Positions 1-64,000 of a DNA stretch of 64,000 nt are shown piece after piece. Positions within the stretch are counted from its first letter, which is position 1, and every line of letters begins with the position of its first letter. Both the position numbers and the translations under genes were made by a program. Under the pieces are notes generated by a model, which worked only from the letters and a program-made list of their open reading frames with translations, ran no database searches and was not told the origin of the DNA. Origin of the DNA: Megalonaias nervosa (lineage: Eukaryota; Mollusca; Bivalvia; Unionida; Unionidae); NCBI GenBank assembly GCA_016617855.1, contig JAECUM010006721.1, positions 1-64,000 of the forward strand. The letters run 5' to 3'.

Positions 1-1255
1 CCAGAATATCCTATATGATACAAGTGATCTATCTGCAAGTGAACATAGAGTGTTCTTGGTCGGAAATTCCTCTGACTCTTGCCACCCCATTTTTGATATT
101 TGGACATTTCTGTTGGGGTGTAGGGTCAGAGTCCATTCCCTATTGAAAAGTTGGAATTCGCCGACACCATTTGGCGTCGGCATAGGGTAGCCGCTTACTA
201 CCTGGCCTAGGAAACTTTAACGACCTTTCATCGAAATATACCTGCATGAAATCGATAGGAATATGATTAATTTTCTCAGAAATAGCGAGTGTAACATTCT
301 TTGTATCTTTAATCCGCTGAGAGACGAGATGCAACTATGGCGTTGATGAAATTTGACCTGGAACTCGCCATTTGCATTCCGAGTCACATGACTACAAAAA
401 TCTCGCAACCTACATGTCAATGACATCAGAGATCCAATAGCCACATGATATCAACAATAAAACATTTCGAATGTAGCTGTACATAGAATTCGAAAATATT
501 AATTAAAAGTAGCGTAATACTTGTACATAAATATAAAATACACTTAATTTTCAACATATTTATTCTGAGAACAACGACTAGAACCCTGCCGGTCTCGCAG
601 CAAAGTGGAGAAAACCAGATTCATCAAGTACTAAGCACGTGTCAGCGATGTATTTTGCTATCACGTGACTACCGCGTTGACCTTTGCTCTCCACTTATTC
701 AATCTGTTTCGTTGCTGCAATATTTACAGATTTCTGGTCATTGTTTCCAGAATAAATATTTTTAGAAGTTTATGTACTTTTATTTTTCTATAAATTTTAC
801 GTGGCTTTCATTTATATGTTCGATTTGTTTTCCTACAGCAACATTAGAAATGGTTAATTGTTGATATCACGTGACTATTTAAACTCTGAAGTCATTGACA
901 TGTGGGTCGAGAGATCTGTGTAGTCATGTGACTTGGAATGCAAATAGCGAGTTCCAGGTCAAATTTCATCAACGCTATAGCTTTGGCAAATCTGTCAGCG
1001 GATAAAAGATATAACGAATGCTATACTCTCAATATCTGAGAAAATAAATCATATTCCTATCGATTTCATGCGGGTATTTCTCGATGAAAGGTCGTTAAAG
1101 TTTCCTAGGCCGGTTAGTAAGCGGCTACCCAATGGCGACACCTAATCGTGTTGGCGAATTCCAACTTTTCGATAGGAATGGACTCTGACCCCACACCCCA
1201 ATATAAATGTCCAAATATCAAAAATGGGGTGGCAAGGGTCAGAGGAAACTCGGAC
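1..1255. repeat. 1.2-kb palindromic (foldback) repeat, two ~600-bp arms
   Basis: The left arm (about 57-655) is repeated in reverse complement by the right arm (about 656-1,255). Both arms carry the same landmarks, such as CACCCCATTTTTGATATTTG near the outer end and CACGTGA motifs near the centre. The outer ends read TTGGTCGG on the left and, inverted, TAGTCCGAG on the right. A third copy of one arm lies at 6,376-7,008. Arms diverge by small changes, so the palindrome is old. It has no convincing ORF. It could be a long-TIR MITE or a head-to-head fusion of two copies; the family is not recognised. Positions 1-56 precede the arm and show nothing identifiable. Confidence 0.8.
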
Positions 1256-1262
1256 TAAAATA

Positions 1263-2017
1263 AGATGTGGTCCTGCTCACGGATATCTTCGAAACGTTCA
1301 GGCATACATGCTTGTATCATAACCAACTTGATCCACTCTGGTATTTCTCAGCACCATGCCTCTCTGATATGCTCTCCTCATGGCGAGTCAAGTCCAACTT
1401 GAACACTTTACTGATCCGAACATGTTCATGTTCACCGAACACGTGAGTCGCGGAGGAAAATCCGTCATCAGCCGAGAAAACATGCTATTGCCAATAACAA
1501 ATACATGAAACTCTATGATCCCACCAAGTCATCCACATACATCCTCTACCTCTATGCCAACAAGCTTTATGAATGGGCGATAGCACAACCCCTTCCCGTG
1601 GGAGATTTTCACTGGATCACCGGAGAACAGTTCGTAGAGGAAAGACAAGCGGGATACGATGATGTTCATGGCTATTTCATCGAAGTCGATCTCATTTATC
1701 CCTCTCACCTCTATGATGCTCATAATGATTATCCCTTCTGCATTGAACCACTCCTCGTCACCAAATTCGATGCTGTATCCACAACAACTCGAGCAAAAAC
1801 GCCAATTCAGACTCGGAGACACTAAGGTTTAAAACTAGTACCCATTCTAACCCGCAAAACACGCTTCAAGATACATTATCGACTGCTCGAAAAAACTCTC
1901 CAACATTGACTCGTTCTTGACAAAGTTCATCATGCTTTCAAGTTTAAACAATCTTCATGGATGAAAACCTACGTCGACTTCCACACAAAACAAAGAGCCG
2001 AAGCCACTACGGAGCCC

Positions 2018-2052
<35 letters not shown>

Positions 2053-2796
2053 CCAACTCATGAACAACAGCGTCTTCAGAAAAACCATGGAATACATTAG
2101 AAGCAGAAAGAAAATCGAAATCGTCAATAAACTGGTCTCCAGCGATGTTTTTGCCAGCATGAAAATCTTTGACGAAGAACTCGTCGAGATCGAATCCAGA
2201 AAAACATATCTCAAGCTGGACAAACCCATCTACGCTGGCTCAGCCGTTCTCTACCTCCCCAAGATGCTCATGCTCGAGTTTCATGATGACTTCATCAAAC
2301 GTCAATACTGCGACAAGCCACACTCATGACCGAAACTGACTGATTCATCTATGAAATTGACGATGTCTTCGTGGATCTATACCGGCACCGAGACCTCTTT
2401 GATTTTATTTATTATCCTGAAACAAGCCCATTTCACTGCAAAGATAATAAAAAGTTACTTTGTAAGTTCAAAGATGAAACTTGTGGGATACCCACACAGA
2501 ATTCATTGGACTTCGGTCCAAAATGTATTGCTTCACACTCGATGATGATACCATTAGGAAAAAAAGCCAAAGGTGTCCAAAACCCCGACATTGGTCACAT
2601 CGCGACTATCTATCACTACAGCCAGTCACTACAAGGACATCTACGCATCTACTCCATGAGAACTTTCCGATCACAACGACATAGCATGTCTACAATGCTA
2701 ATCAACAAAAAAGGACTTTGTCCTTTTGACGATAAGCGTTACTCCACTGATGGTATTCACACACTCGCACACGGGCATTATCGCAGGCAAAAGTAA
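1263..2796 (+). pseudogene. polB: Polinton protein-primed DNA polymerase B, C-terminal half
   Basis: This is the polymerase half of a Polinton-type family B DNA polymerase, which would replicate the element by protein priming. Reading starts directly after the repeat arm with DVVLLTDIFETFR, continues with FTDPNMFMF and RGGKSV, then the motif A region YLYANKLYEWAIAQPLP (1,550 on), the motif B region KIFQLMNNSVFRKTMEY (2,048 on), the motif C region ETD followed by a stop (2,330), and the C-terminal DLYRHRDLFDF and FKDETCGIPTQ. It is dead: the motif A aspartate is Tyr, motif C is changed and followed by TGA at 2,340, an A-run fills 2,021-2,048, and there are frameshifts near 1,350, 1,495, 1,820 and 2,520. 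It ends about 50 bp before the element terminus. The N-terminal half is at 7,009-8,735 on the other strand. Confidence 0.9.
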
Positions 2797-2845
2797 CCCA
2801 CCCTCCCACCCACCTCTAGGACAGGAAAACACTCTTGATCACGCA

Positions 2846-2950
2846 GTGAGCCAGAAACCCCTATCAATATTATGTAGACGGGGGGACTCTTGAACACTAT
2901 TTATCACTCAGTGATAAAAATGAGCCAGAACTCCATTTCTATATCCTACT
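2846..2950. repeat. Polinton terminal repeat, left end (now inverted)
   Basis: About 105 bp match 16,826-16,930 at roughly 80% by eye, in the same orientation. Shared blocks include ACTCTTGAACACT, TATCAC-CAGTGATAAAA and GAGCCAGAAC, and both copies end in CTACT (AGTAG read inward). An internal partial tandem repeat of the CTCTTGA and GAGCCAGAA blocks extends back to about 2,830. Polintons usually begin with AG, which fits. Confidence 0.85.
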
Positions 2951-2956
2951 ATTGAA
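2951..2956. repeat. Target-site duplication of the Polinton (inverted copy)
   Basis: ATTGAA directly follows the terminal CT at 2,950. It is the exact reverse complement of TTCAAT after the other terminus at 16,930, as expected if this end was turned round after insertion. Confidence 0.8.
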
Positions 2957-3175
2957 GGGGACCCTGGGTAGCCAAGTGGTCTAAAGTATTCGTCTTTAAA
3001 GACCACTGACATCTCACCTCTGTCCGCGTGGGTTCAAATCTCGGCTCGGTCAACATAGGTATAGGATAAAGCTTGTCAGTAGCTTCTCGTTGCCATGTAT
3101 GTCCTATCATATACTGAAAAATGACATTAAACCCATAAAACAAACAAATTATTAATTCACACACTCAATACAAAT
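2957..3175 (+). mobile_element. tRNA-derived SINE (family A)
   Basis: The head carries a degenerate A box (TAGCCAAGTGGTCTAAAG, about 2,971) and a B box (GGTTCAAATCT, about 3,032), followed by a tRNA-unrelated body ending in ATTAAACCCATAAAACAAAC. The SINE head starts within a few bases of the Polinton target site. Another copy is at 4,288-4,452 on the opposite strand. This is not a functional tRNA gene. Confidence 0.75.
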
Positions 3176-3232
3176 AAAAGTTCTGAATATGGCAAGTATT
3201 AGAAGATATTTGTACGCCTGTCCGTCACCCCA

Positions 3233-3235
<3 letters not shown>

Positions 3236-3298
<63 letters not shown>
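3236..3298. repeat. (TA)n microsatellite
   Basis: Uninterrupted TA dinucleotides of about 60 bp. They create spurious Ile-Tyr ORFs. Confidence 0.95.
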
Positions 3299-3299
<1 letters not shown>

Positions 3300-3329
3300 G
3301 CTAGACAGTGTCGCCTACCCAAGTCGGAC

Positions 3330-3870
3330 CATCGATTAATGTCACATACTGTGTTCAAAGGTCAGCATTGGGATTTTTCTTGTGAGGTCCATAACGTTTA
3401 GATGAAACTTTGCACACATTGTGTACATTGATTACATGATGTATTGCGTACCGTACCATGGCTGATGGTTTTAATATCAAGTTCCAAGACGATCTTAAAA
3501 GATCAATATAGAGATTTTCGTGTCCTCTCTATAACCTTTGAACAAGCTGAGGGATATTGAGGAAACCTGCCGTAAATGTGCATCTTAAAATTAGACAGCG
3601 TGTGGTTTACCACACAAAGGCCCTACTCCCCAATGTCAAGGTCACAGGCAGGATTCAAAGATTATCAAATAGGTTTTAGTGTCCGCTGTTTAAGGTGTGA
3701 ATCGATTGCGGGATTTTAATGAAACATTGCATAAATGTAGACCAGACGTCGTGCATCAGACTCAGACCAACGTGTTCAAGGTTAAGATCAGAGATGGAGC
3801 TCCAAGGTCAGCTTAGGCTAGTCATGTCTGCTATATACTTCTCCTAATATTCGTCTGCCAGAACAATTGA
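3330..3870. repeat. Degenerate ~190-bp tandem repeat, mollusc satellite type
   Basis: Three diverged units repeat the order: GTCAAGGTCA-like phrase, a TTTTNGTGTCC phrase, then GATGAAAC(T)TTGCA. The array at 57,290-57,870 shares the AAGGTCA and GAAACTTG phrases. No coding potential. Confidence 0.55.
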
Positions 3871-4287
3871 TTGCATGAAACATTCCCTTGACTGAACAAA
3901 CACTTCTTTCATTTAATTTGTGTTGGTAAGAGCTTTCGTGTCCAGTTGACAGGTTTCTAGTTTATGCAGGAAAGACATTTGCTAATTTGGCCAGATTAGA
4001 AAGTAACCTTATTATAAAAGAAAATGTTCATTTTTGTAAATGGATGTCTTTGATAGAAGATTATACATTTTTCTCTGCAACTGCTTAAGTTTTCTTTAAA
4101 TGTTAAGAATATATTTTGAGTTTTATTTCGTTACAGATGTATCTATTTTGTGTCCTTGCCTTGATATGTCCTTTTAATGACAGAATGTAGATTTAATACA
4201 AATAAAGTTGTTGTTGTTGTTGTTGTACCATTTTCAGCACAAGATAGGCTATACATGGCGGCCAGTATAAATGGTGCAGGAAGAACC
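3871..4287. other. Non-coding; possible retroelement 3' tail with (GTT)n
   Basis: There is no gene. The segment ends in AATACAAATAAAGTTGTTG and further GTT repeats (4,198-4,227), a polyadenylation-like signal plus trinucleotide tail as found at LINE/SINE 3' ends. Confidence 0.4.
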
Positions 4288-4452
4288 TGGGAAAATCCCG
4301 GAAAGAACCACCGACCTACGAGAAACTACTGATAAGCTTTCTCACTTACCCAGATTGGCCGAGCCCGAGACTCGAACCCACGCAGACAGAGGTGAGATGG
4401 CAGTGATCCGTAACGGTGAGCACTTTTAGACCACTCTGCCACTAGGGGCCCT
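4288..4452 (-). mobile_element. tRNA-derived SINE (family A), reverse orientation
   Basis: Read on the minus strand the head begins GGGCCCCTAGTGGCAGAG. The A box TGGCAGAGTGGTCTAAAAG is followed by the B box GGTTCGAGTCTC, and the body shares CATCTCACCTCTGTC with the copy at 2,957. The 3' part is shorter and diverged. Confidence 0.75.
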
Positions 4453-6375
4453 GCTGAAAAAGAAATATTGGAAGTAACTGTGAAATCACTTTGCTAATAC
4501 AACGAATGTTGAACTTGAGCGTGCATTTGTAACATTTTCTGGTTTAGTACCACATTTTAGAACAAGAATAATTAATATAAAATAAAACTATTTTGATATA
4601 TTTTTTTAATTAAATTAAATATTAGAAAGACCTGTATGATTTATAAATATTTTTTTCTAAAGAAACCAATTTCGGAACTTTTTTAAAGACATGTTCTGAT
4701 TATTTATAACATTATTACTGTACAATTTAACCTCTATTGGGATATATTCAGACCAACTGCACATATGGACCAATGAACCTTCTCTCAAATATATTGGCAC
4801 TAATGACCCTTCCGGCCAATAAAAATATATTTGAAATATTAATTGTTCTAACTATTTATCCCATTTTCCAACACATTCGGAACCCTTTTTCAATTATTCT
4901 CAGACTAATGAACCTTAAGACTAATAAGCCCCTGGTTGTCAAAACCTTCGGAGTAAACAATCTTTTAAACATTTCCTTGAAAGTTATGAATCTTCGGATC
5001 AGTGAGATAATGATCCATGTACATGTATTCGTGAATTTGCGAACCATCAGAAGAATGGAATTTTGGGCTAAACTGTTCGGAAAACAGAGCTCTTGTACAA
5101 CAATAGTTCAGATTTGTGAACCTTTGGACAAATGGACCTTCGAAACATCAAGCAGTTACGAGGTGCGATTAATTTAAGCAGTAATAACTCCTGTCCACGT
5201 TGAGTAATTTGAATCCTGTCATCCATGCCACGGAAAATTCTATTACTTTTTCTTGGTAGAAAAACAATATTTTTGAGATTTATATAATTGCTAAAAACTT
5301 GCTCTTCAATATGAATTTAAACAAAACATATAAATAATATTAAAAATGCGCATATACAGGATCAAAAAAGGATAGATCAAAGAGAAAAAAATTCCATCTT
5401 TAGGTGCAATATTATATAGAATATTTATTTAACACGAAACATAAAAATAATATATCCAGTCTAATTTAATTTTCACAGTATGCAGTTAAAATTGAAACAA
5501 AATATGTAATGTGCTACCTTGGGGATGAACGAATAGGAGCAAAACGACTTCTTCGCCCAACAGCATACGATTGAAATGAAATTGTGTGCGAAATCACACA
5601 GATTCTTCTAAAGGAAGTGAGGAGATGTTCCGGGAACCAGACTGTTATGTTAATTCATATCTAGATCATATTTTGTATTTTTTATGATTTTTTTTTTTTT
5701 AAAATGTGGTACATATGACTGAAAATGTGTCTGGTGTGACTAGACAACTCTTACCCCAGTCGAGTTCCAGCAGAGTTATCTCTCTTAAATTCAATGGAGT
5801 ACCTGATTCTGTCCTTGTCAAATTGACAATCTAACATTGTTCTCTATTACAGTGTGTGACATGCATGCTGTGGTAGGATAGAAAGTATATTTGTTTCACA
5901 AAACATTAGCATTGAGGTCTATGGAAAAACAATTGGTACCGTAATACCTATAAGGAAGAACAGCCTCGCAGTTTAACTATAGAAACACATACATGTGGGC
6001 GGCATTTATGAACTGTACTAGTTTGATGTAGGAAAACAAATTTATGCTGAAATTTCTGGTCAAATATTGACAGTCTTATAAGAATAAAATGTATGAAATC
6101 ATTAAAAAATAAGACAAGCAGACTTTAGATGGGGGCTTATGATAAGTATAGCTATGACAGACATAGACTTGTATTGCCTGACGGCTTTATGTCTGTCTAG
6201 TCAGTTCCAAGACTGGCATACATGCAACAAAATAAGTTATGTAAACATAATATAGTTGCTTTTGGCTAAATATTGACTATTTTACTTGCAAAACATGGTA
6301 AATCATGTATTAAAAACAACAAACAACTATCTTGTTTTTGTAAGACATGCCATAAACCGGGATAGAGAACATTCT
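4453..6375. other. Non-coding flank with degenerate repeats
   Basis: No gene. At 4,735-5,160 short diverged units of the type ACTAATGAACCTTCGGA repeat and create a spurious 146-codon ORF. At about 5,625-5,760 a block (GGGAACCAGACTGTTAT onward) is the reverse complement of 22,265-22,390, a shared dispersed repeat. The remainder is AT-rich with nothing recognised. By the inversion model this is host DNA that once lay on the other side of the Polinton end. Confidence 0.6.
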
Positions 6376-7008
6376 AGTCCGAGTTTCCTCTAACCCTTGC
6401 CACCCCATTTTTGATATTTGGACATTTCTGTTGGGGTGTAGGATCAGAGTCCATTCCCTATCGAAAAGTTGGAATTCGCCGACACCATTTGGCGTCGGCA
6501 TAGGGTAGCCGCTTACTAACCGGCCTAGGAAACTTTAACGACCTTTCATCGAGATATACCTGCATGAAATCGATAGGAATATGATTAATTGTCTCAGATA
6601 TTGCGAGTATAGCATTCGTTATATCTTTAATCCGCTGGCAGACTAGCCGAAGCTATAGCGTTGATGAAATTTGACCTGGAACTCGCTATTTGCATTCCAA
6701 GTCACATGACTACACAAATCTCGCGACCCACATGTCAATGACTTCAGAGTTCAAATAGTCACGTGATATCAACAAATTAACCATTTCTAATGTTGCTGTA
6801 GGAAAACAAATCGAACATATAAATGAAAGTCACGTAAAATTTATAGAAAAATAAAAGAACATAAACTTCTAAAAATATTTATTCTGGAAACAATGACCAG
6901 AAATCTGTAAATGTTACAGCAACTTGAAAAAAAACAAACAGATTCAACAAGCGGAGAGCACAGGTCAACGCGGTAGTCACGTGATACCAACAAAATACAT
7001 AGCTGACA
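6376..7008. repeat. Third copy of the palindrome arm, inside the polymerase gene
   Basis: The copy runs from TAGTCCGAGTTTCC (outer end, about 6,375) to ATAGCTGACAC (inner end, about 7,008). It is in the same orientation as the left arm of 1-1,255 and inverted relative to the right arm. Polymerase coding sequence resumes immediately at 7,009. Identity to the right arm looks higher than to the left arm. Confidence 0.85.
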
Positions 7009-8735
7009 CAATCAGATACAGGTCGGGATAATCTCCGAGAGTTTGGCAACCGAAAACGTTCCATATTTTACTCGTGTATTGGTATTCCTCATCGGCGATG
7101 TCGGAGAAATGAAAAGTGGGAATAGAAGGCATCTTGAGGGGTGCAACGAGGTTTCATCGAATCTCGACCACGTATCAGTGTATTCACAGGGATAAACTCC
7201 TTTTCGTTGGAGTAGATCTGCAAGAGTTCCAAATTCTTTTTCTAGGTGTGTGAACTTAGGACAGGTTTCGGTGAGTTCTTCCTGCGAAGACACCATGAAC
7301 TGGTACGAATCAATGAATCGAAAAGGTCCAATCGAGAACGACATGTATTTTTCAAAATTGTGGGAGATGCATCTGACGGGGCAGGAACCTGCCTCGGCGA
7401 GAAGTGTCTTAATGCGTGGATGACTGAGCGCTGTCACGATAAATTGTCCATCGTATCCTCGTAGATTATGAGCGATCACCGGTAGGAAGTATGGATCTTT
7501 GAAGCGTAGATTACATCTAGCATGAGCGACTCCTCGATCGTGTCCTGTGACATGACAATGATCTCTGACTTTATCATGCTTACAGTTCTTACAGATGTTG
7601 CTTTGCTGAGCTGATCGAAGTTGTCTCAATTGTGAGGGTGTGAGTGGAATCATCTCAGCTGGATTTTTTGGATGGCGTGGATGCGTTTGTACTCGCTGAC
7701 GAGTTGCTTAAATAACCACACGAAGCAATTTTCACGTTGATGTTGTCGATAGGGTGAAGACAAGTGATGATGGACGGAGAAGCAGGTTTTATAGCTGATA
7801 GCGCACGGGACATACTTATGTTCCAATTGAGTGAAATAATAAACTGAATCAGGAGAGGGTCATTGTACTTTTTCAAGGATCGCTTCCGAGTTAAAGACGA
7901 TATAAAACGTATGCGCGTATTTTCTATAGTGGTTTTCGAACTGTATTGTTTCCTCGCATGACATCTGAACAGTTTGCAGTTCTTGATAGTATCCAGACGT
8001 GATGTGGTTCTGTAGTCGCTGTGGTTGAGACAACCATTGCAAGCAGCGATAGCAGAATATCCATGATATTTATGTTGTATGTATCGTGATCGACGCAACT
8101 GGCTGAAGTCTTTGATGTACGCAAAATGGTGATGGTAACACAGTAAATTGATGCTGCGTTGTGAGGATGTTTTGGAGATCAACAACGGATAGACGATGAA
8201 CTGTTTATCGCCTATGTTTTTGTCATCGAGTCCAAAAACGTTGATAGAGAGTCCACCGTTGAGCGATTCCAGTTTAGGGACGCCTTTGATCGCTGCATAA
8301 ATGGTAATACCGGTGGTGTTGTGGGCATCAAAACAAGACCTGTACTTGGAGATGCGATCGGAATTGTCCTCTGCCGGATGTAGCTCGGAAAGGATAGCCG
8401 ACACGAGGCAGAAGTCATCGTTGTTTTGACATTGATGCATGCCTTCGTAGCGATGATTTGCTTGGGAAGCGGCACGTACTTACTTCCGCGCAATTGGGAA
8501 GTCTGAAACGAAACAGAATTGGCTCCGGTGAAGACCCATGCCGATCCTGCCTCTGGATAATCTTCGATGCGACGTTGGATAAATGACCAGATGTTGCTGA
8601 AATCATCACGACGATACACGATGAGGATTTAGCTGTTATCCACATATCGATGCTCTTTTGTTCCCGCACAAAATGAACGTTAAGAGCTTTTCCGAGCTAA
8701 TTAGCCGTGTGTGTGTGTGTGTGTGTGTGTGGTTC
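7009..8735 (-). pseudogene. polB: Polinton DNA polymerase B, N-terminal half
   Basis: On the minus strand, in order: SKYVPLPKQIIATKACINVK (about 8,480), a match to the family's cap before the WSVLAALHP-type block (here LVSAILSELHPAED), NVFGLDDKN, then an endonuclease VII-like zinc/HNH stretch VRDHCHVTGHDRGVAHARCNL (7,575-7,505), the exonuclease motif HNLRGYDGQFIV (about 7,470), and finally LGDYPDLYL at 7,036-7,010, where it stops against the repeat arm. In this family the next residues are the DVLLLADVFE block, which starts the other half at 1,263. Frameshifts occur near 8,420, 7,655 and 7,110; a CA/TG microsatellite (8,702-8,732) interrupts the 5' part. The gene is non-functional. Confidence 0.9.
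8702..8732. repeat. (TG)n microsatellite inside polymerase coding sequence
   Basis: About 15 TG dinucleotides on the plus strand, read as His-Thr repeats in the minus-strand frame. It is probably a post-insertion expansion. Confidence 0.9.
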
Positions 8736-9224
8736 TGCATCCACGGTAGGTTTTAGAATACGCTGAAGGAGTTCTATGTTGACTCCTCGCTGAAGTATGT
8801 GTTGATAATCGTAAATAAATCTTTTGTCAGCACCACCATACGCCTTTTCGACACGCCTGGCTGGTGGAAGATGCGTGATCTTATCGCGTTGTTGTTGAAG
8901 GGTTCGCGCATCAATTTTGTGGGCGGTTTTCTCAATGTCAGCTCGTCATGATCGGCTCATGATTTCACGCTGAAGTCAAAGGAGTTTGGAAGGCTTAGCG
9001 GTTTTTCCCGTGAGGGCCTTGTTCTTGTCTCGCAGTTGCTTCGTGTGCTGATGCTTGGTAAGGATCTCTCGTCCCGCCAGTGCTTGGTACTTACTGATGA
9101 GCTTACGACGGGGTACGTCGGTACCTTGTACGGATCGAGCCATGTCCCTGCATCGACGAGCAATGCCTTGTCGCAGGATAAAATCTTTTCCTGGATCTGC
9201 CTTGCGCGGAATTCTACGTTCCAC
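8736..9224 (-). pseudogene. N-terminal extension of the polymerase, or separate upstream gene
   Basis: A single minus-strand frame runs from about 9,224 (GTG; true start unresolved) to the microsatellite at 8,732 with only two stops (at about 8,982 and 8,952). It encodes a basic, helical sequence of about 160 residues including RQGIARRCRDMARS, RFIYDYQHILQRGVNIELL and LQRILKPTVD. It leads into the polymerase without an obvious new start, so it may be the polymerase N-terminus (a place where protein-primed polymerases vary) or a separate gene. No family recognised. Confidence 0.55.
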
Positions 9225-9362
9225 TGATACTAGGTAAGATATTAATCTATCCTTGTGATGATAGATGTGTATATAATATAGTCCCGTCTGCTATTTCTTT
9301 AACTGCTTGTTAATTTTATCATCTCTTGTTATGAAATAAATTTTAATCTATTATATAGCAAA

Positions 9363-9658
9363 ATGCCTCTGCGTGGCCGTAATAGGTGTGCGTAGTTACT
9401 CAAAGGCAGCACGGAAAAGTGCTACAAGTCGTGCAAGGAAGAGAATTGCGCGCAGAATAATGTCGTCATCAGGCGGGGAAGTCCTGGATTTAAGCCCTGC
9501 CTGGGTTGTCAGGAAGGAGTTCGAGGTCAGCTCCAGGTGTGTCAGTGCTGCGGTGGTCGGCATATCAGGGCGATTAAATATTACTACGAGAAACTGAGAA
9601 CCACCCAGCGACTCAAAACACCATCGGGCGGTATTTTACGAGTTTTTGGCGACGATTA
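9363..9658 (+). pseudogene. Small cysteine-rich protein, one in-frame stop
   Basis: An ATG at 9,363 opens a frame of 97 codons ending at TAA 9,656-9,658, broken by a single TAG at 9,393. After it come CYKSCKEENC, then CLGC and CQCCGGRH: eight cysteines arranged as a possible double zinc ribbon, followed by a basic tail. It lies on the plus strand between the polymerase and the minus-strand gene run. The ORF that overlaps it in another frame (9,373-9,597) lacks this Cys pattern and is rejected. No family recognised; a DNA- or RNA-binding role is a guess from the Cys pattern. Confidence 0.55.
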
Positions 9659-9770
9659 AGCATGACGCAGTCAACAAAGTCGTCTCCGTGAAGAGTTAAT
9701 TCCCTTGTTTAGTCGTTACGAAGCTAACGCTTAGGGAGAGGTACGTAGCATACGTATCAAGATCAGGATT

Positions 9771-9965
9771 GTGACCAGGTTTAGCACCACTGGCTACTCC
9801 ATCGTACATTTGTACGTCAACGGGATCAGGGCTACGATGTACCGTCATTGTTTTGTGTTTGAAGGACATCGTGGAGTCCTCCCCATCTTATACTCGGTCG
9901 TTCATCTCAACGGTGAAAAATCGGATAATCGGCTGGACAACGTGGAGATAAGACCCGACGAATAG
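9771..9965 (+). CDS. HNH endonuclease-like protein, short or truncated
   Basis: Sixty-four codons from a GTG at 9,771 to TAG at 9,963. The pattern GYSIVHLYVNG, then a spaced RHCFVFEGH, then VVHLNGEKSDNRLDNVEI, matches the HNH-3 type found in homing endonucleases (usual form VHHINGDKSNNRLENLE). The second His of the HH pair is Leu, so metal binding may be lost. The start is uncertain and an N-terminal domain may be missing. Other large dsDNA virus-like elements often carry such selfish endonucleases. Confidence 0.6.
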   Translation: MTRFSTTGYSIVHLYVNGIRATMYRHCFVFEGHRGVLPILYSVVHLNGEKSDNRLDNVEIRPDE

Positions 9966-10017
9966 CAAAAATATTAAATATTAAAAAGCTTTTATACAAT
10001 TAAAAAAGTGGTGTTAT

Positions 10018-10386
10018 CTACGCATCAGTGGACCTGTACAACAGCTTTAGGATTTCTTCTCGATGCATGCAGGAAATGCAGTGATTGAAAATGAGATCTT
10101 TATCGTAGACAATGTAGAGCGTGCCATGGTCGTAGAGCTCTTTTTGTTGAGCCGCCGTGAGCAACACGGGATCGTTTCCTATCCTTACCATTTTGGCGAG
10201 AGCGAGAACCACGCTGATGTATATGTTGAGATGGAAAGCGTTCACGATAGCATTTTCAAGATCCTTTTGATTTTCCAAGATGACATACGTGAGATATCGT
10301 GTGTGGTCTGAGCTGTTGACTGGATCAACAAATTTGACTGGTATGTCACTTCCTCCATGTTCATTCTTATGACTAAGATAATTTTA
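10018..10386 (-). pseudogene. Small unknown protein, paralogue B
   Basis: An open frame on the minus strand encodes DIPVKFVDPVN, then ENQKDLENAIVNAFH and a C-terminal LLTAAQQKELYDHG followed by LYIVYDKDLIFNHC. It aligns along its length with the next upstream gene (10,384-10,665): the LLT..Q..EL..G, Y(D/E)DLI..HC and N-terminal ..DL..AI blocks correspond. No in-frame ATG is found at the 5' end; the ATG at 10,363 is in another frame, so a frameshift near the start is likely. No family recognised. Confidence 0.55.
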
Positions 10387-10665
10387 AGATTTTTTGAGCG
10401 GATTTTCACTCACATAGCGCATGCAGTGCTGTCTGATCAGATCCTCGTCGTAATAGATCTTAAAGATGCCGTTTCGGGATAACTCCGCACGTTGCTCTCG
10501 CGTGAGTAAAACCTCTTTGGGCGCTGCTAGCTGCATTTTGGTCCGCGTCAGTTCGAGCGTCATATGAACGTGATTTAGAAGCACCGTCGCGATGGATTCG
10601 TGAAGAGTCTCAGGTTGACGCAAGATCACGTCGGTGACAAAGACTTCATCAGCATAGTCAGACAT
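10384..10665 (-). CDS. Small unknown protein, paralogue A (intact)
   Basis: Intact 93-codon ORF, ATG at 10,665. It has an N-terminal helical part (FVTDVILRQPETLHESIATV), then LLTREQRAELSRNG and IYYDEDLIRQHCMRYV. It is a tandem paralogue of the following gene at 10,018-10,386. TATATAG sits 5 bases before the ATG, a motif also seen before other genes of the element. It is one of the few unbroken reading frames in this decayed element. Function unknown; I recognise no named family. Confidence 0.65.
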   Translation of the reverse strand: MSDYADEVFVTDVILRQPETLHESIATVLLNHVHMTLELTRTKMQLAAPKEVLLTREQRAELSRNGIFKIYYDEDLIRQHCMRYVSENPLKKS

Positions 10666-10689
10666 TTTCTATATAGTGAATTATTTTTG

Positions 10690-10996
10690 GTCGTAGGCTT
10701 TTTCCAATCGGCTCAACCCGCACTGAACCATATCTACGATGAGATCGTCGACGGTTCTCATCTCGCTGATCAGCAACGACACGTTTAACTGAGCCCCACG
10801 CAGATACGAGCAAATCTTGTTTCTGATACGATATCATGGCCTGCTTGGTACTATATTGTTTGGCCTCCATTTGCAGCTCGAGGCGTTTCATCATCGCTTT
10901 GAAGACCATTCCTGCTCCGGATAAAATCAGTATCATCGGGTTAGCCATCGCCCCAGTGGAAATAACACCAGTAGCCGTCACAGCGAGCGGAATCAT
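10690..10996 (-). pseudogene. Small membrane-type protein with frameshift
   Basis: The ATG at 10,996 overlaps the stop of the preceding gene (ATGA overlap), which supports this start. The first 33 residues are hydrophobic and Gly/Ala-rich (VTATGVISTGAMANPMILIL), then comes a helical charged part (MMKRLELQMEAKQYS). A frameshift near 10,805 moves the likely end into a frame with SLLISEMRTVDDLIVDM and LSRLEKAYDQK, stopping near 10,690, just before paralogue A. A membrane or virion-associated role is possible but unproven. Confidence 0.5.
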
Positions 10997-11630
10997 CGAA
11001 ATGAATTCAGGATGCGCTTGTAACGCCGGTACACATGTTTTTTCATTTAGACTTTTCGATGATAATAACGATGGTACGATTCTAGCAAGCGACGTTGCTC
11101 CATCGACAAATTCTCGTCGATGTGGTTAAATTCGGGGATGTGCTGAATGCTCCTGAGTCGACTAAACTCTGAAATAGCGTCTTAAGCTCTAACATATTCT
11201 CATTTAGGAATTTCATATACTTTTCCACGCTGAATGTTCTATTGATGATCTCACGATGTAACTCTGGTTGGTCTGCTGACAAATTCATGAGAAGACTTAA
11301 TCTCGTGTTTAGTCCTATGATTTGATTGATTTTAATAAGATCCTCGAGCGTATCATGAGTCACAAGGTAGGTGTGTGCTGCTAAAGTATCCATGACATTA
11401 ACATCAAGCTTATGGTGATATATATAAAGATAACATAACGCCTGAGCTATCCTGTTCACGTTAAGGTGTATTTTTTCATACATCAATATTTCATTCTTTA
11501 GTTTTTATAGGATGTCTTCATTCGTGAGTGCCATCGTTATGTATTTAGCAAAGTTAAGTGTTTTGTCCACTATTTTAATCTTTGTCTCAGGTTCTTCCTC
11601 AGGTGGATCCATAAAATGATTCCTAGTCAT
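10992..11630 (-). pseudogene. Unknown helical protein of the element
   Basis: The frame opens at ATG 11,630 (MTRNHFMDPPEEEPETKIK), has one TAA near 11,509 and continues as YEKIHLNVNRIAQALCYLYI and EDLIKINQIIGLNTRL. A frameshift near 11,150 leads to FNHIDENLSMEQRRLLESY and a basic end, with a stop overlapping the next ATG at 10,996. About 210 codons, mainly helical, with no membrane segment. Gene packing with its neighbours is typical of compact viral genomes. Family not recognised. Confidence 0.5.
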
Positions 11631-11669
11631 CTTACTTCCTAATCTCAGTATGTGTTCAGGTTCAGACAG

Positions 11670-12058
11670 TTATAAACTCTCCAGGTGACGATACGCTAAC
11701 GCGACTAAGTTAAGTTGTATTTTTCCATACTGCTCATACACGAATATAAAAAACATAGCCTCCATGGCCTTGCTTGCAGCTTGATCCTCTGACTCCGAAA
11801 GCGTTGGTACCTCGACCGTGTCTCCTCCTACGGTGCGTGCGTCGAGCGCCATCACAGCCAGGATAGTATCCACGTCCTCGTACTCCAGACCAACGTACTG
11901 CAAAAATTTTTGTTTGCAGATGGCGTCTCAGAGTTTTCGATTGCCAGGAAAGCATTTGTGCGTTCGAGGAATTTATCCATGCACTCGTGATCTTTTCGGT
12001 GACCCTCGTCGTCTTCCTTTCGACCAAACTGTCGTCGTTTAATGTATCCGGTCGTCAT
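11670..12058 (-). pseudogene. Unknown acidic protein of the element
   Basis: ATG at 12,058, three bases from the end of the upstream gene. The N-terminal part (MTTGYIKRRQFGRKEDDEGH, then DKFLERTNAFLAIE) is charged. A frameshift near 11,905 leads to VGLEYEDVDTILAVMALDAR and VPTLSESEDQAASKAMEAMF. The product would be about 125 residues. No motif identified. Confidence 0.5.
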
Positions 12059-12060
12059 GA

Positions 12061-12438
12061 TCACGTCCACGAGACTCTGTGCAGTTCGTTAATGATGTCC
12101 TGGATGGGTCCATCGATGGACTTGTCCAGCTTTGTGGATTCTCGATCGTTACAAAATTTAAGCACGGCAAAATACTTGTCAATGGCCTGTATAAGATGTT
12201 TCTCACGCATGTGCCCTATAGACAAATAAGACCGTTCCACACCATGGTGATTCCATTGCTCGTGAGACTCTTCCAATGACAATTTACCTGCATTTCTCAC
12301 CTCGTTGATATCGGCGAACGCTCCCGTGGTCTGATTGAGCACGTGATAATCATTGTCTGCATAGGACGCATACTGCCAGTAACTATCATCGAACAGCAGC
12401 TGGTACAACTCCGTAGCGACTCGAACAATTTCCGACAT
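12061..12438 (-). CDS. Unknown 125-residue protein of the element (intact)
   Basis: Open frame from ATG 12,438 to TGA at 12,061. Sequence features: ELYQLLFDDSYWQYASYADN, a LSLEESHEQWNHHG segment and a helical C-terminus with RESTKLDKSIDGPIQDIINEL. ATATAGG lies about nine bases before the ATG; the following gene starts three bases after the stop. No family recognised. Its intact frame contrasts with the broken neighbours but may only reflect its small size. Confidence 0.55.
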   Translation of the reverse strand: MSEIVRVATELYQLLFDDSYWQYASYADNDYHVLNQTTGAFADINEVRNAGKLSLEESHEQWNHHGVERSYLSIGHMREKHLIQAIDKYFAVLKFCNDRESTKLDKSIDGPIQDIINELHRVSWT

Positions 12439-12446
12439 GATGCCTA

Positions 12447-13866
12447 TATGAGATCGTCGAGAGTAAAACTCTGAATACAACTCGGTCCGGGTTTAGTGAT
12501 CGATGATCCACTGATGATATTTCCCATGTAAATCGTGTCCACGGTCGCATCTTGCTTAATGGCATCCAGTCTCCGTGTCAGTACTCGTTGTGTACCAGTG
12601 CTCTTTCCACGCACCTGAAACTTCCATATCGATACCGGTGAAGGTAATTGCACCTGGAACCAAAAAATAGAAAATGACTCCCGCTGTCGTCATTCATTGT
12701 CGTAATCGGACGCTGCCAGATGATGAACGTATATAATTCAAGCACGGCACGAACCAGAAAATTTTGACGACGCCGAGACAGAAATTCCAGATCAATTTCC
12801 CGTCGCCGCTGACAGCGTTGGAATATGTCCATGGTTATTTTTGACACAGCGCGCATCCACGTAGAGTTTGTTGACGATCTCGATGCTGTTGTTGGGAGTC
12901 GATTGCATGAAAAGTTTATTGTAATCCATGTTGAGATCAACCGTCATGGATCCTCCTATGCGTGCCAGTGCATAATCCGTCACTTGCTCGTAATTGACCA
13001 CGATATCCTGAGACGGTCTTCCCATCGCGGAAAATCCTGTGACTCTAAATCCTCCCATGGCGAGATTTCCAGAGAGGGTTCCCCAGTCAGTCACAATTTT
13101 GTATACCCAAGCGATTTTAACTTTGCGTACGAGATCGTTTGGGTGTCGTCGGTGACCGGCCAGGCGGTAAGAAACCTATATAATTTTTGCCCTTCTATCG
13201 TTGTCGTTCTGTACAAACTTATTTGGGAATCATTGATATCCACCAGGCAGAAGTAACTAACGTTGTGAACTCTGAATCCTTCCACCGTTTGAATCACGAT
13301 TGGAGTATAATATCGACTAGCATCTCTGTCGATCCACAGGGAATGATCTGAAGTGTCAAAGTAATAGACCAATGCTTATTCTCGTGCTGAGTCGGGTAGA
13401 CACACCGACTAGCCTAAGATTCTGCGTAGTAGTTCCAGAAGCAGTAGATCGTTAGTGACCTAAGTAACCACGGAGAACGTTCCAGCCACGTGCACATTTC
13501 CAGAGAGAGAGATACCTCCGTGTCATCGTATTTTTCAGCCAGCGAAACCTCGAGATCGGCATCTCTCACAGGCTGAGAAAACCCAGGACCTTGAGGGAGA
13601 AGTCCTCATGCCACCCATGTTGATACTCCCCGTCATGGTTCCACCAGTCAACGACAATTTGGTCTGCGTGAGTCTACTCACGTGAGACCAGAACGCGGAT
13701 TTGACGTCCGGAGCTGGATACCTCACGTCTCCGAGATTGGCGAGACTATTTCCGCTCATGTTGAGATCACCCTACATGGAATCCCCAAAACGGTTGACTT
13801 TTTTATCTAGATTATCCTGTCTGCCCCTGACCCGACGAGGGGGCCAAAGGATGTGTAAGACGACAT
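12447..13866 (-). pseudogene. Fibre-like virion protein with four shaft repeats, frameshifted
   Basis: On the minus strand the start MSSYTSFG at 13,866 is followed, across several frameshifts and a stop, by repeats of the kind seen in phage and viral fibres (a G-x-M-x-G-x-L/I-x-M-G-G core, a short turn, then a D-A-V-like phrase). They are GDLNMSGNSLANLGDV (about 13,770), GGTMTGSINMGG (13,645-13,610), GTLSGNLAMGGFRVTGF (13,082 on) and GGSMTVDLNMDY (12,956 on) with NKLYVDA. The C-terminal part ends at about 12,447 (FTLDDLI). It would be a trimeric surface fibre. It shares a 13-bp intergenic gap with the divergent ATPase gene. The call rests on repeat pattern only. Confidence 0.6.
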
Positions 13867-13879
13867 GCTTATATAGAAC
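13867..13879. promoter_or_regulatory. Candidate bidirectional TATA-like element
   Basis: The 13 bases between the two divergent ATGs read GCTTATATAGAAC. They give TTATATAG just before the ATPase start and CTATATAAG just before the fibre start on the other strand. Related TATATAG or ATATAG motifs precede the ATGs at 10,665 and 12,438. Confidence 0.4.
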
Positions 13880-14377
13880 ATGAACATCATTAACTTCGAC
13901 ACGAAAATGCATTCATATCATTTTTTGATGTCGGATTGTCATTACATGATCGTAGGTCCTACCGGTCGTGGTAGAACGAATCTGCTCATGAACATGCTCC
14001 TCAATAACATGTTGAAATACAATCAAGTGATCCTAAACACGCTCAATCATCACCAAGACAAGTTCAACACGTTGCACGAGTTCGGAAACGTGGTCAGTGG
14101 AGAACTCTTCAAGCCGCTCCTGACGAAACACGACGAAGCCGAAACGACGTACAATGTCAAGCAAGATCAGTTGCTGGACACGCTGAAATCGACTCAACAA
14201 CAGCCACAACGATTGCTAGAAGAGTTAACTACACCACCCTCGGAAAGCGACGTCGCCGAGATGATGAGGCGAACCGAAGCCGAGCAAAAAGGAGAAGCCA
14301 GGAAGGCCGAACAAAAAAATGAAACAAAAAGAAACAGAAACATCAGCGTCACTCAGGCAAGAAAGATAGAAAGATAG
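13880..14377 (+). pseudogene. FtsK/A32-like packaging ATPase, N-terminal part
   Basis: The start MNIINFDTK and the phrase SDCHYMIVGPTG are typical of Polinton packaging ATPases, which pump DNA into capsids. The Walker A loop is GPTGRGRT (residues 26-33): the lysine that binds phosphate is Arg. The next part (NNMLKYNQVILNTLNHHQDK) still fits the family. After about residue 80 the sequence becomes Gln/Glu/Lys-rich (STQQQPQRLLEEL, EMMRRTEAEQKGEARKAEQK) and no Walker B is visible. The frame ends at a TAG at 14,375. The end is probably fused to another gene's remains by a deletion. Non-functional. Confidence 0.75.
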
Positions 14378-14978
14378 AAGCAAAAAGCCGAGACTTGCTA
14401 ACAAATGAGGAAGCAAGGATTAAGCTGAAAAAAGAGAAGTTTCAAAGAAAAAATGACCAAAAAACGTCAGGAGGCTAAGATCACTACCGCTGAAATGAGC
14501 TGGCGCCTAGTATCGGTTATCGAAATCTGTCTACTTTAAGCAAAGAGTGGCTGGAACACTTTGTGAGAGACAAACGTCCATAAATAAAAGAGCATGTGGC
14601 TTTAGGACCGTCTGCCGCGGGATATTACTATAAAGCGGTAGCTGCACACCACTTGCCAGGTCATATCAACTGAATACATGGACAATAGATTAAGCTAAAC
14701 AAGGACGAAAACGAACAAGGATACCTGAACCAGCTGTTTGAGGAGTCAAAAAACACAATGCTGCAGTGGGAGAGGAAATCAAAGTCAGGGAAGACGTCTA
14801 TCGCTCGGGGGATAAACCTATGTTTCACATGACAGATCCAGAGTCTGCTCGGATGAAAGAACAAGCGTCGTCTCTGGTGACTGAGAGAAAGAGTCTTCCT
14901 GTGTCAAAAGAAGAGCTAGTGAAACTCATTGCAGAGAGAAACGAGGAGATTAAAAATGGCCTTTTTGAGTCGTTATGA
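14378..14978 (+). pseudogene. Coding-like remnants of unknown gene(s)
   Basis: Several plus-strand frames look coding but are broken by stops: YRNLSTLSKEWLEHFV (about 14,520), LGPSAAGYYYKAVAAHHL (about 14,600) and, open to TGA at 14,976, EEIKVREDVYRSGDKPMFHM then SLPVSKEELVKLIAERNEEI. The last frame overlaps the start of the penton-like gene at 14,956. I do not recognise it; it may be what is left of a larger structural gene lost by deletion. Confidence 0.4.
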
Positions 14979-15541
14979 TCTTCCTTGGACGCTTGGAGTG
15001 TCAAAGGAAAAGGAGAGAGCTTCAAAAATAGGAAGAAAGAGTTGGCGAATACAACATCATCGGTAAATCTACCGATTGATCACCGACAACGGAAATAAGT
15101 CCACGTACATCAATATCGAACCCAATAATTCCACGCTGCGTACCAGAAGCACCCTCTTTGTAGGGTATCGCGTGGGATTTGACATTCCCCACTCGATCGA
15201 ATCCATCCTAGGATTTAGCACTATCGTGGACGGTAACGGTGTACGCGAGAGAGAGCTCATTAACATTACTGACGTAAAAAGCTTCCTCATCAACTGCTCG
15301 ATTGCTCAGGGATGCTGTCGTCGGTCGGTTCGGCCTTCAGCGTGATTTATTCCCCTGCGATTAACGTCCCACAGGATCGCTCATGCAAATTCACCCTAAT
15401 CTCTTCATTTACTAACCCGTCCTGAACACACACGCGATCTCGTAAATCACCATGTTGCTCACCGATCAGTCCGGAAATGCCGTTGATAATGACCAAGAAA
15501 GAATCACATATTATTTGCACGTACGTCGTAAGCTCTGATAA
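14956..15541 (+). pseudogene. Penton-like minor capsid protein
   Basis: ATG at 14,956 gives MAFLSRYDLPW. After a TAA at 15,064 the same frame continues LITDNGNKSTYINIEPNN, STLFVGYRVGFDIPHSIE and LGFSTIVDG. A frameshift near 15,315 leads to FSVIYSPAINVP, then MQIHPNLFIY and MLLTDQSGNAVD with a C-terminal YYLHVRRKL ending at 15,541. This matches the single jelly-roll minor capsid (penton) protein of Polintons/adintoviruses (TDNG...VGYRVDFDVP...LTDQ.G....I...LR). Two further stops are in the C-terminal third. About 195 codons in all. Confidence 0.75.
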
Positions 15542-15549
15542 AAAAAAAT

Positions 15550-15720
15550 GTTCGCCGATAAAATAAGCAGCCATGATACGCGTACAGCGACGAAATATCG
15601 TGGGTGGATTTTTATCCACGCTGTTTTCTTCGATGCGAACAGCCCTTCCAGGGATCGCCACGAAAGTAGCTCCGATTTCCCTCAAAGCGGTCACAGCGGA
15701 AGCAACCAGAGCGAAAAATT
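15550..15720 (+). pseudogene. Short basic protein, adenovirus pX/pVI-like by position
   Basis: One frame reads MIRVQRRNIVGGFLSTLFSS and continues with RTALPGIATKVAPISLKAVT to a stop at about 15,721. Small Arg/Gly-rich, amphipathic proteins of this type (core or membrane-active minor proteins) are commonly encoded near penton genes in Polintons and adenoviruses. The start region is broken by a TAA just upstream. The family assignment is weak and rests on composition and position. Confidence 0.4.
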
Positions 15721-15744
15721 AATGTAACACTATAACATAACAAC

Positions 15745-15876
15745 ATGAATTCGTGGTGTCTAAAGCGCAAAACCAAAAGGGAAAGTATCGATCCCGTCGA
15801 GGTGGTCACCAAGAATCATTGCCTCATGATCAAATCGAGGTGTGCCGTGTGTTTTTCTGTATAAAAATATATCATT
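15745..15876 (+). CDS. DUF5679-like zinc ribbon, first part of the lipase gene
   Basis: ATG at 15,745 gives MNSWCLKRKTKRESIDPVEV, then VTKNHCLMIKSRCAVC, stopping at TAA 15,874. The usual form of this ribbon has CxxC...CxxC with the KNGR-(x)-I(K/Q)G core; here the second Cys of the first pair is Arg, so zinc binding is doubtful. In related elements such ribbons sit at the start of a phospholipase A2 protein, and lipase sequence follows here after the stop. Confidence 0.6.
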
Positions 15877-16300
15877 GTAGGCATTGCGATCTCGACACGA
15901 GCTACTAAGACCTTCACGGGGAAAGAAATCTGTGGGGGGGAGATTGTAAATGCTGCGAACAACGTCACATTCTCGGTGGAGCCGTGGACGTACATGCGCT
16001 GATCGACAAACTTCCAAGAACTCGTGGAGGATGGACGCTGCCAGGATACAATACACCGGACCATGAAATCCCTTGCAACAACAACTAGATGAAAATGATC
16101 AGCCTCTGCCAGGTCAAGAACCCTACAATGGTGTCGATGCCATTGCAATGCAACACGATCTCTCGTACGCAGATCATCCCGACGACAAAGGGGGATGAGA
16201 TCGAGTCATGCTGAACTCAAACCGAAAAATATAAGAGAACGTGTAAATTGAGCTCTTAAGCCTGGTATCATTGGCACCAAACCTAAGCTGGGCATCGGGA
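15877..16300 (+). pseudogene. Parvovirus-type phospholipase A2 domain
   Basis: After frameshifts the frame at about 16,020 carries YTGP (calcium loop remnant of YxGPG), LDENDQPLPGQEPYNGVDAI and AMQHDLSYADHPDDKGG, holding the catalytic HD pair and the downstream Tyr. Upstream, WTLPGYN in another frame is the usual lead-in. A C-terminal LKPGIIGTKPKLGIGIPG follows before integrase sequence. Such domains help virions leave endosomes in parvoviruses and occur in adintoviruses. Stops at 16,048 (in the calcium loop), 16,197 and 16,231 make it inactive. Confidence 0.7.
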
Positions 16301-16311
16301 TTCCAGGTAAA

Positions 16312-16600
16312 ATGAAAAAGTCAGCGGTGGTAGATCTGTCGACTCTTGCAGTAGAACTGCACAAACCTGCACGCAAGCATTTACCACGACGTAGAGTCAT
16401 CGCGTTCGCTGCAGACGATGCATGGTCGGCAGATCTCGTCGACATGAGAGATTACAGTGCATACAACGATCATTTAAAATATTTCATGACGGTCATCGAT
16501 GTATTCAACAAATACGCATAGGTGGTTCCTCTCAAAAACATAAAAGGAAATTCTATCGTTGAAGCGTTGGATAGCATTGTAAGTAGCTATAATTTATGGG
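16312..16600 (+). pseudogene. Polinton rve-family integrase, internal fragment
   Basis: The frame reads LHKPARKHLPRRRVIAF, then DDAWSADLVDMRDYSAYN with the first catalytic Asp (ADLVDM), LKYFMTVIDVFNKYA with a TAG at 16,519, and VVPLKNIKGNSIVEALDSIV. This is the Polinton c-integrase core (DDE fold). The N-terminal zinc domain, the last catalytic Glu and the chromodomain are missing; the lipase gene runs straight into it, and similarity stops near 16,580. Deletions on both sides are the simplest explanation. Confidence 0.85.
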
Positions 16601-16825
16601 TAGGCACATTACTCAAATCCTTATTCGCATACGCTATCAGCTCCTTTGCACGCTGCAGTCACTCCTTAGACTCCTCCTTACGTAATTCCAATACTGGACT
16701 GCTAAACTCCTCACTTGATCCCAATCGATCTAATCTCCATGGATAACACGGAAGAGACATCTTCGTTATGTTACAAGCACACCTCTAACACAACGAGGTA
16801 CAGAACCCACCATGGACATAAAAAG
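16601..16825. other. Terminal region, possible minus-strand gene remnant
   Basis: On the minus strand 16,745-16,600 reads PWRLDRLGSSEEFSSP then VLELRKEESKE, a stop, LQRAKELIAYANKDLSN. This is coding-like but unrecognised. The rest to 16,825 shows nothing. Confidence 0.3.
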
Positions 16826-16930
16826 TGACCCAGAAACCTCTATCAGTAGTATATAGACAGGAGCACTCTTGAACACTCTTTATCACGCAGTGATAAAAGT
16901 GAGCCAGAACCCCTATTTTTATGTACTACT
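16826..16930. repeat. Polinton terminal repeat, right end
   Basis: Matches 2,846-2,950 over its whole length and ends in CTACT at 16,930. It contains the short palindrome TATCACGCAGTGATA. Confidence 0.85.
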
Positions 16931-16936
16931 TTCAAT
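16931..16936. repeat. Target-site duplication of the Polinton (right copy)
   Basis: TTCAAT directly follows the terminal CT. Its reverse complement ATTGAA follows the other terminus at 2,950. Confidence 0.8.
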
Positions 16937-19254
16937 TACTGGGCCATCGAAACGGAAAATTATTGTTAGTATGGTTATTGACAGACAAGTTTCTTTTAGA
17001 ATAACGTTATTGTTGACTTAACAAGCGCATTAAATAACGTATAGTTTCAAAATACAATTATGCCTCTAAAACTTTTAATCTTTTGATCATATATTATTAG
17101 ACAAACGAGATCTATTATAGTACCAAAATACCAACAGTAAAACTTTAAAGTATTTCCCGTCCACCTCCCCCCCCCACTGATCACAATATAAGCTGCTAGC
17201 AGCGGTTAGATATTTTAATCCTGAACATCGAATAAGGAACCAACTGCTAACTTCACAGTAAACTACTTTTTATGAAAGATCGGTATTATGCAACGTAGTG
17301 TGAATGCTCTCTTTACGTTTTCCATAATTGTTGTAAGATTTATTATACAAGACATAAACTATAGCAAATGAGACAATACAGCTATTCAAAGTCACAGAAA
17401 TTGTCAGAATTTATTAATTTATATGGCTTTGTCTTCAAAACATAATTTTATTTCCTCAATTCTAATCCTTCTTACGATATTTGGGTTTTAAAATGGCGAT
17501 AATTACATTTCATCGAAAATTTTTACCGACTTTTGTTCATTTTCTGCATGCGGTAAACAAAAGCGCCGAAAATCGGGTAAAATGTTATGAAGTGCATTGT
17601 TTAATTCTCCTAAATCACGTCACTTATGCCAAAGAAACACTAGTTTTATGAATATAAAGGTAGTTTCCTGATGTGAATATCTCGATCAAAATGGTCAAAA
17701 GAGGTTTGCGTTGTATTTAAAATCGATGCATCTATCAACAGAAACACGTTGGAGATGGTATTCATGCGATTTATAAATAAAACAAATAAGCAACTTAGAA
17801 AATGTGTTTAATTTGCGCCAGATTTATAAGGCGATTACTTTGAAACGCTGTTATATTTGGGTTCTTTTAGGAACGAATACACCTCTCTCACCACCGCTAC
17901 AACACAACAACGAATCAAGATAAGGATATTTACCACATACCCAGTATGTTAAAGATCGAAATACGTCACTACGCCTTTGAGAAGGAATCACTTCACTTTG
18001 AACAGTCAACTACAATACTCTAGCACATGCTAACATGAAATTCTATCACAAACAAGAAGTGAGAAGTGATTTTTAAAAATCAATTTGTTATGCAGATTCT
18101 GAATCTGAATTTGCAAGCCCAATAGACCATGATATTTCAAATTGCGACGAAACCGTCTCAAACAGAAACTAATGTAAAAGTCAATGTGACCGAAGCTTTA
18201 CATATTGGATAAAACGTTATACTTTTAGCAGCACACACACACACACACACACACAGTGTGGAAAATATTTCTAAATGCACGCATTTAAAACAAATCAGAG
18301 TAAATTTGTTTGTAAGTTAAAATAATTGAACGTTTTTACAGTCCTGCAGTCCAACCTAATTTAAAGAAATGTTTTCACCCAGTATCGAGTTATTTCCCGT
18401 TCTCCTCTGGTGTACTGGCAGTTCAGACGTCCGAGTAACTACTTCAGGCGCTTCCATTTCATCTTGCTGGATGATAGATTCCACGAAGAGCACCTACTGC
18501 TGATAACTCCGTATTTTGATTCCGCGAAGAGCACCTGCTACTGACACCTTTGTGTTCTTTTGCTGACCTTTCAATTAACGGATGAACTGCCTGAGATTAA
18601 GAAGTATTTGTTCAACAAACTTTTTCCACTTGTTGTGGAATCCCTCAATGTAATTTGTTGTTCATTGTTTCTTGAGAAACGTTCCACATAGGAGGAGGAA
18701 ACGTCATTTTGCGAGATCTAGTTTAGGAAATCTCGGTGTGAGGGGATATTTACCTGAAGCTGAACGATAATTTGTGCTGGAGCTGAAAGTTTGGTCTTAC
18801 AGGGGATACGTGGAGATAACCTATGACATCACCTTTCGGATATATTTCCTCACTTTTCTACGACGACTGTGGGGGCAATCCAGCATCAGTTGTTGAATTT
18901 TGCTCCAAATACGTTGACAGAACTGGAAATAGGACCCAAAGTTTGGGTATATATAAGTTCAGTTTGTACAGACCCAGTTAGGGATAAATCAAAATCGCAA
19001 ATGACTGTGTTGTGGTTCCTGTTATATCGCATACCTTAGCTTTAAGGCGTTGAAGAATTTGACTACAATGCCCTACTTGGAACTGTTCGTCCCCCTGCCA
19101 CCTGTTTTTGCCAGTTCTTTTTCTATCTGCACGTCTTGCAGATCCCGCAGCGTAGGCGGTATAAGGTATGCTCCGACTCTTTGTAGCCACGAGAGAACAT
19201 TCAGGAATTCAGGAAACCTGTCCAAGTTCACGTTTCCTCTGCAACTACAAAACT
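16937..19254. other. Intergenic, nothing coding recognised
   Basis: AT-rich single-copy-looking DNA. It contains an (AC)n microsatellite at 18,231-18,256 and a short direct repeat (GATTCC-CGAAGAGCACCT at about 18,475 and 18,520). A minus-strand stretch at 19,210-19,090 (VLSWLQRVGAYLIPPTL and on) is faintly coding-like but unidentified and short. Confidence 0.6.
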
Positions 19255-19565
19255 TTATCGTATACCTTCCAAATTAGCTTTGTTGAATTATTCTGTACAT
19301 TTTGTTGTAATCAGTATCTACATTGTGTTGCAGCTGTTTGGAAACCTCATTGTATACCTTTCAAATTAGCTTTGTTTTAATTATTCTGTACATTTTTTGT
19401 AGATGTATGGAAACTTCAATGTACACTTATCAAATTAGCTTTGTTGAATCATTCTGTAAATTTTGTTGCACCTGTGTGGAAATCTTACTTAGCATCCTTC
19501 TAAATAGCTTTGTTGAATCGTTTTGTATATTTTGTTGCAGTTGTATGGAAACCTCATTCCAATTT
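19255..19565. repeat. Degenerate ~69-bp minisatellite, about four units
   Basis: AAATTAGCTTTGTTGAAT or a close variant recurs at 19,271, 19,363, 19,432 and 19,502, each followed by an ATTCTGTA-ATTTTGTTGCA phrase and TGGAAACCTCA. Overlapping ORFs here are repeat artefacts. Confidence 0.75.
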
Positions 19566-19907
19566 ATCTAGTCATTTTCTTTTCATGGTTATGATCATCA
19601 GCCTGCAAAATGAAGTTTTTTTTGGTGTATTTTTCCTTTCTACTGTAAGAGGCAGCAAAGTAAAATAATCAGGGCGCTATCAATACCCCCCCCAAAAAAA
19701 AATATAAAAAAACCCCACAAAAACAACAAACAAACAAAACAATAGGTCTCTAAAGAGTTATGGCTAATTTTATAAGGTGATGTGACACTGAATAGTACAA
19801 TATGGATTTCTTCTGTTGTAGAGGTCATTATTTTGCGGAAAACCTATACTGGACGAGACAATGTAAGCGTAGAGTTAGAAACATATTTTCTACACAATAT
19901 TGAAAAG

Positions 19908-20823
19908 TGTTACGACCCTGTAGTTAAATTACATATGTGTTAAAATTTAAATTCTAATTCTTTGTTTCATTTTTATTTCATTTTTTTGTGTGTATTATTA
20001 TGATGATTATGTTTGCATGGGTCTAATAGTTTGTTAGAAACATCGTATTTATTTAAAACGTAAATGTGACTCATGTAAGCACGAGCTTTGTATGATAGTA
20101 AATTCGTCGCAAGTAAACATTCAGCAGTAGCTATGTAAATGATTGGCTGATACTTGTTCAGACTTTCGTAATGTCCAGATGGATTGCGAAATCACACGTG
20201 TACTTCGTGCGTGTGTACATGAAACGACGTATTAGTTTCTTTTATATGCTTAGTTATCTGTAAGAAAGTCAGTCGTAGTCGTAGTCAGTCGTAGTTCAGA
20301 GTCACATCATAACATCTTATAGAGTTCATAATACCTTAAGAAAGGTATTTCTGTGCTGGAAAGAGTTGTGCATTCGTACGAGGAACAACATGTGTGTTGT
20401 TAATGGTGGTAGCTGTATTTCATCTACTTTCTAAATAATCATTTTCCCTGGAGAACAACACTACTGGCTTTGGACAAAGACATTTGATGAAATTATTTCT
20501 AAATCGGAACAGAACAATACAAATTGTGCTTTACAGTGAAAATTCTGGACATTTTGTTTTAGCCTTCGTCTGACGTCATCATCCGCCATCTTGGAACGGA
20601 ACTGAGATTCAGACTGTATCAATTTAGAACTGTTTATTCACAGGACTTATGTGTTTTCACAAATTTAGAACAAATTTTTGGATCTTCTTCGTAAATCGTA
20701 AGTCCTGTTTCATCTATTTACCTTTTCACCGTGTTTTCTAGGGAAATAAATTATTTTTGTTAAAATTACAAAACTTGTAGTCACTCTTTCTTTGTGTTAC
20801 TTTGAACAAGCCGATACGTAACA
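19908..20823. mobile_element. Probable solo LTR, 916 bp
   Basis: It starts TGTTACG and ends CGTAACA, a perfect 7-bp inverted terminus of the TG...CA kind. Internally there is a TTTATATG box (about 20,242) and near the 3' end GGGAAATAAATTATTTTTG (polyadenylation-like). The 3' 60 bp (AAACTTGTAG-CACTC-TTTCT-GTTACTTT) are shared with 33,690-33,743 and more distantly 46,720-46,787. Flanks are AAAAG and CAAGT, so the target duplication is not clean. No internal retroelement genes nearby. Confidence 0.65.
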
Positions 20824-22182
20824 CAAGTATAACAAAAATTCATATTGTACTATTCAATGTAAATGACTTTTTCTTATCTCTCCCAGATTTATGAAAATGG
20901 GTTTTGGTATTCACGGGGATTTTAGTCTCGTGCATAATTCTTAAATTTCGTACTCGGCCATTGGCGTTACTTAAATAGATAAACTACTCAACGCCATTTT
21001 GCTGTCGTCATTAAACCCCCTATTAACTTCTTTTTTTGTGGGGGAGGGCACCGGACAGATGCCCCTCCCCCACTTGGCCAAAAAAAGAGAAAAAGTATTG
21101 TGTTCTTGTATCCCCCTAAGGTGTGTTGCATTGATTCTTTTATAAACAGAATTTTGACCAAAAATTTATTTAATCATAAATTGTTGATGGGGTATTTTGT
21201 TTCCCTAGTGTATCTAAAGGGTCGTTCATCCGATCAGGTTTCGATTTTCTGGTCGGAGTCCCTCCTCTTATATTCTCCAGTGACCTTTGCTAAGGGTCCC
21301 CTATGGCATGTGTATGCTATATGTGTATTTGCTATATTGTTTGCTTGCTATAGATTTTTGTGTAAGGACAGCACTAAATCAAATATTGCTTCCCAGTTCT
21401 CCCCTAAGTAGTATGATTCATATTTATTTAAAAAAAAAAAAAAAAAATTTAAAAATCTTTATCTTTTTCTGCTTTTTTTTTCTTTTTTTTTTTCTAGGAA
21501 ATGCCAAATTTCCATTTCCTAGTTTAAAATTTATGAATTTCTCAATTTTGGAATTGTATTTTTTTAATGAGAAGCTGTTGCATTTACAAAAGTAAAAATA
21601 AATTCCTAGTGTTTTTCTGTGTATGACGCTTCTCATTTTAATTGGAATAGTACATGAGCAAGAAAACTATGCCTAACTTAAGGAGCCGCATTTCTTTTAT
21701 TCATTCACTGTGCTTCCCTTAATTTACGGGCATTATCTTATATAACACTCTGAACTTTATTTTCGTTGACTAATGAGCTTAATATTCTCAAAAAAGAATC
21801 CAAAAGGTCCTAAAATTTAAAAGGATAAAAAAATTATTTTCTAAAAGATAGTTGGGTAGCCCTTTATAAAATTAAAAATAAAAATAACATATCCCGTGTT
21901 TTGTGTACTGTTTATCCATGTCCTACATATGGAATTTTCTGAGGCTCTTCCGCAGGCCTGTCCACTTCGCGTAGCGCCCTGTAACTTAGCCCTGCGACGT
22001 CTGTCCCATACTTCTCCCATATGTAGGTTCCCTGTTCCCTCTATAAATTTCCAAAAAAAGAAAAACTAAAAACCAAAAAAGGCAGAGAAATTACATTAGT
22101 GACTAATATTAACCTATAGCTGAGAAGGGGCAGAAAGGTTTTGTCTAAAATGCTGCGTCGTGCCACTAGATCTTTCGGAAGT
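20824..22182. other. Intergenic, simple-sequence-rich, no gene
   Basis: Contains A- and T-runs (21,430-21,495), and a small block at 21,895-22,030 with weak inverted ACATATGG/CCATATGT phrases. Nothing coding recognised. Confidence 0.55.
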
Positions 22183-22281
22183 AGTCTGGTTCCCGTATGC
22201 TTCGTAAGCTCCCTGCGTTGCACTCCGATAAAAGTATAGAGGAGTGCAACTCAGGGAGCATTAAAATCAGGGAACCAGACT
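22183..22281. repeat. Foldback hairpin (MITE-like), 99 bp
   Basis: AGTCTGGTTCCC at the left pairs with GGGAACCAGACT at the right; inside, GCTCCCTGCGTTGCACTCC pairs with GGAGTGCAACTCAGGGAGC around a loop of about 14 bases. Its right flank to 22,390 matches, inverted, 5,625-5,760, which also begins with GGGAACCAGAC. Confidence 0.8.
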
Positions 22282-23215
22282 ATTATCTGTCACACCAGAC
22301 ACCTTTTCAGGGATGTGTACCACATTTTAAAAAAATCATAAAAAATACAAAATATGATCTAGATATGAATTAATCTCACATGTTGCCAAGAGACTCAACT
22401 TTGTTTTAAGCTTAACAGAAAATACAACTCTTACATAATGCACCAATCACAGCTAGCTTTCTTGTTTATTTCTGAATAAAATGTTCGCTACACATTAAGC
22501 TCCGCCCACCTGGGGGTTGTACACTTGGTACCGTTATGATATTTCTGCCAGACGAACACTTCCGAAGTTGGCGCTTCCATTTCACGAACAAAATTAAAAC
22601 AGAATTAGCCTGAATGATGTCAACTCGTCATTTTATAGGACAAAATGCGTTCCAACACCGTTTTAATGAGGACCTAATATCGCTTTAATAACAGCTTTTC
22701 TGTATGAGAATCGAGTACTGTAACTCATCAGCCTGTCATACACTGATAAGTATATCTTAGATACGTTCTTTCCTGTAATAAATGATGCATCTTAACGAGC
22801 CACTGATCTGATTCTGGGTTAATCAAGGTTTTCGATACTGTGGCGCCTACAACCTTACCGACTGAAATCGTCATTCCAGACAGGGTTTTTTTTTTTGTTT
22901 GGCTACATATCATGTGTGAACTGTGGGATTAATAATCATATTAAGAAAAGGAAGCTTTTTATATTTTCGGATATTGGGAAAAAAAAAGTATAAAATTTTT
23001 TACACTATATGATGTGATGGGTGGACCAAAACTTTCACCATAGTAAAGTGTGTGATGTAATAGGTAAGGTCGATTACATTGGTCATCATCTATAGTATCA
23101 TAAGTTCCAGGATTAGATTTTCAGACCTGACTCTCTCCAAAACATACGAGATATTATTTTATTATTGAATTATGTTCTAAAACAATTAGTCAGCCGTTGT
23201 CGCTCACCTGCGCCC
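22282..23215. promoter_or_regulatory. Upstream region and possible promoter of the PARP12-like gene
   Basis: After the dispersed repeat (to about 22,390) there is a CCAAT box (22,443) and, 60 bp on, CTCCGCCCAC (22,499), a GC-box-like site, in an otherwise AT-rich stretch. No start site can be fixed by eye, and an upstream non-coding exon is possible because a weak splice acceptor (ACAATTAG) lies at 23,183-23,190. Confidence 0.25.
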
Positions 23216-24072
23216 ATGTTTATGCATCATCAGCTACAGTTATCTGCTCCAGCAGGCATTGACCCTAATGTTGAAATAGCACGGCTGGCTTTGAAGATTT
23301 TATGCTTCAAACAGCGTCCACTGTCTTTGATGGAGCTACATGGTGAACTCTGTAACCAAAGTGCTGGTGGGTTTATAGGTAGTCAGTTTATTTCTAGACT
23401 TGGCATATCTCAATTAAATGGTATCCTGAATTGTTACCCTGATCATTTTGCTCTAGTTAGATTTTCTCCACGTCAAATGGAAGTAAAACCACAAACCAAA
23501 ATTGAACTTTGCAAAACTCACTGTTCCAAGAATGGATACTGTCCAGGGCGTCCCAGTGTACCTTGTAATGGTTTACATATTTGTAAATTTTATATTCTTG
23601 ATAGTTGTAAAATTGGAAACTGTAAATTTGGACATGATCTTATGTCACAACATAATATGCAAATACGAGGAGACTATCTGTTGGATCATCTAAACATAAA
23701 AGAGCTAAAATATTTGCTACATCTAGCAGAAAATCGGTCTGAAACAACAATTCCAAGAATATGCAAATTTTACAATAATGAAGGAGGATGCCGTTATCAG
23801 CAACAGGGAAAATCATGCCCACATTTGCATATATGTAGGCATTACATCATGGACAAATGTAATTTTGGACCACGCTGTAAGAGGAATCATGACATTTTTG
23901 TCACCAATGTGAAAGAAATTTTGACTCGCTACAAAATAAATATCAGCAGAACTCCCAAAGAAATCATTGCAGAATTACAAGAGGCCTTGTCAAAAGATGA
24001 GGACAGTAAAAGTGAAACCAGTGAAGTACTCTACCAGAGAAGTAAAGCAGCCCCAAGCTTGGTTTCAAAAAG
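23216..24072 (+). CDS. PARP12-like: PARP12/ZAP-like protein, exon 1: N-terminal domain and CCCH fingers 1-4
   Basis: First coding exon of a zinc-finger ADP-ribosyltransferase of the PARP12/PARP13 (ZAP) group, proteins that bind viral or stress-related RNA. From ATG 23,216 (MFMHHQL), a helical winged-type domain (residues 20-83, EIARLALKILCFKQRPLSLM) is followed by four CCCH fingers: C99-H121, C123-H140 (C-x7-C-x4-C-x3-H), C183-H205 and C207-H225 (C-x7-C-x5-C-x3-H), the same layout as the ZAP RNA-binding module. The exon ends AAAAG|GTACAC with two bases of a codon left over, which fits the next exon exactly. The frame is open upstream to 23,165 without another ATG. Reading through the donor would add a SINE-derived tail ending at 24,190. 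Confidence 0.9.
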
Positions 24073-24075
24073 GTA

Positions 24076-24427
24076 CACTTTGTGTGTGTATGTGTTTGTG
24101 ATTCATATTTTTAACATTGCTTTTAAATTAAGAGTTTTTCAGTCATATTGCTACTATGTCTGCAGTGGAACAGTTTATAGTGATGTCTAGCACTAGGGCA
24201 TCATGTTGCAGACATGTGGCATCATGTCCCACCCAATCACATTATTCTGAAACCAGGCCAACAATTCCTAAAACTAACCTCTTAACACTGAGCACCTAGT
24301 GAGGCAGCTGTTAGTACCATTTTTATGTCTCTGGTATGACTCAGCTGGGGTTTGAACCTGTGATCTCCCACATCCAAGGTGGTTGCTCTAACCACTTAAG
24401 CCACTGGAGCGGTCACTTTGTGTGTGT
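24076..24427 (-). mobile_element. tRNA-derived SINE (family B), copy 1, with 14-bp duplications
   Basis: Read on the minus strand, the head at the right end has a tRNA-like A box (TGGCTTAAGTGGTTAGAGC) and a diverged B box (GGTTCAAACCCC); the body contains the GTGGGACATGATGCC and GCATCATG phrases and the tail is (CA)n. The SINE (24,090-24,413) is bracketed by CACTTTGTGTGTGT at 24,076-24,089 and 24,414-24,427. The left duplication starts four bases into the intron after exon 1. Confidence 0.85.
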
Positions 24428-25281
24428 GTGTGTGTGTGTGTTGTATGTAGTATAGTGCATAATGTAACATGACTGTTTTCAGACAAGGTGAGAAAGCAAA
24501 ATGGATAGCTGGCTATGTATGCAACACAATCGTCAAGGTTTTCTACTGTCATATAAAATCACAAATTAAGTATAATTAGAGCTTATGCAAATATGAACAT
24601 CATTATATAATAAGAGATCTGTAGGTAATATTTGTCTGTCCAACAGTTGGTTTAGTCCTGCAAATTTAGATTCAGCAACTTTGTCAGGTAAATTAGAGTT
24701 GATGGTAATGAATTTTTGGATAGGACACCCATTCATGATCCAGAAAGATGCACATGCATAAGGGAATGGATTACCCCCTTTAACAACACCAAATTATTAA
24801 AGTGACAAATGTTATATTTTTATTTTTTGAAATTGTCAGTGACAATAAACATTAATATTAATTGTCTGCTGTCATTTATTTATTATTTATAATGTTGTAG
24901 CAAGTGTTATACATGCTTTGCTTGACCAAAAAGACCTAATTCATTGATTTGTTTTTACTCAACCTCTCTTTCAAAATGGTAATATACATGTACATAATTT
25001 TTCAGTGATGAATCCATGCGTATATTCCACTTTAATGAAGCCAATGATTGATCATAGTAATAGCATGTCCCACTTAGCAAACCTTACCAGATGTTTGGGT
25101 AAGAAGGCCATCATGGTCTTCATCATTAATGACACATGGGTTTTATTAATGTACATGTTTCTAAAGTAACTTTTTCACCTGTACAAGCATGATCTTGAGA
25201 CATGTATCTGTTAATTTGCCAAATGGGACTGGGGTATCAGAGACCTGTATGACAAGCTTTGGTAACTGAGATGACGGCATT
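24428..25281. other. Intron 1, no further gene
   Basis: Begins with a (TG)n run to about 24,440. Otherwise AT-rich with nothing recognised. Confidence 0.6.
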
Positions 25282-25613
25282 GGCAATATGTGTATCTGTG
25301 TCATTTGGATTCTTAGTGTAGCTTTAAAATTTTTCAGTCATAACTCTACGATGTCTGCAGTGTGGCAGTTTATAGTGATGTCAAGCACTGGGTCATCGTG
25401 CTGCAGACATATAGTATCATGTCCCACCCAGTCACATTATCCTTACACCAGGCCTACCAGTCCTAACACTAACCTCATAATGCTGAGTGCCAAGCAAGGT
25501 AGCTATTAGTACCATTTATGTCTTTGGTATGACTCATCCAGGGTTCGAACCCATGACCTCCTGAATCCAAGGCAAATACTAACCACTAGGCCACCTGAGC
25601 AGTCGGCAGTATG
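25282..25613 (-). mobile_element. SINE family B, copy 2
   Basis: Same structure as copy 1: A box and B box (GGTTCGAACCCT) read from the right end on the minus strand. Bracketed by GGCAATATG (25,282-25,290) and GGCAGTATG (25,605-25,613), 8 of 9 matching. Confidence 0.85.
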
Positions 25614-25933
25614 AAAAAGACTCTTCGTTAACGTTTTTAAGTAAGCTTTTGCCTGTCTGAGAGGTTAAATGTAGAAAAACGTCAGTTAAATTTTAATTTT
25701 TAAAGCATTTTGCTTTACGCCTGCTGTCACAGCTGGAAGAAACACAGACACACAAACACACACACATAAGAGACCTGGTGTTGTAACCTGTGTATCACAA
25801 TCCCTTCAGGGATTGGTGGTACATGTATGGTCCTGGAGGTGGTGGGGGATGATGTAATAAAAGCATTGGGATTGACAATAGAATTATCACACATGCAATA
25901 TTTGTGGTGATGATGATGACAACTCTTTTGCAG
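25614..25933. other. End of intron 1, nothing recognised
   Basis: Contains only a short (AC)n-like stretch at about 25,740-25,766. The minus-strand ORF across exon 2 (25,727-26,314) is a shadow. Confidence 0.6.
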
Positions 25934-26347
25934 ATGCACGTCTACTCCAAACCTTGCCATGCAGAAGATGTCTCTTTGTCCACAGCCGGATTCTTCTGTC
26001 ACTGATTCTGATGAGGGTTCATCAGTTGACAGTGATGGAGTCCCAGGTGGTGCAAGAATAAAGTCATCAAGGTCAGGAAAGCACCGAAGTCGGTCCAAGA
26101 GAAAGAATGCACCAGACAGGCAGCTGTCAGTTGACTCTACCCAAGGAACACATATTTGCCTGTACAATTTGCGAGGACAGTGTTGGTTCAAAGATTCATG
26201 CAGAAATGTACACAAGAATATGCCATACCAATGGCAAATACGATACCAGTCTGATGGTGTATGGGAAGACCTTGGTGAACAGGATAATTTGTATGTGGAG
26301 TTCAACTTCAGCAAACCAGAATGTGATGGCTGCCAGTGTAAAGACAG
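25934..26347 (+). CDS. PARP12-like: PARP12/ZAP-like protein, exon 2: CCCH finger 5 and start of WWE 1
   Basis: The acceptor TTTTGCAG|ATGC starts the exon with one base that completes the exon 1 codon (Arg). A Ser-rich acidic linker (SSVTDSDEGSSVDSDG) and a basic stretch (KHRSRSKRKN, possible nuclear signal) precede finger 5, C361-H379 (CLYNLRGQCWFKDSCRNVH, C-x7-C-x5-C-x3-H). It is followed by MPYQWQIRY and GVWEDLGEQDN, the first half of WWE 1. In mammalian ZAP and PARP12 this same finger-WWE-WWE unit binds poly(ADP-ribose). The exon ends GACAG|GTAATC with two bases left over. Confidence 0.9.
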
Positions 26348-27140
26348 GTAATCATAAGCTGACCTGTGTGACCTTGCATTTTTTTGTCCATCACTGTAGT
26401 CTTAAATTTTTGTTACCTGAACTGTTGTCTACACTGATTGAGAGAGGTTGATCGTGTTTGGTATGATGATTTATAATAATGGCAACACAAGTTTTGATGT
26501 AGACCTCAGGGAGAGTGAGGAGAAAAGATCCCATTTTTATAGGTCACAGTGACTCGTAAGGCAACCTGATCATGATATACATCAATTAGTGAACGATGAT
26601 AATATTAACAAGAATGAATAGATGACAACAAAGTTTTCAGTTTTGAATGCACCAAGGTTGAGTGGGTTAGGATTTGATTGGGGTGTTAGTCAAAAGTAAA
26701 ATAGCATAGATATTGGTGATGGGTTTTTTTTATCTCTGTGTAAAATGTATCCGTAACTACAAAACAATATTGGCCCAGATTCACCACCGCATAATGCACC
26801 ATCAGGTCTTGGTATGTGTTGTTTGTTTTGCTTGTGACTTAAAGCATGCAGCATGGATCCTGGAATGAAAATTTTAAAACTTCAGAGAATGAGTTTGAGT
26901 ATGAGATTTTATGTCATCCAATCACAGAAATCTGTACATTTTATAATACTACATTTGCTACATTTGATTGGCTGAAAATGAAAGCTAAGCTGTATGCCCT
27001 AGCTCAGGGGTGATTTTCCAGCTGCAGTTATTCAAGCAGATCTGGGTCAATGATCTTTTACAGTTGAATTTACAGTGTTAACAGTGAAACCTAAGTAGAA
27101 TGAACAGTGTGAACCCAAATCGTTTGGCACAGTGGCAGGT
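26348..27140. other. Intron 2, 5' part, with diverged hairpin repeat
   Basis: At about 26,770-26,825 a diverged copy of the AGATC(T)-hairpin repeat (see 60,416-60,479) is seen, with another partial one near 27,036. Nothing else recognised. Confidence 0.4.
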
Positions 27141-27484
27141 CTGGGTCTGCAGTCTATGCTTGCAGTCGGGTACACATTATACATGGGTTAATACATTGTT
27201 AGAAAACGGGCCTTCAGAATTCATACTGTTCATTTCCCAGGGTAAGTAGACATTATGGAAAGGTTAATAAATTGTTAGAGGGCCATCAGAATTCCTATTG
27301 ATCATGGCCCAGGGTAAACTTACATATTATTCAAAAGTTAATAAATTGTTAGAGAGCAGGCCTTCAGAATTCCTATTGTTCATTGCAAGTACACACTATA
27401 GATAAGTTAAATTAATGCATTATTAGAGAATGGGAGTTTAAAATTCCTATTATTCATTGCCCAGGGCAAGTAAACATTATACAA
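27141..27484. repeat. ~76-bp tandem repeat, four units left of the transposon
   Basis: GTTAATAAATTGTTAGAG or variants recur near 27,186, 27,262, 27,337 and 27,407, with AGAATTCCTATTGTTCAT and CCCAGGGTAAG phrases. A fifth unit is split by the transposon and resumes at 31,199. Confidence 0.75.
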
Positions 27485-30400
27485 CCCGTACGAAAACTTC
27501 CGCCCTGACTTTAACCAGATTCCAGGTGGAATTTTAAAGCGGATTTCACCTTAAGACATGGATTCCACTTATTATAAATTTTAGGTGGATTCAGGGTGGA
27601 ATATGGCCCGAAATATGCAAATTACTCCGTCTATTATTATTAGGAATCTGTTTAGTCTGCCTACGAAGCGGAATTTGTTTATTCCGCTTATTTAGCCTAG
27701 ATTCCCCTTATTATCACTTTTAGGCAGATTCAGGGTGGAATATAACTCAAAATATGCAAATTACTCTGTCTGTTACTAGGCAGAATCTTTTCTTCTTCCT
27801 AATTAGATGGAAATACCTGCAGAAACCCATCCAGTAATGAAAGTGTCGAAATGTTATTCGACCTTGCAGACTTTAGGTGGATTTCTGGCAGAATTTTAGG
27901 CGAAATATGCAGATCAGTTGTCCTAAGATTCCACTTAAACAAAAAAATCCATCGCAGATTTCCACCTGAAATAAAATTCTACCTGAAAAAAAACCCACCT
28001 GAAACTTCCACCTGAAATAAAAATCCGCCTAAGGTTTCTGTCTAAAAACAGGCTGCCTAAAATATCTACATAAATATCATCCAATAAAAAATCTGCTTCA
28101 GATTTTTCTATTAAACTGCCGAATGATTCTTAGACATTATTGGGAATCAATGATAAATATTCCCAATAATTTTTAAAATGGATCATAAATTTTATTTTGA
28201 CAAATTATCAAATAAGATTTAGGTTTTCCTTGTCCTCATTTTCTTTCTTGCATACAAAACCTAATCCGTGATGGCATCATTTAAGTCTTTTTCATTTCAC
28301 CTCAAGTTTGGTGAGATTTCACAAATATTTTGACCAAAACTTTCATAGACATTTTGACGATACCTCACTAAAATTTCACTGAAATATTTGTGAGATTTCA
28401 CAAAGCCCTGACCAAAACTTTCACCGGAATTCTGGTGAGGTTTCACAAACATTTTGGCCAAAATTTTCACTTAAGTTTTGCTGAGATCTCTAACATTTCA
28501 TTTTGTGAGAGTTAACTTACTATAACTTTGGTAAGATTTCACTAAAATTTTGATCATTATATAGTATTTTACTGAAGTTTCAGGACTTTTTCAGACATTT
28601 CAAAAGGTTTCAGATAAATAATGGATACGAACTGTGTGTGTGATTTGAATTTTTAACATAGCTTTAACAATTTTTAAGTCATATTGCTACGATCTTTACA
28701 GTGTGGCAGTTAATTGTGATGTCTAGCACTGGGGCATCATGCCGCAGACATGTAGCATGTTGTCCCACCCAGTCACATTATCCTGACACCAGGCCGACCA
28801 GTCCTAACACTAACCTCTTAATGCTGAGCGCCAAGCGAGGCAGCTGTTAGTACCATTTTGGTAAGTCTTTGGTATGATTCAGCCAGGGATCGAACCCACA
28901 ACCTCCCGCATCCAAGGCGAATGCTCTAACCACTAGGCCACCAGAGCGGTACTGGATATGAAGTAAACAGGACTTTATTAATCAAGGCGATATTTCAGTG
29001 TACATGAAACAAAATTATACAGATGTTGTAATTATGACATCCAAGGCAAGAGATATGGGAGTTAATAATAATAATAATAATAATAAAGACTTTATTTAGA
29101 GAAGGTAACTCACTTAGCTACAGAACTAATCTACCTTGAGGCCTTCTATCTGTTATGCACAATATATTATATACAGTATATACAACATGATGTGAAGAAT
29201 CAGGCTAGACACTAAATAATTGAATGATTTTAAAAATCAAATTATCAAGCCTGGAACTTATCAAGCACAGGCATCTGTGAACACATAAACATATATAAAA
29301 TATAAAATATTATCTTGCATTGAAAATTTCAACTGTGAAAATGATGCAAAATTACAGAAAAGCATCCATTTGAGACATTAAGAAAAGAAATGCTAGGAGC
29401 CTGCCTTATGTCACTGTGTTGTACTGCAGACTTGATTTTTGATTAATGACTATGATGTTGTTGTGGTCTGTTCATTTAGTCCTTGTTCCATAAGCAGCCA
29501 TGACAAACGTTCATCATGATATAATTACTCTTATTTTACACTTAATTCTAACACAACTAGAATATTTTGATAATATAAACAATAATTTGAAGGATTCTTC
29601 TATTTTTGGGCCAAGAAAACTCCTCAAAGATATGACTTTTTTTTGACATGGGTATCTGGTAATAATATAAACAATTCCCACCAGTGATCTATATGATGTC
29701 CCTCCTTAAATTCTGGAAGTTAATCAGTTTGGAATTATAAAACCTCGAAATCATCCTGGTTCAATTCCTTGACATATTTAGCATGCTAGCTGCTACTGTT
29801 AAGCTCTTTATGGCACAAAAAGCAAAATGCTAGTCCTGGCATTCAGTTTTCATACACACTGACCAGTTACGTTCCCATCAACTTTGCATTCAAGCCATTC
29901 TCATTGCCGCACATTTCTCAAATGGTTATTCAACTCGTATCCCGCTCGAAAATTTGAATCGCCATGTTTAGCAGGCATGCTCATTCCCATCAGTTTCCGT
30001 TATGCGACGATTCATTGGGCAAGTACAAACTTTTGACAAATCAAAAAGCTCTCTATGGCAATCATCTGTTAAATAATATACGGAACAAATACTTAATAGA
30101 AAGCTCGTTGCGGAATGCGACCGGATAGAGCATTATAAAAAAAAAAAATTTTCGGAGACAATATTTAAAAAAGGGTCCATATAGAGGAGAATCAGATTGA
30201 GGTCAGGAGAAACGCAAAATTCTGCTTTAAAACAAAAAACAAGAAAACAATCTTTTTTTGAGGGAAGTTTAATCCAATTGAAGTTGAACTAAAATACAAC
30301 AACAACAACAACAACAATTTTAAAAAGAAATACAAGGAAAGATTGGAAAGAAGTTATTATTCCCAAAATGAACAATAAAATTACAGCTATCAGAAACAGG

Positions 30401-31198
30401 AAATATAAATGTTGCTGAAAATCATTCAAATTGTACAAGAAACAAAAAATAAATTTTAGTATATCTTAGTGATATTTTTTATTGAAATGTCAGTGATATT
30501 ACAATCACAAAGTATCACTATATTTTCAGAATTTTTGGCAAAGTGTCAGTGAAATTTCAATCACAAATTCTCACTGATATTTTCAGAAATGTTGGTGGTC
30601 AGTGAAATTTCAATAACAAAATTTCACTGATATTTCCAGAAATTTTGGTAAAATCTCCTAAAATATAATTTTAGTGAAAAAAAGGACATTTGAGTAAATG
30701 TCAAAAAATTTTCACTGATTTCGCTGAAATTTCAGTCACATTTTCACTTGGGTCACATTTTCACTTGGGTATGATTGTTGTAGAGCATATTTTAATAGGC
30801 AGTAAAAGAAACTTATTTTTCAGAGTAAACATCAGATCAAGTCCAAAATCCACCTTGCACCAAATTTTCTAAGTCCAAAGATTCTATGTTAATGTAGGTC
30901 TTTTGATAAAGTTCAAAATTACGCCTAACATTTCTGCCAAAATCATTCTAAGTCCAAAATCCATCTTAAAGTAGGAAAATGAACTGGACAAGCAGAACTT
31001 TTCTGTCTAACAGTTATCAATTATCCTTTAGGAGGAATATAAGAAATAGTACGCTTAACTATTAGATGGATTCAGTCTGTCACCTTAGCCGTATTCCCAG
31101 TCCGTCTAAAGTCTGTCTGAAATTTGGTGTTTTTAGGTGGAATACACCCTGAATCCACCTGAACTCCAGGTGGAATCTGCCTAAAAATTTTGTACGGG
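27485..31198. mobile_element. 3.7-kb terminal-inverted-repeat transposon, no transposase seen
   Basis: It starts CCCGTACGAAAA and ends TTTTGTACGGG (inverted). The subterminal zones repeat AGGTGGAAT/ATTCCACCT words at both ends (27,520-28,060 and 31,040-31,190). Inside them are opposed zones of degenerate TTTCAC-AAATTTT words (28,300-28,570 and 30,460-30,770). The boundaries are confirmed because the element interrupts a unit of a tandem repeat; the likely target duplication is only AA. A family B SINE (28,622-28,962) and an (ATA)n run (29,064-29,087) lie inside. No ORF over 70 codons looks real, so it is probably non-autonomous. Confidence 0.8.
28622..28962 (-). mobile_element. SINE family B, copy 3, nested in the 3.7-kb transposon
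   Basis: Head at right with A box (TGGCCTAGTGGTTAGAGC) and B box (GGTTCGATCCC), (CA)n tail at left. Bracketed by TGGATACGAA (28,622-28,631) and TGGATATGAA (28,953-28,962). Confidence 0.9.
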
Positions 31199-32639
31199 AA
31201 GGGTTAATAAATTGTTAGAGATCAGTCCTTTGACACATATACAGTATGAACAGGTTAGTAAACTATTCGTGAGGGAGCCTTTGAAATTGTCTCTAAAAAT
31301 ACAGTGCTCCTTCATAATAAGGTGGATACTAGGAGCCATTAAAGTTAATCAGTTCAGATCTACCTCATTATAATATTGTCCATGGGAGCTATAGAGTATA
31401 CTGCCTTACAATGAAGTACATAATACATTTTCTCCCTCACGATAATTCTGTCCATGGAAGTCAGAGTATACTGTCCAGTAATGAGACTATCTTATAAATG
31501 AAGTATATGATGATACAATGCCCCCTCGTTATAACACTGTCCATAGAAACCATAGAGTATACCACCTTATAGTAAGGCTGCCTTGTAATGAAGTCATTAT
31601 ACATATAATTTTCCTACCACTGAATGAAATGAGATCTGTGATCATACCCACCTTATAAGAGGAACTGTGTTATAAAGAAGTACCTTAAATTGAGGGAGTT
31701 CTTATAAGGAAAGCCACCTTAATCTGATGGATATTTAAAATGCTGTATCATTATGAAGTATTGTGCATGTAAAACTATAAAACAAATTTGCTCTACTATC
31801 TGTTAAACAACATTTATTGATACTGGTCAGTCATGATCTGAAATTATGTCAGTTTTTAAATTGACTATTAAATTGAATATTCCCATTATACAGATTTTTC
31901 CTGCTTTCATCCCATCTTAATTCAGTTTTTAAGCTGTGAAAGTAGTACTTATATTTAATGAATTTTGAATCACAGTATTTTTGTCTCTTTTCAGTTTTTG
32001 TGAAACATTAGTTTCCAGCCATGGTCTTGTAATATTTAAACTATAATTAAAGATGTACAAATCAAAATTTATCTTCAACAGTTCTTTATTTTCTTTTGTT
32101 CTTTTTTACCTGCATCATATTTGGACTTTAACATTTGACAGTAAAGTTGCTCAGTATAACATTGTCTACATGATCATGAAAAGGCATTTAACTGCTTGAA
32201 ATTTCTGTTCAGTATGTAACCTACCGTGTATACTTGCTTATAAATCAAATCAAACTGCAGACAGTAAAGATCCTGATCTACCATAGCTTAATGTGCTTAC
32301 AGATGAGGTTATATTTTGTTTGTTCTACTGGTTACTCCTCACAGGGTACACATTCCCAGATCTGCTGGTGCATTATGTGATGGCAGATCTGGGTCTATGC
32401 ATTTTGCAGTTAGACTTTACCTATAAGTGAGTACGTATGGTATATAACTTTTGGTCTTGCCTGATAAATTTCACGTCAATTCCCCTATCATCATGCGTAC
32501 AAAATACACATTTTGACATAATCCTGCTTATAATGTTGCCTGTATGGATGGTCTTTCATTACAAGACTTGTTATGATCTCAGGCTAGTCCTAAATAGAAA
32601 TTTTAACCTCACAGCCATTATGCCCATTTTGTTTTGGTA
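31199..32639. other. Intron 2, middle; Tigger-like debris and a hairpin repeat
   Basis: 31,199-31,280 is the rest of the 76-bp repeat. 31,290-31,740 holds three or four diverged units of the type TATAACACTGTCCATGGAAG with AGAGTATAC, which resemble pogo/Tigger terminal sequence. At 32,350-32,400 CCCAGATCTGCTGGTGC pairs with GGCAGATCTGGG, a copy of the hairpin repeat. No gene. Confidence 0.5.
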
Positions 32640-34260
32640 GCTCCTCCTGAATGAAAGTCATATTGACATGATGTTTTCACCAGAAGACTCAGTATGATAT
32701 CTAGTTGGTCCAGTATGAAAATGGTGCTGATCTGATGTCCAAAATGGAAGCCATCTTGAAAATCTTATTATCTTTTCTCCTTCTTCGTGGATGGTCATAT
32801 CGACATGAGGTTTTCACTGAAAGACTTCTTATAACGTCTTCTTGGTGCTAATGAAAATAGTACCAATCTGATGTCCAATATTGCTAACACAGCGGCCATC
32901 TTCAAAATCTTGTTAATACGTAACTGAATGAAAGGTGTTATGTGTAATTGTAATTTGTAAATGACCTTGTGCAAAATCAAGTTCATACTTGTACCTGACT
33001 GGGGACATTCGGTCTATAAAAAAATATAATAAATAGCTTATATTTCTCTGTGTGTAGGTTAAATATTAGGATCATGATCTTATTCTTAGTAAAGGTATTC
33101 CCACATAGATGGACCTGTTGTATCTGATGTTTACCATGTTCTTTATTGTAATTTTAGTAACAGATTTTATCTTGCTGACAGCACAGAATTTTCTAGAAAT
33201 GAACATTTGACCCTCATCTAATTTTGTCTCTTAGTTTTTATGTCCTTGTTTACTTGAAAAATTACTCATTCTTGCTTTACCAGTTTGTAGCAGAATTATT
33301 CTTATTGTTGTGTTCAGTTTTTGGTTTGAGTGGAATTATTTATTCAAATTATTATTCTCTGGAATTACAATGTTCTCAATAATATTCTTTGGACAGGAAC
33401 ATTAATTTGGAATTATGGTAAATTCAGACAAGTACATCTTGGATTATATTATTGTGATACATCAAAAGACTGTTGGCACATACGCATGTTGCAGGGACTA
33501 CAGGCAGATAAGCACATTCAGAATTTAAGTTTTTGTTTGGAATAGCACTGGAATTTAATTGGAACTTTATTCATTAGGACTGGTAATAGAATATTTTGGA
33601 CTATTTTGAATTTAATTCACGATACTCTAAGTTCTTTTTAAATTTTCACTTAATATTCAAGGAAAATAAATTATTTGTTGAATTTTACAAAACTTGTTGG
33701 TTTTCACTCTTTTCTGTTACTTTAAGACCATAGATTCGTAATAAAAGTAATACATGTACGTGTATTGCCATAGGGTTTTACCCAGAAGACTTCTTGTCTG
33801 GTTGGTACTAAATGAAATGGGTACCACAGGCACATCCAATATGGCTAACACAGTGGTCATCCTTAAAATCTTGTATTTGCCACTCCTTGTGAACGGATGT
33901 TCATATCAACATGGGGATATTACTAAGTGACTTCTTATAATGTTAAGTTGGACGTAAATAAAAACAATGCTGCTCAGACAACCAATATGACCACCACATT
34001 GACCATCTTGAAAATATTATCACTACTCCTGAACGAATGGCTGGTTATATCAATATTGTGCTTCATCAGAAGACTTCTTATAATGAATAGTTGGTCCTAA
34101 ACGTAATCTGATATCCAGTATTGCCACCATGACAGCCATCTTGAACATATTGTAATTGTGACTTTGCCAAAACAGAAAGTCATATTGGCATGGGGTTTCC
34201 ACAGTAAGACTTCACATGATGTCTTGTTGGTTCTAAATATAAATGGTACCAATTTGACAT
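32640..34260. repeat. Degenerate ~145-bp tandem array, split by an LTR-like insertion
   Basis: Units share CATATTGACATG-GGTTTTCACC, AGAAGACTTCTTATAA, TTGGTCCTAAATG and GCCATCTTGAAAATCTT. Two to three units lie at 32,640-32,935 and about four at 33,755-34,260. None is coding. Confidence 0.7.
32936..33743. mobile_element. Possible diverged solo LTR inside the tandem array
   Basis: It separates two parts of the 145-bp array. The 3' end (AAATAAATTATTTGTTG, AAACTTGTTGG, CTGTTACTTTAAG, ending CGTAATA) is clearly related to the end of the solo LTR at 19,908-20,823. The proposed 5' end TGTTATG is inferred from where array sequence stops; no clean target duplication was seen. Confidence 0.5.
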
Positions 34261-34559
34261 CCATTTACAGCTGCTAATTTGAAAATCGTGATATTGCTGA
34301 AGAATATCAGAGATAATTTCAACACTTGGCAGTTAAATGGACATATTAGTCTTATACTAAAGTCTAGTTAACTTTTTGGGCCAGTGGAATGTCAGGCCTT
34401 TGAGGGATTCTAGTCATTATTATTATTGTTACTGTTATTATTATTATTGCTTCTGTTGTTGTCTTTACTGTTTTTGTTGTTGTAGAAGATGTTTTAGTTG
34501 CTTTATTTTCATGTCATGATTATTTAGTGATTATAATTTATGCTTATTTTCTCCTTCAG
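34261..34559. other. End of intron 2, simple repeats
   Basis: TTA and GTT trinucleotide runs at 34,417-34,485, then a pyrimidine tract leading to the exon 3 acceptor. Confidence 0.6.
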
Positions 34560-34743
34560 ATCAGGGCTTCCAATACACATCTTCTTTGAAAAGATGGAAG
34601 CACAAACAGGTGATAAGAGAAATCTGGAGGTCAGACGACTTTCAACAGTTTCATCTGAGGATGCAGAAAACCAGCCACTAGCCACCAGATGGTGCTGGTT
34701 TTGGCAAGATCAGAGAGGGAAATGGGTGGAATATGGTTCAAAG
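34560..34743 (+). CDS. PARP12-like: PARP12/ZAP-like protein, exon 3: end of WWE 1, start of WWE 2
   Basis: The acceptor CTCCTTCAG|A gives one base to complete the exon 2 codon, then 61 codons. IHIFFEKMEAQTGDKRNLEV is the second half of WWE 1. VRRLSTVSS is a linker word strikingly close to the one between the WWE domains of vertebrate ZAP and PARP12. TRWCWFWQDQRGKWVEYGSK opens WWE 2 with its Trp-x-Trp core. The exon ends AAAG|GTTGGT in phase 0. Residues 425-485 of the model. Confidence 0.92.
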
Positions 34744-35101
34744 GTTGGTTTTCAAAAATCCACATTGACCCATTCTAACATTCATTAGTCTCTCTCTTAT
34801 AAGGCAATATTTTGCATTGTGCACATTTGTACATAGAGATGCACATCAGAAATATCTGATGCACAATTCTTTTATGCCCTGCATATTTTTGATGCAAAAG
34901 ATTAACATAATGTAATCAGGATTTGTTCAAACATAGGACGAGGGATGGCATCATGTATACTTCAAGTATAGGCATTGTCATGACAGATTAGCTTCCCCTA
35001 TTCTTGTAAGCTGTCATGCGATTTACATCAAGCCCAGCAACATGCCATCCAGACCACCGGGGCTCATATCATTGTTTACAATTACCTATCAGTCATACAT
35101 G
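34744..35101. other. Start of intron 3, nothing recognised
   Basis: AT-rich, no repeat or coding signal identified. Confidence 0.6.
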
Positions 35102-36762
35102 TACAGTCAGACCCACTTATCTCGACCTCGGTTATCTCAAGAACCCGCGTATGTCAAGCGTTTTGGTCCGGTCCCGAAAAAATCCTTTGTTATGCTATTT
35201 TTTCCCTGCTTATCTCGACCTCTGTTAAGTCGATAACCCGGTTATGTCAGGCATAAGTTTTGGTCCGAAGTAACATGTGGACCCGCTTAATTCGACAAAA
35301 TGCAACTTTTTAATGTCAGTCTCACAGAAATTATACAAGAAACGGTCAGCAAAAGCGATCGATTTTCACTCACAATTTTGGTCAGTTACGGTGGTAGTCA
35401 TATGTTTATTTTGTATTTTTTCTAATTTTGGTTCATAAGAGTAGCTTAATCGATTAGTTTATTAAGAATATATCATGTTCACTACGTAAAATATTCATGG
35501 ATTCACAAAGACAAGATTGTGCACAAATTACAATGTAACTTTATTTTACGAAAACGCAGAATCTTAGATGTCAGCTACATGTGTATTTTATCATTTCCCT
35601 TTTGTTCCTTGAGGTACATTTCAGATCTGAATTATATTCGGAAATACATGTATACAAGAAACAACAATCAAGGAGATACAAGTAATGAAATATTATGTAC
35701 ATGTACATGTACAAATTAATAATCAATGTGCAGACGGAAAATTGCAGATCGGCTGAATATTTTCAAAATTCCCGTGAATACCGGTAAAAGGGAACCAAAG
35801 TTGGCTAAAAGAACAGAAAAGAAAAAAAAGAATCGGCACACTTAAAAGAATCCAAAGTCAGTTTCCAGGGTCGATTTGCTTTGCAATAAAATAACCTTTG
35901 TATTTGATATCCTGCCGGTAAGTTCAAAGAATGAGTTTACTGCTCGCTACCAGATGTGTTTATTCACCACCCAGGCATCTATTTGTTTGTCATCTGGAAT
36001 CATAATTTATACAAACTCACATTGATGCCTGCAGGATAAGTAGTATACTTAACATTAACTTGCTTTAATAATACTCTTTGTAACCCATGCTAGCGAAAGG
36101 ATTGTCATTTGCACTTACAGTGAATGTACATGTACTTTCAAAAACATGTATTGATCTTTATTTGCGAGATACTGACATATATTTACCTGGATATAATACA
36201 ATCTTGGTTATTTTGCACCTAACACCATGTTATGCGTGAATGGTGGGTGCCTGAAAGCATTCGGTTGACATTTCTCTCTCACTCTTTCTCGTTTGTGATT
36301 TTCTTGGATCCATTTTTCAGTCATGATAACATATTTAAACCTCTGAATACAGCAAGCATGATTTGTTTTTCAATATTCACATCAATTATAAAAATGCGTC
36401 ATGTGTTATCTGACATAAGTGATGCACACTACAGTATGGATGCATACACTACATGTGATATAGGGAGTTCATATATTTTTTCTTTAATACATTACTCATG
36501 ATGATAAACAAAGGAATAAATGATAACAACACCAGGTTTGTTTCTTTCATTTTATTATCAGTTAAGCGTTTTGCGTATTTTATTGTAACATGCAGTGGGA
36601 GGGGAATTCAGTAAACGTACGAGCAAGAGACGGGAGTAATGGTCAAGGACATTTTTAAAATTACATTATCGGTTTTTATGAACCCGGATATCTCGGGACC
36701 TGGTTATGTTGACGATTTTTTTTATACCCCCGACGTAATCGAGATAACCGAGTTTGACTGTA
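35102..36762. mobile_element. Pogo/Tigger-like non-autonomous DNA transposon, 1.66 kb
   Basis: It starts CAGTCAGACCCACTTATCTC (35,104) and ends GAGATAACCGAGTTTGACTG (36,760), an imperfect inverted terminus, with TA on both sides (35,102-35,103 and 36,761-36,762). Subterminal zones repeat TTATCTCGACCTCGGTTAT and AACCCGGTTATGTC words. No transposase frame; internal ORFs are short. Confidence 0.8.
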
Positions 36763-38084
36763 CTATACAATAATACAGTACAGTGCATGCATGACTGATA
36801 GTTAAATTGGAAGCAACGATATGCACCCCTGTGGTCCAGACGATCGAACCTCTAAACTTTTTTGACTAGGAAATAATATCTCCAGATGAAAATGACATGC
36901 ACTCAGAATCACCAGCCAAGAAAGTGAAAGAAGCAGAACACAGCAGAGTAACTGTGAAGCATAACATTAAAGAAAAATAGAGAATATAATTCCCTTGGCT
37001 GGAATTCAGTACATCCATTGGGATTGCCCGTGTGACTTTTGTTCCTGTGATTGTGAAGACTGCAAAAGTGAATAATCCTTTCATGACAGGGTTTAAGAAT
37101 TTTCAAAATAAATCTTCCCTTGTTTGTTACGAGGTATCTGGAGAACATATTATCACCTAAAGCATTCTTTCACAACAAAGAAATTAGTAAGCTTGCAGTG
37201 AAAAATGCATTATTTGGATTACAAAGGAGGGGGGATGTTGTACTTTCTTTTACTTTTTAACTTTGCTGCGATAAGAAAAAGACTTAAACAGTTAAGTACA
37301 ACTTACTAAAAAGAAGAGAAACGATTAGCCTCTATACTTTTGGATAAATGTGTTCTGGGAAGAAGTAAAATAAAACTGATGAAAGCACACATTTTATGAC
37401 AGGCAGTAAATTAATTGATTATTATGCATGTTTTGATTTGTAGTTTTTAGACTGGGAGTATATAATGCAAGTTGTAATTTCATATGTCAAGCTGAAAAAA
37501 TTACCGGTCAGATAAAAATAAGTCAGTACATTCTTGACAACCACATTTTTCACTTCACCCAGAGTTGGCACCAAGGTATTTTTAATTTGTTTGCTCTCAA
37601 TTTTACACCCCTAGAGGATATATTGTATAAGGCCGCTACTTCTGCAGCAGGAAATTTATCTTACAAGAGAGGTAACCTTTCTGGATTGGGATGACACAAA
37701 TGTGAAAGTAATTACATACCTTGTATGAAATATGCAACTAATTTTAAATATTTAATATTTTCATTTAAAAATCATATGTAGATCATCAAATCAAATGTTA
37801 TAAACTTATACTATTGTTATTTAACATAATTATGAATAATATTCAATCATAGTGCAAAACCATTTGAAAACCTTGTAATTAAAAGTGGTAATAATAGCCA
37901 GTAATTAACAAAGTCACAAAAACTGTCATCTATAGAAAAACAGCTGTAAGGAGAATCGGAATATTTACCTCTTTGTGTGAAATAAAGTGTGATACTTTAT
38001 TGGGAGGTCAAGACAACTGTCAGCATGTTGAATTTACAAACAAATATTCATGATATTTCCATTTGTAAATCCCATTATTGTATT
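36763..38084. other. Intron 3, nothing recognised
   Basis: AT-rich DNA without coding signal or clear repeat. Confidence 0.6.
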
Positions 38085-38996
38085 TGTCCATCTGTGGCCT
38101 CCAATACTGTATGTGTCCCGCTGTAGACCCTAATTCTGTATGTGTCCCTCTGTAGACCAATACTGTATGTGTCCATTTGAGACCCTAATTCTGTATGTGT
38201 CCCTCTGTAGACCCTAATTCTGTATGTGTCCCTCTGTAGACCCTAATTCTGTATGTGTCCCTCTGTAGCCTCCAATACTGTGTGTGTCCATCTGTAGACC
38301 CTAATTCTGTATGTGTCCCTCTGTAGACCCTAATTCTGTATGTGTCCATCTGTAGACCCTAATTCTGTATGTGTCCCTCTATAGACCCTAATTCTGTATG
38401 TGTCCGTCTGTAGACCCTAATTCTATGTGTCCCTCTGTAGACCCTAATTCTATATGTGTCCCTCTGTAGACCCTAATTCTGTATTTGTCCATCTGTAGAC
38501 CCTAATTATGTATGTGTCCCTCTGTAGACCCTAATTCTGTATGTGTCCCTCTGTAGACCCTAATTCTGTATGTGTCCCTCTGTAGACCCTAATACTGTAT
38601 GTGTCCTTCTGTAGACCCTAATTCTGTATGTGTCCCTTTGTAGACCCTAATTCTGTATGTGTCCATTTGTAGACCCTAATTCTGTATGTGTCCGTCTGTA
38701 GACAATAATTCTATATGTGTCCCTCTGTAGACCCTAATTCTGTATGTGTCCCTCTGTAGACCCTAATTCTGTATGTGTCCCTCTGTAGACCCTAATTCTG
38801 TATGTGTCCCTCTGTAGACCCTAATTCTGTATGTGTCCCTCTGTAGACCCTAATTCTGTATGTGTCCATCTGTAGACCCTAATTCTGTATGTGTCCATCT
38901 GTAGACCCTAATTCTGTATGTGTCCATCTGTAGACCCTAATTCTGTATGTGTCCATCTGTAGAGTCCAATACTGTATGTGTCCATCTGTAGACCCC
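38085..38996. repeat. 29-bp minisatellite, about 31 copies
   Basis: The unit CTGTATGTGTCCCTCTGTAG followed by ACCCTAATT repeats with exact 29-bp spacing in most of the array (for example 38,531 to 38,560). Variants are TCC(A/G/C)TCTGTAG and CCAATACTG. The high similarity of the central units suggests recent expansion. Overlapping ORFs on either strand are artefacts. Confidence 0.95.
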
Positions 38997-39167
38997 AGAT
39001 ATTTTTGTACCAACATGCTGGCCAGGTTAGATGGGTGGCCTTTCTGTAAGGATACTTTTGAACACAAACTTGGAGCCAAGGGCCATAAAATGTGTGTGGC
39101 TGCTAGAAAGAGAGCCATTCAAGAGGGAAACCACTACTGTATTGAGGAATTCTTTTTGTTCCTGTAA
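38997..39167 (+). other. Short open frame after the minisatellite, unidentified
   Basis: A frame beginning inside the array continues as YFCTNMLARLDGWPFCKDTF, then HKLGAKGHKMCVAARKRAIQ and HYCIEEFF, ending at TAA 39,165. The mix of residues looks coding and is not made by the repeat, but I recognise no family, and no splice donor follows. It may be a fragment of another gene or retrocopy caught in intron 3. Confidence 0.3.
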
Positions 39168-41730
39168 TTTCACAACAGAAATTCAGTTTTGATGGAGTTC
39201 CTATATACGGATTTAATTGATCAGAATAAAATTAAAATATGTATCATGATCATCTAAAAAATTCATTGTGTTCAAGTCACCTCTTTTATGAGAGCACAAT
39301 ATTTGCATTTATTGTCTGTCTCTGGTACAGCTTAATGATGAACAATAATTGAATAGGATTCATTTATACAATCCCCAGTAGATATAATTTTGAAATAAAA
39401 TCATATTTGGTGTTTGTGATGGGTAACTGGGTAGTAGTAGTACTACCTTAAAATCTAAAGAAACAAATAAAATCTGTAATGGACAAAATAAAAAGTTTTA
39501 GGGTGTATATCTCTATAAATGTCAGAGATATTTTAAATATGAGCCCAGATTCAGACTGCCCAGGCCTCAAACATGTAACATAGTAACTTTTAGCTTGATA
39601 TCTATATAAATGAAAATGGCTGCTAGCATTTGAAAACCCTCTGTTGCAAGTCGATGAATTTGTGCGGGAAAAAACCATAATACCCCTCCCCACTGCAGTC
39701 AGCCATAACTTCATAAGCAATTTGAATTATGTACTTATATTTTTCATGCAAGTATTATTTACGTAGCTGTACAGCTGGAAAACATTTCACAGAAATCAAA
39801 GATGGTCACCCATGAAGATTGTGGGATTTTGGGCAGAATGGTGTTTCAGCCTGTGTGCTGTTTGGACTGGCGGGAAGTCTAAATTCCAAACTCAAACTCT
39901 GGTTTCTTGAACCTGTTATATTTTGCATTTAAAAAAATACATCTGGCCTGAAAAAATTACGGTATTTTTTGTTTGTTGTATATTTAACGAGTTGAAAGTC
40001 TACTTTATTTGGTATCAATGTACAGCTACATCTTTCTCCTTTTTTGGAATTCACCTGCTTCAGTCTGTCATGAAACAAAATGATAACACAGAACTCAAAA
40101 CAAGGGTACTATCTCATGCTTATGATGCAAATACATGGCATGCAGGGATGATGCGTTAAGGCAGTTCAGTTGTTCATTATTACAATCAAGAGATTTGTTT
40201 AATGACTACTGTATTTCGGTCTTCACACTGACCTGATAGATCTCTGGCAGAGATTTGGTTGCTATTTATATACCACTTGAGATGAAGTTCATAATCATTT
40301 ACCTACTGCCCCTCCATCAATGCCAACATTTGTCATATTTTATCTTTTAATATGTTCCTGCTATAAATGCTTGTTAGTTACTGTTTGATATTATTACAAT
40401 ATTGTATATTTTCTTTTACCATCGTATTAACTTTTTTTCAATTTGGGTATTCTTCTGGTTTTATACTCATGTCATCCATATTATCAAAGTAAAAATTATG
40501 GTTAACAAGGAGAGAACTTTAAATAAGCTTAACCGGGTTGCTTTTTTGTATCTCTTGTTCAATTCTGTTGTACGTTCCACAATCACTTACTTGCTGTTAT
40601 ATCCAGTATTTACAGCTATGCATGTGTTCACATTTACTGAATTTTAATGCAAATCATAATGAAACAGTCTTCATCATTACAAGTAAGTTAAACAGGATCT
40701 GTTCTAGAACCGAACATTTAAGGGTAAATTACCCCCCCCACCATTGTAAAAAAGAAGGGGGATTTTTCTAAATGTCGGAGCAGTTTTGTGAATACATAAA
40801 GGTAGGGCATGCAGATATGAAACTCAGTGCTAATGAATTTAGTGATGCTCACAACAGATAAATTATCTTTTTGTCACAAGAAAGCGTTTGTCGGAATAGT
40901 TCCAGCAAATTGTATTTCTGTCACAGTAAAGCTGCAATAATCACTGTGTTTACAGTTGAAATTATATGTGATGATTCTGTTTAGTACATGAACAATACAT
41001 TATACAAATCAGAGTCTCTTGTAAGTGAAAGTAATCTAAGAAACAACCTGGATTGAATTAGCTAGCTTGACTGCGTTCTTTGACTGGTGATTTTTGAATA
41101 CGAATATGTATAACTTGTGTGAATTCAGTCACATCGATTCACATCAATTCTGCAGTCCCAGCATTTTCACTTTAAAATATAATAGGCACCCTACAAATAA
41201 ATTCATCTGTCATTAGAGAGGCCCCGTTCGATCTCATCCTATATCCAGGGCTGAAATTTTCAGGCAGTAAACATTGTTTGCAATTGGCTTACCAGTAGTC
41301 ATTTTAAATTTGCTTTTTTGACATGCTAAGTGTGTTTTGGTATATTTCACTTTGCTTGATTCAAATGATGTACAATTTATATTAATGTGTAAGGGTTGTA
41401 CCAATAAGCCAGTGTATGCCAAAAATTACTCTTGTAAATTTCTTAACGGATCTCTGAGACTTGACGCCTTTGTTCTCACCCAAGGGAATGTCAAATCATT
41501 GAATGTAACAACTACAGCTTGAAAGTGCCACCTAATGAATGGTACAGAGCGTAAGCATGTTTTTATTGACCAAGATTATTTGCCATCCTTATTTGCTGGG
41601 AATGTTGACATTGTTTCCCTTGGAGATAAAACAACACAGCTTGTTGAATGTATTGCTGACCAATTTTTCACTGAAATATGATCCCTCTGGGGATTTAAAC
41701 TGAATGAAATCAGTATAGATATATAGCTAT
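39168..41730. other. Intron 3, nothing recognised
   Basis: AT-rich; no repeat with clear borders, no exon matching the phase of exons 3 and 4. Confidence 0.55.
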
Positions 41731-42075
41731 TATCAGTTTATGTGTGTGTGTGTGTGATTTGGATTTTTAATGTAGCTTTAACAATTTTTCAGTCATATCG
41801 CTACCATATCTGCAGTGTGGCAGTTTATAGTGATGTCTAGCACTGGGGCATCATGCCGCAGACATGTAGCATGATGTCCCACCCAGTCACATTATCATGA
41901 CATCAGGCCGACCAGTCCTAACACTAGCCTCTTAATGCTGAGTGCCAAGCGAGTCAGCTGTTAGTACCATTTTATAAGTCTTTGGTATGACTCAGCTGGA
42001 GATCGAACCCATCACCTCCTGCATTTGAGGTGGACGCTCTAACCACTAGGCCACTGGAGCAGTATCAGATTATGT
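41731..42075 (-). mobile_element. SINE family B, copy 4
   Basis: Head at right on the minus strand (A box TGGCCTAGTGGTTAGAGC, B box GGTTCGATCTCC), body and (CA)n tail as in the other copies. Bracketed by TATCAGTTTATGT (41,731-41,743) and TATCAGATTATGT (42,063-42,075). Confidence 0.9.
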
Positions 42076-42282
42076 TGGTTTGGTTTTGTGCTTTGCAGCA
42101 CAGCAACACAAAGTAGGTTATTTAGTGCCAAGGCAGTTGGAGTAGAATGCCTTGCCCAATGACACGCCATGGTAGCTGACCCAGGCTGGTCCAGTAGGAT
42201 GGTTAGACTTGAACCTGAACCCTTTTGGTCATGAGTCTGGCACGTTAACCATTGAATGACCATGACTCCCTATCAGATTATG
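42063..42282 (-). mobile_element. SINE family C inserted at the duplicated site of copy 4
   Basis: Read on the minus strand it begins GGGAGTCATGGTCATTCAAT with B box GGTTCAAGTCT, a GGGCAAGGCA phrase, and a tail of AAACCAAACC. It is bracketed by TATCAGATTATG at 42,063-42,074 and 42,271-42,282, exact over 12 bp. Relatives lie at 50,008-50,193 and 58,088-58,265 on the plus strand. Confidence 0.85.
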
Positions 42283-42328
42283 AATATTTAAATTTGAAAT
42301 ATAGATCATTGATCTTTCATACTGAAGG

Positions 42329-42329
42329 A

Positions 42330-42385
<56 letters not shown>
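42329..42385. repeat. (AT)n microsatellite
   Basis: About 27 AT dinucleotides without interruption. Confidence 0.95.
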
Positions 42386-42387
<2 letters not shown>

Positions 42388-42483
42388 TAGGTTCCTATGA
42401 TATCATGGGTACTATGGTATCATGGTATTTGGATTTTTCAGCATTTTTCTGAATAGTGCCACCTATTGTATTTGTTATATATA

Positions 42484-43796
42484 TATACTGTAACAGAATT
42501 GAAACCGAGTGGGTTTCTTTTCTTGGATTAAATGAACAACACAAACACAGTGTGATGGATGATGGAAATTTATAAAATGAATTACTAAGAATATATATGT
42601 ATATAGTACAAATGCACTGAATCTCTCCCACTCCTATCATACGATTGATCCAATCACTCTACACACATTCACGAAATGAAAAGAAAAAATACAAAAATAT
42701 GATTCATATACCTCTAGCATGAAAAAGTGAGGTTCAAATAACCTCATGGACTGCAAAAATGTTTCCACTAATATCATGCAATGTAAGCGAGATTCACATA
42801 ATCTCACACATGTAATACATTAAGTTTCAAATACACAATGAATGCTATGAAAGCGAGATTCACATAATCTCATGTAATGCAATACTAAAAGCGCGATTCA
42901 CATATTCTCATGAAATGTAACAATGAAAGCGAGATTCACATAATCTCATGTAATGCACACAATATTGTACTCAATTGAAACCAGTCAATTGAAACAAACA
43001 TATCACTGTAAAACTTGAACAGTCATACAATTCACAGACTGTTACACCACACAGTTTCACTGGATCCTTGGACTGGCCCACATTTATCGACTGCTCCCAC
43101 CCTTCACGGATCCACCACAAGTACTTATACGTACAGACGGCACCCAGCACCCTTGTATTGGTTACGTCTATATTCATGGTTCCACCACATGTATAATCTT
43201 ACGTATACATATAAGTACGGACAGCACACTGCACTATGGACAGCTATGCTTAACCCTAAACAGGGATACACATACGTACGGACGACACGCCGCTCTGTGG
43301 ACAGCTACGCCCACCCCTAAACAGCTACAAGAAAACCAAACTGGTTATAATAATGGGTTCTGAATTAAATTGCTAGATACATACTCATAAATTAAACTGT
43401 AATAGCAAAGTTCGGAACGTAAAAGACTTCATTACCCGATATGACATACAAATGAGAATAGGTTTCGTAAATCAAATAAAATATAAATTTAACACTTACC
43501 CCTATGGCCAGAGAACATAATGGAGAACGTTCACTCCCTGACAAAATCCAAATAACCTGTGCCACAGTTTGAAATGAATCAACCTTAAATCCATAGGGGA
43601 GTGAATAATAGTCATGGTCAACTACTCATGTATACCATGCCTTTCGTGACTCTCATCGCATGTAGTCTTAGAATCTCTCACCTGGAGAAACAGTGATTCA
43701 CCCCAGGTAACGTTGTATGTCTGCACAATGAATAAAGGTGAAAAATAGATCTAAGGCAAAACCACGTTATTTCTTGCCTTATTCTGTGACATATAC
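42484..43796. mobile_element. Solo LTR, 1,303 bp, with 5-bp target duplication
   Basis: The LTR (42,489-43,791) starts TGTAACAG and ends CTGTGACA, TG...CA type, and is flanked by TATAC on both sides (42,484-42,488 and 43,792-43,796). Inside are a hairpin tandem array (42,725-42,965) and degenerate GTACGGAC-GCAC words (43,120-43,310). No coding region lies next to it, so it is a solo LTR, probably of a Ty3/gypsy or similar element. Confidence 0.8.
42725..42965. repeat. Tandem array of GAGATT-CACAT-AATCTC hairpin units inside the LTR
   Basis: Four to five units of about 55-60 bp, each holding the short palindrome GAGATTCACATAATCTC followed by ATGTAATGCAA. Confidence 0.8.
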
Positions 43797-43980
43797 ACTA
43801 CAATACCATAAGTTACTAGTTCTGCATCACCGGTTGATTTTGGGAAAATATCAGGATTGCTAGTGAGTACACTATTTTAAAAATGCACCCATTAATATCA
43901 CTGTTTCCAAGATGGCTGTAACCCATGTTCTCAAATGGAATCAATATCTTCTTAAAATCTGTATCACTGTAATAAATTGG

Positions 43981-44834
43981 TTAACCCTTTACCTCATAGA
44001 GTGTATGGCTTTTTAGCCCTTCGATACGCATGTAGCAAAGTTACCCATTGCAGTGTGCTATAAATAGAACACCTGTTACCTGTTCTACTCCATACCCATA
44101 GGCCTGTTAAGCAGTGAAGTGTATGTTACGTTTAACAGCAGTTTTAACCATTTTACATTTTTGGTACACATACACTATGTATGGAAAGATTTAAGAGAAA
44201 AATCCAATCGTTATAACTGTATAATTATTTTTAACAGAAGAATATTTTTATGTGCTTCAAAATCTTAAGAGAACTCGTTCACCGTCAAGAACGTGAAGCT
44301 GCGTGACCAACCGTAGCTGCCATTTCTCATACTCGAAATTTACAAGTTCTTTGTCTGTTTCTACATCACTAAATCAGCTGAATTTGATAAGTTATAAAAA
44401 CTAATGGCTTCCTACATCAGTATCAGAGCCTTTGCCTAAGTTATTGAAGCTTTCATAGTTGTGATTCTAATCGTGAAAACTCGAGTAAGTACTGAACGAA
44501 ATCCGCGACCTCCATTTTGGAGAGTGGAGAATACGACCCAGTTACTTTAAATAGCAGATTTCGACCAGAGCATACAGTGACCACGTGATCTGACGTAATG
44601 GTCATTCACACCAATGAATGTAGTATCTAATAAGGGGTTTTCCCCAAAGGTAGCGCTACGAAAACCCGCTCAGAATGGCTGATGTTTACAGCAGGCGTCA
44701 AAAGGTGCTTCCATGAGAATGGTGTAGAGGCATCAAAAGGCACTTATATGTGAATCGGGTAGAGGCGTCCAAAGGCACTTGCATGCGAATGGAGTAGAGG
44801 CGTCCAAAGGTGCTTGCGTGAGGTAAAGGGTTAA
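43981..44834. mobile_element. piggyBac-type non-autonomous element with TTAA duplications
   Basis: TTAA (43,981-43,984) is followed by CCCTTTACCTCA. The other end reads TGAGGTAAAGGG followed by TTAA (44,831-44,834). A 12-bp perfect terminal inverted repeat starting CCC with TTAA duplication is diagnostic of the piggyBac superfamily. The last 130 bp are about four diverged 38-bp units (GTAGAGGCGTCCAAAGGTGC type, 44,690-44,820). No transposase. Confidence 0.88.
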
Positions 44835-44943
44835 GCAGTTTGTCATCTGATAATGTCCAAAGATGTTATGCAAGAATCTGATCACATGATTACCATATTT
44901 TTCCAGATCCAAGAAATTGAATCTATGGTAGCAAATAGGAGTC

Positions 44944-45139
44944 AAAATGTGAATGGACAGTTGTTTTTTCAGGTGGTTTTCGCAATTGACAGGTATTGAC
45001 TCTAAAACTTTGTTGGACATGATTTATTACTTTTCATTGGAAAAATGTGAATGGACAGTTGTTTTTTCTGGTGGTTTTCGCAATTGACAGGTATTGACTC
45101 TAAAACTTTGTTGGACATGATTTATTACTTTTCATTGGA
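44944..45139. repeat. Recent 98-bp tandem duplication
   Basis: 44,944-45,041 is repeated at 45,042-45,139 with a single visible difference (TTTTTTCAGG versus TTTTTTCTGG). Confidence 0.95.
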
Positions 45140-45728
45140 ACTCAGGGGTTTGTTTAGACAGTCTGTGGTTGATACTTTCATGCTCATGTTGGTGGTCCAT
45201 TTTCACCGATAGTCCCAGTGCTACTCCTACGCTACCGTGGTTACAGTTGCATTTCTTTAATTGTCTGATAAGTTTCTGTTGTTGGAGGACACATGTGGCA
45301 GAATAAAGACCATGGAGGCATCATCCATTTCTCAAGTTGATTTACACTTTTGCAACATTCACATCAAGTTCCCAACATTAAGACAAGGATATGTCATCGT
45401 AAAAATATTTTTTCAGTATTACCACAATATTAGAGTAACTCCCCTTGCATGACCTGGAATCTGCATGGTGTCTCTTTATTGATCATTTCACACAGTCATC
45501 TGATTTAAACTGCATATTAAATGCATTTTAATATAGAGTAAAAAAAACCAGTCATATATAATATCTTGAAAGTCAGAGTTTTTATTTACTTATTCACTGA
45601 TCACTAACTTTAAGACCCAGGATACCATAACCCTCTGGTTTATTAATTATCAGTTTTCAAAATTAGCATAGTTCAAAAGTATTTGATTTACGATAAACAC
45701 TTATGATATATTATTATTTACAAACACT
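45140..45728. other. Intron 3, nothing recognised
   Basis: AT-rich, no clear feature. Confidence 0.6.
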
Positions 45729-46787
45729 TGTTATGTACTGCAATATACATGTGTATAATTACCCTACCATTGTACCCTTTGGTTCTCATTCAGAAGGGGG
45801 TAAACCCCATTAGATACTAAGACTGTGTTAATATTATTAAGGATATCTGTAATATCTGTATCATCTATTAAATTTATAATATGGTATTATTAAAAATAAT
45901 TTGGGTTTATGACAGTTATATTTTAAATTCTCTAATTGAGTGGCTTACTTGTCTTATAGTAAAAGTACACATACAGTACATGTAGAATTCTCATTCATAA
46001 CAAGGCCGATTACTAAGGTCAAATCAACAACTATGTTGGTCAAGTACACCTTGCATTTATTTGAATGGAGGCCACAAAACATCATGTGAAACTGGGAGTA
46101 CATTTGACCTGTTAGAGTTGTCATGTACACCCTAATTGTTGAATGGTTCCATAGTTTGACAAGGTCAGAAAATGACTGTTTTAGTTATTTTGAAATTATG
46201 CAATTAAATTGTTCAATAATCTTTTAGTGAATCAGATTCCATTGATTTGATGCATATATAAAGACTATATAATGACAATACACACACCACATATTCTATT
46301 CTTCAGGTCTGTAAGAGTCATTGAGAAGAAATACTGATTTATTTATATTTGTTTGTTTGATTTAGCAGTGTGGAAAATCTTCAATTTAAACAGTCAGGAT
46401 GATGTGAATTTATTCAAGGACTTGAATATTTAATTAATTCTGTTGGAGTATATAACCTTTCAAGGACTTCAGTGATATTCTATGTTTGCAAGATTACCTT
46501 GAAGTAAAAATGTTTGGATTTAGAACTGTGATTCTTCAGTGTTGCTAGCATCGTAGTACATAAACACATTAGAACCTCCTGAATACCCTTGGACAGTTTC
46601 CAGACTGGTGAGAAATTAATAGTACAATTTAGGATAATTCTAGGAATTGATCCGCTGTAAGTTATTTTTAATTCTTTCACTTTGTTTGATTTTATATTTT
46701 ATGTAAATAAATTTACATTTTGGAAAATTGAATGCTTGTTGGGTTTACCTAGTCTTATTACTTAAGTTTAAGCCCCTAGACATAACA
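45729..46787. mobile_element. Possible solo LTR, 1,059 bp
   Basis: Starts TGTTATG and ends CATAACA, exact inverse complements. The 3' part (GTAAATAAATTTACATTTTG, TTATTACTTAAG) is distantly like the ends of the LTRs at 20,823 and 33,743. Flanking five bases (ACACT and ATATA) do not match, so the call is tentative. Confidence 0.4.
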
Positions 46788-47028
46788 ATATATTGTCCTT
46801 TCATGTCTCTGTTATGTCCCTGTAAATTTATTATGTATTGTCTTTTGATGGCCATAGTGTATCCTTTTAGGTTTATTACTTAGATTCCACAGCCAATGAT
46901 AAAATTTAATACAGTTGTATTTTCACAGGTTCATTTTGTTTTGACTTTTCAGTATTTAATAAGAATATAGCATTATGTTTTCTGTAGAACTATTATCCGT
47001 CATTTCAAACAACCTTTGCTGATTTCAG

Positions 47029-47246
47029 AACATGACAGGGTACCAGACAAATGTTGTCAGTGATGTGATTGAGCAGAGGTATCTGGCAAATCCCAAAGGT
47101 CAATACCAGTTTGCCACACAGGGCCATACATACATATTGGACTTCACAATAATGTCTCAGCAGAATATGGATACTAAAACAAAACGCAGAGTAAAGCGCC
47201 GCCCAGAACATGTTTCACCACAGGAAGCTAAGAAAAGGAAGCTACA
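47029..47246 (+). CDS. PARP12-like: PARP12/ZAP-like protein, exon 4: end of WWE 2 and basic linker
   Basis: Acceptor GATTTCAG|AAC in phase 0. YQTNVVSDVIEQRYLANPKG, YQFATQGHTYILDFTIM and SQQNMDTKTKRRVKRRP complete WWE 2 (the family's Y.vDf..M.Q.N..T...R.vRR ending). KKRKL follows, so two basic clusters could act as a nuclear signal. The exon ends CTACA|GTGAGC with two bases left, and exon 5 supplies the third. If this donor is skipped the frame stops at once (CAG TGA), giving a fingers-plus-WWE form without a catalytic domain. Residues 486-557. Confidence 0.92.
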
Positions 47247-48944
47247 GTGAGCATTTTATATAATCCATACCATTTTTAATACTCATAAATTTCTTGATGT
47301 TAGCAAAATATTAACAACATGATGAATCCTACTGTTTTGTCATCCTGTCCTTTGTCTATGTGTCACATTTCTGGAAAAAAAAATTGGATATAGTAGAGCC
47401 GTTTTATGACTTGGCATCCTTCATGTCTTACCTGCCATAAGTCCATCAATATCTTCAAATCTTCAGAGCTAATTATGATTACACTTGATAGGGATGTATT
47501 GTAGGTCATAGCTGTCTTTTTGGCAGCTGCCATAGCAACTGTATGACTTCTATCACAACCACTTAGAAAAAAAAATAGGGGGGATTTTTTGGCATCTACA
47601 AAACTAAGAACCATTTTGAACAAAATATAACTGTAAGAATGTTTCTTGAAATTATTTGGTTTCTACAGCAGCCATGTGAAAAAATATTTTTGGAATCTCC
47701 AAAAAAACTACCAGGCTTATTTTGATCAGGCTTGGTGGGAACATTTTTCAAGACATGTTCTTCCAGATGGGTGGTTTCCTCTACAACTATTTGCGCCATA
47801 GCAGCCAAATGGAAAATGTATATTTGGTATCTCCTGCAAAGCACTAAACCAATTTTGAGTAAACGTTTTAGGAGTCTTAGAAAAATGTGCGACCAAAGTA
47901 AAATATTTTGTTAAGTTCATTTGTTTATGTCTTTCTTAGCAACAGGTGAAGAATGTATCTGTGATGTCAGTGTATCAGTTTTAACTTTCTAGGAAATTGT
48001 ATTTTTAGTGGATTCCCTTGGAATTGTTTTCACTTGTACAGTAAACAGTTAAAAAATTATAATTTCTACATTTTCTCATATACTATGTGGCAAATATGAA
48101 GAACACCTTATATAATTATTGAAACTGAATATCATAGTATATCGAATGGTTCAATAACTATGCCTTGCAACATCCTATATAAAGATGAAAAGTTAATTGA
48201 CAAGGACAATTACTCCGTCCCAAAATGAGTTGACAAAACAAAACCATTACAAGGCAAATGTAGATCTGTACTAAGTTGTATTATGTATGATGGTTCATGG
48301 ACTATACTGGTTACAAGGGTCTGCTATAGCGGAGATTTAAAATTGATAGAAAATAGCCAATTCTGTTGTCAAAAAAGAAGAAATAACAATTATATAAAGG
48401 TTTGCAGAGCTATATTGGTTAAGAATTTGAATGAATGGACAGAAAAAGAGATTACTCTCGAGTTTCCTCATCTTCAAGTGGAAATCTAAATTTGTGAACA
48501 ATTCATTTCCACAGAAATTATCGGTCCAGTTCATGTTATTTTGAATTGATAACTGGTCTGAGCCAGGTCAGCAATTTCAGGCCCACATGGACTTCTTGTT
48601 GTGCCCTAAAAGTTAGCCTGAATCAAGTTGTTATGACCTATAAGTTAGCTAGAATCCATTCTGTTGAGTTGTTATGAGCTAAAGGTTAGCCTGAATCCAT
48701 TCTGTTGAGAAAAAAAAACATTAATACTTACACATTTCTACCCAACAAATGCAGAAACAAACGAAGGACACTAGGTATGAAGCAAGGGAGAATCTAAATT
48801 TAGTAAGATTTTGTGCATCTCTAGCCCTGTCTCCATCAAATCCCACGAAATAATTCCCAAATCCCCAGTAAAAACCAGGTTTTAATCCAGATTCTCAAGA
48901 TAACATTTTGGGGGATGAATTGATGTTTTTTATGCACTCTTGTA
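47247..48944. other. Intron 4, 5' part, nothing coding
   Basis: Contains diverged short repeats of the AAGTTAGCCTGAATCCATTC type at 48,605-48,710 (three units). Nothing else. Confidence 0.55.
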
Positions 48945-49300
48945 TTAAGAGTCTCAGTGAATATTGCATGCAGAAATCCCATGGTCCTATTATGAGTCTC
49001 AGTGAATATTGCATGCAGAAATCCCATTGTCCTACTAAGAGTCTCAGTGAACAGTGCATGCAGAAACCCCATGGTCCTATTAAGAGTCTCAGTGAATAGT
49101 GCATGCAGAAATCCCATGGTCCTATTAAGAGTCTCAGTGAATAGTGCATGCAGAAATACCATTGCCATATTAAGAGTCTCAGTGGATAATGCATATAGAA
49201 ATTGGCCTATTAAGAGTCTCGGTGAATAGTGCACACACAAAACCACAATGTTCTATGAAGATTCTCAGTGAATAGTGCATGCACAAAACCACTTGGTCCT
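48945..49300. repeat. 45-bp minisatellite, about eight copies
   Basis: GTCTCAGTGAATA-TGCATGCAGAA recurs at 48,951, 48,996, 49,041, 49,086, 49,131 and 49,176, exact 45-bp spacing, then less regularly to 49,300. Since 45 is divisible by three, long repeat-made ORFs appear on both strands. Confidence 0.95.
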
Positions 49301-50007
49301 AATATTATCTGATCTTAACCGCTTCAGCAGATTCATTATATGTACCAAATAATTTCATTAACAGACCTTTTTTAACTGACCTACATACATTATTCTTGCT
49401 TATGCCTCATTGTATTTATACAAGAATGACCTGCGTAAAAGATGCATCAAGACCTGTGATTGCATACTGTGCCATCTGATCAGGTTCTACCCCATTTACA
49501 TGAAATCATATGTCTGATAAACAATATAGTCTTTTATCTGCTGGCACAGTATGTAATGTCAGTAATGATTGATCACGAGTAAATATCGCATAATATGAAA
49601 TAGCATGCTTACTTTACATGGGTAAATATGGTATGTGAAGCAGGATGCTTGCTTTACATGGGTAAATATGGTATAAAATATGAAATAGGATGCTTGCTTT
49701 ACATGGGTTAGTATGGTATAATATGAAATAATGGGTGCTATGTTTACAACAGTAATATGGCATGATATGAAATAAGCAGAGTCCAGGAGAAACAAGCAAA
49801 TCATTAGTTTTGTGTGTACTGACTGGCATTTTGCATATATTGAATGTGTGCTTCTCCGTAAGTTGAGGAATACACATTGACAACAACAACAATACTGCAT
49901 GACATTATATACTTTACATAGAGCCACATGCATAATCTTTGCCTATACAAAGAAGCTGGGTTTTTTTCTGTTGCATGGAATATTAACATTTTTACTGTGA
50001 ATAATGA
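49301..50007. repeat. Non-coding with ~55-bp degenerate tandem units
   Basis: At 49,590-49,770 three to four units contain GGATGCTTGCTTTACATGGG and TAAATATGGTATAA-ATGAAATA. The rest is unremarkable intron. Confidence 0.7.
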
Positions 50008-50193
50008 CAGAAGCTTCATTGGCTTAATGGTTGTATGACAGACACATGATTGCAAGGTTAGAATCCTACCATAATATCAGCTTGATTTGGCTACTTTGGT
50101 GTGTTCTTGGGCAAGGCACTTTATTCTAATTGTTTTGGAACTAAAATAATCTACTTGTGTTGTTGTGCCATAAAACACCAAACACCAAACCAG
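50008..50193 (+). mobile_element. SINE family C, plus orientation
   Basis: Head with GGCTTAATGG and a diverged B box (GGTTAGAATCC), then TTCTTGGGCAAGGCACTT and a tail ACACCAAACACCAAACC. Flanking TGAATAA words (about 49,998 and 50,196) may be the target duplication. Confidence 0.65.
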
Positions 50194-51328
50194 ATGAATA
50201 ACAAAAATATATTTTTGGTTATTAATTTATGTTGAAATTTTTTTCTTCTAAGGCTTCTTTTATTTTATTGCTCTGAAATTTGAATTCTTTAAGTTCTCTT
50301 TCAGAGTTTATCATGTTACTGGTACCAACCTTAATTGTCATGCTGGTCTTATAGTCCAGTAACTAATAAACTTGTCTCCTAATTGGTTGGTCAGTGATGT
50401 CATTGCCACAGTAGTGTAGTCACTTCCTTGATGGCCAGTTTGGAAACTTCCCCTGAACTGCAACAATTGGTTGGAAGCTTCACACCAGTGTGGCACATAA
50501 TTTGTGACAAGTTAACAGTTTGTGCACTTTTTTTGAAAGGTCGTAGTTGATAGTTATCTGCAGTCACAAGCACCAGAAATACACTGGAAGTACGACAGTT
50601 GTCAGCGAAAGTCAATCATAAGAAGTCGGACAGGGAAGTCTGGATATAATGGTTGTAAGCTGGACTACTAACAAGATGTACATTTTAGATCGCTCCAAGT
50701 TGTGCACACTATTCAAGTTCTAGTCAGATAAATGGAGGTCCCGTAAAGGCCGTATTGCCCTATAGAGGGAATTTTTAGTGGTGGAGAAATATTGGTGAAA
50801 TAGTACTCGCAAACTGAGATAGTGAAAATAAATCAAAATTTATCAGCATTTTTCAGTATTATGATCCATCTAGATTTGCAGTCATTAACATATAAGTAGC
50901 CAAAATTAATATTACCTGTATTTTAACAAAATCAGCATATTCTGTGTCTACACAAGATACCCACCGTATAGTTTGTTGTACATAAAGCACTCTTCCATTA
51001 TAACACACCTTGTTATAACACAATTCTGGATATAATGCATTACTAATATGGACCCAATGACCAAAATAATGCCAGTGTATGACAATGAGTTGAAGTAAAG
51101 CAAGGTCAAACTTAGTCTTAAATCTTCTTAAATCTTCATTTCCTTTCAAAACTGTTATCTAAAAAAGTTTGGATAGTGCCCACTATACCATGGTTCTGCA
51201 TACCTATTATGCTATTCTCAATATATTGTGGTTCTGTGTATGCAATGATTCTTGATATAACACAGTTCAGTACATGATGCTATATTTGGTAATTGAACAT
51301 GGCTACCGCAATATAATGAGGAGAACAG

Positions 51329-51359
<31 letters not shown>

Positions 51360-52819
51360 CATGGACATGGGAATATATACCAGCACTAGGACATAAATAC
51401 CATTTTAAAGACTGTCTGCTGCACATACCATTTAATAGCTGAAACTTACCACTTTTTTAAAAGTTAAAAGATTTAGCAAAATCTGAAGGGAAAAAAGTTT
51501 TTTTATCTGCACATTACAGAAACCAGTTAGAACCACTCTGCTGGGGACCAGAACTATTCCACCAGTGCAACAACTTGCACAATGATGTATGCAGTGTAAT
51601 CTGAATAAAACTGACATGCGTAAACAAAAATCTGTGAATTGATTGCCTTATTTTTGTGATTTAGGGAGTTCAATGACAAAGCAGGATAGTTGAGGTCTTA
51701 TAAGCAATAAAGGGACCAAAGGTTGTCCACGATGATTTTTGAGTCTTTTTGCTAAAATCAGATGCCCTTTGGAAGTGGTGAGATAAAAAGGAGACTGGCA
51801 GAAATATGATATGATGAAATACTTAATGCGAGTATTTGATTTTTGTTCTAATTTGTAATGTATTTTCAAGATGTTTTAAGAATATTTAACGGCAGCTCTT
51901 AACCTTTATTTGGTTAATTCAAAATGTCAAAAAAATGTACACTTCCTTTCAATTCTAAAAAAAACATCAGCATGGAAATATTACAACTTCAACAGTTCCT
52001 GGAAATCAGAAATGAAGTTGGTGGCACAAAAGACGAAGGTACAAAGTTTGTACTGTATGTATCATGCAATGATTCTTCTGTAGTGTAAACACCCACTTTA
52101 AAGACTTTATTTTAGACTGGATCAAAAGTTCTGTCTTTGCCACATTTCATTGCTGACATGGAGAGGTCATTCTTCATTCTTTTGAAAAATACTGAGTGAT
52201 TCAAAGAGAAATCTGGACCAGAAAACCATTGAGAGTCTGTTAAGTGCGAAACTTAATAATCACAGTGAATGCCAGCAGTGGTCAACAGTCAGTTATTGTG
52301 TGAGAAAAACTAAAAGTGCTTGTGGATTTTATTTTCTTTCTAAATTTTCACAGTAATTTAATATTGTAACATTTGTGGTCAGAATCTGATTCATGTTTTA
52401 ACAAATGCCTGCTTTATTATAATGTGAAGGGTTAGTTACTATGTCCAAAATGTCTTTATGTTGTTTTCATTCTCCTTAAAACATGTAAATTTTATGTTGA
52501 TAAAAAGGTCCCACTGATCTTAACTGATTTTTGATGTCCTGGTTCTGTCACATTGATCAGTAGGATCTTTTTATTGTGACATCCAAGTTGATTGTTGGGA
52601 AACATGTTTCAAACACAGTTCTTGACAATTTTCTCTTTACTACACAATGAGGGTACATAGTTTAGAGTTTGAAAATACTTAAATCAGCACTCTCAGTTAA
52701 GGAAAGTCATGAAGAATTCCAATTAGGACAAAATTTTTAATGTCCCAGTTGAGCTGTTAAGAAATAAAAGTTGATGAAAATAGATACAGGTCCTTGCATA
52801 ATGTGCTGAGCATTTTGTT
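50194..52819. other. Intron 4, 3' part, nothing coding
   Basis: 50,985-51,330 has Tigger-like CTTGTTATAACACAATTCTG words, ended by an (AT)n run at 51,329-51,356. No other feature recognised. Confidence 0.5.
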
Positions 52820-53000
52820 CTCCTGGTATTTATGACCTAAAATTCCATATCCCCTGGCATTTATGACCTAAAATTCCATATCCCCAGTTATTTATGACCG
52901 AAAGTCCATATCCCCTGATATTTATGACCGAGAATTTCATATCCCCTGGTATTTTTGATATAAAATGTCATATCCCATGGTATTTATGACCAAAAATTCC
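52820..53000. repeat. ~31-bp minisatellite, about six copies
   Basis: Units of the form TATTTATGACCTAAAATTCC followed by ATATCCCCTGG, spaced about 31 bp. Confidence 0.85.
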
Positions 53001-53328
53001 AGACTTCATGTGGAAGATGGTAAAATAATTTAACCTATATAGTGAGCACATGGTAAATCTCTTATCAAATCTCTAACATCAAAAACACTGTTCAGTTCCT
53101 AACTAAAGATGGGTCCTGTATCTCACTGCATTGAATCTCAATTAAGTGAACACATCTCTGTAGCTTACATACAAAACACTGATTCAGGTGTTGGTATTAT
53201 CCAGTGGAATGGATTATACCAAAATACATTTTATATGCTGATTTACACCAGACAGTACGAAGATTATGCATTTGAACACAATTTGTATTGCACCTTGTTA
53301 AGTTTACTCTTATTCGGTACATTTTCAG
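53001..53328. other. End of intron 4, nothing recognised
   Basis: The reading frame at 53,109-53,381 crosses the exon 5 acceptor in the wrong frame and is rejected. Confidence 0.6.
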
Positions 53329-53461
53329 GCCGGTTCAGTCAGGAGTGTTGGCCTCACAACAAGTTCCTGGGGCAGGGATAGGGATGAAACTATGCCCTGT
53401 GCCCAATACTTGGGATGTTCAACATGGACAGGATGTAATTGATATTTTCAACAGAGTTGAG
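53329..53461 (+). CDS. PARP12-like: PARP12/ZAP-like protein, exon 5: linker
   Basis: The acceptor ACATTTTCAG|G gives one base to finish the exon 4 codon (Gln), then 44 codons: PVQSGVLASQQVPGAG, MKLCPVPNTWDVQHGQDVID and IFNRVE. In PARP12 and PARP13 a similar linker with a P..WD..-type phrase joins WWE 2 to the catalytic domain. Ends GTTGAG|GTAGGT, phase 0. Residues 559-602. Short and without a domain of its own, but both splice sites and the phase agree. Confidence 0.85.
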
Positions 53462-54686
53462 GTAGGTAAATTCAAGTTCAGTCTGTTTCATAGTACATTG
53501 TAGAGTCGTAGATGATCTACTTCAGTAGATTATTTAACTGTTTTGTTAACAACTATTTCAATTCTTCCATAAGTCCACTTTTAAAACTTTATCATCCTGC
53601 CCCCACCCACTTTGGCTGCTCATTGAAATGAACTGTTGCTCTGATTTGCATCTTTACTGAAATATTAAGCCAACAAATTCTTGAGATAAAAGAAGAAAAG
53701 ATATCCTGTTGGGAAAGAAAATTCCAGATACCCCCACCCCAACTGAATATGAATATGAAATGGTCATTTCACCAATTTGGACCAGAGTGGACTGTGAGCA
53801 TTTCAGTATCAGACCTTTAAAGCTTTCAGGTTTGAAGAAATGATGTTGCTTTGCCATTAGATATGGCTGGCATCACAAGAACTAGAGAAAAAACACCTTT
53901 TACAACATCTTTAGAAAAAAATGCCTGAAAAATTTAGGAAAGATTTTACACATAAGTTAATGTCATCAGGAATTTTAACCTTTTATTAGATCACCAGGTA
54001 TATTGATGAGGTGATTTTGCATCTGATTCATTGGATATTATTACCAAGTTAGGAAACTATATCTTTCTTTTTTAATAGGATTTTAATTAGACTTGATAAA
54101 TAGGCTTTTATTATCAAAATCTTGTTTGAGCATGATCATCAGTGAGGTCCATGCATAGTAAGAGATCATGCGTCCATTTGGCTGAGCTTATCAACACTGT
54201 AGCAAATATATTTCTTATCAGATTTTGATCCAACTTGTTAATTAGTTTCACTTTTTCTATATATTGGTTGGGTTGTGTCTGATTGGCTGAGCTGATAAGT
54301 ACTATTGAGACCATTTTAAGCATGATTTTGCTTTAGCATTATAACAAGTAGAATCTGAGCTTACTGTTGAGATGATTTTGCATCTGATTGACTGAGCGTT
54401 TACCTCCCTAGTTCTAAAGACTATTGAGGCTTTCGGTAACGTAGTTATCTCCCTCTTGTATTAGGTATTTGCTACATCCGGTAGGTAATTAAACCTCTGG
54501 ACAAGAAGATAACTGCTATCGTCACTAATGAATCCATCTGTCTTAGCCAAGTGTTTTGTATTTAGTTACGTTATCCATGATGCAGTGCTGAGTGATTTTT
54601 AACACCTCTCACAATATACAATTACTGTGTGGGGAGGGACTCAACAGATACATATGCATACAGCATAACAATAAAGAAAATATATA
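53462..54686. other. Intron 5, 5' part, degenerate tandem repeats
   Basis: 53,985-54,390 has diverged units containing GATGATTTTGCATCTGATT, TGGCTGAGCTTATCA and AAGCATGATTTTGC words. No gene. Confidence 0.5.
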
Positions 54687-56213
54687 CAGGTCTCCCTCGA
54701 TAACTTGTACACAACAGGGTCCACAAACACAGCCCGCACTATACACGAGGGCACAGGTTACCAAGGGACCTCCACAAAATCCGCTAGACAGCGAGAAAAC
54801 CGCAGTGGGGAACTGTGCTGTTTGACGACTGAATCCTTGTTTTACAATCACATCGATAACAAAATTGTCAATAATGCGCTTTTCTAATGAAGTTGTTCGT
54901 CATTCTGTATAAATTACATTTATTTTCAAACATCCAAATTGTGAAAGATCGTTAGCATTATTATAACATTATGCAAAAACACCTGTGCATTATGTCACTG
55001 CTTTTTATTTTGTTGATTAGTCTGGTTCATGGAGTGGTATTTAATAGTATACTGTCAAGTAGGGAGTCAATGAAGCAGGAAACAAGACTAACTGTAGATA
55101 CACCATCCAAAAAGATTCCTTTTTTTAAAAAAACTAGCAAAATTTATTTCGTGAGACTATCATCTACATCGAAACTCAGTTTTTGTATTATTCAGTTAGT
55201 ACAGTATTGATGTCATGATTTCATTAGAAGTAATAGTGAAAGTTCTTATCATCCTTTAAGATATCTCTAAGTGACAGTTCAGGATTCTCAGAAACTCATT
55301 TGCCCACAGTGGTCTGAATCTGTGAAACCAAGCTCTTTATTTGACAAAGTATTTGTTTCGCTTTGTTGCTTTGCTGTCTTTTTGCACAGTTATGAATGAG
55401 TCAGTCAATTTAAGGTAGTTTAATTATATTACATACATAATAACATTTTTAACAGTGTTTGATTGATCAACTAAAGTGAGTTCACCTGACATACGACCAG
55501 GGCCGCTAGATTTTAAGTATGTAGGATTTGTATGACTTCTAACTTTTATTTTCCCACTACTTTTATTTGATTCAAAAGACATAATTAACATGATAATACA
55601 AGGGATGCCAGTTTTTAATTCAGTGCAACAATACAACAAATACTTCCACAAGTCAGTTATCAAAACATGGTTGGCACTTAATCAGGTTCTCAAGAGAAAT
55701 GCTCGCAGACATAGCTGTTACCATAGATTGACACATATTACGTTTAAATACACATTGCATTTATAATGATTACACTTATGATGAACTAAAAGATAAAACT
55801 AAAACACAAATTTCACTTAATAAAAACTTATTTAATTGGCATTAAATATTAATGTACTGTCTACTCTCTGCGTAAGTGACATTCATTGATCAAAATTTCC
55901 TTGAATATCTTTAATTACAGTGTACTAAGAATTTCGTTTGGAAAGAAAATGTAATAAATTATATGACTTCTTATTAATAGTTGATAATTTCATAATGTTG
56001 ATTAAAATTTCCAGGTCCTATCTACTGTTTTCGACCATAAAACGAGAGATGTATCAGCTTTTCAGTTGCTAATTTTGATCAATTTTCTTCATGTTCAACC
56101 AATATGGATCAATTTTTTTGGTATTTTCTGGTAAAAAAAATGGGATCCACACTTGACCCCGTGTTATAAGCAGGTTCGTGAGTTACCACGGTGCGAGTTA
56201 TTGAGGGAGTGGT
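54685..56213. mobile_element. Non-autonomous DNA transposon with CTCCCTC termini
   Basis: Starts CAGGTCTCCCTCGATAACTT (54,687, preceded by TA) and ends with the inverted form CGAGTTATTGAGGGAG (to about 56,208) merging into a (GT)n/(AT)n microsatellite. Both ends also share words of the TTATACA/AGGTTCGTGAGTTACC kind. Right border and target duplication are obscured by the microsatellite. Probably pogo/Tigger-related; no transposase. Confidence 0.6.
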
Positions 56214-56220
56214 GTGTGTG

Positions 56221-56300
<80 letters not shown>
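56214..56300. repeat. (GT)n/(AT)n compound microsatellite
   Basis: Short GT run (56,211-56,225) followed by about 37 AT dinucleotides. Confidence 0.95.
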
Positions 56301-56301
<1 letters not shown>

Positions 56302-57289
56302 ATCACAATATGTAATATTATACAACTGTTATACCTTCACCATTCTTTCTTGTAATTATGCAATAAAAAAAGTAAAGAAATTAAAAATATTAAGTACAAA
56401 ATGAAAGAAAGAAAATGGCCAGTCCTAACACAAACATGCAATAGCATGATTAAAACAATATATAATACACATACAACACACACAGGACATTAGGTTGATC
56501 CTTGGGCAAGATCACTAAATTTAGGGATCATGATACAGAAACCAGCTGCAAGAGCTAGTGTCTGAGGAATGAAATATATGTCATCAAAAGTGAACTGGGA
56601 AGGAAAACAAAGGGACCTTCTGAGTATGACACATCATAAAATAATAAAATGCAAATAGCAAAGAGTAAACCTGGAACAAAAGTAAATAATACTTTTTTCT
56701 TCCAAATTCATTTTGATGCTTTTACGGAAAAACAAACACCTACACTAGGGGGGATACAGAAACACATAAAAGCCTTTAAAATTTTCAGATGGTTGTAGAG
56801 AGAACACTTCAAAGGCCAAAAGCTTAACATAGCTGCACAGTTTATACACATATCCTTTGATATATGATTAAAACCATTATGCCAAACAATTGTCCATTAA
56901 TTACTTTAATGCACATTTATTTGATGCATTTAATTGGAAAGTTTGCCCGTGGTGAGAAATATAATTTCATTCACTTCATTCTGTGTTTCAATCAGTGATT
57001 GTCGACCATCTACAATACCTACCAGAAATGCTTCTCCATACAGTAAAGAGTTCAGAAAGAAAGGGCAGATAATGAGGTTACTGAAAGGGCTATATTTATG
57101 ATCCAGACTTGATAATCTTCAGCTTGTTATCATCTATACTATGGATGAGTTTCACTGTGAGCAAGAGACTGTGCCTATTCTGCCTCGTCATCCGACTATA
57201 GTAAAATAGGTCAAATTTACATGATGTAAGGTTTGGGAGATACTTTGCATAGAGTTAAGCTCTTATGATACTCGATAACCAAGATAGTG
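56301..57289. other. Intron 5, nothing recognised
   Basis: AT-rich, no coding or clear repeat signal. Confidence 0.6.
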
Positions 57290-57870
57290 AAATGGTTAAC
57301 TGTTAAGGCATTTAACATCCTTAGCTTTAAAGCTATTTAATATTTATAGATGAAACTTAGTATACTTATACATTAACACTATAAAATGTCATTTTATCTT
57401 ATATGGAGTTCTACTTTAAGGTCAAGGTCACATCTCAATATTTTATGCTTTTAAATTGCTTTCATTTTAAAAGTTTAAAGCTTGTTTGAGATTAAGGAAT
57501 GAAACTTGTACATGATCATCAGAACATATGCCACATACCACATTGGAGGCCCTGTCTTTAAAGTCTAGGTCATGGATCAATAGTTTGTTTATGACACTTT
57601 CTTTTCTACTCCTTTATCTTTGGAGCTTTCCAAGATGAAGGGATGCAGCCTGGTGTACGTATATGTCATCGTTAGTAGGTTTGTCATATACCACATTGGA
57701 ATTTAATCCTCAAGTCCAATGTATTAGTGTCATGTTGAATTTTTCTTTTGCACTTTCCTTTCTGCTTGGTAATTTGTTTCCCATTTGAGATGAGGGAATG
57801 AAACTTGTATGGATGTCTTCATGTATATAAATTCTGTTACTGTGTTGCCAAATTAAACATGTATATGCAC
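57290..57870. repeat. ~170-bp degenerate satellite, about three units, mollusc type
   Basis: Units share GGAATGAAACTTGTA, CATATACCACATTGGA, AAGTC-AGGTCATG and CTTTCTTTTCTACT words in the same order; AAGGTCAAGGTCACATCTC is at 57,419. Such monomers are common in bivalve genomes; the assignment to a named family was not checked. Confidence 0.7.
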
Positions 57871-58087
57871 ACGATGAATATCACTTCTGTTTTCTAAATA
57901 TAACTTCCTACTTTGTTGCTCATTATGTGTGGCCAGGAGATGTTTCCAAGCCAAACTGCTTGTGTTCCCCTGAATTAAAAATATATGTTGCCTTCATTGT
58001 TAGTGCAAGACTCTTTTTTTGACATAATACTAGAAAACACTAAATATAAATTCCTTTTTTTATTTACTATCATATTTACTTCTGTGC

Positions 58088-58265
58088 AGGGAGTCATGAT
58101 AGCTCAGTTATTATAGCATTGGATTTATGATCCAAAAGTAATAGGTTCATCTGCTTAGGCCAGTTAGAGTTGTCTCCCTGTGTCCTTGCAAAATGCACTT
58201 AGCTCACATTTCATGGCATGATATAGCCAATAATGTATTGAATAGTGCCTTTCAAAACCAAACAG
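58088..58265 (+). mobile_element. SINE family C, diverged copy
   Basis: A box-like ATAGCTCAGTTATTATAGC and B box-like GGTTCATCTGC, then TGTCCTTGCAAAATGCACTT (family form TGTTCTTGGGCAAGGCACTT) and CAAAACCAAAC near the end. Confidence 0.55.
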
Positions 58266-59106
58266 CCATTTACCCCTGTATAATGTGCACTTAAGACTGA
58301 TCACAGGGGAAGTGTTAGAGTATGTGAGGGTCTGATGATGCAAGCCGATACCACTCAAAAATGTATATGCTCATGGGCATTTTCTTGTGTTGCCTTTAGT
58401 TGAATATCCATCCCAGCATAAGATCATTACATCAAAAAGTATGGGGAAAAATACACTGACATTAATCATCCATAAAACCAGTCTTTAAAAATTCATGATC
58501 ATAGATTTCTCGTATCAAATACATATAGAAAAATGTGTGTTGGAAAGTGTGTGTTGGTAAATGTGTCTGTTGGTAAAAGTGTGTGGATTTTTTTTAGTAT
58601 GACACAGTTATTGAGATCACACTGGTTTCTGCAACAAAAGGCCTGCCTGGCTGATTTACAACAGGTTGTAAGTCTTTAATGAATTCCTAAGGTCTGTTAT
58701 TTTCAAACGACTTTATCACTTTTTTTCACAGGACAGTTATTGTACTTATTAAAAAAGAATTTCATTATTTAATGAGAGATGAAGCTGCAACACCATTATT
58801 TTATGTGCAGTATCTCCCAGAGTTGAAAGCATTACCTTGATATTTGGTCACATGGTCAACTTAGGTAGCAAGTCACATGATACTGATGGTATTGTAATGT
58901 AATGACCATGTCATTTCTAGGTCTTAAATATTTTTTACAAAAGCAAACATATTTACTACAGATATCCTGACCTTCATTACATCATGCACCTGCAGATCAT
59001 GATCTTTTATTTCATAGAACCATATTAGTGAATGACAGCAATCTGCCATCATGTTAAGTTATGGCAGATATAGGTATGTGATGTTTGTAGATGGGGATAT
59101 GTTATA
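58266..59106. other. Intron 5, nothing recognised
   Basis: Short GTGTGTTGGTAAATGTGT tandem at about 58,530-58,582; otherwise no feature. Confidence 0.55.
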
Positions 59107-59269
59107 TACAGCGAAACCTGTCCAAAGATACCAAGCATCCAAACCCAGAGGTCATCTCTGAAAACAGTTGCTCCTTCATGAATTTTTTGGCATCTAAAAT
59201 ATATCTAATCAGATTTTGTGATCAGGTGGTTGTTTAAAAGAGGTGAGCTGTAGCACAGGTTTGACTGTA
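59107..59269. mobile_element. 159-bp Tigger-type MITE
   Basis: CAGCGAAACCTGT at the left (59,109) and ACAGGTTTGACTG at the right (59,267) form the terminal inverted repeat, with TA on both sides (59,107-59,108 and 59,268-59,269). Confidence 0.75.
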
Positions 59270-59329
59270 GAACAATTTGGTTTTTGTAGGATATCTTTAC
59301 TGGGAATTACTTGTATTAAAGTTTAACCA

Positions 59330-59850
59330 AATCTGGTATGCAACTTTATCTTGAATCAGATGTATCCTCTGATGGATTTGATTTCGAGCTGTCACTGTCA
59401 TCATCTGGTGGAGTTATTGCTCTTGTTTATTCTCCCCCACCCCCATTTTCATTTCCACAGCAGAACTTTACCAAACTCTCTTCGATTTTAACCAAATTTA
59501 GTAAACGGCTTTATATTAATGAGAACTTAATTTCCAGCATTCTGCAACATGATTTACAAGAGTTATGCCCCAGATTAGCTGTCAGCTAATCTTTACCAGG
59601 TTTGTTCTTTTGACCAAATTTGTATAGAGGCTCTATATTGACGAGACACTTAATGAGTTTGATTTCCAGCATTTTACAAAGTCATTTACAGAAGTTATAC
59701 TTCCTAAGTACCCATCCTGTTGATTTCAACTAAATGTATCATGCACCTTTATATTGTTAAGACTTTGAATGAGTTAGATTTCTAACAGATCCATATCATC
59801 ATTTGGAGAGTTATGTTCCCATTCTCCTAACTTTTGCTTCTTGACACAAG
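59330..59850. repeat. ~150-bp degenerate satellite, about four units
   Basis: Units share TTTTAACCAAATTTGGTAT, TTTATATTGATGAGAACTT, GATTTCCAGCATTCTAC-AC and ATTTACAGAGTTATGCCCC. The open frame at 59,338-59,589 is repeat sequence. Confidence 0.7.
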
Positions 59851-59992
59851 ATCATCTGTGGAAGGTTCTGCTGAGCAAATTGTAATGTAATGAGCAGGGC
59901 CCTTGATGCCGCCATAGCTAATAGCTGTAGCTATGAAATTTTTAGCTAATAGCTGTAATTATTACATATTTAGTTAAGTCTGTTCCTTTTAG

Positions 59993-60127
59993 GTGAGGAA
60001 GAAGTTCAATCGAGAGGAGTATCAGAAAGTGGAAACCTTGTTTTTGGAGAGTATGCCAAGCACAACATCCATAATCAGCATAGAAAGAATCGAGAATGGT
60101 GAACTTTGGTCTAACTACCATAAGCAA
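59993..60127 (+). CDS. PARP12-like: PARP12/ZAP-like protein, exon 6: start of PARP catalytic domain
   Basis: Acceptor TTCCTTTTAG|GTG, 45 codons in phase 0, ending AAGCAA|GTATTG. YQKVETLFLESMP, TTSIISIERIENGELW and WSNYHKQ match the beginning of the PARP12/PARP13 ADP-ribosyltransferase domain (YQKV..LF..TM....I..IERVQN..LW..Y). The NAD-binding His-Tyr and the third catalytic residue lie in later exons that are not visible before 64,000, so activity cannot be judged. If the donor is not used the frame ends ten codons later (VLNGNILLKL, TGA at 60,158), which would give a protein without catalytic domain like the short ZAP isoform. Residues 603-647. Confidence 0.9.
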
Positions 60128-60336
60128 GTATTGAATGGAAATATACTATTAAAGCTTTGAAAATACAGTGCTCTCTCATTATAGATCTGTTCATGGAAGC
60201 ATTACAGTTTGGGTACTCTAAAGTGAAGTCACCTTATAACAAGGTACATGTATGTTGCAGTCAGGTTTTCATGTTCTAGGGTACTATGATTTCGAGTAAC
60301 ATATACCCACATCCAAGTTGGATCCTGCTGCAAACT
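60128..60336. other. Start of intron 6 with Tigger-like fragment
   Basis: 60,168-60,250 (CAGTGCTCTCTCATTATAGA to CACCTTATAACAAGG) resembles the units at 31,290-31,740. No exon. Confidence 0.45.
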
Positions 60337-60479
60337 GCATAGACCCAGATCTTCTGTTGCATAATGTGCCAGCAGATCTGTTTCTATGGAGTATGTTAGG
60401 AGTAATCAGCAGAACAAACAACATAGACCCTGATCTGCTGGCACCTTATGTGATGGCAGATCAGGGTCTATGTTGTTTG
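60337..60479. repeat. Two copies of a dispersed hairpin repeat
   Basis: At 60,416-60,479 CATAGACCCTGATCTGC and GCAGATCAGGGTCTATG form a perfect 17-bp stem with a loop of about 17 bases, extended by AACAA/TTGTT pairing. A diverged copy is at 60,337-60,388. Others lie at 32,350-32,400 and about 26,770. Confidence 0.85.
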
Positions 60480-60906
60480 CGGTTGGATGTGACTTGTAAG
60501 CAATTATGTATAGTATCTTTGAGGGTATTAATATTTGTGGCTTTGCAAGCACATTACATTGTTAATTAAATTGATGAATTGGGGTTGGGGTCCAGTTTTC
60601 TCACTCATGCGACAGAGGAATCTAGCTGTTTTGCAAACCTTACTTTTTGTATCTTAGTCTAGTCATCTCAGACCAGTCGTCTCAGTCAAGGTGTCCACGT
60701 GCTCAGAACTACTTTTATAAACAGAAACCCTTGGTGTCTTCTGCTGTACCTGATGCAGTTATTCTAAAATCAAACAACAACAACAACAAATATATAAAAA
60801 AACAGTAACTTAAGGTCAATCCATCTTTGAGAAAACACCATACAAAAACATTTCGAGAGAGACAGAGACACACATATGATGTTGAGCTTTTTGGTATTAT
60901 GCTACT
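60480..60906. other. Intron 6 or downstream, nothing coding
   Basis: A CAA trinucleotide run at 60,773-60,788; nothing else. Confidence 0.55.
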
Positions 60907-61118
60907 TAGTTCCACACAGCATGGTCAATTTTATCCTATATGCAGGCCTAAACTCGGTACATTTTCAGGTCAGCATCATTAAATGTAACTAAATCTACCT
61001 AACTAATTTTAAATACTTCGTGTGAACAAATTATATACTGTTAGCTACATTTAATAACGCTGACCTGAAAATTGACTGTGCTACAGATAGGATAAAATTC
61101 TTAATGCTGTGCTAAATG
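60907..61118. repeat. ~210-bp palindromic MITE
   Basis: TCAATTTTATCCTATATGCAG and TCAGGTCAGC-T-ATTAAATGTA on the left are repeated in reverse complement on the right (CTGACCTGAAAATTGACTGT, CTACAGATAGGATAAAATTC), with small changes. Confidence 0.7.
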
Positions 61119-61394
61119 AACTATAACAGAAATCAACTGATCCATGCACATAGACTATAGACCTATACACTTCATAGCCTCCCAAGTCTCTTAACAACTG
61201 CAGATAACTTAGTAACAGCCAGAAATGTGTTATGTCAAACATGCTTTATTCTATTTTTGTTAAGCATCTCTATTGCACCCCAGCTGAATCAAAAATATAC
61301 CTACAATATTTAATGACAAATAATGCACTTGCCAGCCAGAAGGAATCATTTATCCTTCAACACATTAATCCATAAGCAAATTTTACTGTAGCAC
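61119..61394. other. Nothing recognised
   Basis: AT-rich spacer between the palindromic repeat and a short open frame. Confidence 0.5.
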
Positions 61395-61610
61395 TTGCTA
61401 TATTTCCAAGACAGAAAAATAAATTTTCAAAGAATCCGTGAACTTGAAAGTTTAGCACATGGTTATCCACCAGGGTCCATATTTGGAGGGTCTTTTATAC
61501 ACGGGGGTACTTTTTCAATCAATATTAATTACAACACAAGTATGTCACAAACAGTTTCACCTCCTCTAAAGAAAAGGAGAGTTATATATGATAGTGACAC
61601 GGATCTCTAA
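61395..61610 (+). other. Open frame with NLS-like acidic C-terminus, unidentified
   Basis: The frame reads FQDRKINFQRIRELESLAHG, then FGGSFIHGGTFSININYNTS and ends PPLKKRRVIYDSDTDL before TAA. The GG-x-F-x-GGTFxINI word, basic cluster and acidic tail give a coding look and resemble C-termini of uncharacterised, often transposon-linked, metazoan proteins. It does not fit the PARP catalytic domain. No clear splice acceptor. It may be a last exon or a TE fragment. Confidence 0.35.
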
Positions 61611-62027
61611 TTACCCGTGAATAACCCAAAAATGGACACTCATGCTACATGTAACTTTAATAGCCTATATACTACAACAGAGCTGTGGGCCCAGTATCGT
61701 TTCATTATGTACAATATAATTTTATAAATTGGAACTGATGAAAATGAAACATTTTCTTGTAATAAATATTAATTATTTATTGTTAATTTGATATAACATC
61801 CATATATTAAATGTGATAATACCTCAAGACTATATAACATTTTATGTTGTTATTTTTTTGGCTCACGCATAAAAACTGTACTTCGGATCACACGTCACGC
61901 CACAATCCTCATTAACATATTTGTATTAATGCACCGCATGTAAACATTTGTGCATGAACTATATTGCACAAATGAGGAGTTCTTTCTTACTTTAAAGGAT
62001 AATATTGGGTGGGAAAAATAATCTGCG

Positions 62028-62161
62028 TTGGGATTTGGACTGAGACAAGGAAATCCCAGTCACAGGGTTACATTATATGTCTCCTCTGGAGGCTAGCCTC
62101 ATGGGGAGACAAATAATATAACCCCTTGACTGGGATTTCCTTGTCTCGGTCCAAACCCCAA
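62028..62161. repeat. ~134-bp perfect-looking foldback MITE
   Basis: TGGGATTTGGACTGAGACAA, GGAAATCCCAGTCA and TATGTCTCC on the left pair with GGGAGACA, TGACTGGGATTTCC and TTGTCTCGGTCCAAACCCCA on the right. The loop is only about 15-20 bp. Few mismatches, so recent. Confidence 0.88.
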
Positions 62162-64000
62162 AATAGATTCTATATGTCTTCACAGACTGATCTGCATCTG
62201 AACATGGATCTTTACATTTGTGTTATGTGGCAGTCATGAATTCACAGTATTCATCAATGTGAAATTGCATAATTTGTTGTCATACCAGAAGTTGAAAATG
62301 CACTCATCCAACTTATAATAACAAGTGAAAATTTATGGCAGTTGAGTGAATTTTCCAATCACTTCCATAAACCTTGCAGATTAAGGATTGACTGGTGTTT
62401 TTCTTTTATTGCCGGCTTTTTCTTTGAAAATCCATACCTTTACCAGATGTTTGTTTCCATTTGTTTTGATAAAACTGATGCAGATGTTGCACTCACTCTT
62501 TAATACTGATAAACAGTTAAGAGAAGAAAACCCAGACTGGTCTCAGTTTGTAATAACTTATGACAGGCAGTAGAATGATAACAGAATCTTGAAAACAACC
62601 TTTTGAGATTGTTGAATTTAGGTACTTACCATTGTCAGTTTCATATTTCAGTAATTATAACTGGTTGTGTACGAGTTTAGACTGGGAAACTAACAATTTT
62701 AGTGCTTTCCTGACTGGGCAAGTGTATTTTTAGACATTTGTCAACCCCACCATGAGTAAAAACCTAAAATTAAGTTAAATGCATTCAGTACACACAGTTG
62801 TAAATATTAACATTTATACAAGTCACATATGTTTCAATAGATCTTAAAGTATTTTGAAAAACAACATAAAACTGATATACTTATTTATTGTGTTTTATAT
62901 ATTGTTTTGAATTAATAAGTATTGGAATGTAATTTTGTTTGCAATTAGTACTGTATAAATTTCAGTACTGAACCACATAAACCGGATCAGTTAATTTGTT
63001 CATTTAGCAATATTTAGGATCATCCTTCTAGCAGAGGTCCTGTTAGGATTTTAAAACTAGGAGTCCAGGACTCCCATTTGGGTAAAAATAGGAGTCCCAC
63101 CAGCATGTTCTAGTCTCCCACCTACTGCTGAAATAAAATACTGCTTAATTGTTTATACAGTCCTAGAAAGTTATTTTCAATAGGTTTTCAAGGGCTTCCA
63201 AAAATCTGCAAGCAGCACTTTCTTAGGGAAAGTGGGTTGTGCTCCTATTTTGAATTGCAAACACATTTCATTCCAAGTTGGGTTACATTTCTTACTGAAT
63301 TAGTCATCTATCTGCAAATGTGATAAACATGCCACCACAATATAATACCGTATTTTATGTAATTTTTCGTACACGAAAAAATAATTATTAATTTCAGTGT
63401 GCGAAAAATTATATGTAAAATAATTATCATTTGGTGGTACTGAACGTGTACAAAAAATAAAGGGATCGTACCAAAACAAGTTTTACGGTACACACGCTAC
63501 TCGACAACCTAACGGTACAAACGTACAAAGTAAATGTATCTTTTCTGTCTCATTCTACTCTCAATTCAAGAATCTAATTACAATAAATCAAAAGTACTGT
63601 TGTTATGAGAGAGAGAGAGAGAGAGAGGATTATGTCTCAGTGTGCAAGCTCATCTGCATTTAGAACATATGTAGCTGTTATGTTGTGTAATATAGGCAAA
63701 ATGATCAAGGTGGTTTGAACATGTATAAGTTATTTGTATTATTTATTGGTAAATTGTAAGCAACGATACGACCCCACATCGTCAAGAAATTAAGTGCAAG
63801 TTGTATTTTTACCGCAACAATAATCTCATTATCAAACTGCAATAAAAAATAAAGAACTTGAAATCAATGTTGAAGTTAATGCACGTGAGTGCGCACGCGC
63901 GCGTGTGTGTGTGTGTGTGTGTGCACGCGCGCCAGAGAGATCAAACAAAATATTTTCAGTGTACAAAACCGTATTTATTCAGTGTAGTTGTGATTTGTAG
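62162..64000. other. Right end of window, nothing coding recognised
   Basis: Contains (GA)n at 63,606-63,628 and a (GC/GT)n run at 63,893-63,932. Around 63,350-63,480 short inverted TACGTAATTTTTCG/CGAAAAATTATATG words suggest a small inverted repeat (ATTTTTCGTACACGAAAAAT hairpin at 63,361). The frame at 62,388-62,573 has no motif. The remaining PARP exons must lie beyond or were not detectable. Confidence 0.5.

Follow-up and report, generated by a model that had tools for sequence, protein, structure and literature searches.

The locus analysed here raises the question of why the two terminal repeats of what appears to be one Polinton point in the same direction instead of facing each other. 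The window, by which we mean the whole stretch of 64,000 nucleotides from Megalonaias nervosa (bases 1–64000 of a 79,435-bp contig), carries these repeats on its plus strand at 2846–2950, in the flipped orientation, and at 16826–16930, in the original one; both were placed by alignment with each other and by comparison of terminal inverted repeat (TIR) loci, and both end in CTACT. The original prediction had claimed that they are direct repeats, and this was borne out by a local alignment score of 76 in direct versus 31 in inverted orientation and by a plus/plus blastn match of 84.9% over 106 bp. It had also claimed that the six bases next to them are exact reverse complements, and indeed ATTGAA (2951–2956, plus strand), which adjoins the flipped repeat, is the exact reverse complement of TTCAAT (16931–16936, plus strand), which adjoins the unflipped one. 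The 6-bp target duplication of a Polinton is thus present with its two copies as reverse complements, and the AGT/ACT-type terminal repeats become inverted only once an inversion is allowed for, the ends being in direct orientation because of that inversion.

The agreement of the two 6-mers has a chance of 1 in 4096 with the ends fixed, and when both ends were allowed to move by up to 12 nt, it was found in 3014 of 200000 random pairs, which by itself makes it good but not overwhelming evidence. The boundary is constrained, given that CTACT ends the repeat in seven of eight TIR loci (the best 8 of 38 matches), or in five of six when the window's own two loci are set aside; the exception, locus L005, ends in ACAGGA, and some further Polinton ends in the same genome show one or two changes in the CTACT letters.

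A further line of evidence is a long gene cut in two by the same rearrangement. We used as yardsticks two contigs, L001 and L002, retrieved by a looser DNA pattern of a polymerase motif (the strict pattern gave no matches), and mainly the 1286-aa protein of L002, an IMG/VR contig that also encodes an rve integrase (PF00665, E 6.4e-08). In tblastn against the window, both parts of the gene are homologous to this one protein (E 2e-69 and 5e-21). The first part lies on the minus strand at 7013–8694, where residues 170–447 match at 8694–7961 (as two weak matches, 170–266 and 270–447), residues 532–758 at 7656–7033, and residues 736–764 at 7099–7013. The second part lies on the plus strand at 1258–2796, where residues 765–1282 match at 1258–2781, namely 765–797 at 1258–1356 (765–766 are not clearly conserved, and the clear match starts with 767, at 1264), 803–840 at 1371–1484, 837–1121 at 1475–2317, and 1127–1282 at 2329–2781. 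The cut therefore falls between the neighbouring residues 764 and 765, with the two parts adjoining without overlap on opposite strands, and the second relative, L001, places it identically by tblastn. Both parts contain stops or frame changes, and a copy of a repeat that we call X sits at each cut end, with arm X2 ending at 1257 and arm X3 at 7009.

The original prediction had spoken of colinear polymerase halves, of which the halves stood and could even be sharpened to neighbouring residues, while no library bore out the name "polymerase". Like that prediction, we read the gene as a putative Polinton polymerase on the basis of motifs. For the relatives, no polymerase call came from Pfam (at E 0.01 and E 10) or PHROGs, which on L002 returned Endonuclease VII matches only, nor from a solved-structure search with L002. 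For the gene pieces of the window, Pfam gave no polymerase, and solved structures gave none for the 7015–7707 piece; a related-locus search with two window pieces returned no relatives, tblastn of one piece against phages had no matches, and a literature search for the motif string also found none. What Pfam, PHROGs, and solved structures support is only a predicted Endonuclease_7-like stretch, located in the first part of the gene (PF02945, E 9.7e-06). The cut, of course, holds whatever the name of the gene.

The segment between the X arms, 1258–6374, comprises 5117 bp. On its left it is bordered by a foldback copy of X at 57–1257, made of arm X1 (57 to about 638, plus strand) and arm X2 (639–1257, minus strand), which match at 84.2% over 524 bp. 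We considered a palindrome artefact at the contig end as the origin of this foldback and rejected it, given that its arms differ by 16%. On the right, self-comparison and alignment to X2 showed a single arm, X3 (6375–7009, plus strand), inside the long gene. X2 and X3 agree at 92.0% over 639 bp (639–1261 versus 7009–6371), with the arm limits set at 639–1257 and 6375–7009 after trimming of the flanks; the inverted arms originally proposed at 656–1255 and 6376–7008 come close to these, although that description did not mention the 1.2-kb foldback of which the left arm forms one half. Ectopic recombination calls for homologous copies that face opposite ways, and these are found at both borders. 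X may resemble a Mutator-like element, a likeness that would consist of its 9-bp duplication and long arms only.

This 9-bp duplication is the second record of the inversion. The nine bases outside X1, GAGTGTTCT (48–56, plus strand), agree at eight of nine positions with those outside X3, GAATGTTCT (6366–6374, read on the minus strand), which would be the partner carried off by the inversion, versus only three of nine with the present neighbour of the left X at 1258–1266. With 49 end placements, a match of eight in nine was reached by 133 of 20000 random pairs. The second pair that an exchange should leave is not visible (two of nine) because X3 has one arm only, and since X3 also shows no duplication of its own, the test of exchanged duplications was confined to one of the expected two. 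As for the arms themselves, chimeras with one exchange point explained them no better than shuffles did (1431 of 5000 did as well). At 9 of 10 sites in 6428–6502, among 103 sites in total, X3 agrees with X1 and not with X2, which only 6 of 20000 shuffles equalled in a test chosen after the sites were seen; this run fits exchanged arm ends and is suggestive.

Besides one Polinton end, the flipped segment contains 3418 bp of host flank (2957–6374), in which we noted two tRNA-like, SINE-like copies, one at 2957 to about 3140 that starts right at the Polinton 6-mer and an inverted one near 4318–4435. ARAGORN and Rfam reported nothing at either copy, "SINE" being our own reading, and a duplication belonging to the SINE-like copy was looked for across the empty site without success.

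Taken as a description of this contig, the inversion is made close to certain by two findings, namely the cut of the gene from one residue to the next and the X duplication split across the inversion. As to its course, a Polinton would have inserted into host DNA with a 6-bp target duplication, and a copy of X would have come to sit within the long polymerase-like gene of the decaying element, with another X, the 1.2-kb foldback with its 9-bp duplication, oppositely oriented and a few kilobases away from the element. The 5117 bp of 1258–6374 would then have been flipped by ectopic recombination between the inverted arms of these two copies, and with this segment would have gone one end of the Polinton with the 6-mer next to it, the remainder of the gene from residue 765 on, and 3.4 kb of flanking host DNA. 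We infer, with good though not full confidence, that homologous recombination between the X arms split the Polinton in this way. What an inversion through inverted arms predicts of the structure is in the main found in the window, together with two lines that the original prediction did not use, the gene cut at neighbouring residues and the split X duplication; "proved", as the original prediction worded it, is too strong, because no more than 56 bp separate the left arm from the contig end, the one-exchange arm test failed, and the polymerase name found no library support. Against an inversion reading also stand two other contigs of this genome, C17414 with same-strand TIRs and C14708 with same-strand genes, so that unusual arrangements occur elsewhere too.

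That the animal itself carries the inverted order is probable from the contig, and the contrary reading, in which the genome is uninverted and the flip between the inverted X arms was introduced by the assembler, we consider unlikely. It would draw on the position of the left arm at the very start of the contig, with only 56 bp outside the left X, and on the fragmentation of the assembly (54709 contigs for 2.19 Gb), but the arms that would have misled the assembler differ by 8% over 639 bp, and the window contains no N. For the contigs numbered on either side of this one, C5661, we compared with 1–18500 the opening 200 bp of each (C5660 and C5662) and the closing 2000 bp of C5660, which have only simple repeats and chance-length words in common with it; the numbering may not follow genome order. 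We give even less credence to a real inversion caused by aberrant (hybrid-end) transposition of X or by break repair, with X as a bystander; the single arm of X3 and the negative one-exchange test speak for it, whereas both borders falling at X ends, and the X duplication pairing across the inversion, speak against it. In a self-comparison of 1–18500 for repeats of at least 40 bp, moreover, X and the SINE-like copies were the only border sequences seen in duplicate. Chance proximity of two unrelated Polinton fragments draws on the abundance of such elements, with at least 38 TIR matches in the genome, but the 6-mers match exactly and the two parts of the gene meet without overlap, one residue next to the other, on which ground we rejected this hardly credible reading. 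Returning to recombination between the X arms, these might keep recombining, so that the 5.1-kb segment would be a reversible switch with both orders segregating in the population, which seems quite doubtful to us.

Repeat-driven inversion is a known kind of event, of which this locus is a clear but ordinary example. Excerpts of the description of Polintons give them 6-bp duplications and (AGT)2//(ACT)2 ends (PMC8097293), with which the TIRs of the window, beginning with AGTAG when read inward, and its 6-bp duplication agree. Relatives in the same genome likewise carry an integrase and the long gene; in contrast to intact elements, the present copy is decayed, its ends are direct, and its other genes are weakly recognised. 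The closest parallel is with the Galileo inversions of Drosophila buzzatii, where, according to excerpts of that study, long arms in opposite orientation lie at both borders and exchanged target duplications serve as the sign of the event (PMC2775673). Here, a 5-kb flip cuts a Polinton, the X duplication has 9 bp and not 7, one of two duplications could be tested, the chimeric arms are only suggestive, and the likeness of X to a Galileo/P element concerns its arrangement. In Atlantic cod, the parts of the report consulted link inversions to tandem transposable elements, propose ectopic recombination, and note a raised Maverick density at the borders of the chromosome 12 inversion (PMC12368964). 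Related elements thus lie at inversion borders in both cases, with the difference that the cod inversions are large population inversions with Mavericks enriched at their borders, whereas here the Polinton itself is cut. Among the titles listed in our literature search, none concerned an inversion within a Polinton, which is no claim of absence in print. The value of the locus lies in being a compact, self-checking case, in which the order of events follows from the nested element and is recorded in two separate target duplications, and in showing that rearranged Polintons will escape surveys requiring inverted ends; views of what Polintons or foldback repeats do are unchanged by it.

As controls, we took pieces of 13 other contigs of the same genome, each around one Polinton end. 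Both outer ends, facing outward, were found on three of the 13 (C14306, C8369, and C937), where 5, 5, and 4 of the 6 duplication bases agree, with the left end of C14306 set one base out to allow for a changed first base. Of a left end on C35131 only the inner part was present, and C36594 had two facing ends that terminate in ACAGGA; apart from C17414, described below, the remaining seven offered one usable end, or a second match that was internal or too short. Ten of the 13 contigs carried the long gene, always on a single strand per contig, and in six of these 10 the match to L002 (E 1e-3) runs across the residue where the gene of the window is cut (C14306, C14708, C2514, C35131, C36594, and C937). 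Gene and integrase occur together on five contigs, on opposite strands and reading outward in four of them (C14306, C26631, C35131, and C937). The gene at 7013–8694 on the minus strand and a weak integrase match at 16423–16569 on the plus strand fit this common layout.

Three of these contigs merit description on their own. In C14708 (6736–25241; loci L022 and L023), the polymerase-like gene and the integrase are 13.6 kb apart and both on the plus strand, and one end was found; they may belong to two elements or to another rearranged copy. In C17414 (1487–10102; loci L012 and L013), two TIR copies share one strand at a distance of 8.5 kb, and the second of them abuts sequence that by eye resembles 8555–8595 of the window, inside the long gene; this is possibly another rearranged Polinton. 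C14306 holds at 2260–8280 (locus L014) a compact Polinton of about 6 kb with inverted ends and remnants of the integrase and the polymerase-like gene.

The integrase match of the window was obtained by tblastn with residues 77–125 of the integrase of L002 (E 0.031) and is a possible remnant; Pfam gave no match for 16318–16518 in the same region. Also on the plus strand are a possible packaging ATPase remnant at 13877–14377 (FtsK_SpoIIIE, E 0.0044, below the curated cut-off) and a possible phospholipase A2-like remnant at 16085–16192 (PF08398, E 0.0014, below the cut-off). For capsid and protease genes, the reading frames submitted to Pfam had no matches at E 0.01 and only chance-level ones at E 1. 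Elsewhere in the window, PARP12-like CCCH zinc fingers occur in pieces of a host gene at 23117–24190 (PF25261, E 1.2e-13) and 25920–26351 (E 0.054, below the cut-off), and a minisatellite at 38079–38995 has 31.8 copies of a 29-bp unit with 91% matches.
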